The notes under the pieces were generated by a model. The model had not been told where the DNA came from. It searched no databases and worked only from the letters and a program-made list of their open reading frames with translations. The translations under genes and the position numbers were made by a program. A stretch of DNA of 64,000 bases from Novosphingobium kaempferiae (GTDB taxonomy: Bacteria; Pseudomonadota; Alphaproteobacteria; Sphingomonadales; Sphingomonadaceae), in assembly GCF_021227995.1 (NCBI RefSeq), contig NZ_CP089301.1:682001-746000 (forward strand), written 5' to 3'. Below, in pieces: positions 1 to 64,000 of this stretch; position 1 is the first letter of the stretch; every line of letters begins with the position of its first letter.

Positions 1-756
1 CACCGCAAGCTGGCTTTGTGACAGGCGGGATAAGCTGTAGAGCTCGTGAAAGGCTTCGCGCACCAAGAGGCGGTTTGGCAAGCCGGTCAGCGGATCATAT
101 TTTGCAAGCTTCGCCATGTCCTGCTTAGTCGAGAGGTGCTCTACGGCCGATGCGTGGAGGTGCGCTGCAGATTGCAGGCTCATCAGCCCGACAGCAATTA
201 GCAGGAAAGCCTCAAGGAAGAAGAATTCGGAATGGAGCCGCTCGGCATGATCGCTGGCGGCGTGGACCAGCATGGCGGTCACCGTCGGTAGCACCGCGAT
301 TGTGACGCTCACCATGCAAAGGCGCAATCTCGAGGAGGTCCGCGAGACGATCCCCGCTCCGAACGTGAAGACAAGACTAATCGTCGCCAGATGGATCAGG
401 GGGGCGTGGGCGGTGAGCCCCCGAACGTTGAGAGCCGCCAGCAAAATTGCGAACAGATAGGTCAGCAGCTCATACGCGGACTCCCAGCGTCGCAGGGCGG
501 CGACCTCCTGGGAAGCACCACCAGACCGATGATAGCGACTGATGAGAACGACGCGTGCAGCTGTTACCGCGACTGCGGCAATGGTCAAACCGGCTATCAT
601 TGTGTCGGTCCATTTCAGGTAGATCAACAAACCGACAATTGCGTAGAGCGCGCCGAAACCGGCTATGGGCAATCGCATGGTGAAGAGGGTCGACACCAGG
701 TCACGATAGACCTCGTCCGAGACCGGAACCCCGCCGCGTCCGGACCACGGCATCAT
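1..756 (-). CDS. Membrane-anchored GGDEF (diguanylate cyclase) protein, 3' part cut by window edge
   Basis: This gene runs off the left edge, so only the first 252 codons are visible. The N-terminal ~200 residues hold several hydrophobic stretches that read as membrane helices, for example LPIAGFGALYAIVGLLIYL and LTYLFAILLAALN. They are followed by KYDPLTGLPNRLL, the standard opening of a GGDEF domain. The catalytic GGDEF motif itself lies beyond the edge, so cyclase activity cannot be judged, and an EAL domain could follow. The start is an ATGATG doublet at 756-751 behind a purine-rich GGGGAGGGGG; the second ATG has the better spacing. It is divergent from the large GGDEF-EAL gene at 1056. 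Family knowledge: such proteins make c-di-GMP at the inner membrane and control the sessile/motile switch. Confidence 0.85.
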   Translation of the reverse strand, partial: MMPWSGRGGVPVSDEVYRDLVSTLFTMRLPIAGFGALYAIVGLLIYLKWTDTMIAGLTIAAVAVTAARVVLISRYHRSGGASQEVAALRRWESAYELLTYLFAILLAALNVRGLTAHAPLIHLATISLVFTFGAGIVSRTSSRLRLCMVSVTIAVLPTVTAMLVHAASDHAERLHSEFFFLEAFLLIAVGLMSLQSAAHLHASAVEHLSTKQDMAKLAKYDPLTGLPNRLLVREAFHELYSLSRLSQSQLAV

Positions 757-1055
757 ACCCCCTCCCCTTCGCCCCTGCGCTTCTCGTCTTCTCTCCATCG
801 ATCACCATCTCCCGCCGAGAGGTTAAGACAAACCTACTGCTGCGGCGAACCGTTGCGCCTTTGCCGACGATTTCCCAGCATTGGAGCAGCATCGCTGGCG
901 CCTCCGTGCATAATCCGAGAAGGGTAATCGCCCGGGGCGCAGGCGCTTGGCCTAGTAGGCACTCACCTCCGCCCAAGAACCTCTATGATCACTATAACCC
1001 ACACTCATTTTTAACCGAACGGCTCTATCAGGCCGTGTAGAGTCGCCAAATAGTG

Positions 1056-3836
1056 ATGCCGCCAATGAAATTCAGTCCGCGTAATCAGATCGCGCATGGC
1101 TCCGATGCGGTTCTTCAGGCGCAATACTCTGCTTTGCGGACGCAAATTCCGCTGATGTACGCGCTCATGGCCGTCAACGTGCTCTTCCTGACGGCCGCGA
1201 CGTACGGGCAGGTTCCGTCCGCCCATAGCGTCGGGGTGCCGGGTGTGCTTTGCACGTTGATTGGGGTTCGGGCCGCGGCCTGGCTCTTTCGTCGCGGAAG
1301 AAATCCCGATCCCGCCAGAATTCGTCGCTACCTAATGGGCACGGTCGCGGCATCGGTACTCCTGAGTTCCGCGTTCGGAGGTTGGGGGTATCTGCTCATG
1401 AGCGAAGCCGAGCCTGTCGGTATTCCTTCGATAGCGTTGTTTGTCTTTGTGGGGTCCATCAGCTGTTGCTACTGTCTGCATGCGCTGCCGGTGGCAGGAT
1501 GGTGCGTCCTCCTCTTCGGCGCTCTCCCCGTCACGGCGCGACTGGTGTTTTCATCCGACACCTATCTTATGGGCATCGGCCTCACGTTCTTTGTAGCGTC
1601 CGGCGTCATCCTGCGATCGCTCTCCAAAAGCCACGCCGCCTTCCGGGAAACTCTGCACTCGCGTTCGGAGATGAGTGCCCTCATCGATGCTCTTCAATCC
1701 AGTCAGGAACACTACCGCCACTCCGTCGCCCTCAACCCGCAGATCCCGTGGATCACTGACAAGACCGGCGCCGTTATCGAACTTAGTCCCCGCTGGACGA
1801 AGCTGACCGGTATGAGAAGTGAGGAAGCTCTCGGCTGGGGTTGGACGGCCGCGGTTCACAGTGACGATCTGCCGCACGTCCAGGAAATCTGGGCCGCTGC
1901 ATTGGAATGCTCGGATGGGGGCGGACATGCCGACGTTCGATATCGCCTTCGGCTTGCCGCTGGCGATTTTCGCTGGTTCCGCGCCCGTGCTCTTCCCCGC
2001 CTCGATGCGGACGGTCAGATCCTCTCCTGGTACGGGAACCTAGAAGACATCGACGACCAGGTTGCTGCTGAACAAGCCGTGCAGGCGAGCGAGGAGCGCT
2101 ACCGCCTGGCCTCCCTTGCCACCAACGATGTGATCTGGGACGTGTCGCTCGGCCATGATCGGATCGAATGGAGCGGCGCCGCGGCAACAGTGCTTGGATA
2201 TCCCGAAGCGCTGCATGGCACGTCGCGAGGCTGGTTGGTGGAGCGCCTTCACCCCGATGATCGCAAGCGCGTTCTAGGGCAATTGCACAACCTGGATGCG
2301 CCGGACCTCACGCAGTGGACACAGGAATTCAGGTTCCTGGCCGGTGATGGGGCCTACCTGCATCTGGTTGCCCGTGGTTACGTCGTGCGCGATTCGCATG
2401 GTAGGCCCGCTCGGCTCATTGGCTCTCTCCAGGATGTAACGAGCCAAAAGCGCTACGAAGAGAAACTGCGGCAGGCGGCTCACTATGATGCTCTGACAAA
2501 CTTGCCGAACCGTGTCCTGTTCAGCGAGCGTCTTGAGACGGTGCTTCATGAGGCGCGCCGTAGTGGCGGTCAGGTCCAGTTGATCGTTCTGGACGTTGAT
2601 CGATTCAAGGCCACGAACGACACGCTTGGGCATGATGCGGGAGACGCCCTCTTGTGTGAGATCGCTGCCCGGCTCCTCGAAGCCGCCCCAGCCCGCGCAA
2701 CCGTAGCACGTCTGGGCGGGGACGAATTCGCGATCATTTGCCCAGGCACCCAGGACGACCAACTCGCGGTCACTGCGGTTCAAGAGGTGCTTGCGGCAGC
2801 GAGCGCGCCGATGACCTTCAACGGTCGCCAGCTCGATGTGAGCCTGAGCGGGGGTTCAGCGACAGCCTTCTGTGATGGCCAAACTTCTGAAGAGCTCCAT
2901 AAAAATGCCGATCTCGCACTATACGCGGCCAAGAGCGAGGGCCCCGGTCAGGTCTGTTGGTTCAAGCCCGCACTGAAGACCGCTGCGGAACGGCAGACGC
3001 AGATGCTGTACGACGCGCGCGAAGCTCTGCACGATGACCGTATCGTTCCCTTCTATCAACCCAAGGTCTGTCTTCGCTCCGGGGCCTGCCTGGGCTTCGA
3101 AGCCCTTCTGCGCTGGCACCACCACGGCGGCCTGCGCTCACCTGGCGCCATTAGTGCTGCTCTCGATGATACCGACATTTCTTCGAAGCTTACCGATCGC
3201 ATGATCGAGCGGGTCATCGCCGACTTGCAATTGTGGCTAGACTGCGGCATCCAAGTGGGGCGCATTGCCATCAACGGTGCCTCGGGGGATTTCCAACGAG
3301 GTGACTTTGCGGATCGGATACTGAATCGATTAGCGCATGCGGGACTTTCACCATCCCTCCTCGAGCTGGAGGTGACTGAATCCGTGTTCGTGGGACAACT
3401 GACCGAAACGGTCAGCCAGACCCTTGCTACCCTTTCCCGGGCCGGCGTGAAGATTGCCCTCGACGACTTCGGAACGGGCTATGCTTCCCTCACCCATCTC
3501 AAGCAGTTCCCGGTGGACACGCTCAAGATCGATCGCTCGTTCATATCCCGGCTCGATGCGCGTGACCGCGAAGATACAGCCATTGTCAGCGCGGTCATAC
3601 ATTTGGCCAGGAACCTGGGCATCACCACCGTCGCGGAAGGCATCGAAACGCCGTTCCAAGCGGCGCACGTCGCGCGCCAGGGGTGCGATATAGCGCAGGG
3701 GTACCTCTTCGGTCGGCCCATGGCCGCCGCCCATGTCAACGATGTCGTATTGGACTGGAGCGCCCCGGCCGCGCTATCCGTCATCGCCTCAGGAATGAAT
3801 GCCGCAAGATGGGCTCCTGTCCTCACCGCAGGTTAA
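1056..3836 (+). CDS. Membrane PAS-PAS-GGDEF-EAL c-di-GMP turnover protein
   Basis: A 926-residue multidomain signalling protein. Residues ~30-190 hold about five or six hydrophobic helices. Two PAS folds follow: ~215-345, with WITDKTGAVIELSPRW, and ~345-470, ending in GSLQDVTSQK. A GGDEF domain carries an intact LGGDEFAII near residue 554, so cyclase activity is possible. The C-terminal EAL domain has FEALLRW near 680, LEVTES, DDFGTGYASL and AEGIET, the usual metal and substrate residues, so phosphodiesterase activity is likely. The start is uncertain: GTG 1053, ATG 1056 and ATG 1065 are in frame and none has a strong Shine-Dalgarno. It is head-to-head with another GGDEF gene. The sensed signal is unknown. 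Confidence 0.93.
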   Translation: MPPMKFSPRNQIAHGSDAVLQAQYSALRTQIPLMYALMAVNVLFLTAATYGQVPSAHSVGVPGVLCTLIGVRAAAWLFRRGRNPDPARIRRYLMGTVAASVLLSSAFGGWGYLLMSEAEPVGIPSIALFVFVGSISCCYCLHALPVAGWCVLLFGALPVTARLVFSSDTYLMGIGLTFFVASGVILRSLSKSHAAFRETLHSRSEMSALIDALQSSQEHYRHSVALNPQIPWITDKTGAVIELSPRWTKLTGMRSEEALGWGWTAAVHSDDLPHVQEIWAAALECSDGGGHADVRYRLRLAAGDFRWFRARALPRLDADGQILSWYGNLEDIDDQVAAEQAVQASEERYRLASLATNDVIWDVSLGHDRIEWSGAAATVLGYPEALHGTSRGWLVERLHPDDRKRVLGQLHNLDAPDLTQWTQEFRFLAGDGAYLHLVARGYVVRDSHGRPARLIGSLQDVTSQKRYEEKLRQAAHYDALTNLPNRVLFSERLETVLHEARRSGGQVQLIVLDVDRFKATNDTLGHDAGDALLCEIAARLLEAAPARATVARLGGDEFAIICPGTQDDQLAVTAVQEVLAAASAPMTFNGRQLDVSLSGGSATAFCDGQTSEELHKNADLALYAAKSEGPGQVCWFKPALKTAAERQTQMLYDAREALHDDRIVPFYQPKVCLRSGACLGFEALLRWHHHGGLRSPGAISAALDDTDISSKLTDRMIERVIADLQLWLDCGIQVGRIAINGASGDFQRGDFADRILNRLAHAGLSPSLLELEVTESVFVGQLTETVSQTLATLSRAGVKIALDDFGTGYASLTHLKQFPVDTLKIDRSFISRLDARDREDTAIVSAVIHLARNLGITTVAEGIETPFQAAHVARQGCDIAQGYLFGRPMAAAHVNDVVLDWSAPAALSVIASGMNAARWAPVLTAG

Positions 3837-4107
3837 TGGCCGCGCTTATTCCTGAGCCGCCCTTTCTGCCGCATCACCACCTCGCCAAAGGTTCAGAGGA
3901 TATCAATGCCAGTGACGCGTCGCATAAGCGGCTCCTATCAGCCAAAGTCAGGTCGCGCCATACCGCCAACACCTGAGCCGCGGCAGAAACATCGGTACCG
4001 ACACCCTCATACCGGTTACCAATCTGCTGGAACGTCTGAACAGGAAAGTGAAGCGCCGCGCGGAGATACGCTCGACCATCGACGCACTGATCTCAGTCTC
4101 ACGCCCC
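3837..4107. other. Non-coding stretch left of the IS21 element
   Basis: No convincing gene was found here. The short frames across it look like chance reading frames. The only recognisable content is a possible transposase remnant (separate entry). The last five bases before the element, GAATG at 4108-4112, are the left copy of its target duplication. Confidence 0.5.
3982..4068 (+). pseudogene. Possible IS256-family transposase C-terminal remnant
   Basis: In one plus frame this stretch reads VTNLLERLNRKVKRRAEI. It resembles the conserved NPLERLN-x-EIKRRT block near the C-terminus of IS256/MULE-type transposases. There is no start codon and no upstream transposase sequence, and the following residues do not match the family. 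It is at most a scrap of an old element. A chance resemblance is possible because the match is under 30 residues. Confidence 0.35.
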
Positions 4108-4112
4108 GAATG

Positions 4113-4164
4113 TGTCACCCGAACTGACAAACTGCCCCCCTGACGAATCCAAGAACTGACCCCC
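4113..4164 (+). repeat. Left terminal inverted repeat of the IS21 element
   Basis: Imperfect 52-bp end starting TGTCA. It contains CGAACTGA and ends in AAGAACTGACCCCC. It pairs in inverted orientation with 6279-6330. IS21-family ends normally contain repeated IstA binding sites, and the repeated GAACTGA word fits that. Confidence 0.88.
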
Positions 4165-4189
4165 TCGGGTTTGACGAGAGGAGGGACAG

Positions 4190-5476
4190 ATGACGACAGG
4201 TGTTTCAGAGTTTCCCGCACGATTGAGGTCGATGCAGGGAGAGGAAATGCTTCAGGCAGAGGAGGTGGCCGCGATGATGCGGCTGCATGAACTGGGCTGG
4301 GGAGCCAAGCGGCTTGCGAAGGAGTTTGGCTGCGCGCGCAACACGGTCCGCCGCTATCTTCGTGCGGGCGGTGCGGCCCCCTTCAACAAACCGACGCGCA
4401 AGACAGCATTCGACGGGCTCGATGACTGGCTGCGCGAACGTTTCTTCCGGCATGGCGGCAATGCCGATGTCGTGCGTCAGGAACTGGCCAGCGAGCACGG
4501 GATCGAGATTGGCCTGCGGTCGGTCGAGCTTCGGGTTCAGCGCTGGCGCCGGGAGTTGAAGGCGCAGAAACGGGCGACGGTGCGCTTCGAGACGCCTCCC
4601 GGCCATCAACTGCAGATCGATTTTGGCGAGGCGCGGGTCTGGATCGGCGACGAGCGGATCCGCGTGCATATGTTTGTTGCAACGCTTGGCTACTCGCGTC
4701 GAATGCATATCCGCCCATCGCTTCGCGAGCGCCAGATCGACTGGTTCGAAGGCATGGAGGGGACTTTCCTACGCTTCGGAGGCGTGCCCACCGAGGTCCT
4801 CTTCGACAATGCCAGGGCGCTAGTCGAGCATCATGATGCCGCGACACGCGAGGTCCGCTTCAACGGCCGGCTTCACGCCTTTGCCCGGTATTGGGGCTTC
4901 AAGCCCCGTGCATGCGCACCTTATCGGGCCCGCACCAAGGGCAAGGATGAACGTGGCGTCGGTTACGTGAAGCACAATGCAATCGCCGGGCGCCGCTTCC
5001 CGTCCTGGGGCGCCTTTGTTGCGCACCTCGACCAGTGGAACCGGGAGATCGCCGACCAGCGTGTCCATGGCACGACCGGCGAATTACCCATCGTGCGGTT
5101 CGCCGATGAGGCCAAGGCACTTCGACCCTTGGGCGGCCGCGCTCCCTTCGGCCAGCTGCGGGACCTGATCCGCAAGGTTCGCCCCGATTGTGCGATTGAC
5201 CTCGATACCAACAGCTACTCGGTCCCCTGGCGCTTGGTCGGTGAGACGGTGCAGGTCGTGGTTCTGGCTGGCCGCGTGATCGTGCGTCATGCCGGCGAAG
5301 TCGTAGCCGATCACCCGGTTTGCGAGGGCCGCCGCCAGCAGATCACCGACAAAGCCCACCTGGCGGGGCTGGTTGGTACTGGTCTGGTCCGGCAAGCGGC
5401 GCCATTAGCCGTACAGGCGCCGGCCTTGCTGCGCCCGCTCGCCGAGTATGAGGCGGTAGCCGGAGGAGGCTGGTGA
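4190..5476 (+). CDS. istA: IS21-family transposase IstA
   Basis: A 428-residue DDE transposase that cuts and joins the element ends. An N-terminal helix-turn-helix is visible at ~20-60 (LHELGWGAKRLAKEFGCARNTVRRYL). The catalytic core follows: QIDFGEA (first Asp, ~145), LFDNARALV (second Asp, ~207) and KGKDERGVGYVK (Glu, ~250). The C-terminus has the IstA beta-rich domain with LDTNSYSVPWRLVG. The ATG at 4190 follows AGGAGGGACAG, a strong Shine-Dalgarno. The stop TGA overlaps the istB start region, the usual translational coupling in this family. The length is within the normal range and no frameshift is seen. Confidence 0.95.
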   Translation: MTTGVSEFPARLRSMQGEEMLQAEEVAAMMRLHELGWGAKRLAKEFGCARNTVRRYLRAGGAAPFNKPTRKTAFDGLDDWLRERFFRHGGNADVVRQELASEHGIEIGLRSVELRVQRWRRELKAQKRATVRFETPPGHQLQIDFGEARVWIGDERIRVHMFVATLGYSRRMHIRPSLRERQIDWFEGMEGTFLRFGGVPTEVLFDNARALVEHHDAATREVRFNGRLHAFARYWGFKPRACAPYRARTKGKDERGVGYVKHNAIAGRRFPSWGAFVAHLDQWNREIADQRVHGTTGELPIVRFADEAKALRPLGGRAPFGQLRDLIRKVRPDCAIDLDTNSYSVPWRLVGETVQVVVLAGRVIVRHAGEVVADHPVCEGRRQQITDKAHLAGLVGTGLVRQAAPLAVQAPALLRPLAEYEAVAGGGW

Positions 5477-6276
5477 TGGCGACCATCGATCACGAAGCGC
5501 TGGTGGCTATGCTCGACCGGCTCAAGCTCACCGCGATCCGCGACCAGCTCGACACCCTGCTGGACGAGGCCGCGCGTTCGGAAATGACCTTGCGCGAGTC
5601 CCTGACCTTCCTCGTCCAGCGCGAAATTGCCCGGCGTGACGAGCGGCGCATATCGATGGCGAGCAAGCTCGCCCAGTTCCCGTTCGTGCGTGAATTGGAC
5701 GGCTTCGAGTTCGATGCGCAGCCCTCGCTGGATCCTGGGCAGATCCGCGAACTCGCGACCTGCCGGTGGATCGCGCATGGCGACACGACGCTGTTCCTGG
5801 GGCCGCCCGGGACCGGCAAGACGCACCTAGCCGTCGCCCTGGGCCGGGAAGCCATCCGGCAGAACTACTCGGTCCAGTTCGTTACCGCGGCGACCCTGGT
5901 AGCGATGCTGGCCAAGGCCCACGACGACGGGCTGCTCGACAAACAGTTGACCCAGCTAAGCCGTCCCAAACTCCTGATCATCGACGAATTGGGCTATCTG
6001 CCCTTCGAGGCCAACGCCGCCCATCTATTCTTCCAGCTGGTCTCGCGGCGATACGAGAAAGGCTCGATCCTGATCACGTCAAACCGTTCAGTAGGCGAAT
6101 GGGGCAGCGTCTTCGGCGACCCTGTCGTTGCCACCGCAATCCTCGACAGGCTGCTGCACCACTCCACGGTGATCACCATTCGCGGAGACAGCTATCGCCT
6201 TCGCGAAAAGCGCAGATCCGGCCTTCTGCAGAAGGCCGGATCTGCGCTCGAAATCAACAACGCCGCCACTTCATGA
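5476..6276 (+). CDS. istB: IS21-family helper ATPase IstB
   Basis: A 266-residue AAA+ ATPase, DnaC-like, which helps IstA choose and capture target DNA. Walker A is GPPGTGKTHLA and Walker B is LLIIDELGYLPF. The sensor region ITSNRSVGEWGSVFGDPVVATAILDRLLHHS is present. ATG 5476 overlaps the istA stop (GTGATGG) after GGAGGAGG; GTG 5473 is the alternative. The last ~14 codons before the tail lie inside a perfect 40-bp palindrome. The gene is intact and of normal family length. Confidence 0.95.
   Translation: MATIDHEALVAMLDRLKLTAIRDQLDTLLDEAARSEMTLRESLTFLVQREIARRDERRISMASKLAQFPFVRELDGFEFDAQPSLDPGQIRELATCRWIAHGDTTLFLGPPGTGKTHLAVALGREAIRQNYSVQFVTAATLVAMLAKAHDDGLLDKQLTQLSRPKLLIIDELGYLPFEANAAHLFFQLVSRRYEKGSILITSNRSVGEWGSVFGDPVVATAILDRLLHHSTVITIRGDSYRLREKRRSGLLQKAGSALEINNAATS
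6209..6248. repeat. Perfect 40-bp palindrome inside the 3' end of istB
   Basis: The left half is AGCGCAGATCCGGCCTTCTG and the right half is its exact reverse complement, with no spacer. It is read through as coding sequence for KRRSGLLQKAGSAL. In RNA it would form a very stable hairpin with an enforced small loop. No T-run follows, so it is not a standard intrinsic terminator. It lies 31 bp inside the right terminal repeat. Confidence 0.95.
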
Positions 6277-6278
6277 AA

Positions 6279-6330
6279 GGGGTCAGTTCTTCACTTCGCC
6301 CAAGGGGTCAAATCCTCAGTTCGTTTGACA
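6279..6330 (-). repeat. Right terminal inverted repeat of the IS21 element
   Basis: Read on the minus strand it starts TGTCAAACGAACTGA and ends AAGAACTGACCCC, matching the left end at 4113-4164 with scattered mismatches. The flanking GAATG at 6331-6335 is the right copy of the target duplication. Confidence 0.88.
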
Positions 6331-6491
6331 GAATGCGCGATGCCCTCGCGCTGTTGATTGATTTGGTGGTGGCAGACAGCCTGAAGGTCGTAAGCTTGTT
6401 GCACGACGGCAGCTGGTCACCGAGCGCTTTGATACCCAAATGCCGTGCGTGGTATCAGCCCCACGATGCTACGGGATTTGGACCGAGTGAC

Positions 6492-6650
6492 ATGGCGATA
6501 GTACGGGGCAAGGTTATCGCGGGCGGACGCATCGCGTTGTCTGCGGAGATTCGGCGAGCGCAGGAGCGGCTACGTACGTTTGCTCCCGACGACGGGCTGA
6601 TATCGCAGGAATTGATTGCAGAGCGCCGGGCCGAAGCCGCGCGTGCCTGA
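6492..6650 (+). pseudogene. Shortened VapB-like (AbrB-fold) antitoxin, internal deletion
   Basis: This 52-codon frame begins with the AbrB/SpoVT DNA-binding start MAIVRGKVIAGGRIALSAEI. It then jumps directly to the toxin-neutralising tail QERLRTFAPDDGLISQELIA. In family members of about 80 residues these parts are separated by ~25 residues (the second half of the swapped-hairpin fold and the linker), which are missing here in frame. The product may still bind the toxin through its tail but probably cannot form a normal AbrB DNA-binding domain. It ends 10 bp before the PIN toxin gene, the normal antitoxin-toxin order. A short frame without RNA data could also simply be decaying. Confidence 0.6.
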
Positions 6651-6660
6651 GCGGTTGACT

Positions 6661-7080
6661 ATGCCGACGCCTGAGCCGGTATATGTGCTGGATGCCTCGG
6701 CGCTGCTCTGCCTGCTGTTTGGCGAGCCGGGCTGTGACCAGGTGGAGGAGCGCCTAGGCCGTGCCTTAGTGTCAGCGGTAAGCTACCATGAGGTTCTGGC
6801 AAAGCTGATCGATCGCGGCGTCGAGGCGGAGGAAGCCCGTTTGCTGCTTGGCGAATTGGATATCCACATCGTTGCGGCAGATCGTGAGCAGGCTGACATG
6901 GGAGCCAAGCTACGTAGCCACACACACGGAAAGGGATTGTCGCTAGGAGATCGGTCCTGCCTTGCCCTGGCGATGGCTCAAGCAGCAGTGGCGGTCACAG
7001 CCGATAGCGCCTGGGCTTCTCTTGAGATCGGCATTGAGATCGAGGCGATACGACAGGACGAGAAACAACCGGGGCACTGA
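6661..7080 (+). CDS. vapC: PIN-domain ribonuclease toxin (VapC-like)
   Basis: A 139-residue PIN-domain protein. The acidic residues expected to hold Mg2+ are visible: VLDASALL (Asp), SAVSYHEVLAKL (Glu), LSLGDRSCLALA (Asp) and TADSAW (Asp). VapC toxins cleave specific RNAs, often initiator tRNA or rRNA, when the antitoxin is lost. ATG 6661 lies 10 bp after the antitoxin stop. An upstream in-frame GTG is less likely because it lies inside the antitoxin frame. The toxin looks intact while the antitoxin is shortened, which raises the question of how it is held in check. Confidence 0.85.
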   Translation: MPTPEPVYVLDASALLCLLFGEPGCDQVEERLGRALVSAVSYHEVLAKLIDRGVEAEEARLLLGELDIHIVAADREQADMGAKLRSHTHGKGLSLGDRSCLALAMAQAAVAVTADSAWASLEIGIEIEAIRQDEKQPGH

Positions 7081-7194
7081 ATGCATTCCCTGGGCTCACC
7101 CTTGCATCCGAGACTCGAAGATGCGCCTTTGATGATTGCGCCGACCATTTGGAAACTGCAGGATGCCAGGACGGAGGGCCTGAGTTGAATTCCC

Positions 7195-8505
7195 TTACCG
7201 GCGAGAAAGTTCGCGATAGATCGCGCCGCTCTTCATCACGAATTCGACATGCTCAAGGCTGCTGACGTCGACTAGAGGGTCACCAGTCACAGCGATGATG
7301 TCGGCGTAACGGCCAGGCTGAATTGAACCCACCTTATCGCTCGCCCCGAGCAAGTCCGCAGCATTCACCGTAGCCGCCCTGATAGCGTCGAGAGGCGTCA
7401 TCCCTGCCTTGACCATAAGCGCGAATTCCTTCGCGTTCTGACCATGCGGCGAAAGCCCCTGATCGGTGCCGAAGGCAATTTTCACTCCGGCTTTGTAGGC
7501 GCGGTTCAGGTTACGCATCACGATCGGGCCAACTTCAAGCGCCTTCGCCGCCGAAGAGGGGTTTAGGGTTTCCGGATGCGTCCTGGCGATCTGCACCACG
7601 GTATTCGCGACCAGCAGCGTCGGCACCAGATACGTGCCATGCGCCTTCATTGCGCGGTCGGTTTCCGCATCCCCGAATGAACCATGCTCGATGGAATCGA
7701 CGCCCATTTCCGAGGCGTGAAGGATGGCCGCCTTCCCGTGCGCATGCGCCGCAACCTTGATGCCGAGCCCGTGCGCGGTATCGACGACGGCACGAATTTC
7801 CTCGTCGGTCATCGTCTGATGATTCGGATCATCACCGATCGACAGGACACCGCCGCTGGGCATGATCTTGATCAGGTCAACACCGTCGCGCCGCATTCCG
7901 CGCACGACCCTTGCGGCTTCATTCGCGCCGTCGATGACGCGCCCCTCGGAATGAAAGTCCAGTTCCGGGCTCATCCCGTTCTGCGGATCGCCATGGCCCC
8001 CGGTCGGGCCGAGCGGATACCCTGCCGCCCAGATGCGCGGCCCGGGCAACTTGCCTGCGGCGATCGCCTTCTTTAGCCCGACAATCACCTTCGTTTCGGC
8101 GCCGACGTCGCGGATTGTGGTAAAGCCCGCATCCAGTGTCGCCTTTGCATAGCCGACCGCGCCATAGGCGTTGTCGATTGAGCTTTCCTGCGCTCGCTCG
8201 GCCACAGGGTTCTTGCCGCTGTATCCCATCGTGATGTGGTCGTGCGTGTCGATCAGGCCCGGCAGCACGGTCTTTTCTGAAAGGTCGACGACCTCCGCGC
8301 CGTCACGCGTGACGAAGCCATCCTCCACCGAGACGATCCTGTCATCATGTATTATCACCGAAACCTTCGCGCGCATCGCGCTTCCGGTTCCGTCGAAAAG
8401 TTGCCCAGCGTGGATCACAACATCGCGCGCCATTGCCGTACCGGATGCACCAACTAGCATAGCGATCGCCGGGGCCAGGGACCTGGTCAATATCGAAACA
8501 TTCAT
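7195..8505 (-). CDS. Exported metal-dependent amidohydrolase (imidazolonepropionase/prolidase-like)
   Basis: A 436-residue amidohydrolase-superfamily enzyme with a clear signal peptide (MNVSILTRSLAPAIAMLVGA, cleavage near TAMA-RD), so it acts in the periplasm. Metal-ligand motifs are DTHDH (~96-100), a central Lys in DLIKIMPSG, AHAHG, SIEHGS and the late Asp in FGTDQG. This pattern is found in the Xaa-Pro/Xaa-Arg dipeptidase and imidazolonepropionase-like group. The substrate cannot be fixed from sequence. It lies 38 bp downstream of a TonB receptor on the same strand and near an exported M14 peptidase. A role in breaking down imported peptides or amides fits (inference). Confidence 0.85.
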   Translation of the reverse strand: MNVSILTRSLAPAIAMLVGASGTAMARDVVIHAGQLFDGTGSAMRAKVSVIIHDDRIVSVEDGFVTRDGAEVVDLSEKTVLPGLIDTHDHITMGYSGKNPVAERAQESSIDNAYGAVGYAKATLDAGFTTIRDVGAETKVIVGLKKAIAAGKLPGPRIWAAGYPLGPTGGHGDPQNGMSPELDFHSEGRVIDGANEAARVVRGMRRDGVDLIKIMPSGGVLSIGDDPNHQTMTDEEIRAVVDTAHGLGIKVAAHAHGKAAILHASEMGVDSIEHGSFGDAETDRAMKAHGTYLVPTLLVANTVVQIARTHPETLNPSSAAKALEVGPIVMRNLNRAYKAGVKIAFGTDQGLSPHGQNAKEFALMVKAGMTPLDAIRAATVNAADLLGASDKVGSIQPGRYADIIAVTGDPLVDVSSLEHVEFVMKSGAIYRELSRR

Positions 8506-8543
8506 CGTATCTATCCGTAAATGCAGGGAAAGCGGGTGCGGCG

Positions 8544-10832
8544 TCAGAAGCTATGGCGTACGTTGATGCCGATCGTGCGCGGCGTGGCGCTGTTCACCAG
8601 CGTGCGGCCGACCGCGATTGCGCTTGAACTGGCGCGGGTGATGGCGGTGGCGTTGAACAGATTGGTGGCGAACAGGTAAGCGCCCCAAGCCTTGCCCGGC
8701 CCTTCGATGCCGACGCGGGCATTGACCAGCGCGTAACCGTCCACTTCACGCGCATAGACGTAGGTGTGGCGGAAGTCGGACCAGGAACCCCCGACGTAGC
8801 TTCCATCGACGCGGGCCATCGCCCCCAGCTTCTCGGTAAGCGCCCAGCTGTACTGGAACGATCCGCCGCTCATCCACTTTGGCACGTATGGGATGCGATC
8901 GCCATCGAGGCCCGAAGTCGCGGTCACGCCCGTGTTCTGGTCTTCGGTAAGCCTTGCATCGATGTACGTCAGGTTGCCCTGAATGGCGAGACCATCGATC
9001 GGGAAGAGGCCCAGTTCCGCCTCGACACCTTCAACGCGCGCCTTACCGGCATTACCGAGGTATGAGAATGCACCGTTGGGCGTACGCAGCGTGATCTGCA
9101 TATCGCTCCAGTCGATGCGATAGAGGTCGACGTTGAAAGTGCCCATGCGATTGAGGAAGCTGGTCTTGAGGCCCACTTCATAGTTCCACAGGCTGTCCGA
9201 GTTGTAGGCAGTCAGCGCGGCGTCGAGACCGAGCACCTGATTCGCACCGCCCGGACGGAAGCCCTGCGCCGCTTCCGCATAGAGCATGATGTCGGGCGTG
9301 ATCTTGTACGATCCGTTGAAGCGGAACACCCAGCCATTTTCCGAAGATGCCACCCGCGTAGGCGGTGTCACCCTTGCGCCGACGAGGATGGATGGGATGG
9401 TCGTTTCGCCGACGATGTCCTTTTCATAGTGAAAATACCGTGCCCCGGCTGTCAGGTTGAAGCCCTCGAACACGTCGAGCGAAATTTCACCAAACCCGGC
9501 AAGCTGGGTCAGGGTGTCGTCGATGGTGCGGATAGTGGCAATTTCCAGAGGGCGGACGACCTGGCCGGTTGTCGGATCTGCATTCACCTGCGGGTTCTGT
9601 ACGTAGATGTTGCGATCGGAATAGTAACCGCCAACCGTCCAGTTCAGCGGGCCGTCGCCGTTCGAACTCAGGCGCAGTTCGGCAGTCCAGGCGTCCATCT
9701 CCTGCTGCGGATAAAGCGCGGAGGTCGATTGTGAATCCACCAGATCGTAAAAGTTGGTAAGCTGCGTGTTGCTGCACGGAGACCCGCCGCCCACGAGCGC
9801 CTGACAGCGCGCTTGTGTCCGTTGCCCCCTGATATAGCGCGACACATCGCTGACCGATGAAAGTTCGCGATGCATGTAGGAGCCCGCAGCGGTCAGAGTG
9901 GCGAAATCGAATTCGTAGTTCGAAGTAATGCTGTAAAGTTCGACATCGTCGCGCACCGGCTGGCGGGTATATGCATCGGACTTGTACTTGCCCGCCTGCT
10001 CCACCCAGCCAGCAGTATCGGTCCGGGTGCGGTTGATGAAGGCGGCAACGTCGAAGGTCCAACGTTCGGAAGGCATCATGCGTAGCATGATGCGGCCGCC
10101 GTAGCTCTTGAGAACGTTGATGTTGTCGATATCCAGCGCGGTATTGTCGATGAAACCATCCTGGCGGCGATAGAAGCCGACCGCGCGCACGCCGACCTTG
10201 CCCGTCGCCAGCGGCACGTTGACCATCGCGCTGCCTTCGTAGTTCCAGCCGCCGTGATCGGTATTGGAAAGGCCCGCATCAAGCGTGCCTTCGACCTTGT
10301 CGAGCACTGGCTTGTTGTAGATGATGCGCAAGGTGCCACCCATTGAACCCGCGCCGTAAAGCGTGCCCTGCGGACCGCGGAGCACTTCCACGCGTTCCAC
10401 ATCGAACAGACGCAGTTCCGGCGTGGAACCACCCGCGTCATTGCTGGCGCCGATCATGCCTGTGACCGGGGTTTCATCATAGTAGGTGCCGATCATCGGC
10501 TCGCCTGCGCCCTGGATGCCGCGGATCACGACACGACGCTGCGAAGGGCCGCCGTCGACCAGATTGAGGCCTGGCGTGGTTGCCGAAAGGTCGCCGATGC
10601 TCTGCACGCCGGACTTCGAAAGCGTGTCCCCGGTGATCGCCGAAATCGAGATCGGGGTTTCCTGCAGTGTCGTGCTGCGCTTCAGCGCGGTGACGACGAT
10701 CTCGTTGCCTGCCGGCTGTTCCGCGATTTCCTGAGCGGTGGCTGAAAAAGGAACCAATCCGGCCGCCCCGAACAGCAGCGCGGTCGCAAGAGCTCGGCGC
10801 CCGCACGCAGGACGCAACTTCGATTTCGACAT
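8544..10832 (-). CDS. TonB-dependent outer-membrane receptor
   Basis: A 762-residue receptor. Its signal peptide ends near VPFSATAQE, followed by a TonB-box-like EIVVTALKRSTTLQETPISI. The plug domain carries the LRGPQGTLYGAGSMGGTLRIIYNKP motif. The barrel ends in the C-terminal aromatic INVRHSF, as expected for outer-membrane insertion. This subclass (ETPISISAITGD start) is abundant in sphingomonads and usually imports plant-derived or aromatic substrates, but the ligand is not predictable. It is probably co-transcribed with the downstream exported amidohydrolase. It is divergent from the M14 peptidase gene, with 537 bp between them. Confidence 0.92.
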   Translation of the reverse strand: MSKSKLRPACGRRALATALLFGAAGLVPFSATAQEIAEQPAGNEIVVTALKRSTTLQETPISISAITGDTLSKSGVQSIGDLSATTPGLNLVDGGPSQRRVVIRGIQGAGEPMIGTYYDETPVTGMIGASNDAGGSTPELRLFDVERVEVLRGPQGTLYGAGSMGGTLRIIYNKPVLDKVEGTLDAGLSNTDHGGWNYEGSAMVNVPLATGKVGVRAVGFYRRQDGFIDNTALDIDNINVLKSYGGRIMLRMMPSERWTFDVAAFINRTRTDTAGWVEQAGKYKSDAYTRQPVRDDVELYSITSNYEFDFATLTAAGSYMHRELSSVSDVSRYIRGQRTQARCQALVGGGSPCSNTQLTNFYDLVDSQSTSALYPQQEMDAWTAELRLSSNGDGPLNWTVGGYYSDRNIYVQNPQVNADPTTGQVVRPLEIATIRTIDDTLTQLAGFGEISLDVFEGFNLTAGARYFHYEKDIVGETTIPSILVGARVTPPTRVASSENGWVFRFNGSYKITPDIMLYAEAAQGFRPGGANQVLGLDAALTAYNSDSLWNYEVGLKTSFLNRMGTFNVDLYRIDWSDMQITLRTPNGAFSYLGNAGKARVEGVEAELGLFPIDGLAIQGNLTYIDARLTEDQNTGVTATSGLDGDRIPYVPKWMSGGSFQYSWALTEKLGAMARVDGSYVGGSWSDFRHTYVYAREVDGYALVNARVGIEGPGKAWGAYLFATNLFNATAITRASSSAIAVGRTLVNSATPRTIGINVRHSF

Positions 10833-11369
10833 CTTTAACCCCTCATGTTGCCACGCCCACCATGTCTCGCGGGCGCAATATTCCCACCATCGCCCCTATC
10901 TGCGATGGCCACCTGACGAAGCTTCCAATGACCCCGTGTTGCTGGACCGGACGGTCGCTCCCCATGATGCCGCCTCATTTCCGGTGGCTTGGCCCAATGC
11001 TGTTCCCAGCTCTTTAGGCCGGACCAGCGTGGGATATGAGCAAAGGGAGGTCAACAAAATATTTCGGAACTTCCCCATAAATTCGCATCCAAATCACTTT
11101 TTTCAAACGATAGGTGGAATTTTCTTGCGTCATTAATCCATTTTATGCCGATCATTGGCAAAACAATGCCCTGAGGACCGATTTTTGCCGCAGGATTGCG
11201 CGAAGGATTAGCCAAGCCTGTGGCAAAAAACAGAAATATTGTTGCATCCAGACCGCCAAAAGGAAAAGATGCCTGCGGGCAACCATACCGACCATACCTG
11301 AGGGAACACCCTGGCGACGCCTTATTCGGAGCGGGTTCCAGCCGGTGCAATTTCGAAACAGGAGGACTG
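10833..11369. other. Divergent intergenic region between TonB receptor and M14 peptidase
   Basis: This 537-bp stretch has no supported gene; the small frames in it have no recognisable content. It is more AT-rich than its surroundings between about 11050 and 11160 and must hold the promoters of both divergent genes. No clear operator or palindrome was recognised. Confidence 0.5.
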
Positions 11370-14129
11370 ATGATCACTAAGAGCTTTGCCGCGGCCGCAA
11401 CCGCCGTCCTGTTGTGCAGCGCAGCATCCGCACAGCAAATGGACGGCGATTTCGCCAGTTCCGTCAAGAACTGGACCACCAAGCCCGAGTTCATGAGCCC
11501 GCTGGTCGATCATCTTCCCGCCTCGTCCACCATCCCGTCGCCCAAGCAGGTACTGGGCCAGCACATCGGCGCGCCGAACACGCTGCACTACTACGAACAG
11601 ATCATCAGCTATTATCGCGCGCTCGCCGCAGCAGCCCCTGACCGGGTGAAGATTATCGAAATCGGTAAATCCGAAGAAGGCCGCGAAAACGTGGTCGTCA
11701 TGATCTCCTCGCCGGCCAACATCGCGAAGCTCGATACCTACCGCCAGAACCTTGGCCGTCTTGCCGATCCGCGCCAGATCAACGCCGCCGAAGCGGCCGA
11801 CATCATCGCCGCGACGAAGCCGATCTATCACATCTCGGGCGGCCTGCACTCGGCCGAAACCGGGCCGCCGGAAATGCTGATGGAGCTGGCCTATCGCCTG
11901 CTGACGGAAGACAGCCCGCTGATGAAATCCATCAGCGAAAACCTCGTCGTGTCACTTACGCCGGTGCTTGAAGCCGACGGGCGCGACCGTTACGTCGACT
12001 GGTACTATCGCAACCTTATCGACGAACGCGATGACATGAACAAACCCGGCGGGCCTCCGTACTGGGGAAAGTACATTTATCACGACAACAACCGTGATAT
12101 CAATTTCTCGGACGTCAGTGCCCGCGAACTGATGAAGTTCTACCTCGACTGGCATCCGCCGATCATGCACGAACTGCATGAATCCGTACCTTTCATGTAC
12201 ACCTATTCAGGGCAGGCGCCGCAGAACCCCGATCTGGACCCCATTCTCTTCGGCGAACTGCCCTGGTTCTCGAACTTCGAGATGGCGCAGATGACCAAGT
12301 ACGGCATGCCGGGCGTGTGGACGCACGGTTTCGTCGATGCCTGGACGCCGGGGTACCTTGCCTTCATGTCGTCGAACCACAACGGCATGCTGCGCATGTA
12401 CGAAACCTTCGGCAACGCCGGGGCGACGACAATGCTGCGCCATGTCGCGCCGGAAGTGCAATCTTCCGTGCGCGGCGGCGACTACACCAAGCGTGACTGG
12501 TACCGTCCCCTGCCTCCCTACAAGGAGGTCATGTGGTCGATGCGCAACAATACCAACTACATGGAAACCGGGGTGCTGACCGCGCTTGATCTGGCATCGC
12601 GCTTTCCCAACGTAATTCTTGAAAACTTCTACAAGAAGAGCGCTAACGCGGTTGAGGCAGGCACCAAGGACGCTCCCTATGCCTACATCATCCCGGCGGG
12701 ACAGGCGGATGAAGCGCGCCTTAAGTTCGTCACCGACGTGCTGCAGATGCAGGGTATCGAGATCGGCCGGGCAGGCCAGGCGATCAGGCTGAAGGACGCC
12801 TCGTACCCCGCCGGTTCGCTAGTGGTGAAGCTGAACCAGCCATATGGGCGCCTTGCCAAGATGCTGTTGCGCCTGCAGGATAATTACCCTGACGAAAAGC
12901 TCATGACTTACGACGACGCTGCATGGACGATGGGTCTGATGACCCACACCAAGATCGTCGAAATCACCGACAAGGCCGTGCTCGACGTACCGGTGACGCC
13001 TTATGCGAAGGCGGTGCTGGCCGGATCGATCAGCGCTCCGGGCGCAGCGACCTATGCGGTGCTCGACGAAGGCTCCGTCAACATGGCGACACTGCGTTAT
13101 CGCCTGAAAGACGTGAGCGTGCGCATTGTCGATGCACCCATGAAGGCCGGTAGCCAGACGATCCCGGCGGGGTCGTTCCTGGTGCCGGGCAGCGCTTACG
13201 CCACGCTCAAGCCGCAGGTCGAGGAACTTGGCCTCAAGGCGGTGAGCCTTGGCAGATCCGGATCGGTCACCGCCCATGACGGCACGCTGCCACGCACCGC
13301 AGTGTTCAGCACATGGGGTGCCACCGAAAAGGTGGGCTGGCTGCGATACGCCTTCGACCAGCAGGACATCGACTACGACCTGATCTACAAGGAGCGTGTG
13401 CGTCAGGGGAACCTGCGCGCCGATTTCGACGTGATCATCCTTCCCAATCAGGGCAAGTCCGCGCGCGACATCGTCTTCGACCTGCCGATGAAGGGCAAGC
13501 CGCTGCCTTATACCAAAACAGAAAAGTACCGTTTTTCAGGCGACTTCGGTTCTACCGAAGATATCCGCGGCGGTATGGGTCTGGAAGGTCTGATGGCGCT
13601 TCGCAAGTTCGTCGAAGAAGGCGGCACGCTGATCACCACGGGCAACGCCAGCGCGGTACCAGTGCAGTTCGGCCTTGTCGATGATATCACCACCAGCGCC
13701 CCGCCGAAGGACTTCTATGCGCCCGGCCCGATCGTATCGGCGAAGGTGCTCAAGCCCGAAAGCCCGATATTCTACGGCTATCAGGGCGACATGACCGACG
13801 CAAAAATGCCGGTGCGCTGGGCCGATAACACCCTGTACGCCCTTCCAGATCGCCTGAAAGGGCAGGTGCTGATGCAGTTCCCCGGCGGCAAGGCAGGGGT
13901 GATGAGCGGCTTCATGCGCGAAGCCGAAGCGGTAAAGGACCGGGCGGCGATCATCAACGTGCCGCAGGGCAACGGCCGCATCCTGATGTTCGCCACGAAC
14001 CCGATCTGGCGCTGGCAGAACTTCGGCGAATTCCGCATGCTTTACAACGCCATGCTCAACTGGAAGCAGCTGGGCGTAACCGATGCCCCGCCCTCTGCCC
14101 CGCCGCCGGTGCCCGAAGGCCAGCGCTGA
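11370..14129 (+). CDS. Exported M14-family zinc metallopeptidase
   Basis: A 919-residue enzyme with a signal peptide (MITKSFAAAATAVLLCSAAS, cleavage near ASAQ-Q). The M14 fold begins ~60 with YYEQIISYYRALAAAAPDRVKIIEIG. The zinc-binding HxxE lies in GGLHSAETGPPE and a later ligand is probably in HPPIMHELHES. The long C-terminal half carries a glutamine-amidotransferase-like region (DFDVIILPNQGKSA), as in large bacterial M14 proteins. ATG 11370 was chosen because AGGAGGAC sits just upstream and the signal peptide starts there. It would trim peptides in the periplasm. A strong terminator follows. Confidence 0.88.
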   Translation: MITKSFAAAATAVLLCSAASAQQMDGDFASSVKNWTTKPEFMSPLVDHLPASSTIPSPKQVLGQHIGAPNTLHYYEQIISYYRALAAAAPDRVKIIEIGKSEEGRENVVVMISSPANIAKLDTYRQNLGRLADPRQINAAEAADIIAATKPIYHISGGLHSAETGPPEMLMELAYRLLTEDSPLMKSISENLVVSLTPVLEADGRDRYVDWYYRNLIDERDDMNKPGGPPYWGKYIYHDNNRDINFSDVSARELMKFYLDWHPPIMHELHESVPFMYTYSGQAPQNPDLDPILFGELPWFSNFEMAQMTKYGMPGVWTHGFVDAWTPGYLAFMSSNHNGMLRMYETFGNAGATTMLRHVAPEVQSSVRGGDYTKRDWYRPLPPYKEVMWSMRNNTNYMETGVLTALDLASRFPNVILENFYKKSANAVEAGTKDAPYAYIIPAGQADEARLKFVTDVLQMQGIEIGRAGQAIRLKDASYPAGSLVVKLNQPYGRLAKMLLRLQDNYPDEKLMTYDDAAWTMGLMTHTKIVEITDKAVLDVPVTPYAKAVLAGSISAPGAATYAVLDEGSVNMATLRYRLKDVSVRIVDAPMKAGSQTIPAGSFLVPGSAYATLKPQVEELGLKAVSLGRSGSVTAHDGTLPRTAVFSTWGATEKVGWLRYAFDQQDIDYDLIYKERVRQGNLRADFDVIILPNQGKSARDIVFDLPMKGKPLPYTKTEKYRFSGDFGSTEDIRGGMGLEGLMALRKFVEEGGTLITTGNASAVPVQFGLVDDITTSAPPKDFYAPGPIVSAKVLKPESPIFYGYQGDMTDAKMPVRWADNTLYALPDRLKGQVLMQFPGGKAGVMSGFMREAEAVKDRAAIINVPQGNGRILMFATNPIWRWQNFGEFRMLYNAMLNWKQLGVTDAPPSAPPPVPEGQR

Positions 14130-14148
14130 GGAAGACCCGGACAAATGA

Positions 14149-14187
14149 AAAAGGCCGGGAGTGCCCCCCCACTCTCGGCCTTTTCTT
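14149..14187. terminator. Bidirectional intrinsic terminator
   Basis: A 15-bp stem with one G-U pair (arms 14149-14163 and 14170-14184) and a loop of C residues is followed by TTTTCTTT on the plus strand. On the minus strand the A-run gives TTTTTCAT. It separates the convergent M14 peptidase and aminotransferase genes. Confidence 0.85.
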
Positions 14188-14204
14188 TGCGCCTTAGCCC
14201 GGAA

Positions 14205-15395
14205 CTATGAAGCGACCCGCAGCGCAACGTCTGCCAGCGCTTCAGTGAATGCGCCGACGCGCTCCAGCGGCAGGGCGGCAAGATTGACCCGCCCGTCGGG
14301 CGCCACGAAGATGGCAAAGCGCGAACGCAGACGCTCCACCTGCGCACCATCAAGGGGCAACAGACAGAACATGCCTCCCTGCCCTGCCACAGCGCCAAGG
14401 CCGAGGGCGTCGACACCGGGACTAGCCGCAAGTGCCCGGCGTGTCGCGCGCAGGCGGTTGCGCATGGCGTCCAGTTCTTCACGCCACATCGCGGCGAGAC
14501 CGGCATCGTCAAGGATGGTGCGTACCACGGCTGCACCGTGATCGGGTGGCATGGAGTATGAAGACCGGGCGGAGGCGCGCGCGTTGGCCATCGCCAGATT
14601 CAACCCCGCCACATCGTTTCCATAGCATAGCAGCGCACCGACCCTGTCGCGATAAAGCCCGAAGGTCTTGTTGCACGACACCGCGATGACAGCTTCCGGC
14701 ACGAGCCCGAGCAGATCGCGCATGCCGCGTGCGTCTTCTTCGACACCCACGCCGAAGCCTTGGTAGGCAAGGTCGATCAGCGGGATCAGCCCCTTGTCGG
14801 CCAGCGCGCGACCAATCTCCCTCCACATGGCAAGGTCGGGATCGATGCCGGTCGGATTGTGACCGCATCCTTGCAGCAGGAAGGCGTCACCGGGACTGGC
14901 CTGCTGCGCCGCCGCAAGAAATGCGTCCAGAGCGAAGCTACCCCCCTGTTCGTCGACATGGGAATAGGTGCGGATCGGCAGGCCCGCTGCCGCGAACAAC
15001 GGCAGGTGGTTGCTCCAGGTCGGCGTCGCCAGCCAAACGGTGCGCGGCATACCGTCAGCGCCAAGCAGCCCCGCCGCGACGCTGAGCGCCCCGGTTCCGC
15101 CCACCGTCTGTATTCCGCGCGCATGACCCGAAAGGCCGCGCCCAAGCACGAGCTCGCCAAGACATTCGGCAAAACGGCGATCCCCGTCGGGACCGAGATA
15201 GGACTTAGAAGCCTGATCGCGCACAAGCCGCTCCTCGGCCAGCTTGACGGCGCGCATGACCGGCGTGCGGCCGTGATCGTCGCGATAGACCCCGACCGAG
15301 AGATCCAGCTTGCCCGGCCGCTGGTCCTTGGCGAAGGCTTCGATAAGCGACAACAAGGGGTCGGGCTTCTGCGCATTCAAACAATTGAAAAACAT
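14205..15395 (-). CDS. Aromatic/aspartate aminotransferase (class I, PLP)
   Basis: A 396-residue aminotransferase of the AspC/TyrB group. It starts MFFNCLNAQKPDPLLSLIEAF, like the enterobacterial enzymes. It carries GCGHNPTGID, LIDLAYQGFG (PLP Asp/Tyr) and the PLP-binding Lys in VSCNKTFGLYRDRVG. It transfers amino groups between aromatic or dicarboxylic amino acids and 2-oxo acids. AspC against TyrB specificity cannot be settled by eye. It is divergent from an Lrp/AsnC regulator 161 bp away, which is its likely regulator. Nearness to the iac genes allows, but does not show, a role in indole-amino-acid metabolism. Confidence 0.9.
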   Translation of the reverse strand: MFFNCLNAQKPDPLLSLIEAFAKDQRPGKLDLSVGVYRDDHGRTPVMRAVKLAEERLVRDQASKSYLGPDGDRRFAECLGELVLGRGLSGHARGIQTVGGTGALSVAAGLLGADGMPRTVWLATPTWSNHLPLFAAAGLPIRTYSHVDEQGGSFALDAFLAAAQQASPGDAFLLQGCGHNPTGIDPDLAMWREIGRALADKGLIPLIDLAYQGFGVGVEEDARGMRDLLGLVPEAVIAVSCNKTFGLYRDRVGALLCYGNDVAGLNLAMANARASARSSYSMPPDHGAAVVRTILDDAGLAAMWREELDAMRNRLRATRRALAASPGVDALGLGAVAGQGGMFCLLPLDGAQVERLRSRFAIFVAPDGRVNLAALPLERVGAFTEALADVALRVAS

Positions 15396-15556
15396 TGCGT
15401 TCCCTGATCGACAAAATCTTGGGGCCTTGTACGCTCATGGGCTTGCGTAGGGTTTGCTTTTTCCGCGTCGCAAGCCGATAACTCACACGGATCGCTCATA
15501 ATCACGGAAATATGCGCACACAGTCCGCATCTTCTTTTCGAAACAGGAGCTCGATT

Positions 15557-16033
15557 GTGCCCAAGGACCGCCTCGATCACTTCGACCGCAAGATTCTGGA
15601 ACTGGTCCAACGCAACGGCGACCTTGGCCCCAGCGAACTGAGCACTCTCATCCACCTGTCACCCTCTCAATCGTCGCGAAGGCTGCAGCGGCTGCGGGAA
15701 GAAGGATATATCGAACGCACGGCAGCCATCCTCAATCCTGAAAAGCTGAACCTTGGAATCTCAGCCTATGTTTCGGTGCGGCTAAGATCGCAGGCCGCGG
15801 AATTGGTGCAGTCCTTTCGCAAGCGGGTGGATACGCTGCCTGAAATCGTATCGTGCGACTACACCACCGGAGAGATCGATTTCATGCTCCGCGTCCACAC
15901 CAAGGATCTGCAATCCTACAGCGAGTTCATCAATACCAAGCTTTTCGCCGGCAACGAGGTCGACACCGTGCGCACTTTCATCATCATGCAGCAGCTCAAG
16001 AGCACGACAGCACTAAGCCTGGAATATTGCTGA
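15557..16033 (+). CDS. Lrp/AsnC-family transcriptional regulator
   Basis: A 158-residue regulator. The N-terminal winged helix is LDHFDRKILELVQRNGDLGPSELSTLIHLSPSQSSRRLQRL. The C-terminal RAM ligand-binding domain includes VSVRLRSQ and TGEIDFMLRVHTKDLQSYSEFIN. GTG 15557 was chosen because AGGAG sits 7 bp upstream and the product then has normal family length; ATG 15512 would add 15 residues. Lrp-type proteins sense amino acids and often control a divergent gene, here the aminotransferase. Confidence 0.88.
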   Translation: MPKDRLDHFDRKILELVQRNGDLGPSELSTLIHLSPSQSSRRLQRLREEGYIERTAAILNPEKLNLGISAYVSVRLRSQAAELVQSFRKRVDTLPEIVSCDYTTGEIDFMLRVHTKDLQSYSEFINTKLFAGNEVDTVRTFIIMQQLKSTTALSLEYC

Positions 16034-16248
16034 ACGAGCCGGGCCGGCAGGCGTGAGGGGCGCTTGCATCGACAAGTGGCAATCATGCACGCTCGTTGCA
16101 AAATCCAGGAAGAACGGCGTGATAACGCACACCCGACGCACGGTTTTTTGCGTAGTTCTCGCCTAAAGCCCATTCGCAACCGGGAAAGCACCGTGTCCGA
16201 CATTGTACTACCACACCTGCTGCAACAGATAGGCGTTGCGAGGCACCG

Positions 16249-17226
16249 ATGAACACGGCGCATCGCATTTGCGTGATGGGCGCGGGGGCCATCGGCACGA
16301 TGGTGGCGGCCAGACTGGCGCTGGCCGGCAAGGAAGTGACAGTGGTAGCGCGCGGCGCGCGTCTCCTGGACATCGCCGCCAACGGCCTGCGCATGCGCGG
16401 CGCCGATGGGACCAACCACACCGTCAGGGTCCACGCGCGCACGGCCGGCGATGTGGAACCGCAGGATATCGTCTTCATCGCGCTCAAGAGCGGCGATCTT
16501 CCCGCGGGCTTTTCCGACCTGCTGAGGTTCGTCGGGTCCCGCACCCTGCTGGTGCCGCTGATCAACGGCATCCCCTGGTGGTATCGGCAGCCGCACGCGG
16601 CCGCGCCCATTACGGCGGTCGACCCGGAAGGCGCTTTGGCTGCGGCATTCGACCCGTACCGCATCGTGGGATCAGTCGTGTTCCTTACAAGTGCCCTTGC
16701 TGCGGATGGCGCGATCGACGTGCGCGGCGCGGAACGCCTTATCCTTGGCCCCGCAGTAAGCGGGGAAATCGCGGGCACCCGGACCGTTGCCGCGCTGTTC
16801 GAGGACACCCCGATAGAGGTTCGCACGGTGTCCGACCTGCGCCCGGAACTTTGGGCCAAAGTGGCGCTCAACCTTGCAACCAATCCGCTGTCCGTGGTTG
16901 CCGATGCCACGCTGGAACAGCAGTTCCATTCGCCCTCGCTGCGGCCGGTGGTCATCTCGGCCCTCGAAGAGGCCATCCGGGTAGCGCGCGCGCACGGGAT
17001 CGAGCCCAGCCTCACTCTGGAACAGATGCTTGAGATCGGCGGGCGGGCCGGGCCGTTCTACACGTCGATGGCGCAGGACTATCGGCGCGGCACACCGCTG
17101 GAACTGGGCGCGATCTGCCAGTCGGTCTTCGATCTGGCCGAAGAGGCAGGCGTTGCCATGCCCGTGGCGCGCCTGGTCCATGACCTGTGCCGCTTCCGGT
17201 CCGGGCAAGGACGCAGCGAAGGCTAG
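16249..17226 (+). CDS. Ketopantoate-reductase-family (PanE/ApbA) oxidoreductase
   Basis: A 325-residue NAD(P)H-dependent reductase. The Rossmann start is ICVMGAGAIGTMVAARLALAG. IALKSGDL is the cofactor region. The C-terminal domain carries the conserved Lys in LWAKVALNLATNPLSVVAD and the tail SMAQDYRRGTPLELGAICQSV. Biosynthetic PanE reduces ketopantoate, but this copy sits at the end of a catabolic region and has a paralogue at 33387-34292, so another 2-oxo acid may be the substrate (inference). It ends 1 bp before the convergent iacG-like gene. Confidence 0.85.
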   Translation: MNTAHRICVMGAGAIGTMVAARLALAGKEVTVVARGARLLDIAANGLRMRGADGTNHTVRVHARTAGDVEPQDIVFIALKSGDLPAGFSDLLRFVGSRTLLVPLINGIPWWYRQPHAAAPITAVDPEGALAAAFDPYRIVGSVVFLTSALAADGAIDVRGAERLILGPAVSGEIAGTRTVAALFEDTPIEVRTVSDLRPELWAKVALNLATNPLSVVADATLEQQFHSPSLRPVVISALEEAIRVARAHGIEPSLTLEQMLEIGGRAGPFYTSMAQDYRRGTPLELGAICQSVFDLAEEAGVAMPVARLVHDLCRFRSGQGRSEG

Positions 17227-17227
17227 C

Positions 17228-17722
17228 CTAGCCTGTCACCGTCTGCGGCAAACGGTGATAGGCGCGGCCGAAATAGACCAGCCCATCGCCGTCCTCGCGC
17301 ATGCGCAGTTCCTCTACCGCGCAGACGAACATGCTGTGCGTCCCGATTTCGTGGATCGAGGTAACCCGGCATCCAAATGTGCACAGCGCACCGGACAAGG
17401 CTGCGGCACCGTTGGCCATGGCCGACCACGATCCTTGCGCAAAACGTTCATCCGCACTTGCCGCATGTCCCGCGAACAGTGCCGAGAGGGGCTCTTGCCC
17501 TGCGCTGAGCACATTGACGCACAGAACGCCGTTGGCCTCGACAAGAGCGTGCATGCGCGCGCTCTTGTTGATGCACACCATCAACGAGGCGGGCGTATCG
17601 CTGATGCTGCACACGGCCGAAGCGGTCATTCCATGCTGGCCGCCCCGCCCGTCCGTAGTGATGATGTTCACCGCAGCGCCAAGCCGGGCCATGGCCGCGC
17701 GGAAGTCCGGACTTTCGATCAT
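17228..17722 (-). CDS. iacG: Flavin reductase (IacG-like)
   Basis: A 164-residue protein of the HpaC/FMN-reductase split-barrel family, with FRAAMARLGAAVNIITTDGRGGQHGMTASAVCSISDTPASLMVCIN and the C-terminal LVYFGRAYHRL. It supplies reduced flavin to a partner monooxygenase. In characterised iac clusters IacG serves IacA, and an iacA-like gene lies upstream in this same operon. It is the last gene of the minus-strand operon, 12 bp after iacE. The symbol rests on operon context as well as family. Confidence 0.82.
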   Translation of the reverse strand: MIESPDFRAAMARLGAAVNIITTDGRGGQHGMTASAVCSISDTPASLMVCINKSARMHALVEANGVLCVNVLSAGQEPLSALFAGHAASADERFAQGSWSAMANGAAALSGALCTFGCRVTSIHEIGTHSMFVCAVEELRMREDGDGLVYFGRAYHRLPQTVTG

Positions 17723-17734
17723 CGCGCAGCGGCC

Positions 17735-18481
17735 TCAGCGCATGAACAGCCCGCCGTTGACGTCCCAGGTGGCGCCATTGGCGAAGAACGCGTTTTCACC
17801 GGCAAGATGCACGGCAGTGTCGGCCACATAATCGAGGGAGCCCAGCCGCTGCACGGGAATGCCCGCGACGATGCCCGCCAGCTTGTCCTGCGGCACCAGC
17901 GCGCGCACGGCAGGGCTGTCGAGCGGCCCCGGCGCGATCGCGTTGACCGTAACCCCGAACGGGCCGAGATCGCGCGCGAAGACTTTGGTCAACGTGATGA
18001 TCCCGCCCTTGGACGCGGCATAGTGCGCCCCGGTCGCAGTGCCGCCGTTCTGCCCCGCCAGCGAGGCCATGTTGACGATCCGCCCCACTCCACGCTCCTT
18101 GAAGTAGCGGCCGAAGACCTGGCAACCTACGAACGTGCCGCGCAAGTTCACCTGCACCACGCGGTCGAATTCGTCCGGGTCGATCTCAAGTACCGGGCGC
18201 GCCACGGTGACCACGGCGTTGTTCACCAGCGCGTCGACTGAACCCCATAGCGCGACGAGCCGGTCCCGCGCGGCCTCGAAGGCGGCCTGATCGCGCACGT
18301 CGAGCGCGAAGCCGACCGCCGTTTCCGTGGTCGGGTCGAGGGCTTCGGCACAGGCGATCGCCGCCGCTTCGTCGATATCGGATACGCCCACGCGGTAGCC
18401 CGCGCGGTGGAAGGCGGCGGATAGCGCCGCCCCCAGCCCTTGCGCGCCGCCAGTGATCAGAACGGTTCGGGTGCTGCTCAT
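17735..18481 (-). CDS. iacE: Short-chain dehydrogenase/reductase (IacE-like)
   Basis: A 248-residue classical SDR. The cofactor motif is VLITGGAQGLGAALSAAFHRAG, the strand motif is LVNNAV, and the catalytic YxxxK lies in GAHYAASKGGIITLTK. In the iac pathway IacE acts on an oxidised indole-acetate intermediate. Start ATG 18481 overlaps the end of the upstream beta-subunit gene by 4 bp, so translation is probably coupled. Family call is firm; the precise reaction is inferred from context. Confidence 0.85.
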   Translation of the reverse strand: MSSTRTVLITGGAQGLGAALSAAFHRAGYRVGVSDIDEAAAIACAEALDPTTETAVGFALDVRDQAAFEAARDRLVALWGSVDALVNNAVVTVARPVLEIDPDEFDRVVQVNLRGTFVGCQVFGRYFKERGVGRIVNMASLAGQNGGTATGAHYAASKGGIITLTKVFARDLGPFGVTVNAIAPGPLDSPAVRALVPQDKLAGIVAGIPVQRLGSLDYVADTAVHLAGENAFFANGATWDVNGGLFMR

Positions 18482-18978
18482 AGCAGGTACCCGATACCGA
18501 ACTGGTAATCTTCAGCGTTGATGAGAGTGACGATCTTCTCATCGAGCAGCAGGGCTCCATCCGGGGCGCGCACGATGCGATAGCGCATATCGGCGGGGAG
18601 GAAGCGCATGTGGCCATACTTGTATTCGGCCAGCATCTGCGCCGCGCGCAACTCGATGAAGTCGTACCCCGATGCCGTCACCACAAAGCGCGACACCGTG
18701 CGCACCGTACGCGCGGGCGGCGCAGACGACATCGAGAAGCCCGAAAGCAACCGTTTGGCACGGGCTTCGCGCATCACCTTGTTGTCGTAGACGATGTTGA
18801 GCACTTCGGCGTAGTCGGCCGGATCGCGCTCGGTCGGGATGATGTACTTGCCGCCTTCGGTCCACAGCTTGAGCCAGGGCTTGTAGTCCAGCCGGTCAAG
18901 CAGGTCCGCTTCGGCCCAGATGAACTGTGTGGCTTCGGCCAGCGTGATCGTTGCGGTCATTTCCAGCGCCTCGCTCAT
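18478..18978 (-). CDS. iacD: Ring-hydroxylating dioxygenase beta subunit (IacD-like)
   Basis: A 166-residue small subunit of the NTF2-like fold, with ATQFIWAEADLLDRLDYKPWLKLW and GGKYIIPTERDPADYAEVLNIVYDN typical of the family. It is structural and pairs with the Rieske alpha subunit encoded just upstream. ATG 18978 overlaps the alpha stop (ATGA), so 1:1 coupled translation is likely. ATG 18999 would overlap further and is less plausible. Confidence 0.88.
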   Translation of the reverse strand: MSEALEMTATITLAEATQFIWAEADLLDRLDYKPWLKLWTEGGKYIIPTERDPADYAEVLNIVYDNKVMREARAKRLLSGFSMSSAPPARTVRTVSRFVVTASGYDFIELRAAQMLAEYKYGHMRFLPADMRYRIVRAPDGALLLDEKIVTLINAEDYQFGIGYLL

Positions 18979-20231
18979 GCCGTCATCATCCTTTTCCACT
19001 GCTGGTAGGCGGCGCGCATGCCGGTTTCGGCGCTGACGTCACCCGCGTTATGGCCCGGCTCGGCAACGCCGGCGGGCGCATCGACGCCGCGGTTGAGCAT
19101 GATCCACAAGTCCTCGCCCGCGTGGGCGCCGCGCTGGACGCGCTCCCACCCCTCGGCATCGTCGGGGGTGCCGAAGCCCATCGGGCCCTGGAAGTGTTCG
19201 TGCAGCCGCAGACGCTCGCGGTTGCCCGCCGCCGGGCCGCCGTCCATCCCGATCGCCACGTGCATGATCTCGGTTTCCTCGACAGTGACCGGGCGAAGCA
19301 CGCGGAAGAACGCCATTGAACAGGCGACGTTGGGGAACAGGTTGAGGTTGAAGCCCGAACCGCCCACCGCGCGCACGACCTTGCGCACCGTGGCGTCATC
19401 GTGGCCTTCATCACGCAGTTCCTGCGCCAGTTCCGCGAAGCGATCGGGGATCGGCGCGTCGAGGTTGTCTTCAAGGTCGATAAGATCGGGGATCATCACC
19501 ATGACCGAATGGCCATTGCCCAGATCCTCGACCCAGCCGCCCTGCCCCAGCACATCGAAGACGTTCTCGGTCTCGGCATCGAGGCTGTCGAGGAAGGTCT
19601 TGTGGACGATCGGGAAGTGGTAGGCGTCCGTCGTGTTCTCCAGCTGGATCTTCCAGTTGCCGGGGAAGCGGAACTTGTGTTCGCCAAGGGTCTTCACGCC
19701 GTAACCGGCGCCCTGCTTCATGAACAGGTCCATCCACTTGCGCGCCGGGCCGAGGTAATCGACCAGCGGTTCGATATCATTGTTGAACGTGGCGAAGATC
19801 ATGCCCTGGTACGTCTCGACGCGCAGCGAGATCAGCGGGAATTCGCTCTTGTCGAAATCTTCCGGGTAACCGGCGGCGTGCGGCACCTTGCGCAAGGTGC
19901 CGTCGGGATCGTAGCTCCAGCCGTGGTAGGGGCACACGAAGACGCTGGCCTTGCCCTTCTTCTTCTCGCACACGCTGGCCGCGCGGTGGCGGCAGCGGTT
20001 GAGCAGAACGTTGACCTTCATCTCGCGGTCACGGGTAACGATCACCGGCTCGCGGCCGACCCACGATGTCTTGAAGCTGTTCTTTACGGGAACGTCGCTT
20101 TCATGGGCGACCCAGACCCAGGTGTTCTTGAAGATGCGGTCCATCTCCTCGTCGAAGATGGTCCCGTCGCGATAAAGCGAGGTGTGGACCCGGTCTTCGC
20201 GGACGAGCGTGGCGTAGTCATGGTCGCTCAT
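18975..20231 (-). CDS. iacC: Rieske ring-hydroxylating dioxygenase alpha subunit (IacC-like)
   Basis: A 418-residue catalytic subunit. The Rieske [2Fe-2S] ligands are CRHRAASVC through CPYHGW (C-x-H...C-x2-H, ~78-103). The mononuclear iron site is in TTDAYHFPIVHKTF. ATG 20231 follows AGGAGGCAGCT. In the iac pathway this component is needed to turn the dioxindole acetate intermediate into catechol. A Rieske oxygenase needs a reductase/ferredoxin, and none is encoded in this operon or seen elsewhere in the window. Confidence 0.9.
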   Translation of the reverse strand: MSDHDYATLVREDRVHTSLYRDGTIFDEEMDRIFKNTWVWVAHESDVPVKNSFKTSWVGREPVIVTRDREMKVNVLLNRCRHRAASVCEKKKGKASVFVCPYHGWSYDPDGTLRKVPHAAGYPEDFDKSEFPLISLRVETYQGMIFATFNNDIEPLVDYLGPARKWMDLFMKQGAGYGVKTLGEHKFRFPGNWKIQLENTTDAYHFPIVHKTFLDSLDAETENVFDVLGQGGWVEDLGNGHSVMVMIPDLIDLEDNLDAPIPDRFAELAQELRDEGHDDATVRKVVRAVGGSGFNLNLFPNVACSMAFFRVLRPVTVEETEIMHVAIGMDGGPAAGNRERLRLHEHFQGPMGFGTPDDAEGWERVQRGAHAGEDLWIMLNRGVDAPAGVAEPGHNAGDVSAETGMRAAYQQWKRMMTA

Positions 20232-20253
20232 AGCTGCCTCCTGATGTGTGTCG

Positions 20254-20769
20254 TTATTCTGATGCGTCCGGCACCGAGATCGGCGCCTCGTCGTTCCACG
20301 GCCCGACATCGCGGGAAAAGATGTTCTCGGTAACGAAGCGGGCGATGCGCCAGACGCCGTCCTGACGCTGGAAATCCAGCGTCAGGGCCGCGCTGCGCAA
20401 GTCCGAGCGTCCATCACGGTAAGTTGACACCTGAAGCATCATCCAGCCCGCGGTAGCGCGGTCATCGCCGGTAACCTCGATGACCTCGGACGAAAGGTAG
20501 TGGGCATTGAGCGCAAAGTGGGGCGGGTCTGCATAGCTTGCCAGCATCGCCACGATCGCGTCGCGCCCTTCGTGCCGCCCAAAAGCCTTGCGGTAGCGTC
20601 CGCGTCCTTCCCACACAGCATCCGCAGCGAACAGGTCGCCCAACTCGTCGAAAGGCGTTTCCGGGCCAAGCGTGTCGCACAGGCGGAAGTAGCGCATGGC
20701 CACGCGGCGCACCGCCACTTCCGCCTCCAGCAGCGCGACCCGCCGGGCCAGAAGAGCCATTTCGTTCAT
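20254..20769 (-). CDS. iacI: SnoaL/NTF2-like protein (IacI-like)
   Basis: A 171-residue small protein with an NTF2-like pattern (YFRLCDTLGPETPFDELGDLFAADAVWEGRGRY, then HYLSSEVIEVTGDDRATAGWMMLQVSTYRDG). It resembles dioxygenase-beta-like or SnoaL-like proteins of unknown catalytic role. iac clusters contain such a gene of unknown function (iacI). ATG 20769 overlaps the upstream gene stop by 4 bp. The symbol is tentative. Confidence 0.62.
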   Translation of the reverse strand: MNEMALLARRVALLEAEVAVRRVAMRYFRLCDTLGPETPFDELGDLFAADAVWEGRGRYRKAFGRHEGRDAIVAMLASYADPPHFALNAHYLSSEVIEVTGDDRATAGWMMLQVSTYRDGRSDLRSAALTLDFQRQDGVWRIARFVTENIFSRDVGPWNDEAPISVPDASE

Positions 20770-21131
20770 GCAGGGATGACCAGTTCCCGGCCGATGCGCG
20801 CCTCTACCCGCATATACTTCCACAGACGGTATTCGCCGACCTCGATCGTGCGGAACAGGTTGCAGGCGGCAACGGCAGTGGCGCGGTCCGGCACGTCGGC
20901 AAGGATATAGAACGTCCAGGGCCAGCCGTTGGGCGAGGTGCCAACCATCGTTTCGTCATCGTCCAGCGTGCCCAGCACGGTCACGCCGGGCAGGTCGCGG
21001 ATGCCCCTGAGCATTTCTCCGGTCGCGGCCCAGACCTTGCCAATCTCGGCAGCGGGCAGGTCGAAGAAGTTCTGCAGCACAGCGCCGCAGAACAGGACGC
21101 GCAGGGGCTTGGTGGAAGGGCTATCGGTCAT
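20766..21131 (-). CDS. iacB: Small conserved protein of iac clusters (IacB-like)
   Basis: A 121-residue cytosolic protein with FYILADVPDRATAVAACNLFRTIEVGEYRLWKYMRVEARIG, which reads like a small ferredoxin-like alpha/beta barrel (muconolactone-isomerase or EthD-like). It has no signal peptide or metal motif. It sits between iacA-like and iacI/iacC-like genes, and known iac operons have a small protein of obscure role next to iacA. The name rests mainly on position and size. Confidence 0.6.
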   Translation of the reverse strand: MTDSPSTKPLRVLFCGAVLQNFFDLPAAEIGKVWAATGEMLRGIRDLPGVTVLGTLDDDETMVGTSPNGWPWTFYILADVPDRATAVAACNLFRTIEVGEYRLWKYMRVEARIGRELVIPA

Positions 21132-21151
21132 GTCTTTTGCATCCTTCTCGA

Positions 21152-22321
21152 TCAGGGAAAGCCGGGAGCCGCTTCAAGCCCCAGGATAATCTTGCCGGCG
21201 TTCTGCCAGGTGCCATCGGCCAGGAAGGCATGCTGGGGCACCACCATCGCATCGCGCAAGTAGCGCGCGATGGGGTGATCCGCGCCGATCCCGGTGGTGC
21301 CGCTGAGCCTGTGGACCGTGCCCGCCACATCAGCCGCGACATGGGCCGCATTGGTGGAGGCAAGCCGGAGCAGGGAACGCGTGGTCAGGTCCAGTTCCTC
21401 CGCCCCCGCTTCCAGCTGGGCAAAGGCCGCATCGGTCGTTTCGTAGAAGAACGCGCGCGCCGAACGCAGCGCCGCCTCGGCCTTGGCAATATCGGTCTGG
21501 ACATAGGCGCGGTCGGCCAGTGTCGGAGCCCCGGTGATGGAAGTGCGCCCGCCCGCCAGCGTAATCAAGCAGTCCAGCGAAGCACGCGCCACACCCAGTC
21601 CGACGACCGCCAGCATCTGCGCCGCCAGCGGCATCGAGGGATAGCGATAGAGCGGGGTATCCAGACTGGATGCACCGCCGCGGATAAACGTCCATTCCTG
21701 CGGCACGACTACCTTGTCGACCACCATGTCGTGGCTGCCGGTGCCCTGCATGCCGGTGACGTTCCAGTTGTCGACGATCTCGATGCTGGATGCGGGCATG
21801 ACCGCGATCAGCGGCAGGCCGCCGGTGGGGCCGCCGCCTTCCACCTTGATGCCCACACCGATCACGTCGGCGCCGCGACAGCCCGAACCCCAGCTCCAGC
21901 GGCCGGAAACTTCGACTCCGCCTTCTACGGGAACGGCGGACTGCGGCGGGAAGATACCGCCAGCAAAGACCACGTCCGGGCCGTTTGCGTACATCTTTTC
22001 AAGGGTCGGCAACGGCAGCGAGCTGAGATAGACGGCAGAGAACCCGAAGCTGGCTACCCAGCCGGTCGACCCGTCCGCTTCGCTGATCGTCTCGATCAGG
22101 CGCAGGAAGTCGGACGGGTGCATTTCATCCCCGCCGAACCGCCTGGCCACCATGGCGCGGTAGACGCCGGCCTGCTTCATCAGTTCGATCACGTCGGCGC
22201 TTACATGGGTCTGCCCTGCAAACTCCGCATGGCGTTCACGCGCGGCGGCAAGCAGTCGCTCCAGCGCTTCAGCCTTGCCCGGCGCCGCCTCGCCCGGCCT
22301 GGAGATATCGGCAACGGTCAT
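21152..22321 (-). CDS. iacA: Acyl-CoA-dehydrogenase-fold flavin monooxygenase (IacA-like)
   Basis: A 389-residue protein of the acyl-CoA dehydrogenase fold, group D monooxygenase type. It shows MKQAGVYRAMVARRFGGDEMHPSDFLRLIETISEADGSTGWV and the central TGMQGTGSHDMVVD. IacA uses reduced flavin from IacG to hydroxylate the indole ring of indole-3-acetate, the first step of the pathway. Its ATG overlaps the iacH-like stop by 4 bp. Other members act on phenols or dibenzothiophene, so substrate assignment depends on the cluster. Confidence 0.8.
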   Translation of the reverse strand: MTVADISRPGEAAPGKAEALERLLAAARERHAEFAGQTHVSADVIELMKQAGVYRAMVARRFGGDEMHPSDFLRLIETISEADGSTGWVASFGFSAVYLSSLPLPTLEKMYANGPDVVFAGGIFPPQSAVPVEGGVEVSGRWSWGSGCRGADVIGVGIKVEGGGPTGGLPLIAVMPASSIEIVDNWNVTGMQGTGSHDMVVDKVVVPQEWTFIRGGASSLDTPLYRYPSMPLAAQMLAVVGLGVARASLDCLITLAGGRTSITGAPTLADRAYVQTDIAKAEAALRSARAFFYETTDAAFAQLEAGAEELDLTTRSLLRLASTNAAHVAADVAGTVHRLSGTTGIGADHPIARYLRDAMVVPQHAFLADGTWQNAGKIILGLEAAPGFP

Positions 22322-23481
22322 CGGTTCGTATCCTCCCCTGCTGGGTCCCTGATCACGGAAATTGTATTTTCCAGCATGCGGCCAAAGGCGCAGACGGCCT
22401 CATCTTCACCATGCCGGCCGATCACCTGAATGCCGATCGGGAGCGCTTCTGCGGCAAGCACCGGAACGGTCAGTGCCGGATGGCCAGAAAGGTTGAACGG
22501 GCGCACCAGCGCCGTCATGCGCAGCGCGGCGGCAGCATCGCCGGCTTCGGGCAGCGCCAGCGGGAAACACGGCATCGTCGGCATCACCAGCAGTTCATGC
22601 TGTTCAAGCAGCGCATCGACCTCAGCGGTGAAGCGCGTGCGCACGACTTCGGCCTGCGCCAGCTTTTCCGCATCGACGTTTGCCGCCGCGGTAAGCCGCG
22701 CCGCCACGTCCGCACCGACTTTCCCACCCGCCAGCAGATGCCCGAAGGCAGCGTAAGTTTCCGCCGCGATCACCGCGATGTTGGCGGCATAGGCGGCCGG
22801 TAGCTGTGCCAGGCTGACCTGCGCATTCGCAGAAAACCACGCCACCGCTTCATCGAACGCCGCCTGCACGGCAGCATCGACGCCCTCTGCCTGGACGATC
22901 GCGAAACGTGGCGGGGGATCTGCCGACGGCGCGTAGCCGGGCGCGATGATGCGCATTGCCGCCTCGATCTGCGCCATGGAACGGGCAAACGGCCCGATAC
23001 AGTCCAGCGACGATGCGCGCGGCCAAGCCCCGGCCCGGTTTACCCTGCCGAACGTGGGCTTGAGCCCGAACACGCCGCAGCAAGCGGCGGGCGTTCGGAT
23101 CGAGCCGCCGGTATCCGTGCCGATGGCAAAGTCCACCAGTCCTTCGGCCACCGCGACAGCCGATCCGCTTGACGAACCACCGGGGACGCGATCGGGAAAG
23201 TGCGGATTGATCGCGGAACCCGTCCAGGCATTGATGCCGGTAACACCGTAAGCCAGTTCATGCATGTTCGCCTTGCCGACGATCCGGCAGCCGCCCGCCA
23301 GCAGCGCTTCGACAACTGCGGCATTCGCTTCGGCGGCAGGTGCCTCATCAAGAGCGGCGCTGCCGCCCTTCGTTGCCATCCCTGCGATATCGATGCAGTC
23401 CTTGACCGCAACGGTGACAGCACCGCTTCCCAGATTGACCGGCGTGAAGATGGCGTTGTTGCGTGACATATCCAGACTCAT
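22318..23481 (-). CDS. iacH: Amidase-signature hydrolase (IacH-like)
   Basis: A 387-residue amidase-signature enzyme. The catalytic Lys is in TVAVKDCID, the cis-Ser in PGGSSSGSAVAVA and the nucleophile Ser in GTDTGGSIRTPA. It is first in the minus-strand operon. iac clusters often carry an amidase (iacH), plausibly for amide-linked auxin. A TTGA-N4-TCAA operator lies 12 bp upstream of ATG 23481; an in-frame ATG at 23469 is also possible. No strong Shine-Dalgarno is seen at either start. Confidence 0.82.
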   Translation of the reverse strand: MSLDMSRNNAIFTPVNLGSGAVTVAVKDCIDIAGMATKGGSAALDEAPAAEANAAVVEALLAGGCRIVGKANMHELAYGVTGINAWTGSAINPHFPDRVPGGSSSGSAVAVAEGLVDFAIGTDTGGSIRTPAACCGVFGLKPTFGRVNRAGAWPRASSLDCIGPFARSMAQIEAAMRIIAPGYAPSADPPPRFAIVQAEGVDAAVQAAFDEAVAWFSANAQVSLAQLPAAYAANIAVIAAETYAAFGHLLAGGKVGADVAARLTAAANVDAEKLAQAEVVRTRFTAEVDALLEQHELLVMPTMPCFPLALPEAGDAAAALRMTALVRPFNLSGHPALTVPVLAAEALPIGIQVIGRHGEDEAVCAFGRMLENTISVIRDPAGEDTNR

Positions 23482-23492
23482 ATTTGTTTCAC

Positions 23493-23504
23493 TTGAAATG
23501 TCAA
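23493..23504. promoter_or_regulatory. TTGA-N4-TCAA palindrome upstream of the iac operon
   Basis: TTGAAATGTCAA at 23493-23504, extended on the minus strand as ATTGACATTTCAAGTGA. The same extended word recurs near 28059, 33348, 34314 and 40649. It lies 12 bp before the iacH start. It is the likely operator of the MarR-type IacR (inference from palindrome and recurrence). Confidence 0.65.
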
Positions 23505-23550
23505 TTTATACCGTAAGCGGATTTCCGCTGATCCGCGCGCGTTCCGGCGA

Positions 23551-24477
23551 TCAATGTCGGCGGCGCAGACGGTCCGATGGCGCCACGCCGAATCGGTCGC
23601 GATAGTATCCTGCGAACCGGCCCATGCTGACGATTCCGCAAGCCTGCATCAATGCGGTGACGTCAAACTGGTCACCCCGTTCAACGATCAGGTGATCGAG
23701 CCGTTCCAGCCGCTGCTCGCGCACTTCCTCTCCAAACGTGTGACCAAGGAAGCGCCGAAACCCGGACTGCAGCGTTCGCACGCTTACACCCGCATCGGCC
23801 GCGATCTCGCACAGGGAAATCGTGTGCGCACCATTCGCGACAAGACCGGCGATTGCCGCCTTTGCCTGCTTCACGAACCACGGCACGGCTGCGCCGACCT
23901 CGGGCCTCGACACGTGTGTCCTGTCGCGCAGGAATTCGGTGATCAGGCTTGCCGCCCGGTCCCCGAACAGGTCCGGCATTCCGGGACCAAGCTCCGCCCA
24001 GCCGAGCATGAAGCGCATGAGATCGATCCACACCATCGCCTCACCGCCGGCAAGCGCGTCGTAACGCCCCGATACCGCAGGCCACAGACCGGACGGCAGG
24101 TTTGCCGTAAAATGCCGGCTGCTGCTTTCGAATGCGATGTCCAGCGGCGATCCCGGAGGGGACACGTGCATCATGCCCGCTTCCAGCACGGCAACCTTGC
24201 GATCGCCCAGAGCCATCCGGCTGCGCCCTTCGGCAACGGCATGGACAAGTATCCGCCCCTGCGGCACGCGCGAGCGTATCCGCACGGGCGCTCCGTAAGT
24301 AAGGTCGGCCAGACGGCACGGCCCTGCCGCAACGTGGCGCACTTGCGCGCGGATCGTGCGGCCTGTTTCCCGCATGTCCATCTCGTGCGGGGCCAGTATG
24401 CGCGAAAGCATCGCGACCACTGCGTCGGCATCGCGCGTCTCGATCCGCTGCGGCAAGGCGGCGAGGGTCTGCCGCAT
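23551..24477 (-). CDS. AraC-family transcriptional regulator
   Basis: A 308-residue regulator. Its N-terminal AraC-binding-like domain (MLSRILAPHEMDMRETGRTI...ADLTYGAPVRI) resembles that of the AraC protein at 40759. The C-terminal double helix-turn-helix is ISLCEIAADAGVSVRTLQSGFRRFLG and VTALMQACGIVSMGRFAGYYRDRFG. ATG 24477 is two bases after the class II aldolase stop, giving an operon of MFS, aldolase and AraC. An upstream extension of the frame overlaps the aldolase and is not used. It probably regulates the adjacent catabolic genes in response to an aromatic compound (inference). Confidence 0.88.
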   Translation of the reverse strand: MRQTLAALPQRIETRDADAVVAMLSRILAPHEMDMRETGRTIRAQVRHVAAGPCRLADLTYGAPVRIRSRVPQGRILVHAVAEGRSRMALGDRKVAVLEAGMMHVSPPGSPLDIAFESSSRHFTANLPSGLWPAVSGRYDALAGGEAMVWIDLMRFMLGWAELGPGMPDLFGDRAASLITEFLRDRTHVSRPEVGAAVPWFVKQAKAAIAGLVANGAHTISLCEIAADAGVSVRTLQSGFRRFLGHTFGEEVREQRLERLDHLIVERGDQFDVTALMQACGIVSMGRFAGYYRDRFGVAPSDRLRRRH

Positions 24478-24479
24478 GG

Positions 24480-25232
24480 TCAGGGCCGATACCAGTCGAC
24501 AGGCTTCGCCTTGCGCATGGCACGCACCTGGCTTTCGAACAGCAGTGCCGAGAAGCGATTGCTTTCGTTGAGGCGAGCGGCCGAAGTACGGCAGCGCTCC
24601 ATGACTTCGGGGCCGATCTTGCGGTCGGGGCCGGGGATCATGCCCGCCTGACACTGCACTTCGGCGGCCCGCTGGACGATGTAGTGCAGCATGAAGGTCG
24701 ATGGAATGTCCCGTTCGCACACGGCGACGCCATGATTGCGAAGGACCAGCACGTGCTTGTCGCCAAGACTGGCGACCATGCGGTCACGCTCGTCTGCGAA
24801 CAGGGTGATGCCTTCGAATTCATGATAGCCGACGCGGTCGATCAGCTGTGCGCCGTAGAAGTTGTTATGGTCGAAGCCAGCATCCTTCATCGCCACCGCC
24901 GAAATCGGGATGGTGTGCGTGTGGGCGACGCAGTGCACGTCATGGCGATGCGTGTGGATCGCGCCATGCAGGGCGAAGCCCGCCGGATTGGCCCAGTATT
25001 CGGATTCCCCCACCAGTTCGCCGTCGACATTGACCACCAGGAGGTTGTCGGGCGTGATCTCGGAATAGTTCAGGCCGAACGGATTGACGAGGTAACGATC
25101 CCCCTCCGGCAACCGCACCGAGATGTGGTTCATGATCATCTCGTGCCAGCCGAAATACTCGATCAGATGATAGAAGTTCGCCAGATCGTGGCGCAGCTTC
25201 CACTCCTCGTCGGAACAGGTGGTCATGGTCAT
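24480..25232 (-). CDS. Class II aldolase/adducin-family protein
   Basis: A 250-residue metal-dependent aldolase/adducin fold with NHISVRLPEGDRYLVNPFG, the zinc ligands in AIHTHRHDVHCVAHTH, and HEFEGITLFADERDRMVASLGDKHVLVLRNHGVAVCER. Members cleave or decarboxylate hydroxy or oxo acids. The product resembles adducin-like proteins in aromatic catabolic clusters more than fuculose aldolase. ATG 25232 overlaps the MFS stop as ATGA. The long in-frame extension to 25784 lies within the MFS gene and is rejected. Confidence 0.85.
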   Translation of the reverse strand: MTMTTCSDEEWKLRHDLANFYHLIEYFGWHEMIMNHISVRLPEGDRYLVNPFGLNYSEITPDNLLVVNVDGELVGESEYWANPAGFALHGAIHTHRHDVHCVAHTHTIPISAVAMKDAGFDHNNFYGAQLIDRVGYHEFEGITLFADERDRMVASLGDKHVLVLRNHGVAVCERDIPSTFMLHYIVQRAAEVQCQAGMIPGPDRKIGPEVMERCRTSAARLNESNRFSALLFESQVRAMRKAKPVDWYRP

Positions 25233-26605
25233 TCTCCCGTCTGGCTGCGGCCCGGTACGTGCCTTGGCATGAACCACAGGGCGCCCGTCACGATCAGCAT
25301 CATGGCACACAGAAATACAAAGAACGCGCCCGCCCCAGCACCGACCAGCATCGCGCCGATGAAGGAACTGGCGATCGCGCCGAACCGTCCGATCGCCAGC
25401 GCAGCGCCGATGCCCGTCGATCGCATCGAAGCAGGATAGGCGTTGGCCGCGATCGCAAAGAGCATTGGCTGCAACCCGGCGATGAACAGTCCGGCAAGCG
25501 CCAGCCCCGCCACCAGCACCGGCATCGAAGCGCCTGCCGCAAAGGCCGCAAGCGTCAGCAGGCAACCCAGTGCGCCGCCGATCGCGAACGTCAGCGTCAG
25601 CTTGCGCGATCCGATCCGGTCGATCAGCAGCGCGCCGATCAGCGCCCCGCCCATGCCGCCAAAATTGAAGGCCGCCAGCAAGGTGCCTGCCGCCGCCATG
25701 TCCAGCCCCCGGCTTACGCTGAACACCGGCAGCCAGTTGAACACCGTGTAGGCAGCCGTCAGCACCCCAAGGAACTGGATGCACAGCATGATGCTGGGCA
25801 AGCGTTCCTCCCCTTGCAGCAAAGCGCCGTAGCCTGCCCTTGCGGCGGGCGCCTGCCCGGCGAAGGGGCCGAAGTCGCTTGCGTTTGCCGCGCCAAGGCG
25901 TCGTGCGATCCGTTCAAGCTCTGCGCAGCGCGCCGGACGGGTCGCAAGGAACTGGGGCGATTCCGGCAGGACTATCGCGATGACAAGTGCAAGGACCAGC
26001 GGCAGGGCGCCGCCGACAAGGAACAGCGCGGGCCATCCGTGGGCAGGCAATAGCCATGCCGCGACAAGGCCCGCCATGACGCCGCCCACGGGGGTACAGA
26101 TCATCCCGAAGGTCACCATGAAACTGCGGCGGCGTACGGGCGTGAATTCGGAAAGCAGCGCCACGGCGCTTGGCATCGCCCCGCCCAGCCCCACCGAAGC
26201 GACGAGACGACTGGCCAGGAAAAGCGTCATGCCTCCCGCGAATGCCGACGCCAGGGTGCCCAGCCCGAACACCACCATGCTGGCCAGCAGCGTTGCCTTG
26301 CGACCGATCCTGTCGCCCAGCCAGCCATTGATCGCCGTCCCCAGGCTCATGGCGACAAGCCCCAGCCCCAACACCGGCACGAACGCCTCCCGCGGAAGCG
26401 ACCACGCCTTCATCAACGCCGGGATTGCTACGCCGATCAGCTGGATGTCGAACCCGTCGAGAACGACTGCGAGAATCGCAAGGATCCCCGCCTGTTTCTG
26501 GAAGCGGGTCCAGGGGCCGTCATCAAGCGCGTATCGCAGCGATACCACGTCCCTCACGACCTGAACCGCCCGGCCGCGCTGCAGCGCCGGCGCGGGAACA
26601 TCCAC
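25229..26605 (-). CDS. MFS aromatic-acid:H+ symporter (AAHS-like)
   Basis: A 458-residue 12-helix major-facilitator transporter. It has LDGFDIQLIGVAIPAL after helix 1 (typical of aromatic acid/H+ symporters), GWLGDRIGRKATLLASMVVFG in the loop 2-3 motif, and PESPQFLA between the halves. It probably imports an aromatic acid across the inner membrane. The true start may be inside the listed frame (GTG codons near 26550), since the first 20 residues are unlike the family and no clear Shine-Dalgarno is seen. It is co-transcribed with the aldolase by a 4-bp overlap. Confidence 0.87.
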   Translation of the reverse strand: MDVPAPALQRGRAVQVVRDVVSLRYALDDGPWTRFQKQAGILAILAVVLDGFDIQLIGVAIPALMKAWSLPREAFVPVLGLGLVAMSLGTAINGWLGDRIGRKATLLASMVVFGLGTLASAFAGGMTLFLASRLVASVGLGGAMPSAVALLSEFTPVRRRSFMVTFGMICTPVGGVMAGLVAAWLLPAHGWPALFLVGGALPLVLALVIAIVLPESPQFLATRPARCAELERIARRLGAANASDFGPFAGQAPAARAGYGALLQGEERLPSIMLCIQFLGVLTAAYTVFNWLPVFSVSRGLDMAAAGTLLAAFNFGGMGGALIGALLIDRIGSRKLTLTFAIGGALGCLLTLAAFAAGASMPVLVAGLALAGLFIAGLQPMLFAIAANAYPASMRSTGIGAALAIGRFGAIASSFIGAMLVGAGAGAFFVFLCAMMLIVTGALWFMPRHVPGRSQTGE

Positions 26606-26741
26606 GAGATCATCAAACAGCCCTCCTGCCTGAACACCAATGCCCGGACACCTCCCCGGGGCGCGTTGCCGTGCCGCCTCTGCCGGGCTGGCTCCCTGAG
26701 TGCCGCAGCATGCCCAGTATTATACCAATGTCAATTGAATA

Positions 26742-27890
26742 TTATATTTTCTCGCAGGCCATGTCGCCGTCACCCAGCAGGATGCGCGCCCTCTGGTATT
26801 CCTGTTCAAGTATCGCCAACGCCCGCGTCGCGCCTGCTTCGCCTCCCGCCGCCACTCCATAGAGCGTTGCGCGGCCGCCCATCACCCCGTCGGCGCCCAG
26901 CAGTGATGCCTTGAGAATATCGGCACCGCGCCGGACACCGCCTTCCACCAGCACCTGAACGTCCGCGCCCAATTCCGCGCGGGTCGCCTGCAGCAGTTCA
27001 AGGCCGGGGGCGGCTCCATCAAGTTGGCGGCCGCCATGGTTGCCCAGCACGACGCCATCAGCACCCATGTCAACGGCACGCCGCGCGTCAGCAGGGTGCC
27101 CGATCCCCTTGATCAGCATCCGCCCGTGCCAGAGCGCCCGCACATGCTCCAGTTCGCGCCAGGAAACGGTCGGTGCGATATTCTGCCGCAGCCAGCGGCT
27201 TGCCTCCAGCAGATCGGCGGAACCGGCGCCCAACCATTCGGCGATGTTGGGAAAGCCCGGCAGCCCCTTGCGGAAGACCTGCGCCATCCAGCGGGGGTGG
27301 CGCAGCGCATCCATCCGTGCGGCCAGCGTTGCCTGCCCCTCTGCCGCGTAGAGCCGCGCATTCCATTCCCGGTTGCCAAAGGTGTTGGCATCGATCGTCA
27401 CGACAAGGGTTCGCACACCAGCCGCTGCCACCCGGCCAAGCAGCCTTTCGACCAGCGCCATCTCGCTGAAGATGTAAAGCTGGAACCAGTGCTCCAGCCC
27501 TCGCACCTTTGCCACATCCTCCAGCAGCACATTGGAGACGGTGCTTTGCGTGAAAGGCACCCCGACCTTCGCAGCGGCACGCGCCAGCGCTAAGTCGGCT
27601 CCGTGCCAGTAAAGGCCGTTGAGCCCGGTGGGTGCTATAACGTAGGGAAACCGGCACTCGCCCGAAGGCGCGTCACCCTCTGCAAGACGCGGTCGGAACC
27701 GCAAGCGGTCGAAAGCCTGACGATTGGCGGCAAGCGCGATCTCGTCTTCGGCCCCGCCTTCAAGATATTCCGCCGCCAGCGCAGGCAATCGATGCAGCGC
27801 CATGGCGCGCAATTCGGCGATCGACAGCGCCCGCTGCGGATCACCGCGAAGGCGATACCGGCGCGAGGGCAGAAGCGGCGCGCCTAGCAC
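26742..27890 (-). CDS. FMN-dependent alpha-hydroxy-acid dehydrogenase
   Basis: A 382-residue TIM-barrel flavoenzyme of the lactate/mandelate dehydrogenase family. It shows FRPRLAEG near the N-terminus, TVSNVLLEDVAKV, VVTIDANTFGNREWN and LIKGIGHPADARRAVDMGADGVVLGNHGGRQLDGAAP (the catalytic His/Arg block; the family usually has SNHGGRQ, here GNHGGRQ). It oxidises a 2-hydroxy acid to a 2-oxo acid. Mandelate- or indole-lactate-like substrates fit the context, but specificity is not readable. It is divergent from iacR, with a TTGA-N4-TCAA operator between them. Confidence 0.87.
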   Translation of the reverse strand: MLGAPLLPSRRYRLRGDPQRALSIAELRAMALHRLPALAAEYLEGGAEDEIALAANRQAFDRLRFRPRLAEGDAPSGECRFPYVIAPTGLNGLYWHGADLALARAAAKVGVPFTQSTVSNVLLEDVAKVRGLEHWFQLYIFSEMALVERLLGRVAAAGVRTLVVTIDANTFGNREWNARLYAAEGQATLAARMDALRHPRWMAQVFRKGLPGFPNIAEWLGAGSADLLEASRWLRQNIAPTVSWRELEHVRALWHGRMLIKGIGHPADARRAVDMGADGVVLGNHGGRQLDGAAPGLELLQATRAELGADVQVLVEGGVRRGADILKASLLGADGVMGGRATLYGVAAGGEAGATRALAILEQEYQRARILLGDGDMACEKI

Positions 27891-28058
27891 CGATGATGCC
27901 CGGATTTGGATGATCGGCCCGCCCGAATTTTCAACTCGTCCTCGCTTACCTGAAGATTCGCCGACCGGCCCGGCGTCGCCTGAATGGGCGCGAAACCCAA
28001 GGAAATCGCACAGGTTTGCAGAAGCCTACCCTGTTCTGGTATGGCTGCCGCATAATAA

Positions 28059-28070
28059 TTGATATTTCAA
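28059..28070. promoter_or_regulatory. TTGA-N4-TCAA palindrome in the iacR / hydroxyacid dehydrogenase divergent region
   Basis: TTGATATTTCAA followed by GTGAGA, 63 bp upstream of the iacR start. Its position between divergent genes fits autoregulation by the MarR protein (inference). Confidence 0.65.
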
Positions 28071-28132
28071 GTGAGATATGCCGGGCATTCACTCAGGCAC
28101 GGCGATCGGATACTCGGAGAAAGACAGTAAAA

Positions 28133-28654
28133 ATGAAGGACGTGGAGCAGGAGCCTATGGTCACCAAGGCAACAAAGGCAAAGCGACGCAGCGCGACCCC
28201 GCCCGATCCGAATTCGGACGGCAGCGAATTCGACGCGCGCGAATGGCCGTTCTTCTGGCTGACTCATGCTACCGGCCTCTACCTCAGCAGGCTTGAGCGC
28301 GGGCTCAAGAAGGTCGGCCTCGACATCGGCCGCTGGCGCGTGCTGATGTGCGTGCAGCCCGGTCAGGCACTGAGCGTGAGCGAGATTTCCGAACTGGCCA
28401 TCGTCAAGTTGCCAACCATGATGAAGCTTATCCAGCGCATGGAGGCAGAGGGCCTTGTTTCGTGCGAGGCGCGCGCCACCGACGGGCGCGTCACCGACGT
28501 TTCGCTGACCAAGGACGGTCTGGCCGCCCGCACCCGCGCCTGGCAGACGGCGGGCAAGATCTTCTCGCGCGTGTTCACGGGGGATGAAGGCATGGACTTC
28601 GACGCTCTGAACCGTCAGCTGCGTCAGGTGGTGGTACGCCTCGAAGACGATTGA
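28133..28654 (+). CDS. iacR: MarR-family regulator, probable IacR
   Basis: A 173-residue MarR-type repressor. The winged helix is LSVSEISELAIVKLPTMMKLIQRMEAEGLVSCEARATDGRVTDVSLTKDG. The N-terminal ~35 residues (lysine/proline-rich, KATKAKRRSATPPDPNSDGS) precede the dimerisation helices. In several bacteria the iac operon is repressed by a MarR protein, IacR, released by indole-3-acetate. ATG 28133 follows GGAGAAAG; ATG 28157 is the alternative. It lies about 4.6 kb from the iac operon, beyond other catabolic genes. Confidence 0.75.
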   Translation: MKDVEQEPMVTKATKAKRRSATPPDPNSDGSEFDAREWPFFWLTHATGLYLSRLERGLKKVGLDIGRWRVLMCVQPGQALSVSEISELAIVKLPTMMKLIQRMEAEGLVSCEARATDGRVTDVSLTKDGLAARTRAWQTAGKIFSRVFTGDEGMDFDALNRQLRQVVVRLEDD

Positions 28655-28754
28655 GCCGCATTTTGCTGCACCTCGCGCACGGTGTTGCGCGAAGCGGATA
28701 GCACATGGCGGCGCGCCTGCACACAATGCCCTCCATCACATCAAGGAGAGCATC

Positions 28755-29837
28755 ATGCGTATCGCAGTACTGGGCGGAGGACACGGCTCTTACGCCGCCG
28801 CGGCGGAAATGAGCGAGAGGGGTCACGAGGTCTGGTTCTGGCGCCGCGATGCGGGTGCCTTCGCCGCCATCGAAGCGCAGGGCGGCATCGAAGTGCGCGA
28901 TCATGCGGGAACGCGCACCTTGCCGATCGCCCACCTCACCTCGTCCCTGGAAGAGGCTCTGGCGGCAGCCGAACTGGTCGTGATCCCGCTGCCTGCCACC
29001 GCGCATGAAGATCTTGCCAGGGCCTGCGCCCCGCACTGGCGCGATGGGCAGGTGGTGTTCCTGCCGCCCGGCACACTGGGTTCGCTGATCTTCGTGGAGG
29101 CCGCCCGCGCCGCCGGAAACGAGGCCCGCGTTCGCTTCGCCGAAACCGGCACCCTGCCCTACCTGGTGCGCAAGCACGGCCCCGCCAGCATCGTCGTCAG
29201 CGTCTATGCCACGCGCCTGCCGACCGGCGTGTTCCCCGCGCGCGATGCGGACGAGGTGATCGCGCTACTGCAGCAGGCCTACCCCTCCGTCGAGCCTGCC
29301 GGTGACGTGCTTTCCGGCGCGCTCATGAATGCCGGGCCGATCATCCACCCTCCGCTGATCATGATGAACGCTGGGCCGCTTGAGCATTTCGACGCATGGG
29401 ACATCCACAACGAAGGCACCCAGCCGTCGATCCGCGCGGTCACCAATGCGCTGGATGCCGAGCGCATCGCAGTGCGCGAGCATCTTGGGTATGCCGCTCC
29501 GCATTTCCCGCTGGCCGACCACTACAGCCCGGATGGCGATGAGTGGATGTACGGCAATGCCGCGCATGAAAAGCTGACCGACAGCGGCGACTGGCGCGAG
29601 AAGATCAACCTGCAGACCCACCGCTACATGCGCGAAGACACCGCGATCGGGCTTTCCCTGTTCACCTCTATCGCACGCTGGGCGGGCAAGCCGATGCCAG
29701 TGGGCGAAGGACTGCTGGCGCTGGCCTCCGCGATCACCGGGGAAGACCTCTATGCCGCGGGGCGCACGCTGGAACGTCTGGGCCTTGCGGACTGCGATCG
29801 GGCAACCTTGCAGGAACGTCTCCATGACGGGTTCTGA
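28755..29837 (+). CDS. Octopine/opine-dehydrogenase-family protein
   Basis: A 360-residue enzyme with an N-terminal Rossmann domain (MRIAVLGGGHGSYAAAAEMSERGHEVWFWRR). The C-terminal opine-dehydrogenase domain carries LMNAGPIIHPPLIMMNAG and the catalytic-type His in DAWDIHNEGTQPS. The family reversibly joins amino acids and 2-oxo acids into opines using NAD(P)H. It opens a three-gene operon with tight overlaps. AGGAGAG lies just upstream of ATG 28755. The direction and substrate are unknown. Opine breakdown would be notable in a plant-associated bacterium (inference). Confidence 0.83.
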   Translation: MRIAVLGGGHGSYAAAAEMSERGHEVWFWRRDAGAFAAIEAQGGIEVRDHAGTRTLPIAHLTSSLEEALAAAELVVIPLPATAHEDLARACAPHWRDGQVVFLPPGTLGSLIFVEAARAAGNEARVRFAETGTLPYLVRKHGPASIVVSVYATRLPTGVFPARDADEVIALLQQAYPSVEPAGDVLSGALMNAGPIIHPPLIMMNAGPLEHFDAWDIHNEGTQPSIRAVTNALDAERIAVREHLGYAAPHFPLADHYSPDGDEWMYGNAAHEKLTDSGDWREKINLQTHRYMREDTAIGLSLFTSIARWAGKPMPVGEGLLALASAITGEDLYAAGRTLERLGLADCDRATLQERLHDGF

Positions 29838-30819
29838 CGCGGTGATCGGCGTGGTCGGAGCGGGGCGCATGGGCCGGGGCATCGCCACCGCCTTTGCCCT
29901 GGCCGGACATCAGGTGCGCCTGCTCGACTTGCGCCAGCGCAGTGCGCAAGACTTTGCGCACCTTGCCGCCGCCGCTCGCCTCGACGTGGAACGCGACGTG
30001 GCTTTCCTTGCGGAAGCGGGCTTGCTTGACGCCGCAACCATGGCACGCGTGCTGGACGACTTGCTTGTCGCTCCGGCCGCAGAGGCGTCCGCGCTTCTGG
30101 CTGGCTGCGATCTTGTTTTCGAAGCCGTGCCCGAAACCATCCCGGCCAAGCAGGAAGCCTTCGCCGCGATCGGGGAGGCCGTGCGCGCCGATGCCCTTGT
30201 CGCATCGACGACGTCCACCATCGATGCCAATACGCTGGCAGAGATGTTGCCGGGGCCGCAGCGCTTCATGAACGCGCACTGGCTGAACCCGGCGCATCTT
30301 GTGCCTCTGATCGAGGTCAGCCCCGCGAACGTCACCGATCCCGCGCAAGTGGAGGCGCTGTGCGCGATCCTGCGCGGCATCGGCAAAGTACCCGTTGTGT
30401 GCCGTTCGTCACCCGGCTACATCGTGCCACGCATCCAGGCGCTGGCCATGAACGAAGCGGCGCGACTGGTAGAGGAAGGCGTGGCGAGTGCGGAGGATGT
30501 CGATACCGCCATCCGCGTCGGCTTCGGGTTCCGCTTCGCCGTGCTCGGCCTGCTGGAATTCATCGACTGGGGCGGCGGCGACATCCTGTTCCATGCCAGC
30601 CGCTACCTTTCCGGCACGCTTGACCCGCAGCGCTTCGCCGCGCCCGAAGTGGTCGAACGCAACATGGCGCAAGGGCACAACGGCGTGCGCGACGGCAAGG
30701 GCTTCTATGACTATCAGGACATGGATCTTGCCGCCTATCGTGCCGGACGGCTGAGCGAATTCGTCGCCATGCTTCGCCACCGCGACATGATGCCTGCGAT
30801 CCGGGGAGCGGTGCAATGA
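29824..30819 (+). CDS. 3-hydroxyacyl-CoA-dehydrogenase-like oxidoreductase
   Basis: A 331-residue NAD-dependent dehydrogenase: IGVVGAGRMGRGIATAFALAGHQVRLLD at the start, LVFEAVPETIPAKQEAF, and the catalytic His/Glu region ... FMNAHWLNPAHLVPLIEV. The C-terminal domain has VVCRSSPGYIVPRIQALAMNEAARLVEEGVAS. Related enzymes include L-gulonate and carnitine 3-dehydrogenases, so the substrate need not be a CoA ester. ATG 29824 overlaps the upstream gene by 14 bp, so translation is coupled. Confidence 0.85.
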   Translation: MTGSDAVIGVVGAGRMGRGIATAFALAGHQVRLLDLRQRSAQDFAHLAAAARLDVERDVAFLAEAGLLDAATMARVLDDLLVAPAAEASALLAGCDLVFEAVPETIPAKQEAFAAIGEAVRADALVASTTSTIDANTLAEMLPGPQRFMNAHWLNPAHLVPLIEVSPANVTDPAQVEALCAILRGIGKVPVVCRSSPGYIVPRIQALAMNEAARLVEEGVASAEDVDTAIRVGFGFRFAVLGLLEFIDWGGGDILFHASRYLSGTLDPQRFAAPEVVERNMAQGHNGVRDGKGFYDYQDMDLAAYRAGRLSEFVAMLRHRDMMPAIRGAVQ

Positions 30820-31934
30820 AGGCGCGGGCATCGCTGCTGGCCGTCGCACTGGTGCTGGCGGGCGGTCTCGCGAGGGGCGGAAGCGCACTTGCCGACGCAC
30901 CGGCGCCTACTGCCGGGCGACTGGAAGTTGTGCGGCAGCTGGACGGGTTCAGCCTGATCGGGGTCGCCGTCACCCCGGCGGGGCGCATCTTCGCCAGCGC
31001 TCCCGCCGCGACCAGTGGCGACAAGGTGATCGAGATCGATCCCCGCACCGGCGCAATCACCCCCTTTCCCGCCGCCGGCTGGCAGGTATCGGGGCAAGAC
31101 ACCCGGCACTGCTGGTTCGCGCCGCAAGCGCTGTGGGTGGACGATGCCGGCGCCCTGTGGGTGCTGGATTCAGGCCGCCCGACCCTCCCCTCGCCCGCGC
31201 CGACCGGTCCGGCGAAGCTTGTCAAATTCGACCTGGCGGGCAACCGGGTGGAACGCACATACGATTTCGAAGGTGCGGTTGATGCCGGGGATTCGCTCAA
31301 CGATCTCAGGATCGATAACCGGCGCGGGCTGGCCTACCTTACCAACATCGACCGCGAAGGCAGCCTTGTGGTGCTTGACCTAAAGACCGGCGAGGCACGG
31401 CAGGTGCTGATAGCAGACCGCTCTACCCGCGCAGACCCGGCAGAACACCTGCACATCGGCGGCAAGGTCGGCCTGCTGCGCAGCGGCAAGCCGCCGCTAG
31501 TCCATGCGGACGGCATAGAAATGTCGCCCGATGGCCAGTGGGTCTACTATCGCACGCTGACCGACCACAACTACTGGCGCGTGCCCGCCGCCGCACTGGC
31601 GGATGCAGCGCTGCCCGCCGCGAAGCTCGCTGCCAGTGTGGTGTTCCTTGGCAAAGGCCCGATCACGGGCGGGATCATCATGACACCCGAGGGCACGCTC
31701 TATGGCGGCGATCTGGAACATGGCGGCATCGTCGGCCTGCGCTTCACCGGCAGGACGCTGGCATCGCATGTGGTGCCGCAAACGGAAGCGATCGCCTGGG
31801 GGGACGGATTCTCCGTGGCGGGCGGATACCTCTACATCGCCGATGCGCGTCTGTCGGAAAAGGTCTTCGCCAATTCGCTGCCGAAACGCGGGGTCGCTAC
31901 CATCTACCGGATCAGGCTGACCGATCTGAAGTAA
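30816..31934 (+). CDS. Exported MRJP/yellow-family beta-propeller protein
   Basis: A 372-residue protein with a signal peptide (MKARASLLAVALVLAGGLAR, cleavage near ALA-DAP). A six-bladed propeller of the major-royal-jelly-protein-related type follows: WFAPQALWVDDAGALWVLDSG, LNDLRIDNRRGLAYLTN, VHADGIEMSPDGQWVYYRTL, GGIIMTPEGTLYGGDLEHGGI. Relatives include lactonases and dopachrome-tautomerase-like proteins. It would act in the periplasm. ATG 30816 overlaps the upstream stop by 4 bp. Function unknown; a lactone or indole-quinone substrate would fit the catabolic setting (inference). Confidence 0.8.
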   Translation: MKARASLLAVALVLAGGLARGGSALADAPAPTAGRLEVVRQLDGFSLIGVAVTPAGRIFASAPAATSGDKVIEIDPRTGAITPFPAAGWQVSGQDTRHCWFAPQALWVDDAGALWVLDSGRPTLPSPAPTGPAKLVKFDLAGNRVERTYDFEGAVDAGDSLNDLRIDNRRGLAYLTNIDREGSLVVLDLKTGEARQVLIADRSTRADPAEHLHIGGKVGLLRSGKPPLVHADGIEMSPDGQWVYYRTLTDHNYWRVPAAALADAALPAAKLAASVVFLGKGPITGGIIMTPEGTLYGGDLEHGGIVGLRFTGRTLASHVVPQTEAIAWGDGFSVAGGYLYIADARLSEKVFANSLPKRGVATIYRIRLTDLK

Positions 31935-31959
31935 CGCGCAGCGTCAATTTTTCCCTCTG

Positions 31960-31996
31960 TCGGCCCGGCCTTCCTCCACGAAAAAAGCCGGGCCGA
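31960..31996. terminator. Probable bidirectional terminator hairpin
   Basis: A perfect 10-bp inverted repeat, TCGGCCCGGC at 31960-31969 and its complement at 31987-31996, lies between convergent genes. No good T-run follows the stem on either strand, so termination is inferred from position and stem strength only. Confidence 0.5.
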
Positions 31997-32003
31997 TCTG
32001 CAT

Positions 32004-33290
32004 TCAGCCTGCCACCGCTGCGGCGTAGGGCCTGCGCCCCGCACTCAGCAGCGCGATCGCCAGGATCGATGCCAGCACCACGATCGTCACTACCGACTGG
32101 CCCACGCCGGAGAAGACCTTGTCGTTCAGCAGGCCAACCACGGCAGAGCCCATCGCCAGTCCCACGAAGCTGTTGAAGAACAGGAAGATGCCCGAAACCC
32201 GCGATCGCATGGAAGGGGGCGGCACTACCTGCATCACGGCGGTGGAAGGGGCCATCGGGGTCGATACGAAGAACAGCGCGCAGCCCAGAAGCACCGTCGC
32301 CACGTTGCCCGAAGTCGTGAACGGCAGCGCCGCGACCGAAGCAATGGCACCCACTGAGCCAACGATGCCGGTAACAAACGGCGCATCGCGCCGCCCGGCA
32401 ATCGTAAGCCGGTCCATGAACCAGCCGCTGGCGAAGACGCCGGCTGCGCCCGCCGTCAGTGCAGCCACGCCCAGTCTGAGGCCGCACTCCGCAGCCGTCA
32501 TGCCGAAGGTGCGCATCAGATAGGCCGGGGACCAGCCAAGGACCGCATAAAGCGACGTCGCCATCAGCGAAAAGCCCAGCATGTGCGGCACGAAGATCGC
32601 CCGCCTGCTCCACAGGAACCGGAACACCGCCGGGGTGGAAGGCACGTCCTTTCCGCGCACTTCGCCCGTGGCGCTGCGCGGTTCTCGTACCAGCAGGGCG
32701 ATGATCGCGGCAAGCACAACGCCCGGCAGGCCGACGATCACGAAGACCAGTTGCCACGACGCCATCGGCTGCCCCAACACTTCCATCCCCTGCAGCGAAG
32801 CGACCATGCCGATCACGCTGCCGCCGACCAGGAACGCGATCCCCGCACCCAGAAACGATCCCATGGAATAGACGCCAACCGCGCGCCCCAGTTTCTCACG
32901 CGGGAACAGGTCGCTGATCAGCGAATACGTTGCCGGAGACAGCGCGGCCTCCCCTGCCCCGACACCAAGGCGCGCCGCGAACAGGTGCCCGAAACTGCGC
33001 GCAAACCCACAGGCCATCGTCGCAACGCTCCAGAAGGCGACGCCGGCAACAATAATCAGCGGACGCGGATAGCGGTCCGCAAGGCTGGCGATGGGTATGC
33101 CCATCGTCGCGTAGAACAACGAGAACGCCAACCCCTGAAGCAGCCCGAACTGCGTATCGCTAAGCGAGAGGTCGGCCTTGATCGGCTCGATCAGCAGCGC
33201 AAGGATCTGCCTGTCGATGAAAGAGAACACGTAGGCGATCATGCATAGCGCCACGACCAGCCAGGCGCGCCGATGCTGTTGCTGAGCCAC
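32004..33290 (-). CDS. MFS transporter (spinster-like)
   Basis: A 428-residue transporter with twelve predicted helices. It starts AWLVVALCMIAYVFSFIDRQILALLIEPIKADLSLSDTQFGLLQG and has GIPIASLADRYPRPLIIVAGV as its loop 2-3 motif. This spinster-like MFS subgroup is common in sphingomonads, where it probably moves catabolic substrates. A TTGA-N4-TCAA operator lies 58 bp upstream of its start, linking it to the iac-region regulon (inference). Confidence 0.87.
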   Translation of the reverse strand: MAQQQHRRAWLVVALCMIAYVFSFIDRQILALLIEPIKADLSLSDTQFGLLQGLAFSLFYATMGIPIASLADRYPRPLIIVAGVAFWSVATMACGFARSFGHLFAARLGVGAGEAALSPATYSLISDLFPREKLGRAVGVYSMGSFLGAGIAFLVGGSVIGMVASLQGMEVLGQPMASWQLVFVIVGLPGVVLAAIIALLVREPRSATGEVRGKDVPSTPAVFRFLWSRRAIFVPHMLGFSLMATSLYAVLGWSPAYLMRTFGMTAAECGLRLGVAALTAGAAGVFASGWFMDRLTIAGRRDAPFVTGIVGSVGAIASVAALPFTTSGNVATVLLGCALFFVSTPMAPSTAVMQVVPPPSMRSRVSGIFLFFNSFVGLAMGSAVVGLLNDKVFSGVGQSVVTIVVLASILAIALLSAGRRPYAAAVAG

Positions 33291-33347
33291 TTTACCCCCC
33301 GAAGGTGCTTATATGTTTGGTTGTGGCCGCATGCTGCTTCGTCTCAA

Positions 33348-33359
33348 TTGATATTTCAA
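33348..33359. promoter_or_regulatory. TTGA-N4-TCAA palindrome upstream of the MFS gene
   Basis: TTGATATTTCAA, with the same right extension AAGT as the other copies, sits 58 bp before the MFS start in the gap between it and the PanE-like gene. It is identical over 14 bases (TTGATATTTCAAGT) to the site at 28059. Confidence 0.65.
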
Positions 33360-33386
33360 GTAAAATTGTGCGTGCCCGAAATCATC

Positions 33387-34292
33387 TTACCCGCCGGTCA
33401 ACAGGACCAGATCGGTCAGCGTCCGATTGACCGGCGCGGCCATTCCCAACCGCTGGGCACAGGCGGCCACGGCGCCGTTGATCGCCTCTATTTCCGTGCG
33501 CCTGCCCGCCCGGCGATCCTGCGCCATGGAGGGGCGGTGCCCGCCCTGAAGCGCGAACGCCGCATCCACGCGCGCGCGTACCGAACCCAGGTCAAAGGGC
33601 ACTCCAGCGGCTTTGGCGACGGCGGCCACTTCGTCCAGCACCGAACCGACGATCCGCCGTCCAGGCTCATTGTCGAGATCGCGCACGCAGGCATCGGCGA
33701 GTGTTGCCAGCGCATTGAAGCCGGCGTTGAACGCCACCTTTTCCCACACGGCAGTCCGGATATCCGCCTGCTGTGATACCGCAAAGCCCGCCCTTTCAAG
33801 CCACGCCGCAACACGCCCGCAGGGACGGGCCGACGATGCCGGATCGCCCATGCCCAGTTTGACCACGCCCGAGCCGTCGCTATGGGCGATGCCATTTCGC
33901 AAGTCCGCCGCCACGTCGGTAACGCCGATGACGAGCCGTTCGGCGGGCACAAGCCCGTCCAGTTGCCCCGCCGCATCCAGCCCGTTCGCCAGCACGGCCA
34001 CGATGCCGTCGGGCGCAAGGGCATGGCACGCCTGCGTCAGAGCCGGACGCAGGGCGGCGAACTTGGTGAACAGGACGATCAGATCCTGTCCGGAACCCAG
34101 CGTTGCGGGCGCCACGCAAAGGGTGTCGCTGCACAGCGCCTGCCCTGCGACACTTGCCCGCAGGCCATCGGCGGCAATCTGCGCGATCCGCACCGGATCG
34201 ACATCGACCAGCGTGACGGCCAGCCCGCCAGCCGCCATGCGCGCGGCGAACAGCGCGCCCATTGCGCCTGCTCCAACGACTGCAATCTTCAT
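33387..34292 (-). CDS. Ketopantoate-reductase-family oxidoreductase (second copy)
   Basis: A 301-residue PanE-like reductase: MKIAVVGAGAMGALFAARMAAGG Rossmann start, LIVLFTKFAAL, and VWEKVAFNAGFNALATLADACV with the conserved Lys. The tail RPSMAQDRRAGRRTEIEAINGAV is the family substrate-binding region. ATG 34292 was chosen because the Rossmann strand begins there; the longer frame starts inside the operator region. A TTGA-N4-TCAA site lies 21 bp upstream. As part of this regulon it is more likely catabolic than pantothenate-related (inference). Confidence 0.83.
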   Translation of the reverse strand: MKIAVVGAGAMGALFAARMAAGGLAVTLVDVDPVRIAQIAADGLRASVAGQALCSDTLCVAPATLGSGQDLIVLFTKFAALRPALTQACHALAPDGIVAVLANGLDAAGQLDGLVPAERLVIGVTDVAADLRNGIAHSDGSGVVKLGMGDPASSARPCGRVAAWLERAGFAVSQQADIRTAVWEKVAFNAGFNALATLADACVRDLDNEPGRRIVGSVLDEVAAVAKAAGVPFDLGSVRARVDAAFALQGGHRPSMAQDRRAGRRTEIEAINGAVAACAQRLGMAAPVNRTLTDLVLLTGG

Positions 34293-34313
34293 GCGCGCCC
34301 CACACGATTTTAG

Positions 34314-34325
34314 TTGAAGTTTCAA
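34314..34325. promoter_or_regulatory. TTGA-N4-TCAA palindrome upstream of the PanE-like gene
   Basis: TTGAAGTTTCAA followed by GT, 21 bp before the start at 34292. Same half-sites and right extension as the other copies. Confidence 0.62.
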
Positions 34326-34363
34326 GTTACATCGCATGGCAGCCACCGCATGTTAAGCCATTT

Positions 34364-35917
34364 CTACAACCTCCCCGCCGCGACCTCGCGGTCGATGTGC
34401 TGCGCCTGCCGCAAGGCCAGCGCCACGATCGTCAGCGTGGGATTGCAGCCGCCGGCCGTCGGGAACAGGCTGCCGTCGGCGATGTAGAGATTGGCGACAT
34501 CGTGGGTGCGGCCGAACGGTGAACACACGCTTGCCCTGGGGTCATCGCCCATGCGCGCAGTGCCCATGTTGTGGGTGGCGGGGATGTAATCGCCCATCTC
34601 GATCACGTTCTCCGCTCCCAGCGCCTCGTAGATGCGCCGCCCGGCCTTCCAGGCATATTCCTTCATCGCGATCGTGTTGGGATGGTCCTCGTAATGGATC
34701 ACCGGCACCGGCAGGCCATAGCCGTCGCGCTCGGTGGGGTGCAGGGTGATGCGGTTGGACAGTTGCGGCGGATCCTCCCCCGTCAGCAGCATCCCGGCAA
34801 GCTGGTCATACTTGTCGAGCACTTCGGTCAGATCGCGCCCCCAGCCGCCGGTGATCATGTTCTTCGCCAGGATTTCAGGCGTGAAGGGCACTGTCGAAAT
34901 CAGGAAGCCGCCCGCAAAGCCGCGCTCCGGCCGGTGGCCGCGCTCGTCCCGGACCACGCCCGCAAGATGCGTCTGGCGGTGGAAGTGAACCTTGCCGGGC
35001 ATCACGCCCATGACCTGAATCGTGAAATGGCGCATGTAGTTGCGCCCCACCAGCCCGCTGGAATTGGCCAGTCCCTGCGGATGCCGGTCGCTGGAGTTGT
35101 TGAGCAGCAGGCGCGTGGTTTCCACCACGTTGCCCGCCACCGCCACCGCCCGCGCCTTTTGCGTCACCCGCTTGCCCTGATGCAGATACGTGACGCCCGA
35201 AACGCGTCCATCCGGCCCCAGTTCGATACCCGTCACCATGCATTCGGGGCGCAGTTCGAAGCGGCCTGTCTCCTCCGCCTTCGGGATTTCCGTATAGAGC
35301 GTGGACCACTTCGCGCCGACCGCGCAACCCGACGTGCAGAAGCCCAACTGATGGCACGAAGGGCGATCGTCCCGCTCGATCGAATTGATCGCCATGTTGT
35401 GGGTGTCGATGTCGGTATAGCCGCACTTGCGCGCGCCCGCTTCCAGCACCTTGAAGTTGTTACCCGGCGGCAGGAACGGCATGCCCTGCCGCCCGGTCAC
35501 CCCCAAGCGCACCTCGGCCTTGTCGTACCACGGCGCGATTTCCTCGGGCGTCACCGGCCAGTCCACCAGCGTGGTATCCGGCAGCGCGCCGTACGTAGTC
35601 CGCGCCCGCATTTCATGCGGTTCGAAGCGCGGGCAGGCCCCGGTCCAGTGCATGGTCGTGCCGCCCACCGTCTTGCAGCCCCATACCGGAAAGTTGGGGT
35701 CCGGCTTGCCGGTCGCCATGCGCCTGTCAAGCCAGGTGAGCTTGCCGAACATCGCGGCCTCGTCGTTGACGATGTCCGACATTTCAAGCCGCCGCCCGGC
35801 CTCAAGGCACACCACCTTATGCCCCTTTTGCGCCAGTTCGTTGCCCAGAACGCCGCCACCCGCACCCGAACCGATGACGACGAAGACCGAACTGTCATCC
35901 AGCGAGAAATGCGTCAT
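34364..35917 (-). CDS. GMC-family oxidoreductase, gluconate-2-dehydrogenase-like large subunit
   Basis: A 517-residue FAD enzyme. The dinucleotide motif is VFVVIGSGAGGGVLGNELAQKGHKVVCLEAG; VGGTTMHWTGACPRF is the second FAD contact. The C-terminal catalytic region is DYIPATHNMGTARMGDDP (His) and ADGSLFPTAGGCNPTLTIVALALR. It is followed by no cytochrome subunit, but its stop/start overlap (ATGA) with the upstream subunit-3 gene marks a two-subunit complex. The product carries no own signal and could be exported with the Tat-signal subunit. It would oxidise an alcohol or sugar acid. Confidence 0.88.
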   Translation of the reverse strand: MTHFSLDDSSVFVVIGSGAGGGVLGNELAQKGHKVVCLEAGRRLEMSDIVNDEAAMFGKLTWLDRRMATGKPDPNFPVWGCKTVGGTTMHWTGACPRFEPHEMRARTTYGALPDTTLVDWPVTPEEIAPWYDKAEVRLGVTGRQGMPFLPPGNNFKVLEAGARKCGYTDIDTHNMAINSIERDDRPSCHQLGFCTSGCAVGAKWSTLYTEIPKAEETGRFELRPECMVTGIELGPDGRVSGVTYLHQGKRVTQKARAVAVAGNVVETTRLLLNNSSDRHPQGLANSSGLVGRNYMRHFTIQVMGVMPGKVHFHRQTHLAGVVRDERGHRPERGFAGGFLISTVPFTPEILAKNMITGGWGRDLTEVLDKYDQLAGMLLTGEDPPQLSNRITLHPTERDGYGLPVPVIHYEDHPNTIAMKEYAWKAGRRIYEALGAENVIEMGDYIPATHNMGTARMGDDPRASVCSPFGRTHDVANLYIADGSLFPTAGGCNPTLTIVALALRQAQHIDREVAAGRL

Positions 35918-36438
35918 TTCGCGCCTCCCGCAGCGGGCAGCCAGTCGATATCGTCGAAGCCGCGTTCGATGTAGCCGCCGTATTCGACCGACGACCCTTC
36001 GTAGCCGACCATCTTCCAGACTGCCGCATCGCGATAGATCAGCTCCGCCCCGCGCCAGATGAGCGCCTTGAAGAACGGTTCCTGATCATACCTGGCCACC
36101 ATCGAGCGACGCACCATTTCAGGCAGTTGCGCGAAGGGGGCGATGTAGGAGCCGTCAAGCAGCGCCAGCCCGCGGCGATGCTCGGCCATCGCGGCGGGGT
36201 CTTTCGCGATCTCGGCCAGATAGCGGCCGGCGACCCCTGAATAGAATGCCGCATCCAGGCGGGCGTGGGGGAACGCTGTGTGCAGCAGCGCGGCAGTGGC
36301 CAACTCCTCCGGCGTCGGCTTTGGTGTGGCCGTAGCAGCGATTGCGGACAGCGGGCTGGCGGCGATGGCTGGCAGCATTGCGGCCAGGGCCATCTTGCCC
36401 ACCACGGTGCGGCGGGTAAGCATGAAAGTCATCGTCAT
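35914..36438 (-). CDS. Gluconate 2-dehydrogenase subunit 3-family protein, Tat signal
   Basis: A 174-residue small subunit with a twin-arginine signal (MLTRRTVVGKMALAAMLPAI, cleavage near IAA). Family blocks include DGSYIAPFAQLPEMVRRSM and EPFFKALIWRGAELIYRDAAVWKMVGYEGSSVEYGGY. It escorts the GMC large subunit through the Tat pathway and stabilises it. Start could be any of the clustered ATGs at 36438, 36432 or 36423. The gene lies 8 bp after the TonB receptor stop. Confidence 0.85.
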   Translation of the reverse strand: MTMTFMLTRRTVVGKMALAAMLPAIAASPLSAIAATATPKPTPEELATAALLHTAFPHARLDAAFYSGVAGRYLAEIAKDPAAMAEHRRGLALLDGSYIAPFAQLPEMVRRSMVARYDQEPFFKALIWRGAELIYRDAAVWKMVGYEGSSVEYGGYIERGFDDIDWLPAAGGAK

Positions 36439-36446
36439 GTCCCTGA

Positions 36447-38738
36447 TCAGAAGCTGTAGGCAAGCTTTGCGTAATACTGCCGGCCGCGATCGAAGGCCTG
36501 CATGTAGAAGCCGAAAGACGGCTGGTAATCGCCGAAAGTGCGGAATTTGCGATTGCCGATATTGTCCACGCCCAGCGTCAGCGACAAGTGCTGCCCTTCA
36601 TCCTGCCAACGCAAGTTGGCATTGAAGACGCTGTAGCCCGGCTGATAAAGTTCGGGCGTATTGATGCCATTGGCATTGGTGTAGAAGCCGGATCGATAGG
36701 ACCAGTCCAGATGCGGCGTCAGAGTGCCTGCCGCATCCATCGGGAATTCCTTCTCGGCAGATGCGCTCACCGTCCACTTGGACACCATCACGAATTTGGA
36801 ATCGAGCGTCAGGCCCTGCACGCCATCTTCCAGCCGCTTGAACTTCGCATCGGTCATGCCGACCGCCGCGTTGAGCCTGAAGCCGCCGCCAGGCGCGATG
36901 TTGGTTTCCAGTTCGAAGCCTTGGATGCGCGCCTTGCCTGCGTTGGTGATGAACGGTCCCACGCGCGATGCGTCGGCAACCAGCAACTGCATGTCGTTGT
37001 AATCGGTGTAGAACGCCGCTCCGTTGAAGCGCAGCCGGTTACCAAGTGCCATCAGCTTGAAGCCTGCTTCGTAGGAATCGACCGTTTCCGGCCGGAAGCT
37101 GGGCAGCGATTGCTCCGGCGGGAAGACCCGCTGGGTGTAACCGCCGCCCTTGAAGCCCTGCGAATACGTTACATAAGCCATCAGGTCGGGGGTTGCCTGC
37201 CAAGAAAGGTTCGCCATCGGCGTCCACTTCTTCACGTTGGCATCGACCCATTCATAAGGAACGATACGCGTTCCGGTGGGGATCGACAGGAACGGCTCCA
37301 GCGTCGATATGACGTACTGATCCGGCAGGTAGGACTTGCGATCGTCGGTATAGCGGATACCTCCGGTCAGCGTCAGGCCGTCCGTGATCTGAAAGCCCAG
37401 TTGCGCGAAGGCCGCCCAGTTCTTGTAATCGTAGTACCCGCCCGAATTGGCGTAGACGACAAGGAAGTCGATCGGATTGATATCCTTGCCTTTCTCCTTG
37501 AAAAAGTACAGGCCCGTGACCCAGTTCAGGCGGCCGTCCAGTGCCTTGCCGACGATCTGGAATTCCTGGCTGAACTGCTTCTGGGTGAAGGTGTCGTAGA
37601 CGTAGTTGATACCCAGGTTCGACCCGTCGCGGTCCTGCGCGAAAGTGCCGTTGATCCGCCGCAGCGCAGTGATCGACTTGACCTCGATCTCGTCCGCCAG
37701 CTGGTAGGACACGGTGAGCGCGGCCGACCACAGTTCAAGGTCGGAAAAGGTCGGATCGGTGGCATAGTTGGTATCGCGGCTGTAAAGGCGCGAATTGTAG
37801 CAGGCGGTGTTGCTGGCAGCCGCTGCGATAAGGCAGTCACCCGGGTTGCCGGTGCCGCTGCCGATCACGTTGGCAAGGGTCACGAAGCTGCCGGTCGCCG
37901 TCTCGTCGATGCCGGTGACGACTACCGGCGCGCCGTTGCTCTTGTCGCGGGTATAGTCCCCCGCGAGCGTCACCTCCAGCGGGCTGCCGCCGGGGGCGAA
38001 GCGCAAGGCGCCGCGCACCGTTTTGGTGTCCTTGTTGCCGAACTTCACACCAAGGTTGGGTGCATCGACATAGCCGTCCTGGCGCGAAATCCCGGCGCTG
38101 ACCTTGGCGAACAGCCCATCCGCCAGCGGCCCGGACACCATCGCGCGCACGTTCACCAGATCGTCGGTGCCGTATTTCATGTCCATCTTGGCGCGCAGCG
38201 TGTCATCGGGCTGCAAGGTGGTAAGGTTGATCGCGCCGCCGATCGTGTTGCGGCCGAACAGCGTGCCCTGCGGCCCGCGCAAAACCTCGATCGATGCCAC
38301 GTCGATCAGGTCGAACACACCGCCTGCCGTGCGCCCAAGGTAGACGCCATCGATGTAGATGCCCACGCCCGGCTCAACCGTGGGTGCAAAGTCGTTCTGG
38401 CCGATGCCACGAATATAGACCGCCGCGTTGGAAGCGATACCGCTGTTCGACGGGATGTTCGCGAAAGTCAGGTTCGGCGTGAAGTCCTGGATGCGATTGA
38501 CCTGCGTGATCCCCTGCGCCTCCAGCCGTTCTGCGCTGAAGGCGGTGATGGATATCGGCGTGGACTGAAGGTTCTCGGTCTGCTTGCGCGCGGTGACGGT
38601 GATCGTTTCCAGCCCGTCGGCTTCGGCGGTGTCCTGCGCCAATGCCGGCGCAGCGCACCCTGCCCCGCCGCCGACCATTGCAAGCATCCCGATGACGCAG
38701 CGCAGGCGCATTGCTTTTCGTGTTGTGGCAAGTGTCAT
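36447..38738 (-). CDS. TonB-dependent outer-membrane receptor
   Basis: A 763-residue receptor: signal peptide ending near APALAQD, TonB-box-like ETITVTARKQTENLQSTPISI, plug with EVLRGPQGTLFGRNTIGGAINLTT, barrel, and C-terminal RQYYAKLAYSF with the aromatic end. It heads an operon with the GMC subunits, so it probably imports the substrate that the periplasmic dehydrogenase oxidises (inference). A long antisense frame over the same bases is a shadow. Confidence 0.92.
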   Translation of the reverse strand: MTLATTRKAMRLRCVIGMLAMVGGGAGCAAPALAQDTAEADGLETITVTARKQTENLQSTPISITAFSAERLEAQGITQVNRIQDFTPNLTFANIPSNSGIASNAAVYIRGIGQNDFAPTVEPGVGIYIDGVYLGRTAGGVFDLIDVASIEVLRGPQGTLFGRNTIGGAINLTTLQPDDTLRAKMDMKYGTDDLVNVRAMVSGPLADGLFAKVSAGISRQDGYVDAPNLGVKFGNKDTKTVRGALRFAPGGSPLEVTLAGDYTRDKSNGAPVVVTGIDETATGSFVTLANVIGSGTGNPGDCLIAAAASNTACYNSRLYSRDTNYATDPTFSDLELWSAALTVSYQLADEIEVKSITALRRINGTFAQDRDGSNLGINYVYDTFTQKQFSQEFQIVGKALDGRLNWVTGLYFFKEKGKDINPIDFLVVYANSGGYYDYKNWAAFAQLGFQITDGLTLTGGIRYTDDRKSYLPDQYVISTLEPFLSIPTGTRIVPYEWVDANVKKWTPMANLSWQATPDLMAYVTYSQGFKGGGYTQRVFPPEQSLPSFRPETVDSYEAGFKLMALGNRLRFNGAAFYTDYNDMQLLVADASRVGPFITNAGKARIQGFELETNIAPGGGFRLNAAVGMTDAKFKRLEDGVQGLTLDSKFVMVSKWTVSASAEKEFPMDAAGTLTPHLDWSYRSGFYTNANGINTPELYQPGYSVFNANLRWQDEGQHLSLTLGVDNIGNRKFRTFGDYQPSFGFYMQAFDRGRQYYAKLAYSF

Positions 38739-38959
38739 GTGATTTCCCCCTGAAACCCTGTCGCCCCGACGGGACCGTTTCCCCGACGAGAGGCGTGATC
38801 GATGATCCTGCGAAGCACTTGGTTCTTGGCCCTGAGCCGCTGCGGCGGCGCGTCCTGCGGGCGTTTTCGGTCTTGATGCCGATCTTGCATGGTGATGCTG
38901 TCAGGCTGCGCTTGCGCCGGCTATCCCGATTGCGCAGCGCTTATACACCTTGGGCATGG

Positions 38960-39006
38960 AAATAAGGGCGCGCGCAGCTAATGCCCATAACTGCCCGCGC
39001 GCGCCC
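38960..39006 (-). terminator. Intrinsic terminator of the aldehyde dehydrogenase gene
   Basis: On the minus strand a perfect 10-bp stem GGGCGCGCGC (39006-38997) pairs with 38975-38966 and is followed by TTATT. It lies 7 bp after the aldehyde dehydrogenase stop. Confidence 0.72.
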
Positions 39007-39012
39007 ATTCAG

Positions 39013-40515
39013 TCACAGCGCCATCGTTACCGACTTGGATTCGGTGTAGAGATCGCGCGCCGCATGGCCGAGTTCGCGGCCATAGCCCGACATGCGATAG
39101 CCTCCGAACGGCACTGCAGGGTCAAGCAGGTTGTGCGCATTGACCCAGACATTGCCCGCCTTGAGCTTGCGGACAAAGTGATTGGCCAGCCGTATGTCGC
39201 CCGTCCACACGCTGGCGCCCAGGCCGTAACTGCTGTCGTTGGCAAGGACCGTTACCGTATCGACATCGTCGAAAGGCGTGGCGGCAAGGACCGGCCCGAA
39301 GATCTCCTCCCGGTAGATCGTCATGTCCGGGCTCACGTCCGCGAAGACCGCCGGGCGCAGGAAATTGCCCGGCCCGTCCACCTCGCCACCGCCCGCGACC
39401 AGACGGCCACCTTCGGCAAGGCCCCGGTCAAGGAAACCCTGCACCCGCGCGCGCTGCGCCGGGGATACCAGCGGCCCCATCTGGGCTTCGGGGTCGAAGC
39501 CCGATCCCAGCCGGAAACCGTCCGCCACTTGCGCCAACCCGTCGACCACCGCATCGTAGATCGGCCGCTCGACGAACAGCCGCGACCCCGCGGTGCAGAC
39601 CTGCCCATGGTTGAAGAAGATCGCCTGCGCCGCGCCCTGCACAGCCACCCCGACATCGGCATCCTTCAGGATCACCACCGGCGATTTGCCGCCCAGTTCC
39701 AGCGACAGGCGCTTCATCGTGCCCGCGGCGCGCTGCTGGATGATCTTGCCCACCTCGGTCGAGCCGGTGAAGGCGATCTTGTCGACATCCGGGTGATCGA
39801 CCAACGCCTGCCCCGGTTCCGCGTCACCGGTCACGATGTTGACGACGCCATCCGGGAAGCCCGCCTCGCAGATTAGCTGGCCCAGCCGCAGTGCGCTGAG
39901 CGGCGTGTCTTCCGCGGGCTTGAGCACCACCGTGCAGCCCGCCGCCAGCGCCGGCGCGATCTTCCAGATCGCCATCACCAGCGGGAAATTCCACGGGATG
40001 ATCTGGCCGATAACGCCCACCGGCTCACGCAGCGTATAGGACGTGAAGCGCATGTCGGGCACATATGCGAAGGAAGGCGATATCGTGGTGCCCTCTATCT
40101 TGGTCGCCCAGCCCGCCATGTAGCGCAGCGAATCCACCGCAAGGCTGAGATCGCCATACCGCGCCATCATCAGGATCTTGCCGTTATCCAGCGTCTCCAG
40201 TTCCGCGAACTCGTCGGCACGCGCTTCAAGCATGTCGGCCAGCCGCAGCAGCAGGCGTTCGCGCTCAACCGGCCGGGTGGCTGCCCAGGGTCCCTCGAAC
40301 GCCCGCCGCGCCGCCGCGACGGCCCGACCGACGTCGGCATCGGAACCTTTTGGAACGGTTGTGATTGCAAGGCCCGTTGCCGGGTCGGTTACGGCGATGG
40401 TGCGCCCCGTCTCGGACGCGGTCCACTCACCGTCGATAAGCATGGACAGAGGCGTGGAGACGAAGGCCCGCCCGGCCTCCGAAAGCAGGCGGGTCTGATC
40501 AGCGGTTTCGCGCAT
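39013..40515 (-). CDS. NAD(P)-dependent aldehyde dehydrogenase
   Basis: A 500-residue aldehyde dehydrogenase of the ALDH1/betaine-aldehyde type. It shows IIPWNFPLVMAIWKIAPALAAGCTVVLKPAEDTPL, the cofactor-loop FTGSTEVGKIIQ, the general-base Glu in LSLELGGKSPVVI and the nucleophile Cys in NHGQVCTAGSRLFVE. The C-terminal EIFGPVLAATPFDD is also present. It oxidises an aldehyde to an acid; indole-acetaldehyde or an aromatic aldehyde would fit the neighbourhood (inference). It is divergent from an AraC gene with a TTGA-N4-TCAA site between them. Confidence 0.92.
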   Translation of the reverse strand: MRETADQTRLLSEAGRAFVSTPLSMLIDGEWTASETGRTIAVTDPATGLAITTVPKGSDADVGRAVAAARRAFEGPWAATRPVERERLLLRLADMLEARADEFAELETLDNGKILMMARYGDLSLAVDSLRYMAGWATKIEGTTISPSFAYVPDMRFTSYTLREPVGVIGQIIPWNFPLVMAIWKIAPALAAGCTVVLKPAEDTPLSALRLGQLICEAGFPDGVVNIVTGDAEPGQALVDHPDVDKIAFTGSTEVGKIIQQRAAGTMKRLSLELGGKSPVVILKDADVGVAVQGAAQAIFFNHGQVCTAGSRLFVERPIYDAVVDGLAQVADGFRLGSGFDPEAQMGPLVSPAQRARVQGFLDRGLAEGGRLVAGGGEVDGPGNFLRPAVFADVSPDMTIYREEIFGPVLAATPFDDVDTVTVLANDSSYGLGASVWTGDIRLANHFVRKLKAGNVWVNAHNLLDPAVPFGGYRMSGYGRELGHAARDLYTESKSVTMAL

Positions 40516-40648
40516 GAAATCCTCTCGGGAGCTAATGGAACAGCCCCGTCAAGCCTAAGCCGCCGTGCAGACGCCGCTATGCGCAAAGCGCAGTCCCAGT
40601 ACCGATCTGGCAGATAAACGCTGTGCGCTCCGCATCCTCGATGAGCGC

Positions 40649-40660
40649 TTGACAATTCAA
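40649..40660. promoter_or_regulatory. TTGA-N4-TCAA palindrome between aldehyde dehydrogenase and AraC genes
   Basis: TTGACAATTCAA followed by CT, in the 243-bp divergent region. Both half-sites are perfect but the right extension differs from the other copies (ACT for AGT). TTGACA could also serve as a -35 hexamer. Confidence 0.5.
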
Positions 40661-40758
40661 CTAAATCGCGTTCTCCTTGGTGATCAGGGAAGAAAATCCA
40701 GGCTCGAAATACTGCCTCGAATCGATCCGTCACCACCCGATGACGGCAAGGAGGAGCC

Positions 40759-41781
40759 GTGCTTACTGCAACCACCACCATGACGTCCGCCACTGCAAGA
40801 CCACCTGCCGTCAGTGACTTTCGTTCACGCAATGCAGACGAAATCGTCGACTATGTCGGCCGCAGCCTTGCGCCACACGGGATGGACATGCCCCACCCGG
40901 AGGCGATGGACCTCAAGCTGCGCAGCTTCCAGATTGCGCAGGCCCATCTGGTCGATATCGCTTATGGCGCCGATGTGGCGATTGAGGCGATCGATCTGGA
41001 TTCGCACTTCCTGATCCATGCGGCGATGCAGGGGCGTACCTCGGTCTGGGGGGACGGGGTGGAACACTTCATTCAGCCGGATAACCTCTACATCAGCTGC
41101 CCCGGACAAGGTACCCGCATCCGCATGACCCGCGAATGCCGCCACCTTACCGTACGGATCGCCTCATGCGCGTTCGAAGATTACCTGACGCGGTGCATGC
41201 ATATCCCGGCCAGTCGCCCGGTGCGCTTTCGCGCCGGTTCCGAAAGTGGCCGCGAGCTGCCGCAAGTCTGGCGCAACCTGCTTTCGCACATCATCACGCA
41301 ACTGGAAATCGCGCCCGCACTGATGGCCTCTCCGCAAACCCAGCGGCAGTATGCGACGGTCATGGTGGACTTGCTGCTCAATCATTATCCCAACAGCTAT
41401 TCCGATCAGCTTTCGCTGCATGGGAACGACATCACGCCATGGCACGTGCGGCGCGCGCGCGACATCATCCATGGCGCCCTGGAAGATACCATCTCCGTCA
41501 CCGATCTTGCCATGCAGGTGGGGGTCAGCGTGCGAAGCCTGCAGAACGGCTTTCGCCAGTTCCTTGGCCTTACGCCCGTCGAATACGTGCGGCGGCACCG
41601 GCTGGAGCAGTTGCATACCGCGCTGAGCACCGGTGATCCGCAATCGAGCATCACCGTGAAGATGCTCGATTGCGGGATCACCAATTTCGGGCGCTATGCA
41701 CAGTACTACCGGAAGCAGTACGGTTGCAGCCCCTCCGAAACGCTGCGCAACCGCCGGTCTACTTTGTCTGTGCCCTCTTGA
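40759..41781 (+). CDS. AraC-family transcriptional regulator
   Basis: A 340-residue regulator: N-terminal AraC-binding-like domain (IVDYVGRSLAPHGMDMPHPEAMDLKL...QAHLVDIAYGADVAI) and C-terminal helix-turn-helix pair (ISVTDLAMQVGVSVRSLQNGFRQFLGLTPVEYVRRHRLEQL). It resembles the regulator at 23551 in both halves, suggesting duplication. The GTG start at 40759 follows AAGGAGGAGCC; ATG 40792 is an alternative. Its last 23 bp overlap the convergent cytochrome c gene. Confidence 0.88.
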   Translation: MLTATTTMTSATARPPAVSDFRSRNADEIVDYVGRSLAPHGMDMPHPEAMDLKLRSFQIAQAHLVDIAYGADVAIEAIDLDSHFLIHAAMQGRTSVWGDGVEHFIQPDNLYISCPGQGTRIRMTRECRHLTVRIASCAFEDYLTRCMHIPASRPVRFRAGSESGRELPQVWRNLLSHIITQLEIAPALMASPQTQRQYATVMVDLLLNHYPNSYSDQLSLHGNDITPWHVRRARDIIHGALEDTISVTDLAMQVGVSVRSLQNGFRQFLGLTPVEYVRRHRLEQLHTALSTGDPQSSITVKMLDCGITNFGRYAQYYRKQYGCSPSETLRNRRSTLSVPS

Positions 41782-42151
41782 GATAGGCAATAAGCGCCGC
41801 CCGGTCTTGGGGTGAGGCAACCTTTACCGCCATCTTCGTACCCGGCACCATCGCGCGCGGGTCGGCCAGCCAGCGATCCAGCGTGGCCGCGTCCCATTTC
41901 CCCTTCGCCGCACCGAGGTTGGGCGAATACTTGTACCCAGCCGCCTTGCCCATCGCCCTTCCGTAGACACCCGCAAGCGAAGGGCCATTCAGATTCTTCC
42001 CCATGGTCAGCGAATGACAGACCGTGCAGCCGCGCTGTTTGAACAAGGCTTCGCCAGACGGCGCATCCGGGGCACCGATCGCGGCCGATCCCAAAGCGAC
42101 GAAAGACGCTGCTGCAGCCGCAATCCGGGCAGTGTCGAAAGAAAAGCGCAT
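41759..42151 (-). CDS. Exported class I c-type cytochrome
   Basis: A 130-residue monohaem cytochrome c with a signal peptide (MRFSFDTARIAAAAASFVAL, cleavage near AIG-AP). The haem motif is CTVCH and the axial Met is in PGTKMAVKV. It resembles cytochrome c552/c2 proteins. ATG 42151 was chosen because the signal peptide starts there; the longer frame has a non-signal extension. It may take electrons from the periplasmic GMC dehydrogenase (inference). Its 3' end overlaps the AraC gene by 23 bp on the opposite strand. Confidence 0.88.
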   Translation of the reverse strand: MRFSFDTARIAAAAASFVALGSAAIGAPDAPSGEALFKQRGCTVCHSLTMGKNLNGPSLAGVYGRAMGKAAGYKYSPNLGAAKGKWDAATLDRWLADPRAMVPGTKMAVKVASPQDRAALIAYLKRAQTK

Positions 42152-42598
42152 CGCGACCCTTTCTGGCAGGAAGTACGCCTCCTTCGACCAGAACAGCTTG
42201 CACACGCGCTATCCACATCGCGCAAGCATCGTTCGTTTTAAGCAGGGAACCGACGATCGGATTCACCGCGCGTCCTGCGAACGATGCGCGCATGGGGGCA
42301 TGCAGGCGTGACGCCCGCTTTCGACCTGTGACATAAATATCATATTTTCTTGAATTATCATGTATCATGGATCGCAGCACTGGTAAAGAGCGTCCTCCCG
42401 TCACGCCGAAAATCCCACGTTTTGTGCGGTTCCAACGGAGCCGGACGGCCTGTTCGAATAGGCTCTCAGGCTGCGCAGACAACCACTCCGGATAGCGCTT
42501 GACAATCCTGCGAAATGATCAAGATTAAGTGAAAAGCATAATATCTTACCCGTTCCGCGCAGGAGGAATGGCGGCGTAAAAATCCCAAGGGGAGTACC
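42152..42598. other. Intergenic region upstream of a TonB receptor
   Basis: This 447-bp stretch lies between divergent genes and holds no supported gene. It contains a near-copy of the shared palindrome, TTGAATTATCAT at 42350-42361 (one base off). It also has a CGCTTGACAAT word at 42496-42506 that recurs at 40646-40656 and may be a -35 element. Confidence 0.45.
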
Positions 42599-44905
42599 AT
42601 GAGCATGAGGAATTTCGCGCGTGTACTGCTGCTCGGCGGCAGCGCCTGTTCGCTGATGATGGCCGGGGCAGCCTTCGCGCAGGATGCGGCCCCGCAAGCG
42701 ACAGATGACAGCGCCCAACAGCGCGGCGTCGGCGATATAGTGGTGACTGCCCGCAAGCGGCAGGAAACCAGCAACAACGTCGGCATGTCGATCAACGCCT
42801 TCACCGGTGACACGCTGACCCAGCAGGGCATAACCAGTCCCGAACAGCTGGTGAAAATCGTCCCCGGTTTCAACTTCACCCGCAGCATCTACGGCTCGCC
42901 CATCTTTACCCTGCGCGGCATCGGCTTCAACGAGACGACGCTGGCCGCATCGCCGACGGTTTCGGTTTACGTCGATGAAGTGCCCCTGCCCTATTCCGCG
43001 ATGACCCAGGGTGCCGCGCTGGACGTGGAACGCGTGGAGGTCCTGAAGGGCCCGCAGGGCACCCTGTTCGGCCAGAACTCCACTGGCGGCGCGATCAACT
43101 ACATCGCCGCCAAGCCGACCACCTCATTGGAAGGGGGATTCGACCTCACCGTCGGCCGGTTCGACCAGATCGATACCAGCGCCTTCGTCAGCGGCCCGCT
43201 CAGCGATACGCTGCGTGCGCGCGTCGCCGTGCGCAAGGAATACGGCGGAGACTGGCAGAAAAGCGCCTCACGCCCTGGCGATTCGATGGGCGGGACCGAC
43301 CGCGTGCAAGGCCGCGTGCTGGTGGACTGGGACGCTACCGACCGCCTCTCCCTCTCGCTCAATGTCAACGGCTGGCAGGACAAGTCCGATGGCCAGGCCG
43401 GGCAATTCGTCGGCATCCTGAGTTCGCGCGCGCCTGCGGCGCTGCGGGCCCAGCCCCTGACCATCGGCAGCCCGCGCATCGCCGACTGGGACGAAGGCGC
43501 CGATCTTTATACCGACGACAGCTTCTGGCAGACTTCGCTGCGGGCCGACTACGAAGTCACCGATGACCTGACCGTCACGTCGATCAGCGCTTACGAGGAA
43601 ATGCGGCGCGATACCTATGTCGATGCCGATGGTACGCCGGTGCAGAACTTCGCCGCGCGCAACGTGGGTTCGATCAAGACGTTTTCTCAGGAACTGCGCG
43701 TCGCGGGCAAAGCCGGGGCAACCGTGGACTGGATGATCGGCGGCAACTACCAGCACGACAGCACCAACGACGCGTTCTCTCCCCACGCGCAGGATTCGAG
43801 CTTCCCGTTCGATATCGCCACCGCCGTGGGCGCCAACAAGATCGACACTTACGCCGTGTTCGGCAACGTCGACTGGGAAGTCGTCCCCGACGTCACGCTC
43901 AACGGGGGCTTGCGCTATACCTGGCAGAACCGCGATTACGTGGGCTGCCTGTACGACTCTGGCGCTGGCGACCTTTCCGCCGCTGTCGCTGCCACTTCCA
44001 CCCGGCTCAGCGGCACGCCCACCACGATTGCGCCCGGTGCCTGCGTCACACTGGATTCGGTGACCTTCAAGCCCGGCATCTTCGCCGACTCGCTGAACGA
44101 GAAGAACCTTTCATGGAAGGCCGGGGTCAACTGGCAGGTCGATCCGCGCAAGCTGCTCTACGCAAGTGTCAGCAAAGGGTACAAGAACGGCCTGTTCATC
44201 ACCACTGGCGCTACCTTTGCAGCACAGCTGGAACCGGCGACGCAGGAATCCGTCGTCGCTTACGAAGCCGGTTTCAAGCTGGGCCTGCTTGGGCGCACCT
44301 TGCAGCTCAACGGTGCCGGGTTCTACTATGACTACAAGGACAAGCAGATCCGCGGCCGCGTGATCGATCCCACCCTGGGCGGCCTTAACCGCCTGATCAA
44401 CATTCCCAAGTCGCGCATTGCAGGTGCCGAGCTGCAACTGATCTGGGAGCCGGTGCAGGGCCTGACCTTCAACGGCGGCGCCACTTACGTGGATTCCAAG
44501 ATCCAGGGGAACTTCACCAACTACACCCCGCTAGGCGCCGAAAAGCTGATGAGCGGCGAAGCCTTCCCGCTCACCCCCAAGTGGCAGCTTTCAGGCGATG
44601 CGCAGTATGACTTCCCGGTCAGCGACAGCATGAACGCTTTCTTTGGAGCCAGCGCCACACACCAAAGCAGCACCAATGCCGCGCTGGGCGAGGAACCGCT
44701 CTTCGACGTGAAGGCCTATACCCTTGTCGACCTGCGTTTCGGCGTTCATGCCGAGGACGATAGCTGGCGTGTCTCCGGCTTCGTCCGCAATCTGGGCAAT
44801 ACTTATTACTGGAACAACGTGGCCTTCAACGGCCCCGACGCAGCGATGCGCTACGCCGGGCGGCCGCGGACTTACGGCGTCACCGGAAGCTTCCGTTTCC
44901 GTTGA
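42599..44905 (+). CDS. TonB-dependent outer-membrane receptor
   Basis: A 768-residue receptor: signal peptide ending near AGAAFAQD, TonB-box-like GDIVVTARKRQETSNNVGMSI, plug with EVLKGPQGTLFGQNSTGGAINYIAAKP, and a barrel ending YGVTGSFRFR (aromatic at the third-last position). AAGGGGAG precedes the start. This receptor type usually imports organic nutrients rather than siderophores. It closes the catabolic region and is followed by a very stable hairpin. Confidence 0.92.
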   Translation: MSMRNFARVLLLGGSACSLMMAGAAFAQDAAPQATDDSAQQRGVGDIVVTARKRQETSNNVGMSINAFTGDTLTQQGITSPEQLVKIVPGFNFTRSIYGSPIFTLRGIGFNETTLAASPTVSVYVDEVPLPYSAMTQGAALDVERVEVLKGPQGTLFGQNSTGGAINYIAAKPTTSLEGGFDLTVGRFDQIDTSAFVSGPLSDTLRARVAVRKEYGGDWQKSASRPGDSMGGTDRVQGRVLVDWDATDRLSLSLNVNGWQDKSDGQAGQFVGILSSRAPAALRAQPLTIGSPRIADWDEGADLYTDDSFWQTSLRADYEVTDDLTVTSISAYEEMRRDTYVDADGTPVQNFAARNVGSIKTFSQELRVAGKAGATVDWMIGGNYQHDSTNDAFSPHAQDSSFPFDIATAVGANKIDTYAVFGNVDWEVVPDVTLNGGLRYTWQNRDYVGCLYDSGAGDLSAAVAATSTRLSGTPTTIAPGACVTLDSVTFKPGIFADSLNEKNLSWKAGVNWQVDPRKLLYASVSKGYKNGLFITTGATFAAQLEPATQESVVAYEAGFKLGLLGRTLQLNGAGFYYDYKDKQIRGRVIDPTLGGLNRLINIPKSRIAGAELQLIWEPVQGLTFNGGATYVDSKIQGNFTNYTPLGAEKLMSGEAFPLTPKWQLSGDAQYDFPVSDSMNAFFGASATHQSSTNAALGEEPLFDVKAYTLVDLRFGVHAEDDSWRVSGFVRNLGNTYYWNNVAFNGPDAAMRYAGRPRTYGVTGSFRFR

Positions 44906-44935
44906 GCCCTTCGTCACTCGAAAACTGCCGAAATC

Positions 44936-44962
44936 CGGGTGCCCCATACAATGGGGCACCCG
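44936..44962. terminator. Strong hairpin downstream of a TonB receptor
   Basis: A perfect 12-bp stem, CGGGTGCCCCAT, with loop ACA and its complement, 30 bp after the receptor stop. No T-run follows, so it could be a terminator or an mRNA-end stabiliser. Confidence 0.65.
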
Positions 44963-45269
44963 ATCCAGCACACTATAGATCCGTCTCGCGCCAATGGCGC
45001 AGGCCACAACTCTGGCTTCAGCCGCCGGCATTACGGTTGCATTTTTCCATTTTACATGAGCGCGTTGGGCTGCGGCTTGGCGGGCCGGCCGGCAGCATGA
45101 GCATGGGATGATGTAAGCCGGCTCGATCTGACGTTGGGCAAGCCTGTTAGCGATCCGGAGAACCTCCTGGATGGACCCGTGAAGGCAATCGCCGCGAAAT
45201 TCGTGTACTTCCCGCCTTCAGGCCCCATCGCCAGGCATGGCTCGCCCGGCGCGGCGCGTTCGGGCCGGA

Positions 45270-45826
45270 TCAGGCGTCCCTGCGCTTCGCATGTGCCGGT
45301 GGCAGGCGCCGCGGTATGGGCGCGGAGGTAAGTTTCCGGTGCGCGCCTTGACCCACGAGGCGGAACGTCACGGTATCGACCGGCTCGGCCTTGGAGCTGC
45401 AGGCGGTCCGCGCAGGTCTCGCCTCCGCCCCTCGTTTTCGCAGCACGGCGCGTGCCGAGCGCCGGGAGGTCCGAGAATGGGCAGTGCACCGGCCGCCACG
45501 CCCTTTGGATAGGCGTTCTTCCCGTAGCTGCAGGCGACCATAGTCTGCGGAGGCCTGCACGGCGGCATGCTCGCCAAGCGATACATCGAGGGCGCCTGCG
45601 GCGTTGGTTTCGTCAAATCGGCCATAGCGCACATCCCCAAATCCGGAGATTCGGCGGTAACTCGGCTCGACGACCAACGTATTGACCAGGCCACCGGTCG
45701 CGATAGGCCGCCGAACAGCGTTCGTGGAGGCCCTTTAAAGACTTCGATAGAGTTGTTGAAGTCCGACTGCGTCAGGCAGCGCACGGTGACCTGCGGGTTC
45801 TCCCCAGCCCGGACCGCGCGACGCAT
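45270..45826 (-). pseudogene. Decayed TonB-dependent siderophore-type receptor fragment
   Basis: Two overlapping minus frames together read as the plug domain of a TonB receptor: IEVFKGPPRTLFGGLSRP in one, then VNTLVVEPSYRRISGFGDVRYGRFDETNAAGALDVSL in the other. Adding one base near 45695 joins them as SRPGGLVNTLV, the usual plug motif. Further on, VTFRLVGQGAHRKLT is barrel-like but the frame then ends. The N-terminus and most of the barrel are absent. It is a relic next to the lasso cluster. Confidence 0.75.
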
Positions 45827-46215
45827 AGATACTGCGGGTCAGCTGGGCGATATGCGCGCTGATGAAGACACACATTTTCCTGAGTGCGTGGATCCGCTGC
45901 CCCACCATTGCGTGCGGGTCATCGGGCGGCATGCCTGCGAGCCCCGTCCGGCGCAAATGGAGATAGATCCCCACCAGGGCTCGTACTGCCATCATTTTAG
46001 TACCTTGCTCTTGATTGGGTACTAACTCTGCGTCATGGTACTGAAATTGATCACGGATCGAGGACGGACCCGTTCTTTTGCGACAACAATTGTTGAACGC
46101 GAACGTTCGAGATCGTTTTTAAATGGGGGTCATGCGAACCCGTCAGCTTGTGCAGTTCCGCCCGAGCCCGAAGTACCCATGGCAATCGCGCCGCCTTTAT
46201 TGAAAGCGTGCCCCG
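45827..46215. other. Intergenic region upstream of the ECF sigma gene
   Basis: No gene is supported in this ~390-bp stretch. It lies between the receptor relic and the sigma factor and must hold the promoter of the lasso uptake arm. It is more AT-rich around 46000-46130. No clear operator was recognised. Confidence 0.4.
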
Positions 46216-46794
46216 ATGACAGCTGATGCCGAGAATTCGCGGGTGCCCAATCTCACGTATCAAGATCAATGCGGACAACCGCCCGCAACACCGGTTGAGG
46301 AGACGGACATCAGTTCCATTTATGCGGTGGAGGCTCCGCGACTGCGGAAGTACTTTCGCGCACGCCTACGCAGTGGCGATGAAGCAGGCGATCTCGTACA
46401 GGAGGCATTCGCGCGCCTCTTGCGCGTCATGGCACGCGAGCGGCCGCAACGCCCTGCCGCCTATCTTCAGCGCATCGCCCGCAATCTGCTTTTCAATCGC
46501 AGCAAGCGCCTCGAGAACCAGCTGGCGCCGTATCACGTCTCCTTCGACGACGGCTACGAGCATGCCTCGAAACCCGATCAATGTGACCGTATCGAGGTCG
46601 AAGATATGATGCGGATCTACCGCCGGGCCTTGAGCGAACTCCCGGAAAAGACGCGGCAGGTTTTTCTCCTTCACCGGGTGGATGAGCTGACGTACAAAGA
46701 GATTGGAGAAAGGCTCGGAATATCTATCCCGACGGTGCAGTATCACGTTGCGCGCGCCCTTGCTCACATTGACACCGCTCTGGAGCAGGGATGA
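46216..46794 (+). CDS. ECF (FecI-like) RNA polymerase sigma factor
   Basis: A 192-residue sigma-70 of the extracytoplasmic FecI type. Region 2 is YAVEAPRLRKYFRARLRSGDEAGDLVQEAFARLL; region 4 is ALSELPEKTRQVFLLHRVDELTYKEIGERLGISIPTVQYHVARALAHI. It would direct transcription of the receptor/isopeptidase genes when released. It overlaps the FecR gene by 4 bp. Isopeptidase-type lasso clusters in alphaproteobacteria typically carry such sigma/anti-sigma pairs (family knowledge). The start has only a weak Shine-Dalgarno. Confidence 0.9.
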   Translation: MTADAENSRVPNLTYQDQCGQPPATPVEETDISSIYAVEAPRLRKYFRARLRSGDEAGDLVQEAFARLLRVMARERPQRPAAYLQRIARNLLFNRSKRLENQLAPYHVSFDDGYEHASKPDQCDRIEVEDMMRIYRRALSELPEKTRQVFLLHRVDELTYKEIGERLGISIPTVQYHVARALAHIDTALEQG

Positions 46795-47876
46795 TGGACA
46801 GCAAGCAACCAGCCGCGGACAACAGCGCCTTCAGGAACGCGGCAGCGGAATGGTTTGCAGTCATGCGCGGTCCGGATGCCGAACACCGCCGCTCCGAGTT
46901 CGATGCCTGGCTTGCAGCGAGTCCCGCGCATCGCCATGCCTACAATCGTATCGCCGAGACCTTCAGCTACGGCAAATTTCTAAAAAACGACGAGGCTTTA
47001 TCGAAGGCAACAGCCTGCAACACGCAAGGTTCGCGCGGCATTCGCGGAAGAAAGGTCCGTGCTGCATTTGCTTTGGGCGCCGTGATCGTGGTTTGCTGCG
47101 CCGTGTCCTTCTTGTGGGCCGCCCCCACCGCGACCATTAGCCCCAATGTGGCTGGCGGGTTCGCGTTGAAGAAGCCTAACGCGAATTCCACGACATTGAC
47201 GAACAAACTTGGGCCGCGCCGCTCGTTCCAGCTCATCGATGGCTCAACGGTGATGCTTGACACTGGAAGCGTCCTGCTTGTCTCGTTCGATGAGCAGCAT
47301 CGAAATTTGCGCGTCGTCAGCGGCCACGTCCGCTTCGAGGTCGCGCACGAAGCCCGCCCTTTCATGGTCGCCGCCGGGCGGGGGGCGGTCACTGCGCGGG
47401 GCACGATCTTTGACGTCACCGTTGCAGCGAGCCACGATGTTACGGTGGAGTTGCTCAAAGGTTCCGTGGACGTAGATTTTCCCCATCACGGCCAAGACGG
47501 AAGGCCCAATCGCGTGCGCCTCCGGCCCGGCGAACACTTCGCTTTCGCGGACGTTCCTCGGGCACAGCCCGAACTCGGGATGCGGAAGTTCAAGGTTTCC
47601 ACGCAAGGCTCCGCCAGGGTACGAGAATACGAGAAAGTGCGCCTTGCCGACCTTTTGTCCGAGGCAAACCGCACCAATTTGCTCCCGGTCCACACGGCCT
47701 CAAGCGATCTGGATACAATGACGGTGTCCGGAACATTCAGGTTAGCCGAACCACACGAATTGGCGCGAAGTCTGGCCCAGTTACTCGGCCTTTCCCTGGT
47801 AACTTCGTCGACCTCCCTGATGCTGACGCGTTCCTGCAACGGCTTTGATCGAGAAACTTGTCAGCCGCCCTCATAA
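46791..47876 (+). CDS. FecR-family anti-sigma factor
   Basis: A 361-residue protein. The N-terminal cytoplasmic domain (NAAAEWFAVMRGPDAEHRRSEFDAWLAASPAHRHAYNRI) binds the sigma factor. One membrane helix follows (~89-110, AAFALGAVIVVCCAVSFLWA). The periplasmic FecR domain has GPRRSFQLIDGSTVMLDTGSVLLV and VELLKGSVDVDF, and a C-terminal STN-like part, VSGTFRLAEPHELARSLAQLLGL. It passes the receptor's ligand signal to the sigma factor. ATG 46791 overlaps the sigma stop. Confidence 0.9.
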   Translation: MMDSKQPAADNSAFRNAAAEWFAVMRGPDAEHRRSEFDAWLAASPAHRHAYNRIAETFSYGKFLKNDEALSKATACNTQGSRGIRGRKVRAAFALGAVIVVCCAVSFLWAAPTATISPNVAGGFALKKPNANSTTLTNKLGPRRSFQLIDGSTVMLDTGSVLLVSFDEQHRNLRVVSGHVRFEVAHEARPFMVAAGRGAVTARGTIFDVTVAASHDVTVELLKGSVDVDFPHHGQDGRPNRVRLRPGEHFAFADVPRAQPELGMRKFKVSTQGSARVREYEKVRLADLLSEANRTNLLPVHTASSDLDTMTVSGTFRLAEPHELARSLAQLLGLSLVTSSTSLMLTRSCNGFDRETCQPPS

Positions 47877-47943
47877 ATCGCGCCACGCAGTTGTCGTCTC
47901 CCCGGAAGGCCGATCGTTTCGGTCGTGAAACACAGGGAGCGTC

Positions 47944-50526
47944 ATGGGGAACTTCAAAGCAAGGCTCTTGATATCTGCAATAGGTTTGGCGGTGGTCATG
48001 GGAGCACCGGCCTGCGCCGAGGAGGATCGCCAGGAATATCATCTGCCTGCGCAGGATCTCGGCACCGCACTGCGCGCAGTTGGTCGCACGTCGAACCGAG
48101 AGATAATGTTTCAGGTCGAGACTGTCGAAGGGAAACAAAGCCCTGCCCTGGATGGCACTTACAGCCCGGACGAAGCGATCGCCATTCTTCTTCGCGGTTC
48201 TGGTCTCATGGTTTCACAGCGCGGAGCTACCATCCTTATTCAAACCGGATTTCCGCCCGCGCCAGCTCAGGCAAGTGATGCACAGGACACTATTCTGGTG
48301 ACTGGTACCCGCATCCGCGGAGCTCCTTCGACATCGCCGATAACCACCATAAGCCGAGAGGACGCAGAGTCCCGCGGCCAGATCGATCTGGGGCAAATTG
48401 TCCGGGACCTGCCCCAGAACTTTGCTGGTGGCCAGAACCCGACCATTGCAGGGCCGGGACAGGGCGGAACGCAGAACACGACGGGCTCGTCCGCGATCAA
48501 TCTGCGCGGGCTTGGGCCGGATGCCTCACTGACGCTGGTCAACGGCCACCGGCTGGCTTTCGATGCGGTATATCAGGGCGTCGATATTTCCGCGATCCCG
48601 CTTGCCGCGATCGAGCGCGTCGATGTTACGGCAGACGGCGCATCCGCTTTGTATGGTTCCGACGCGGTTGGCGGCGTTGCCAATGTGATCCTGCGCAGAC
48701 GGGTAAAAGGCGTGATTACGTCGGCAACCCTTGGGGCGGCCACTGCGGGCGGGGCTGTGACCCGGCAGTTCGATCTTGTAGCGGGGCCAAGCTGGTCGTC
48801 GGGCAGTTTCATGGCGGCCGCGAACTACCGGCAGGTTAGTGAAATTGTCGGGCGGCATCGCTCCTACACAAGCCGACTGTCACCGGATGGAACACTCGTA
48901 GCGGGACAGAAGCAGTTCAGCATTGTAGTGGCTGGCTATCAGAATTTGACGGACCGCCTCACGCTTGAGATGGACGGCAACTACCTGCACCGTTCCCTGC
49001 CGCAGTGCCTCACGGTTACCGTGGTTGCCCCGAACAGCTGCTACGAAAATGGCAGCGTCGTCTCCTCGGTCGTCGACAGCTGGTCGTTCTCGCCTACCTT
49101 GCGACTGGACCTTGGATCCGATTGGCTCGCACGGCTTGCAGGTACGTACAGCCGCAGCAAGACGTCCATCACCACCCGTAACATTGTCGGCGCGGAGGAA
49201 ACGGCGGTTTACAGGCCGAACTACGACAACGATCTGAAATCGGTGGAATTGGGTCTGGAAGGTCCCCTGTTCCACCTTCCCGGCGGTGAAGCACGCCTAG
49301 CGGTCGGTGCCGGCTACCGCGGAAGCAGGCTGGATTACGATGTACGCAGTTACGTGAACGGCGCGGAGAGCCCGATCGGCGTCTTCAAGCAGACAAGCAA
49401 CGTCGGGTTTGCTTACGGCGAGCTGTTCCTTCCGTTTGTCTCGCCGCAGACGTCGTTGCCCTTGATCAATACCCTTCAATTTGTTGGGGCGATCCGTTTC
49501 GAGGATCACGAGGGTATCGATCGTGTCACGACCCCCAAAATAGGTCTCGTATACTCTCCGACGCAGGGCATTGAGATCAAAGCCAATTGGGGTAAGTCGT
49601 TCAAGGCACCAACCCTCTTCCAACTGGGTCAGGCGAGCAATGCCCAACTCGTCACCGCCGCCATGTACACGCCGGCGCCGCCAAGTTCCCTACCGGTTCT
49701 GTATCTGTTTGGGGGCAACCCCAACCTGGCACCGGAGCGAGCGACGACATGGAACATCTCCGGTGCCGTCGCGCCCGCTTTGCTCGAGGGTCTCAAGGCG
49801 GAAGTGAGTTACTTCAAGATAAAATACCGTGGCAGGGTCGCCGAGCCACTGCTCAATTCCTTGCAGGCGTTCCGCCCCGTATATGCCGATTACGTCCAGC
49901 TCAACCCAAGTGCGGACGAGGTTCTTTCAGCGATCGAGGGCGTTACAGGCGTCTTCCAGAACCTGACAGATGGCGAATTTGACCCCGGCGCGGTGTCCGC
50001 GATAGTGCGCGACAACCTGCAGAACGTGTCTTTGCAATCATCGCGCGGTGTCGATGTCGCGGTGAGCTACGATCACCATTTCGCGCAGAACAGCCGTCTG
50101 TCGGTGAAAGGCTCGGCCAGCTATATCGACAGTAAGCGGAAAGTGACGGCTACTTTGCCCGTTGTTCCGCAGTCGGGTGTGATTTTCACCCCGCCGCACT
50201 GGCGCGCACGAATGACGGCAAGCTGGGAGCGCGACAACGTCACAGCCACGGTGATTGGCAATTATGTCGGCGGAACGACCGATAACCGCTACAATCCCAC
50301 GGTCAGGGTCGGATCATTCACCACGCTCGATGCCGCGGCGTCCATCCGCAGCGTGGCACAGCGCGGAATGCTGGCCAACTTGCAGTGGAGGGTGGTAGTC
50401 CAGAACCTTCTGGATGCCAAGCCGGCCGTGATCCGAACGAGCCTGCCATCGCTTCCGCCGTTCGATTCACTCAACCAGTCAATGTTGGGCCGCGTCGTCA
50501 CGATTACTCTGATGAAGGCCTGGTGA
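47944..50526 (+). CDS. TonB-dependent receptor/transducer with STN domain (lasso-peptide receptor candidate)
   Basis: An 860-residue receptor. The signal peptide (MGNFKARLLISAIGLAVVMG) is followed by an N-terminal STN signalling domain at ~30-100 (EYHLPAQDLGTALRAVGRTSNREIMFQ...LLRGSGL). A TonB box (DTILVTGTRIRG), a plug with VDVTADGASALYGSDAVGGVANVILRR and a barrel follow. An STN domain means it contacts FecR in the periplasm, so ligand binding switches on the sigma factor. Between FecR and the isopeptidase, its ligand is most likely the lasso peptide made by the opposite arm (inference). AGGGAGC precedes ATG 47944; the stop is 1 bp from the isopeptidase start. Confidence 0.9.
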   Translation: MGNFKARLLISAIGLAVVMGAPACAEEDRQEYHLPAQDLGTALRAVGRTSNREIMFQVETVEGKQSPALDGTYSPDEAIAILLRGSGLMVSQRGATILIQTGFPPAPAQASDAQDTILVTGTRIRGAPSTSPITTISREDAESRGQIDLGQIVRDLPQNFAGGQNPTIAGPGQGGTQNTTGSSAINLRGLGPDASLTLVNGHRLAFDAVYQGVDISAIPLAAIERVDVTADGASALYGSDAVGGVANVILRRRVKGVITSATLGAATAGGAVTRQFDLVAGPSWSSGSFMAAANYRQVSEIVGRHRSYTSRLSPDGTLVAGQKQFSIVVAGYQNLTDRLTLEMDGNYLHRSLPQCLTVTVVAPNSCYENGSVVSSVVDSWSFSPTLRLDLGSDWLARLAGTYSRSKTSITTRNIVGAEETAVYRPNYDNDLKSVELGLEGPLFHLPGGEARLAVGAGYRGSRLDYDVRSYVNGAESPIGVFKQTSNVGFAYGELFLPFVSPQTSLPLINTLQFVGAIRFEDHEGIDRVTTPKIGLVYSPTQGIEIKANWGKSFKAPTLFQLGQASNAQLVTAAMYTPAPPSSLPVLYLFGGNPNLAPERATTWNISGAVAPALLEGLKAEVSYFKIKYRGRVAEPLLNSLQAFRPVYADYVQLNPSADEVLSAIEGVTGVFQNLTDGEFDPGAVSAIVRDNLQNVSLQSSRGVDVAVSYDHHFAQNSRLSVKGSASYIDSKRKVTATLPVVPQSGVIFTPPHWRARMTASWERDNVTATVIGNYVGGTTDNRYNPTVRVGSFTTLDAAASIRSVAQRGMLANLQWRVVVQNLLDAKPAVIRTSLPSLPPFDSLNQSMLGRVVTITLMKAW

Positions 50527-50527
50527 T

Positions 50528-52675
50528 ATGGCCTGCTTATCTCTCCTTAACGGCCTGGCGGCAACCGTCTGTGTGGGAGTATCCACCCCAGCCATAGCGG
50601 CAACGCCGTGCGAAGGTCTTCTGCTTACTCAAGCGAAAGCTGATCGAACGGAGCCAGTCACCGAGGAGACGCTGGTGGGCCTGCGGGATATCGGTCCAAT
50701 CTATCGCGCTGACGCGACGCGTCCCATTCTTGCGGTGTCTCCCGATGGTAAGGTGGCCGCTTTCGAGCTGCATCAAGGAAACTTCTTAACGAACGGATAC
50801 TGCTCTGCGGTGGTTGTAATCCCAGTTCGAAAGGGCGCGAAGCCCATCATCGTCGATTTCAGCGACGAATTGATCTTGGACCGCTCGCCTGCCTTCAATT
50901 GGGCCGCATTCGAAACAGGTGTTTCCGCCCCCGTCACGCCCCATTGGGCTCCCGATGGACGTTCGCTCGCCTATTTGAAACGCGTTCGCGGATCGACGCA
51001 GGTATGGGTCGCCAACAGCGTCACCGGCGACCCTCGCCAACTCACGCATTCCAAAGCGGATGTGGAGGATCTGCGGATTACGGACGATGGCCGGACGGTC
51101 CTGTACGCGGCGAGGTCTGATCTTTCCGATCAAATCGCTGCGATTGATCAGGAAGGTCGCAGGGGGTGGCGAGCCGATGCCCGGCTTCTGCCTCTTCGTG
51201 GGCCGCGACCGCAGACGCCGACGGTACCACGGCGCTACTTCGCCATTGACGTGGCGAACGGTACAATGCGTGAGGCGTCTGAAGCGGAAGTCGCTCAATT
51301 CGCCCGGCCGACAGGCGTCCCGTCCGAGGCGACGGCTTTTGCGGCCAGTCGCGGGCAATTGGCGTGGATAGAGCCGCAGAGCGGCTCGCGCATTCCCGCT
51401 CCGCATGACCTTATCGTACAATCGGCGAAAGGAGAACGGAAGGTCTGTTCCGCAGCGGTCTGTGGCGCCGGCCCGCTCTCCCGCTTATGGTGGACTGCGG
51501 ACGGCGGCCGGCTGCGTTTCACAAGGCGAGAAGGATGGGCGGACAGCCTGACGGGCGTTTATGAGTGGGCACCCGAGATGAAGGCGCCTCGTCGTCTTCT
51601 TTTGACGCCCGATGCCTTGACCGATTGCGCCCCGCTGGGGCACGACCTTTTGTGCCTGCGCGAAAGCTCAACTCAGCCGCGACGGCTCGTTACCCTCGGC
51701 CTGGCTAACGATCGCCCTCGGCTGATCTTCGATCCGAACATCGAATTTTCAGCGCTCGCGCTGGGGCGTGTCGAGCGCCTTCAATGGCGTAATCCGTCTG
51801 GCGTCGCCTTCTATGGGGATTTGGTCTATCCGGTCGGCTACCCCGGCAACGGTCGGCGTCCTCTTGTCGTCGTACAGTACCGTTCAAAGGGGTTCCTGCG
51901 TGGCGGCACCGGCGACGAAGTGGCGATTCAGGCGCTGGCAAACCGCGGATACTTCGTACTGGTTGCGGATATTCGCGATGCCGAGGCCATAGTGGGTGAT
52001 CAAGAAAGTGCGGCCGCGCTGCAAAAGGCCTATGAGCATGAAATGGCCGGAGTAAGGGGCGTCCTCGCGGGCATCGAAAGCCAGGTGACTGCACTGATCG
52101 AACGGGGCCTGGTGGACAGGGATCGTATCGGCATCAGCGGGCTGAGTGCCGGATCCCTCACTGTACAATTCGCTGCAAAGCATAGCCTGCTCTTCGCGGC
52201 CGGCTCTCTCAGTGGCTGTTGCCTCGATCCCATGCAGGATGCGTTCCTGGGGCCGATGATCGCGGGGCAATACCATGAGGTCGGATGGCCGAAGATGGCT
52301 GATGGCGATGCCGCAATCTGGAAGCAGGTATCCCTCTGGAGTGAACCGCAAAAGGTGAGATTTCCGTTGCTCTTTCAAGCTGCGGACAACGAGTATCTGG
52401 CAGCAGCGCCGAGTTACACTGCACTGCGCCAGGCCGGAGTGCCCACTGACCTTTATATCTTCCCCGACGAATTCCACCTGAAGCGTCAACCTGCCCATCA
52501 GCTTTCCGTTTACAAACGCAACAGGGCCTGGTTCGATTTCTGGCTGAGAGGGATCTTGCCCGCCGATGAAACAGAGCGCGAGGAAGCGCTGCGATGGCAG
52601 GAAATGCGCAAGGTATGGAAGCCTTCAGTTCCCGGGAAGCGCGCGGCCGCAGCCGAAAGGTCCGAAGGGCATTAA
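50528..52675 (+). CDS. Lasso-peptide isopeptidase (AtxE2-like, prolyl-oligopeptidase fold)
   Basis: A 715-residue serine hydrolase with a signal peptide (MACLSLLNGLAATVCVGVST). It has a beta-propeller half (APDGRSLAYLKRVRGSTQVWV) and an alpha/beta-hydrolase half. The nucleophile is Ser540 in ISGLSAGSLT, a Glu (Glu622, in AADNEYL) stands where most relatives have Asp, and His650 is in DEFHLK. The Ser-Glu and Glu-His spacings (82 and 28) nearly equal those I recall for AtxE2 (S527/E610/H638). AtxE-type enzymes open the macrolactam ring of a cognate lasso peptide. It is coupled to the receptor gene. Confidence 0.88.
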   Translation: MACLSLLNGLAATVCVGVSTPAIAATPCEGLLLTQAKADRTEPVTEETLVGLRDIGPIYRADATRPILAVSPDGKVAAFELHQGNFLTNGYCSAVVVIPVRKGAKPIIVDFSDELILDRSPAFNWAAFETGVSAPVTPHWAPDGRSLAYLKRVRGSTQVWVANSVTGDPRQLTHSKADVEDLRITDDGRTVLYAARSDLSDQIAAIDQEGRRGWRADARLLPLRGPRPQTPTVPRRYFAIDVANGTMREASEAEVAQFARPTGVPSEATAFAASRGQLAWIEPQSGSRIPAPHDLIVQSAKGERKVCSAAVCGAGPLSRLWWTADGGRLRFTRREGWADSLTGVYEWAPEMKAPRRLLLTPDALTDCAPLGHDLLCLRESSTQPRRLVTLGLANDRPRLIFDPNIEFSALALGRVERLQWRNPSGVAFYGDLVYPVGYPGNGRRPLVVVQYRSKGFLRGGTGDEVAIQALANRGYFVLVADIRDAEAIVGDQESAAALQKAYEHEMAGVRGVLAGIESQVTALIERGLVDRDRIGISGLSAGSLTVQFAAKHSLLFAAGSLSGCCLDPMQDAFLGPMIAGQYHEVGWPKMADGDAAIWKQVSLWSEPQKVRFPLLFQAADNEYLAAAPSYTALRQAGVPTDLYIFPDEFHLKRQPAHQLSVYKRNRAWFDFWLRGILPADETEREEALRWQEMRKVWKPSVPGKRAAAAERSEGH

Positions 52676-52713
52676 TTTCATAAGCCCAAGTCGTCCAGGC
52701 GACCCCGCCCGCG

Positions 52714-54462
52714 TCACGACCCCACGCTGCCCCATCGCCTGACCCACGCCTCGGTATCGAGCAACGCCATCAATCGGGGGCGATGGGCGTCTCCAACATC
52801 GCCTTCACGCTTGAAGAGGCCCTCAAGTTGCACGCGATCAACTATTCCCTTTCTTGCAAGCTCACCATCGATCAGTCTTTCGGCGATCTCGGACCGGCGC
52901 TGCTCTATGAAATTGGCCACGAAACCTTCGGGTGTTCCCTTACCCTGACGCGCAGCAACTTTAGGGGGCAGTGCTGATGCGAACGCCCTGCGAGCTACCG
53001 CACGATCGACGCCGCCCTCGCACACCTCCCAGGACGGAATGCCGAGGCACATTTCGACAATCGGCTGCGACAGCAGAGGGCTGATCATTGGGACTGCAAG
53101 ACTTTTGTCACGGTGCTCGATATGGTTCATGGCCCGCAGGAGAAGTGTCACGTGCCCGATCCTCCCTGGTGGCGTATCGCTTGGATGATCGAACCAGGGG
53201 TGTTCGACCGGTTGGTCTTTCTGTGCGGCAAGGAAGTCGGTATGGAGCAGACCGGGATCTGCTTTCCAACCCATCCCTTTTCCACGAGCGCGGTATACGC
53301 GCATCGCCTCATCAAGCACTTGCCACGGGCTGGAGCCGGTCAGCGCGCAAACGTCCTTGAAAGTGGAAAGTGTGCCGCGCGACCAACCTTCCTTGCTGTA
53401 ACGATCGATTACCGGTCGCGCCGAATGCGTGAGATAGAACACGTTGTCACCCCCGGCGCCTACGAAAAAGCCGTCGGCCTCGCAGAGGCTTACCGCCTCC
53501 CGGACAGCCTGGTTATAAGCCATTTCGTGGAGCTTGCCGCAGGGCAGCGGCACGCCTTCTGCAACCGAGACATCCATGTCGATGGCTTCCACCGCATGGA
53601 AGGCTTCGATCAGATTCGCGTTGAAAGCGCACGCCACCTCGCGGGCGTAAATGCGCTCGTCTCCGGCCGGATCCGAGGTACTTAACGTGACGCACGAGAT
53701 TGATGGCGACGCCCTGGCAAGGCAGGCAGCGACAATCGAGGAATCCAATCCTCCGGAGAGCCCGACGAGGGGACGCGCGAAACCGGAAGCCCATGCGCTA
53801 TGAACGCTTCGCACGGCGCGGCCTAATCGATCGCTGGCCGGCTCATTGCCCGACCAGGGATCGATATGGTCCCAGGGACTCCACACACGTCGCGCTGCGG
53901 GTAACGGCGCGGCGACATCGAGGGAACAACCCGCCAGCAATTGGGCAACCCCATGGATTGCGGTCTTCTCAAAAGGTAGATGCGGCAATAACAGGGACCT
54001 GCCGACCACGTCCCAATCGACTGCGGCAACAGTAACACCTGCGGTCACGAGCAGTGTGAAATCGGAAGCGAACGCTGTTCCGAGTTTTCCCTGGGCATAA
54101 TAGCAGGAAAGCCCCCCCGATGGGTCACGCAGAACGGTGATGCCCGTGGCCGACCTGAACGCAGCGACATAACTTCCCCAGAAACGCTCCACGAGATGCC
54201 GGCCGGAAGTGAGACTTGCGCGCCGACTGTCATCGTCATTGAGGCTGCGGACCTGCTCGGGTGGACCGTGGCGCGCAAAGAGATTGCCCACGATGATGCC
54301 TCCCGCGTCGCTCGCGACGATCGCGTCGGCTGGTCCGTCTGCCAGGAGAACGAACTCGGGTGTGTGATGGACCACCCTCAAGCCAATGCATGCCGCCAGC
54401 TGCTCGCTTTGGTGCGGGCACATGGCTTCCTCGACATTCGGAACGATCAGTAGGTAGCGCAT
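52714..54462 (-). CDS. Lasso-peptide macrolactam synthetase (asparagine-synthetase-like C protein)
   Basis: A 582-residue AsnB homologue. The N-terminal half is glutaminase-like but the protein starts MRYLLIV, lacking the Cys2 nucleophile, as in lasso C proteins. The ATP-pyrophosphatase motif SGGLDSS is at residues 236-242. FVGAGGDNVFY and MNHIEHRDKSLAVPMISPLLSQPIVEMCLGIP follow. It adenylates the side chain of core Asp8 and joins it to Gly1. ATG 54462 directly abuts the B stop, so translation is probably coupled. It ends 38 bp from the convergent isopeptidase. Confidence 0.93.
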   Translation of the reverse strand: MRYLLIVPNVEEAMCPHQSEQLAACIGLRVVHHTPEFVLLADGPADAIVASDAGGIIVGNLFARHGPPEQVRSLNDDDSRRASLTSGRHLVERFWGSYVAAFRSATGITVLRDPSGGLSCYYAQGKLGTAFASDFTLLVTAGVTVAAVDWDVVGRSLLLPHLPFEKTAIHGVAQLLAGCSLDVAAPLPAARRVWSPWDHIDPWSGNEPASDRLGRAVRSVHSAWASGFARPLVGLSGGLDSSIVAACLARASPSISCVTLSTSDPAGDERIYAREVACAFNANLIEAFHAVEAIDMDVSVAEGVPLPCGKLHEMAYNQAVREAVSLCEADGFFVGAGGDNVFYLTHSARPVIDRYSKEGWSRGTLSTFKDVCALTGSSPWQVLDEAMRVYRARGKGMGWKADPGLLHTDFLAAQKDQPVEHPWFDHPSDTPPGRIGHVTLLLRAMNHIEHRDKSLAVPMISPLLSQPIVEMCLGIPSWEVCEGGVDRAVARRAFASALPPKVAARQGKGTPEGFVANFIEQRRSEIAERLIDGELARKGIVDRVQLEGLFKREGDVGDAHRPRLMALLDTEAWVRRWGSVGS

Positions 54463-55140
54463 TCAACACACCGTCAGGATAGGAGCGAACATCTGGACGC
54501 GATCCGGTCTGTCATTCAGGACGAGGCCTTCGTCCTGCACCCAGCAATGCGCGGCGAAGGGGTTTGGCTGGATGCCGATGACCAGGGTAGAGGCGAGGCC
54601 GTGTTTGCGGCACGATGCCGCAAGCGCGAGCGATCGCGCCAGGCACCGATTGTTGCTCCCGAGCAGCATGTCCGCCCTGGCGAAGGCCCGAACAATAGCG
54701 TCGCGATCCGCAAGCCTGGTCCGGGGGAGAACCTGACCGGCGTTAGATCCCAGGCCTTTCAATACGGCGAGCAGCCGTTCAAGCGGCCAGGTCTTCACGC
54801 GCCTACTCCACACCAGCTGGGTGGTGAGAGCTGCGAAAACGAGCCAGCTCGAGACATTCCCCGATGCGGGATCGAGTGCAGTGTCCGCGAGCGCGATCCT
54901 GGCAGATGTCATCGCCATGGGCGGCTGGTCCTGATCGCTCACCGCCAGGACGTCACGATCCTTCAATTCAAGCAGCCGCTCGTGGTCCAACCCGATGAGC
55001 GCTGCCCCGAGTGCCCACCGTCGAAAGGCCGGAGCCTGTTCATGTGTCAGCGCCCGATAACGGCCGCCGCCCGGGTCCAGGAGGATGACACGCTCACCGG
55101 CGATGCAGAAGTGCATGCCCTCGCGAAGTCTAAAGCCCAT
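54463..55140 (-). CDS. Lasso-peptide leader-binding and protease protein (fused B1-B2)
   Basis: A 225-residue protein. Residues ~1-75 form a PqqD-like RRE (GERVILLDPGGGRYRALTHEQAPAFRRW) that binds the precursor leader. The C-terminal half is a transglutaminase-like protease (Cys166 in NNRCLARS, His198 in FAAHCWVQ, Asp210 in LNDRPD). It removes the leader after the Lys preceding core Gly1. ATG 55140 was chosen because AAGAGG is just upstream and MGFRLREG starts the RRE; ATG 55194 would extend through the intergenic hairpin. Fusion of B1 and B2 is normal in proteobacteria. Confidence 0.93.
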   Translation of the reverse strand: MGFRLREGMHFCIAGERVILLDPGGGRYRALTHEQAPAFRRWALGAALIGLDHERLLELKDRDVLAVSDQDQPPMAMTSARIALADTALDPASGNVSSWLVFAALTTQLVWSRRVKTWPLERLLAVLKGLGSNAGQVLPRTRLADRDAIVRAFARADMLLGSNNRCLARSLALAASCRKHGLASTLVIGIQPNPFAAHCWVQDEGLVLNDRPDRVQMFAPILTVC

Positions 55141-55163
55141 CGGGAAACCTCTTGGGGTCAGGA

Positions 55164-55191
55164 GGCACGCGGGCGGCGAAGCCCGCGTGCC
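55164..55191. promoter_or_regulatory. Hairpin between lasso precursor and B gene
   Basis: A perfect 11-bp inverted repeat, GGCACGCGGGC at 55164-55174 and its complement at 55181-55191, with a 6-base loop. It lies 10 bp downstream of the precursor stop and 24 bp before the B start, on the same transcript. No T-run follows. Such A-B hairpins in lasso operons are thought to raise the level of precursor mRNA over enzyme mRNA (family knowledge). Confidence 0.85.
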
Positions 55192-55200
55192 CATTGCTCG

Positions 55201-55335
55201 TCAGTCGTCGGAGATCCCCGTCTGAGTCCGCTGAGGACCGAGGGTGTCGAGACCGACCGGCCCGGGGCCCTTGGTTTCCTCGGTTACCATGCCCAGATCG
55301 ACGAGTTCAGCCTCCAGATGGTCTTGACGTTCCAT
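55201..55335 (-). CDS. Lasso-peptide precursor, sphingonodin-like
   Basis: A 44-residue peptide too short for default gene calling. The leader (22 residues) starts MERQDHLEAELVDLGM and ends EETK, with the Thr at -2 that lasso leaders need. The core has 22 residues: ring part GPGPVGLD (Gly1 to Asp8), then a tail running through TLGPQRTQ and ending TGISDD. The Gly1-Asp8 ring and the SDD end match sphingonodins as I recall them. AAGGAGG sits 5 bp before ATG 55335. B, with its own RRE, follows after a hairpin, and C next. The steric-lock residues cannot be assigned by eye. No similar second precursor was seen. Confidence 0.92.
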   Translation of the reverse strand: MERQDHLEAELVDLGMVTEETKGPGPVGLDTLGPQRTQTGISDD

Positions 55336-55491
55336 ATTAGCCTCCTTCTCGAATTCAGCCGCAAGATCGCAGCCGCAGTAAGGATAGATGGCGGAAGAAG
55401 AACGAGGCGAGCTTATAAGGTCTCGCGTTGGCGAATGGGAGGTATCGCAGCAGCTGGAACGTATTGCCTGGAGAAATGAAGTCGCGCAGGA

Positions 55492-56112
55492 TCAAAGACT
55501 TCCGCCTTGATTTGCGATCATGGCGATCTTGCCTGCGCGACGGATACGGCGTCGATGATATGCCCGCAGGAGCGAAAGCCGGTCCGGACTGGAGCCGAAA
55601 ATCGCATTCGCAACACTTGCGAGTTCCTCGTCGATTTGTATCAGCGCCTCATCTTCGAATATCCGGGTTGGGGTAAGTCGATCATTAGCGCTTGCGAGAG
55701 CGCGGCCATGTTCCTTGTTCTGCGCGAAATCTGCGAGTGACCGGAAGACTGCCGTGGCAGCAGCCGCTACCGGTTGTCCGGGACCGATCGCCAGGTCCGG
55801 CATAGCCATTACGGGGTCTGACTGTGAGAAATCCTTGAGAACCAATCGCACGAGTTGACCGTGCCATACATACAGATCGCGCAGCGCCGTCGCGGTGAAA
55901 TACGGCACGCGATATCCGCCCGCTTTTACCATTTCCACCATCCGCTCACCGACCAGCCGGTGGGCGGCGTCGCGCAGCGGAGAGATGGACATGCCGTACT
56001 CCAGCGCGATCTGCCGCTCGATGATGGGAGATCCAGGCTTAAAGCGACCGGCAAGAAGGTCGGACTTAAGCAGCTTATAGGCGCGTTCCGCAGCGACAGG
56101 TTCAGGAGCCAT
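55492..56112 (-). CDS. GntR/FadR-type transcriptional regulator upstream of the lasso precursor
   Basis: A 206-residue regulator. The winged helix is AAERAYKLLKSDLLAGRFKPGSPIIERQIALEYGMSISPLRDAAHRLVGERMVEMV. The remainder (FTATALRDLYVWHGQLVRLVLKDFS...) resembles the helical FCD effector domain of FadR-like proteins but is short. ATG 56112 (MAPEPVAAERAY) gives normal family length; the longer frame overlaps the XRE gene. It is 156 bp upstream of the precursor and 14 bp after the XRE gene on the same strand. It probably controls lasso synthesis (inference). Confidence 0.85.
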   Translation of the reverse strand: MAPEPVAAERAYKLLKSDLLAGRFKPGSPIIERQIALEYGMSISPLRDAAHRLVGERMVEMVKAGGYRVPYFTATALRDLYVWHGQLVRLVLKDFSQSDPVMAMPDLAIGPGQPVAAAATAVFRSLADFAQNKEHGRALASANDRLTPTRIFEDEALIQIDEELASVANAIFGSSPDRLSLLRAYHRRRIRRAGKIAMIANQGGSL

Positions 56113-56126
56113 TGGCCTTGCTCGGG

Positions 56127-56537
56127 TCAGCGCCGGCGCATCGCGTCGCGCGCGCTGCGCGTTGAATGGCGTACTGCTGCCGATTCCTGATGGCGGGCGA
56201 CCGCTTCGAGCAGTTCGCATTGAAGGTCCCACAAATCATCCTGCATCAGCAGTTCGCGCGGTACGTCCATTTCATGCTCCACTGCGATCAAGGGAAGGAA
56301 AAGGTGAATAGTGGTCATCTGCAGCGCGCGAGCGCAGCGGATATGATCATCAAGCGCGGAAGCCGGGAGCCCCCCTTCGATTTCGCGAACCCATCTATCG
56401 CTGCGGCCGATTTTCATCGCCAGTTCGCGTTGCGAGATATGATCGCGGCGTCGGCGCCGCTCGATCAACTTTCCTGAAATGAGTTTGATTGCGTTCAGTA
56501 TGTCACCGTCACTTGCTTGCGTTGCGTGCAGCGTCAT
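56127..56537 (-). CDS. XRE-family helix-turn-helix regulator
   Basis: A 136-residue protein with a Cro/C1-type HTH, RRDHISQRELAMKIGRSDRWVREIEGGLPASALDDHIRCARALQM, and a C-terminal helical tail rich in charged residues. It heads the minus-strand run XRE-GntR-precursor-B-C. Its effector and targets are unknown. Such a gene could also belong to the adjacent mobile element rather than the lasso operon. Confidence 0.82.
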   Translation of the reverse strand: MTLHATQASDGDILNAIKLISGKLIERRRRRDHISQRELAMKIGRSDRWVREIEGGLPASALDDHIRCARALQMTTIHLFLPLIAVEHEMDVPRELLMQDDLWDLQCELLEAVARHQESAAVRHSTRSARDAMRRR

Positions 56538-56689
56538 CTGCAGGTCTCCCTGTCAGCGGCTCTAAAACACAAACACATCGCCCTGTGCGAACGAGACTGT
56601 TGCACAAAAAACCTTGGGTCAACGAACGATAGGTCCCGTCAGGACAACCATACCTTCCAGTCTCCCGGAAAATACTACCGGAAGTGCGA

Positions 56690-57115
56690 CTATCTCATTT
56701 CGCGACCTGGTGAAGCTCTACTCGAGCTCAATGTTTGCAAAAGGTCGCGGTCGGTCGCGGTTTCCATCCGACCCAGCGCTGCGAGAAAGATCTTCCAGAC
56801 GGCTGGCGCTGGATGAACCAGTCCCGATTTCTCGACTGTCACTGCAATATCTTGGACCATCACCGCCAGCGCAGGAGATGTGCCAACGAACCGAACCAGG
56901 CGTCCGCCATGGCGCGCGATTTCAGGGGACAGCAATTCCTGCGCCGCGATTTCCGCCGTACTTTGATGAAGCAAGGTGACGGCGACGAGAAGCGTTGTGC
57001 CATACGGCAGAAAGTCACCCACCGCATGGCACAGGCGGCAATGACATTGCAGGAAAAGACGCACTCCGGACGGAGAAAGTTGAAGTTTGTAAGCGCGTGA
57101 TCGGACCTTCACCAC
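56690..57115 (-). CDS. Possible GFA/Mss4-like small protein, weak
   Basis: A 141-residue frame that may be real. LFLQCHCRLCHAVGDFLPYGTTLL resembles the CxCRxC zinc block of glutathione-dependent formaldehyde-activating (GFA) enzymes, and LVRFVGTSPALAVMVQDIAVTVEKSGL continues plausibly. No second CxxC is seen, so zinc binding would be incomplete, and no strong Shine-Dalgarno stands at the start. It may be a degenerate copy. Plus-strand frames over the same bases look like shadows. Confidence 0.35.
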   Translation of the reverse strand: MVKVRSRAYKLQLSPSGVRLFLQCHCRLCHAVGDFLPYGTTLLVAVTLLHQSTAEIAAQELLSPEIARHGGRLVRFVGTSPALAVMVQDIAVTVEKSGLVHPAPAVWKIFLAALGRMETATDRDLLQTLSSSRASPGREMR

Positions 57116-57450
57116 CGCCTCTCTCCATTTGCCAATTCTGGGGAAACTTCCCGAATCACGGTCTGCAGGCGCGATGCTTCAGCAAGTTTAAGCCAATGGT
57201 CATCCGCCACGAATAGAAGAAGATTTCGGACCGGCAATTCCGCAATTCGGAAGACAAGTGCCGACTTGCGGCAGCCCATTGCCCCTTCAGGGAATTCTAC
57301 TGCCCCAATGGTTGCGGCTTCAACCTGTTCCCGCCACCCCCAAGATCACATCGAAGCGGACGCTACAGACAGCGGATGCGCCACGTAGCGTTCGAACGGT
57401 GCCTTCAACCTTGCGGTTCAAAGCCAGACACATCGAGGAACCTTACGCCC
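57116..57450. other. Intergenic region between lasso-side genes and the transfer region
   Basis: This ~335-bp stretch has no supported gene. It lies between a minus-strand gene and the plus-strand transfer genes, so it probably holds the transfer-operon promoter. No oriT-like repeat array or clear operator was recognised. Confidence 0.4.
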
Positions 57451-58251
57451 ATGTCCGCAGGATTCCTGTATCACACCGCCCTGATTGCAGCACTGGCGGC
57501 CACCGCCCTTCCCGCCCGTGAGTTGCGAGCGCAAGACGTCGCCGCAACCCAAGACAGTCCAGGTCCAGAAATGGAAAAGGCAGTGGATGCGGCGCAACGC
57601 CAGCTTCGACAAACCTTTACCAATCTGGCGTTCGCGGATTTCGCTCCCGCGCCGGTAAAGGGGCCGATCTTCCAGGCCGTCGCGGGTGGAAGGATGCTTT
57701 ATTTCGCTCCTGAGAGCGAGCATCTCCTGTTCGCGGCGGTCTACGACAAGAACGGTGTCAACCTGACCGCTCTTGCGCAGGATGCCAGCGCACGGAAGCG
57801 CCTCGCCGCGATAGACCCGCAAAGTGCTCTTGTCATCGGGCCCCGGGATGCGCCAAAGGTCATCGAGTTCACCGATCCGGATTGCCCGTATTGCCGTGCG
57901 CTCGACCGGTTCTGGGCAGCGAAGGCGGCCGAAGGAAAGGTGGTGCAGCGCCACATCTACTTTATGAGCGCGATTCATCCTCAGGCGGCCGCGAAAGCGG
58001 AACACATCCTGTGTTCACCCGATCCGGTGGTTGCCTTCAGTGCGCTCTACCAGGGCGTTGAACCGACCGAGCTGCTCAAGTGTCCAGCGGGCGCCAGAAA
58101 AGTCACCGAGGACGCCAACACCGGCCGAAAGGTCGGGGTCTCCGGGACGCCCACGCTCTTCATCGAGGGACGGCAGATCAGCGGTTTCCAGCAAGGGGAG
58201 CTCGAGGAGTACCTCGCAGGGCACGCCAGCGCTTCCCTTGCCGGGCCGTGA
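57451..58251 (+). CDS. DsbC-like thiol:disulfide interchange protein of the conjugation locus
   Basis: A 266-residue periplasmic protein with a signal peptide (MSAGFLYHTALIAALAATAL). A dimerisation region precedes the thioredoxin fold, with DPDCPYCRALDRFW (CxxC) and cis-proline GVSGTPTLFIEG. DsbC-type proteins isomerise disulfides; F-type transfer loci carry one for pilus and channel proteins rich in Cys. ATG 57451 was chosen because the signal peptide begins there and GAGGAA precedes it. It opens the tra gene run. Confidence 0.88.
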   Translation: MSAGFLYHTALIAALAATALPARELRAQDVAATQDSPGPEMEKAVDAAQRQLRQTFTNLAFADFAPAPVKGPIFQAVAGGRMLYFAPESEHLLFAAVYDKNGVNLTALAQDASARKRLAAIDPQSALVIGPRDAPKVIEFTDPDCPYCRALDRFWAAKAAEGKVVQRHIYFMSAIHPQAAAKAEHILCSPDPVVAFSALYQGVEPTELLKCPAGARKVTEDANTGRKVGVSGTPTLFIEGRQISGFQQGELEEYLAGHASASLAGP

Positions 58252-58449
58252 GCCGATCGCTGCCGGATCTGGCAGCCTGCGGGCCCGCTGGCACGCACTT
58301 CCGCCGTCAATAACGAAGCTGCCGTCGAGTGCGTGCCTTCAGGGGCCGTCGAGCGCACTTGCCGGCCGGGAACGGCCAGCGCCCTGATCGGTCGATGGGG
58401 CCAGATACCCGAAAAGCCGCGACGGCTCCGCATAAGAAGGGAACTCGTT

Positions 58450-58767
58450 ATGGTGACTTTGCTTCGAGGAAAGGCGTTCCGCACGGCAGATGCGGCGATC
58501 CTTTTCATTCTGGCCGCGTTCGCCGGTGCCGGCATGGCCCATGCGTTCGCGGCACCCTCGGTGGGCGATCTCGGCTACGACATCTACGACATCGTCGTGA
58601 ACCAGGGGGTGAAGGGGCCGCTGGGCTTCGTGGGCGGCGTCGCTGCCTTCCTGTTTGGCGTCTCGCGCCTCTTTTCCAACATCATGATCGGCATCCCCAC
58701 GATCGTCGCGGCCGTGTGTCTGATCAAGGCCGATTCCATTCTTCAGACTTTCGGCCTCGTTGTCTGA
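58450..58767 (+). CDS. traA: F-type conjugative pilin TraA
   Basis: A 105-residue propilin. The leader includes a hydrophobic stretch (AAILFILAAFAGAGMAHAFA), with likely cleavage near AHAFA-AP. Two pilin helices follow: GVKGPLGFVGGVAAFLFGVSRLF and IMIGIPTIVAAVCLIKADSIL. ATG 58450 is the start; the longer frame has an uncharacteristic extension. It precedes TraL, E, K, B, V and C in the standard F order. Confidence 0.82.
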   Translation: MVTLLRGKAFRTADAAILFILAAFAGAGMAHAFAAPSVGDLGYDIYDIVVNQGVKGPLGFVGGVAAFLFGVSRLFSNIMIGIPTIVAAVCLIKADSILQTFGLVV

Positions 58768-58866
58768 GGTCGTGATCTGAGGCCGGACCCTGAAGGCGCG
58801 ATCTGAACACGCGATCTGAGCATTGGGCAGGTGCCGGGTTCGTCGGTCCCTGCTCCACCAGACGGG

Positions 58867-58881
58867 AGGTGACTGTCACCT
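58867..58881. promoter_or_regulatory. Perfect palindrome upstream of traL
   Basis: AGGTGAC-T-GTCACCT, 7+1+7 bp with no mismatch, in the gap between traA and traL. It covers the possible Shine-Dalgarno (GGGAGGTGA) of the upstream GTG 58885. It could be a repressor site or a hairpin hiding that ribosome site. Confidence 0.6.
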
Positions 58882-58932
58882 TTCGTGAACACCACGCACT
58901 TCCAGGGGCGTGGTGAAGCAAGGGAGAAGGAC

Positions 58933-59199
58933 GTGGATGAACGCCTGCCCCAGTTCCTGCACAGGCCGGTCCAGATACTCTGGTTCGACAGTCAGGAATT
59001 CATCGTCGTCATGGCCACGATATTCGTCGCGGTCATCGTTGGCGGGACCATCGGATGGCTCCTCATCGGCGTCCTTCTCCTGTTCATTCCCTGGAAGCGC
59101 AGCAAGCCGCGCGGGTTCATCCCGCATCTAGCCTGGCGCTGGGGTCTTGCCCGCTTCCGCAACTATCCGGGTCCGACGCAGACCCGCTTCTACGAATAG
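58933..59199 (+). CDS. traL: Conjugal transfer protein TraL
   Basis: An 88-residue membrane protein of the F-type secretion system, with FLHRPVQILWFDSQEFIVV then two hydrophobic stretches (MATIFVAVIVGGTIGWLLIGVLLLFIPWKRSKPRG). TraL spans the inner membrane and takes part in pilus assembly. GTG 58933 follows GGGAGAAGGAC; GTG 58885 would add 16 residues. The shorter form has the normal family length. Confidence 0.9.
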   Translation: MDERLPQFLHRPVQILWFDSQEFIVVMATIFVAVIVGGTIGWLLIGVLLLFIPWKRSKPRGFIPHLAWRWGLARFRNYPGPTQTRFYE

Positions 59200-59210
59200 G
59201 AAAGTTGGCG

Positions 59211-59840
59211 ATGTTCCTGCGACGAAAGCCGGCAAGTGACCTCGTCGGCGATATCCGGCCCACCTGGCACCTCCACCGCTACCTGCAGGGCTCGGCCAAC
59301 CTCTTCGAAGAGAACCGCCTGCTCAAGATCGCGGTCGCAGGTCTATTCGGCATCACGGCCGTCCTCGGAGCGCTGATCTACACCTCGAACCAGAATGCCC
59401 GCACGGTCATCGTGCCGTTCGGCGCTGATGGCGACTTGTTCATTACCGGCAATCGACCTTCGGAAGGCTATCTGCGCTCGATCACGTTCAACGTCGTGGG
59501 CCTTGCTGGCACTTATTCCGCCTATTCGGCCGACCGTCAGTTCCAGGAGTTGCTGCGGATCGTTCACCCTAGCGCCTATAACGAGGTGCGCGACAGCCTG
59601 AACCGGCTGCTCGATGAACTGCGCAGCAACCCTACCCTATCGATCGCGACATACATCCGTTCCGATCAGGCCGTGACCCGATCGGGAGCCGAAATCCTCG
59701 TACCTATCGAAAAGGTCCGGGTGATCGGCGGCGTCATCCGCAAATTCCGGGGCAATCTGCGCATTCGCTACGCGCTCGAGAACGGCCGCTTCTGGCTGAC
59801 GGCACTTCAGGAGGAAAATTTCGATGCAGATGCGCGCTAG
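59211..59840 (+). CDS. traE: Conjugal transfer protein TraE
   Basis: A 209-residue VirB8-like protein. It has a short cytoplasmic start, a membrane helix near residue 40-58 (IAVAGLFGITAVLGALIYT) and a periplasmic NTF2-like domain. It is a scaffold of the transfer channel. Upstream longer frames are rejected: ATG 59211 follows AAAGTTGGCG and matches family length. It overlaps traK by 17 bp. Confidence 0.9.
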   Translation: MFLRRKPASDLVGDIRPTWHLHRYLQGSANLFEENRLLKIAVAGLFGITAVLGALIYTSNQNARTVIVPFGADGDLFITGNRPSEGYLRSITFNVVGLAGTYSAYSADRQFQELLRIVHPSAYNEVRDSLNRLLDELRSNPTLSIATYIRSDQAVTRSGAEILVPIEKVRVIGGVIRKFRGNLRIRYALENGRFWLTALQEENFDADAR

Positions 59841-60618
59841 ATCGACGGGCTTTCAACGGCTGCGGCACGCCTGTGTTGCCGGCTCACTCCTGGCGAACCT
59901 GGCGAGCGGCGCCCCCGCTATCGGTCAGGTCGTCATGGCCTTGCCTGACCAGACGAGCCGTATCCAGCTTTCCAACCGCGACATCAACCACGTCGTTTGC
60001 GTGGGCGGGGAGATCGAGGAGGTCAAGTTCTCGGCCGAGAAAGGCCTCGCGGTCGAACGCGGCGGTTCGGATGCCTGGATCAAGTTCCTGGTGCTCGAGA
60101 CCGATGACGCGTCTTTCAAGACCCGTACTTATGTCACCAGCCCGGCAGAGTTCTTCGTGTCGTGCAACGGGGCAATCTATCCGCTCTATGCCGAGCCGTC
60201 GGATATTCCCGCGCAGACGGTCAATCTGGTCCCGGGTCAATTGCAGCGCGCGCGTGCCAATGACGTGCTGATGGGCGCGATGTCCGCAGAGGAACGCGCC
60301 GTTGGCGTCGCGCTTGCCGTCCTTCAGGACCGCATCCCGGCCTCCTTTTCCGAAGCAGCGCCAAGGCGCGATAGCCTCATTCTTCCCGGTCTGGCATACG
60401 CCGCGCTCACCGAGCGCCGCCGACTGGAGGTGGAAGGCGCCGGAATTTCCGTAAGCGAATATCTCGTACGCGCCTCAGCCGCCACGGTGCTCGACGAACG
60501 CGACTTTCTGGATGTGGCACTCGGCGACGACATCTTCGCCGTCACACTCGATCGCCTAAGCCTGCAACCTGGCGACGTCGCGCGGCTCATCGTCGTGCGC
60601 CGGAGTGTCCGGTCATGA
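59824..60618 (+). CDS. traK: Conjugal transfer protein TraK
   Basis: A 264-residue exported protein, VirB9-like and secretin-related. It has an N-terminal signal (GFQRLRHACVAGSLLANLAS), then beta-rich IQLSNRDINHVVCVGGEIEEVKFS and TYVTSPAEFFVSCNGAIYPLYAEP. With TraB and TraV it builds the outer-membrane core complex. Translation is coupled to traE and, by a 4-bp overlap, to traB. Confidence 0.9.
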   Translation: MQMRARSTGFQRLRHACVAGSLLANLASGAPAIGQVVMALPDQTSRIQLSNRDINHVVCVGGEIEEVKFSAEKGLAVERGGSDAWIKFLVLETDDASFKTRTYVTSPAEFFVSCNGAIYPLYAEPSDIPAQTVNLVPGQLQRARANDVLMGAMSAEERAVGVALAVLQDRIPASFSEAAPRRDSLILPGLAYAALTERRRLEVEGAGISVSEYLVRASAATVLDERDFLDVALGDDIFAVTLDRLSLQPGDVARLIVVRRSVRS

Positions 60619-61940
60619 CGCAACCGACGGGAAAGCCGAACTCCGGGCCGGCCACGGCGTCGACGCAGGAGCCCGTCTCGAGCGTGGGCGGACCAGGCAC
60701 CTCGCCCGGCACGGCTGCTTTCGAAGGCCGCTCCCCGCTCCTCGATATGAAGGCGCGATGGAGCCGGTTGTCATCGGATCACAGACTGCGCGTCAAACAG
60801 CTCGGCGTCGTCTCGGCGATCGCGCTGGTGGGCATGGGTCTCTACACCGCCAGCAGAAGCGGCAAGGAGGCTGCGCCCACGCCGGCCCAGGCTACCAACC
60901 TCGACATGGGGGCGGGGCTTCGCGGCGACAGCCTGGAACTGAAGCTGCGCGGCGATCTGCAGAAGGTTCTGGACGGTCAGACGCTGCTGGGCGACAGGGT
61001 CAGTGCGATCGAGGAAGGCAAGATCATGCCTCGCGGCGGCAGCGACGGCGCATCGAGCGCAGCAGACGGCGACCTTCCGCCCGCACTGCCCGGCGATATC
61101 CCGGCTTTTCCGCCGGCTCCCGCCGACGCAGCGATGAGCCAGGACGAAATCCCGGCGCCGCCGATTGCGCCAACGGCTCCATCCGCGCCGCCAGCTCCCC
61201 CCAGCGAGCGACAGGTCGGCGCCATTGGCGCGGCGGTCAGCACGGGTAGCCCGGCGGGAGGAGCAGGCGGCACAGCCACGTCAAAAAAAGGCAAGCGGAC
61301 GATCTATTTGCCTCCTGGTTTCATGAAGGCCCGGCTCCTGACCGGGGTCGACGCACTGGCGAGCCGGGACGCGACCAGTAATCCCGAGCCGATCATTGCC
61401 CGCGTTCAGGCGCCGGCGGTCCTGCCCAACGACGTGAAGGCAAACCTCGCCGGATGCTTTGTCATCGGCAACGCGACCGGCAGCCTCGCGAAGGAACGGG
61501 TGGAAGTCCAGCTGGTCTCGCTGTCCTGCGTGGATTTCGACGAGCATGCCGTCGTCGACCAGGCGATAAAGGGCTTCTTCGTCGACGGGGATGGCAAGAA
61601 GGGCCTTTCCGGCAAAGTCGTGACACGCGCCGGAGCAACACTTGCCCGCTCGTTCCTAGCCGGCACCATCTCCGGGATCTCGCAAACCGTCGAAGGCACG
61701 TTCGGCAACCTTTCGACTTCGGCGCTCGGCAGCGTGCGTTCGCTCGATGCCGGTGATGCCGCAAAAGCGGGAATAGCCGGCGGCCTGTCGCGCTCGTCCG
61801 ACAAGCTCACCGACTTCTATCTCGATCTCGCGAGGCAGGCAGGTCCGGTCGTCGAGGTAGGCGCGGCCAAGGACGTCGTCGTCGTCGTCCAGGAGGGGCT
61901 TGCGCTGGAAATCAAACCGTCGGTCGAGGGCAAATTCTGA
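60615..61940 (+). CDS. traB: Conjugal transfer protein TraB
   Basis: A 441-residue VirB10-like protein. One inner-membrane helix (~71-88, LGVVSAIALVGMGLYTAS) is followed by a proline-rich periplasmic spacer (PALPGDIPAFPPAPADAA). The C-terminal TrbI domain has AVLPNDVKANLAGCFVIGNATGSLAKERVEVQL. It spans both membranes and couples energy to the channel. Its stop overlaps the next frame (TGATG). Confidence 0.92.
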   Translation: MTQPTGKPNSGPATASTQEPVSSVGGPGTSPGTAAFEGRSPLLDMKARWSRLSSDHRLRVKQLGVVSAIALVGMGLYTASRSGKEAAPTPAQATNLDMGAGLRGDSLELKLRGDLQKVLDGQTLLGDRVSAIEEGKIMPRGGSDGASSAADGDLPPALPGDIPAFPPAPADAAMSQDEIPAPPIAPTAPSAPPAPPSERQVGAIGAAVSTGSPAGGAGGTATSKKGKRTIYLPPGFMKARLLTGVDALASRDATSNPEPIIARVQAPAVLPNDVKANLAGCFVIGNATGSLAKERVEVQLVSLSCVDFDEHAVVDQAIKGFFVDGDGKKGLSGKVVTRAGATLARSFLAGTISGISQTVEGTFGNLSTSALGSVRSLDAGDAAKAGIAGGLSRSSDKLTDFYLDLARQAGPVVEVGAAKDVVVVVQEGLALEIKPSVEGKF

Positions 61941-61972
61941 TGCCGCGGCTATTTCGCCAAGGAGTATCTGTC

Positions 61973-62605
61973 ATGGCAATTCCTTCGTGCCGCAGCGTGC
62001 TGCTGCCGCTGTTCAGTGTTAGCCTGGTGCACTTTGTCGGAGGATGCGCGAGCCTCGGCTCGCTGATGTCTCCCTATCCCGAGACGTTCTCCTGCAAGAA
62101 TGACGATCACGGCCAGTGCATTCATCCGGACAAGGCCTATGCCGATGCCGTTGCCGACATCCCGTCGAAATCGGATCCTGCCGTAACCAACGCCCGCGCC
62201 GCTGCTCGCGGGACGACATCCGGTTCGACCGGGCGTTCACGCCGGACCGGCCGCACTGATGCGTTCAGCAACTACAAGGACAGTGTCTATCGCGAACTGC
62301 GTAGTCTTATCGAGACGCCAGCCACGCCGATGCTGCAACCTGCCCGGACGGTTCGTACGCTTATTCTTCCCTACGCCGACAGGCAGCGGCCCGACCGGCT
62401 CTACATGCCGCGCTATGTCTACTCGGTGCTCGACAAACCCGCCTGGGTTATCGGCGATACCCTCGTGGAAACGCCGGGTTATCGCGCGGCAGCGCCTGTG
62501 CTCGGGCAGACCAGTGAGCGAGAAGGCAGTGAGGGTTCCATTACTCGCCCCGGCCCGATGGGTCCTTCCCCGGTTGCCCAGCCCGCGAAGGAGGAACGGC
62601 CATGA
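61973..62605 (+). CDS. traV: Conjugal transfer lipoprotein TraV
   Basis: A 210-residue outer-membrane lipoprotein: signal ending in FVGG-C (lipobox-type), then ASLGSLMSPYPETFSCKNDDHGQC. ATG 61973 was chosen because AAGGAG lies 8 bp upstream and the signal peptide starts there; ATG 61940 would overlap the traB stop and add 11 residues. TraV anchors the core complex in the outer membrane. Confidence 0.88.
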   Translation: MAIPSCRSVLLPLFSVSLVHFVGGCASLGSLMSPYPETFSCKNDDHGQCIHPDKAYADAVADIPSKSDPAVTNARAAARGTTSGSTGRSRRTGRTDAFSNYKDSVYRELRSLIETPATPMLQPARTVRTLILPYADRQRPDRLYMPRYVYSVLDKPAWVIGDTLVETPGYRAAAPVLGQTSEREGSEGSITRPGPMGPSPVAQPAKEERP

Positions 62606-64000
62606 GCGGCGCGAGCAACAGCAGCGCGCTTACTTACTCGCGGCTGCGCAGGGCGGTGCGCCGGGACAGCTTCTCGGACTATCTGCCGCTCGTCGCGTGG
62701 GAGGCCCAAACCGAGGCGTTCCTGTGCATCGATGACAGCTGGGGGCACGCGTGGGAACTGACACCTGCGGCCTACCTTTTCTCGCATGTAGAGGGCGCGC
62801 TGCTGGGCCTCTTCAACATCCAGTTTCCGGACGGCACCGTACTGCAGCTTCATACGTTCGCCGATCCGCTCATCGACGATGCGCTCGATGCCTTTCTCGA
62901 CATGAAGACCCGCGACGACCCGCTGATACAGGCCTCCGCGCGTCACGCCCATGCCTATCTCAGCGCTGGCAGGCATGGGCTGGAGGCGCTTCATGGCATT
63001 CCGGTGCGCAATTTCCGTACGCTCCTGTCGATCAAGACAAGGCGGCCGCTCGGTGAGGACCTGAGACGCCAGGTCGAAGAACAACTCTCCAAGCTCGGGA
63101 TCCGCAGGCTGCCCCCCGCGGAGATGGTTTCCTTTTATCGGCGCATCTTCAATGGGGTCGCCGCGCAGGCACCGGGCGTCTTCACCGACGGCACCACGAC
63201 AGGGGCTCCCCCGATCGCCCGGCAGATCATCGATGCCGGGCCGGATCTTGTCTTCGAGGGCGCGGAAGTGTTCCTGGGCAATCAGGTCGCGCGATGCCTG
63301 ACCCCCAAGGCGCCGGCCCGGCGTATCACGGCCGAGCGGGCCAACCGCCTGATGGGCGGCATGCGGGGGGCCTCGGAAGACAGCGACCAGATCGGCGGAC
63401 CGTTTCTCTATACCCTGAATGTCCTTTTCGACCATTCGCAATTCGAGATTCATAAGCGGGCGCAGATCCTGTCGGCACAGAAGGCTGCGGGCAGTTTCGC
63501 GGTCGAGGTCGGCAAGCAGATCGAGGAAATCGGCTGGATCCTCGATGAGGCGGGCAACAGCAAGTTCGTTCGGGTCATTCCCACGCTTTGGGTGTTCGGC
63601 CGCGACCGTGCCCATGCCCGGGACCTCGCCGCGCGGGCCAAGCGGCTCTGGGAAGGAGAGCCCCTGCCCTTCTCGATGCAGGAAGAGAGCTATCTCAATC
63701 CAACGCTTCTGGTCCTGAGCCTGCCCTTCGGTCTCTATCCCGATCGCACGACCCTGCGGTTGCTGGAAAGGGATTTTCGTATGCCGGTCAAGGCTGCGGT
63801 GCTGATGGCCCCCATCCAGACCGACTTTCGCGGGGGCGGGCGCCCTGCCCTGCTTTACACCGGCCGCAAGGGGCAGCTGATCACGCTCGATCTGTTCGAT
63901 CCGCGCATCAACAATTACAATTTCATCGTTTCGGCCGAAAGCGGGGCGGGCAAGAGCTTCCTCCTCAACAACCTGTGCCAGCAGTATTATGCCTCGGGTG
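62602..64000 (+). CDS. traC: Conjugal transfer ATPase TraC, C-terminal part cut by window edge
   Basis: The first 466 codons of a VirB4-like ATPase are visible; family members have ~850. The N-terminal region (SFSDYLPLVAWEAQTEAFLCIDDSWGHAWEL) is typical. Walker A, SAESGAGKSF, is near residue 445-452; Walker B lies beyond the edge. TraC drives pilus assembly and DNA transfer. AAGGAGGAACGGCC precedes ATG 62602, which overlaps the traV stop by 4 bp. Confidence 0.92.
   Translation, partial: MSGASNSSALTYSRLRRAVRRDSFSDYLPLVAWEAQTEAFLCIDDSWGHAWELTPAAYLFSHVEGALLGLFNIQFPDGTVLQLHTFADPLIDDALDAFLDMKTRDDPLIQASARHAHAYLSAGRHGLEALHGIPVRNFRTLLSIKTRRPLGEDLRRQVEEQLSKLGIRRLPPAEMVSFYRRIFNGVAAQAPGVFTDGTTTGAPPIARQIIDAGPDLVFEGAEVFLGNQVARCLTPKAPARRITAERANRLMGGMRGASEDSDQIGGPFLYTLNVLFDHSQFEIHKRAQILSAQKAAGSFAVEVGKQIEEIGWILDEAGNSKFVRVIPTLWVFGRDRAHARDLAARAKRLWEGEPLPFSMQEESYLNPTLLVLSLPFGLYPDRTTLRLLERDFRMPVKAAVLMAPIQTDFRGGGRPALLYTGRKGQLITLDLFDPRINNYNFIVSAESGAGKSFLLNNLCQQYYASG

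Follow-up and report, generated by a model that had tools for sequence, protein, structure and literature searches.

What does the short open frame at positions 55201-55335 of this 64,000-nucleotide stretch of Novosphingobium kaempferiae DNA (the window) encode, is its product new, and what is such a gene doing beside genes for conjugation? The original prediction had read the frame as the gene for a lasso peptide precursor. We favor, at a probability of about 0.9, an ordinary and probably working lasso cluster of the benenodin/subterisin family, forming a block that would be a cassette bordering an F-type conjugation operon and exchanged between elements.

The precursor and its predicted product

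Two features mark the precursor gene.

55201..55335, minus strand: gene A for the 44-aa lasso precursor (leader encoded by 55270-55335, core by 55204-55269, stop codon at 55201-55203)
55341..55347, minus strand: Shine-Dalgarno AAGGAGG, 5 bases before the ATG of gene A

A 44-codon frame preceded by AAGGAGG, with a leader ending in T-K and a core that begins GPGPVGLD, had been described, and each of these particulars is present on the minus strand, where translation from the ATG at 55335 gives the 22-residue leader MERQDHLEAELVDLGMVTEETK followed by the core GPGPVGLDTLGPQRTQTGISDD. Asp8 is, as was also claimed, the sole acidic residue at core positions 7-9. The precursor matches over its whole length both the NCBIfam benenodin model NF033522 (45.7 bits, cut-off 33, E 4e-12) and the Pfam subterisin model PF24178 (50.7 bits, cut-off 27, E 2e-13). 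Moreover, T21 (leader -2), G23 (Gly1) and D30 fall on the benenodin/subterisin plan of Thr at -2, Gly1 and Asp/Glu at 7-9, a plan of which our relatives are no independent test because they were chosen by a pattern containing Thr -2, Gly1 and the acidic residue. A scan of the 64 kb for a Shine-Dalgarno sequence, leader motif, T-x-G and acidic residue, devised after gene A had been seen, returned gene A as its sole match; this single match and the two model scores rule out a chance frame. The identity as a lasso precursor, together with the predicted Gly1-Asp8 ring, is therefore supported by the family models, the gene order and the relatives.

The 22-residue core ending in GISDD stands as the encoded sequence, with a computed lasso mass of 2162.060 Da. 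The mature peptide may nevertheless be shorter, 22 residues being an upper limit, because two related products are on record as shortened by four or five residues at the tail: benenodin-1 was isolated without five tail residues (PMC13352647), and a review tabulates sphingonodin II as GMGSGSTDQNGQPKNLIGG (PMC12427821), beyond which its gene on pCHQ1 extends with ISDD. Such trimming would change the product mass (to 1731.890 Da on loss of ISDD, for example, by computation). The likeness of the SDD tail to that of the sphingonodins is real, since the core of sphingonodin II also ends in GISDD, but it is undistinctive: G-[LI]-x-[DE]-[DE] closes 32 of the 55 family cores recognized by pattern (52 different cores), and the final residue is acidic (D or E) in 54 of them. 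Nor is the middle of the core as odd as had been claimed, given that QR is present in 9 of the 55, the window core included (e.g. DTVIQRQLMG).

The comparison with lasso precursor collections proposed in the original prediction gave no identical core among those searched, namely 397 sampled Sphingomonadaceae genomes (best other match E 4e-5), PLSDB plasmids (best 52% identity) and a table of 62 peptides in one review, compared by eye; text searches of the literature with core fragments likewise found none. Within these sets a duplicate of a known core is ruled out, and the product is, as was suspected, probably undescribed. Judged by sequence comparison, the newness of the peptide is at the level of sequence and not of kind, the precursor being typical of the benenodin/subterisin family. 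The closest of 16 chosen cores aligned, with 12 of 22 positions shared, belongs to a second lasso cluster of the same genome near 3.2 Mb (L036, core GPQGGIGDDVLTQPVAGLSDD), in whose examined 16 kb there are no tra matches. That cluster (~3.20 Mb) has its own receptor and isopeptidase, and its leader ends in T-L, not T-K. The precursor has no match in the PDB. In another locus (L160), from a genome of the same genus, a precursor found by eye has the core GPPGDRIEFGVLAQLPGLDRD, which resembles subterisin.

Maturation, uptake and ring-opening genes

The remainder of the lasso cluster lies to the left of gene A in the window.

55163..55192, minus strand: A-B intergenic stem-loop (stem of 12 bp, loop of 6 nt)
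54463..55140, minus strand: B leader peptidase, 225 aa (NF033537 89.6 bits, PF13471 77.1 bits; Cys166/His198/Asp210)
52714..54462, minus strand: C, asparagine-synthetase-like lasso cyclase (PF00733 88.3 bits, above cut-off; SGGLDSS at 236)
50528..52675, plus strand: lasso isopeptidase (NF033523 703.6 bits; AtxE2 5txc E 1e-114; Ser540/Asp620/His650)
47944..50526, plus strand: TonB-dependent receptor with STN signalling domain (PF00593, PF07715, PF07660)
46791..47876, plus strand: FecR-type anti-sigma factor (PF04773)
46216..46794, plus strand: FecI-type ECF sigma factor (PF04542, PF08281)

Family matches and gene order confirm that the B and C maturation genes follow A. B matches NF033537 (B2 leader peptidase) above cut-off, and Cys166, His198 and Asp210 are its presumed catalytic triad. 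Its start is most likely at 55140, the point from which the pCHQ1 and pBSY17_1 B proteins can be aligned with it; an upstream ATG at 55194 sits at the hairpin foot. The N-terminal part of B, the expected place of a leader-binding RRE (B1) domain, has no Pfam or NCBIfam match, comparison of B with solved structures gave no credible match, and a contig scan of genomes with B as query returned one distant locus only. C falls below the cut-offs of two macrolactam-cyclase NCBIfam models and, as query, has no match in viral contigs. By analogy with the family, the 44-residue precursor would be bound through its leader by B, which is predicted to cut after Lys22, and C would activate the Asp8 side chain for linkage to Gly1, so that an 8-residue ring closes around the tail.

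The stem-loop between A and B has a folding energy of -29.7 kcal/mol, with a z of -2.74 relative to dinucleotide shuffles, and the 60-base stretch downstream of A folds at z < -2 in 50 of the 55 precursors (median -3.4), as measured against mononucleotide shuffles, a laxer control, and with eight loci lacking a pattern-found A uncounted. The hairpin would probably yield more message for A than for B and C. One at such a place is already known, its removal for astexin-1 expression being listed in a review table (PMC7549694, accessible part). Perfect inverted repeats (arms 5-9 bases, spacer up to 8) are absent from the 156-base gap between the GntR gene and A, and scans for consensus promoters and terminators gave about the shuffled level.

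FecI, FecR, the TonB receptor and the isopeptidase form a set convergent to A-B-C, which makes a standard sphingomonad lasso cluster; with both an AtxE2-type isopeptidase and a TonB receptor, it is of the isopeptidase type. The isopeptidase matches AtxE2, which acts on astexins, over nearly its full length, and Ser540, Asp620 and His650 align with AtxE2 residues (the 5txe chain has alanine in place of the serine), the catalytic residues being included in the match; the substrate here is putative. Asp620 and His650 are presumed to be catalytic. By analogy, the receptor would import the threaded peptide, possibly signalling through FecR and FecI, and the isopeptidase would open the ring. Ring opening may be periplasmic, because the N-terminus of the isopeptidase resembles an export signal by eye. 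This segment (window 50528-50610) is hydrophobic and signal-like, without a clear positive start. No exporter, ABC exporters included, was recognized among the cluster proteins scanned with family models.

The sphingonodin II cluster of pCHQ1 (Sphingobium indicum UT26S), whose precursor contains the published sphingonodin II sequence, shares both the cluster order and the place beside an F-type tra operon, yet only 10 of 22 core positions are identical to those of the window, and B and C are 32% and 33-35% identical. Sphingocin of Sphingomonas BPH shares the leader end VTEETK, the core start GPG and Asp8, and its cluster has no exporter gene and an adjacent isopeptidase and TonB receptor, according to the accessible text (PMC11006600); 9 of 22 core positions are identical. 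The pBSY17_1 cluster (Sphingobium sp. RAC03) stands closest to the window among tra-linked clusters when the C proteins are placed in a tree, and it shares the full gene order, with identities of 53% for the isopeptidase, 48% for C and 10 of 22 core positions. The benenodin-1 core is identical at only 4 of 22 positions, although the curated benenodin and subterisin models both match the whole window precursor. In the pBSY17_1 record the precursor is without annotation. At locus L039 (6944-7198; NZ_CP016453.1 275186-275440) a hypothetical protein is annotated on the opposite strand over the precursor, which has no PLSDB entry.

Relatives with the same precursor plan, the retained isopeptidase residues, the hairpin and the gene order shared with pCHQ1 all count for a probably working cluster, against which stand the scores of C under curated cyclase cut-offs, the unmatched N-terminal part of B and the possible tail trimming.

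A lasso block beside F-type and trb transfer operons

On its other side, gene A is followed by regulators and then by a conjugation operon.

55492..56112, minus strand: GntR regulator (PF00392; start placed at 56112 from alignment, the longest frame extending to 56232)
56127..56537, minus strand: HTH (XRE-like) regulator (PF13560 21.9 bits, under cut-off 27)
56690..57115, minus strand: unnamed 141-aa protein (no Pfam/NCBIfam match)
57376..58251, plus strand: DsbC-like disulfide isomerase (PF10411; longest frame)
58333..58767, plus strand: small protein at TraA pilin position (conserved part 58501-58767; no Pfam match)
58933..62605, plus strand: TraL, TraE, TraK, TraB, TraV (PF07178, PF05309, PF06586, PF03743, PF09676)
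62602..64000, plus strand: TraC, cut by the window end (PF11130)

The lasso cluster abuts an F-type conjugation operon, which runs divergent from the regulators and continues to TraG beyond the window; the order C<B<(A)<GntR<HTH and then DsbC>TraA>TraL is that of an F-type-linked lasso site. The label of pilin for the protein at the TraA position is presumed from gene order. With the likely GntR start, 14 bases separate the HTH and GntR genes. Invariant residues of the 141-aa family include H25, G39, T41, L42, G71, V77 and G78 in the alignment. Neither border of the mobile region could be located; the nearest integrase matches are at 590.5 and 839.8 kb of the contig. A MOBF-type relaxase lies at contig 646285-647082, about 90 kb to the left of the precursor, and the region could therefore be large.

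The site recurs. Gene order is shared in the pCHQ1 and pBSY17_1 records, and in pHR1a without the 141-aa gene. In PLSDB, matches of at least 87% to the conserved part of the TraA-position protein come from eight sphingomonad records. A match to lasso B lies 3.4-4.5 kb from it in seven of these (the region was examined in six of the seven) and is absent from the eighth, pDC02. The 397 sampled genomes yield 21 strong TraA places (E < 1e-40). At eight of these the benenodin model has a match 2.4-3.4 kb away, with E no higher than 0.001 and with some scores below the model cut-off. About 0.01 such adjacencies would be expected by chance, from 90 precursor places in ~1.4 Gb (genome size estimated), and the eight pairs are not independent because related elements share ancestry. 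At 12 of the 21 places the lasso cluster is absent by tblastn, and one more (L129) is cut by a contig end.

Half of the 28 TraA loci examined bear a lasso cluster. Thirteen, the window included, have B, C, GntR, HTH, DsbC and TraA in order, and in the fourteenth (L069), which ends just behind A, the precursor and 141-aa genes are present while matches to GntR and HTH are lacking. The precursor is present in all 14, by pattern or by eye; precursors missed by the pattern were found by eye in L064, L065, L066 and L069 and, outside the 14, in L160 and L167. The 141-aa gene accompanies 12 of the 14 lasso-bearing loci and one of the 14 others. The HTH gene also neighbors DsbC at 11 of the 14 loci that have no lasso cluster (identity 29-49%) and thus seems to be part of the transfer region. 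L074 ends within C. In L075 (G057:C1 ~2.03 Mb) the C match covers ~400 of 582 residues, and the following 6 kb contain neither an isopeptidase nor a receptor; not every copy is thus kept whole, and this F-linked cluster is perhaps decaying.

Trees of different parts of the site disagree. In the TraC tree (27 loci, with the window row limited to 466 residues and L127, too short, left out) the window falls in with L072-L075, being 93% identical to L073, and three changes are needed to account for lasso presence. In the C tree (55 loci) it groups with L055 and two Sphingopyxis plasmids (100/100), the plasmids being free of tra matches over the 14 kb examined. The C proteins of F-linked loci do not form a single clade in that tree, supported branches forcing at least three changes, and a single lasso lineage at the F-type site is ruled out (AU p 4.3e-9) in a test run after a quick tree had been seen and entering 11 of the 14 loci (L070, a long branch, L069, without C, and L074, with a short C, were left out). 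In a tree of 11 loci, the HTH and 141-aa proteins join the window with L055, L065 and L066 (100/100), whereas the C proteins of those loci do not hold these four together (AU p 0.005); conversely, keeping the regulators of the window and L055 with those of L072-L075 is rejected (AU p 6e-5). Identities between the window and L065 are 80% for FecI, 45% for FecR, 38% for the TonB receptor, 26% for the isopeptidase, 34% for C and 28% for B, and then 51% for GntR, 65% for HTH and 61% for the 141-aa protein; for L055 the corresponding values are 70, 39, 55, 53, 48 and 39%, and 53, 62 and 57%. Unequal rates alone would not explain a block whose middle differs and whose edges agree, although long branches, which may exaggerate the conflicts, and open forks weaken the trees. 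Because the F-linked cyclases are not one clade and the regulator and cyclase trees disagree, the observed gene order and tree conflicts point to a block swapped as a cassette between elements or acquired repeatedly; the exchange itself is what we infer from them. Since L072, L073 and L075 stay together in the TraC, regulator and C trees, some lineages pass the block on together with the element.

A second type of conjugation operon also has lasso neighbors. Seven of 42 other lasso loci, fetched by score and thus non-random, follow the trbI-DUF2274 genes of a trb operon at a distance of 317-360 bases and share its direction, and on plasmid Lpl of Novosphingobium PP1Y the distance is 294 bases, again in the same direction (together L145, L151, L157, L165, L168, L174, L179 and L042). 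In L161, DUF2274 is 7.4 kb from the lasso cluster. One C clade (100/100) takes in eight of the nine trb-associated loci, L161 included, with Lpl apart. The other 35 of the 42 loci, L161 among them, have no transfer operon of either sought kind within 400 bases.

What the peptide may be for

The association of lasso clusters with conjugation genes is one of physical linkage; any role of the peptide in conjugation is hypothetical. No paper on such a link was found in the open-licence literature, a scope that leaves most subscription journals outside. It is possible, at odds we put well below even, that the peptide is a siderophore-like carrier from which the isopeptidase frees cargo. A transposon in spgB of the sister sphingocin cluster abolished growth on phenanthrene, and the paper, in its accessible part, cites the siderophore-like idea; this is, however, a single insertion mutant whose mechanism was not known to its authors (PMC11006600), and no ligand is described in the literature examined.

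Somewhat more doubtful is a role in competition, in which the peptide would harm element-free cells and the isopeptidase protect carriers, thereby favoring the element. Lasso clusters beside two unrelated conjugation systems would fit this proposal, as would the comparison with L065 and L066, in which receptor, isopeptidase and enzymes differ strongly and the outer regulators are similar, as at a self-recognition locus. Antibacterial activity of this family is, however, not reported in the portion of the literature examined, and the absence of a recognizable ABC exporter is a further difficulty, such exporters being the usual immunity of antibacterial lasso peptides.

The STN domain of the receptor, the FecI/FecR pair and the GntR and HTH genes between A and the divergent tra operon raise the thought of a signal, a peptide cue that would adjust transfer or other genes to kin or recipients. 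We consider this unlikely, because the 35 of 42 loci without a transfer neighbor imply that the basic function needs none. Silent cargo, a cluster intact and unexpressed that hitch-hikes on the element, is less likely still: horizontal exchange and the decayed-looking L075 would fit it, but the open frames, aligned catalytic residues and hairpin retained in the window speak against it. A broader and frankly speculative proposal is that, at two kinds of transfer operon unrelated to each other, sphingomonad conjugative elements carry a dedicated, swappable lasso module comprising the peptide and its enzymes together with the receptor and isopeptidase. The peptide might then serve the element by donor-recipient signalling or by handicapping cells without the matching module.

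For the preferred reading, that of an ordinary and probably working cluster in an exchanged cassette, the new core gives a predictable target mass. More unusual than the peptide itself is a lasso cluster lying beside conjugation genes as an apparently exchangeable block, an arrangement that a number of relatives share. The function of isopeptidase-type lasso peptides is unsettled, and the recurrent F-type and trb neighbors, together with the signs that the block is exchanged, suggest a testable answer.
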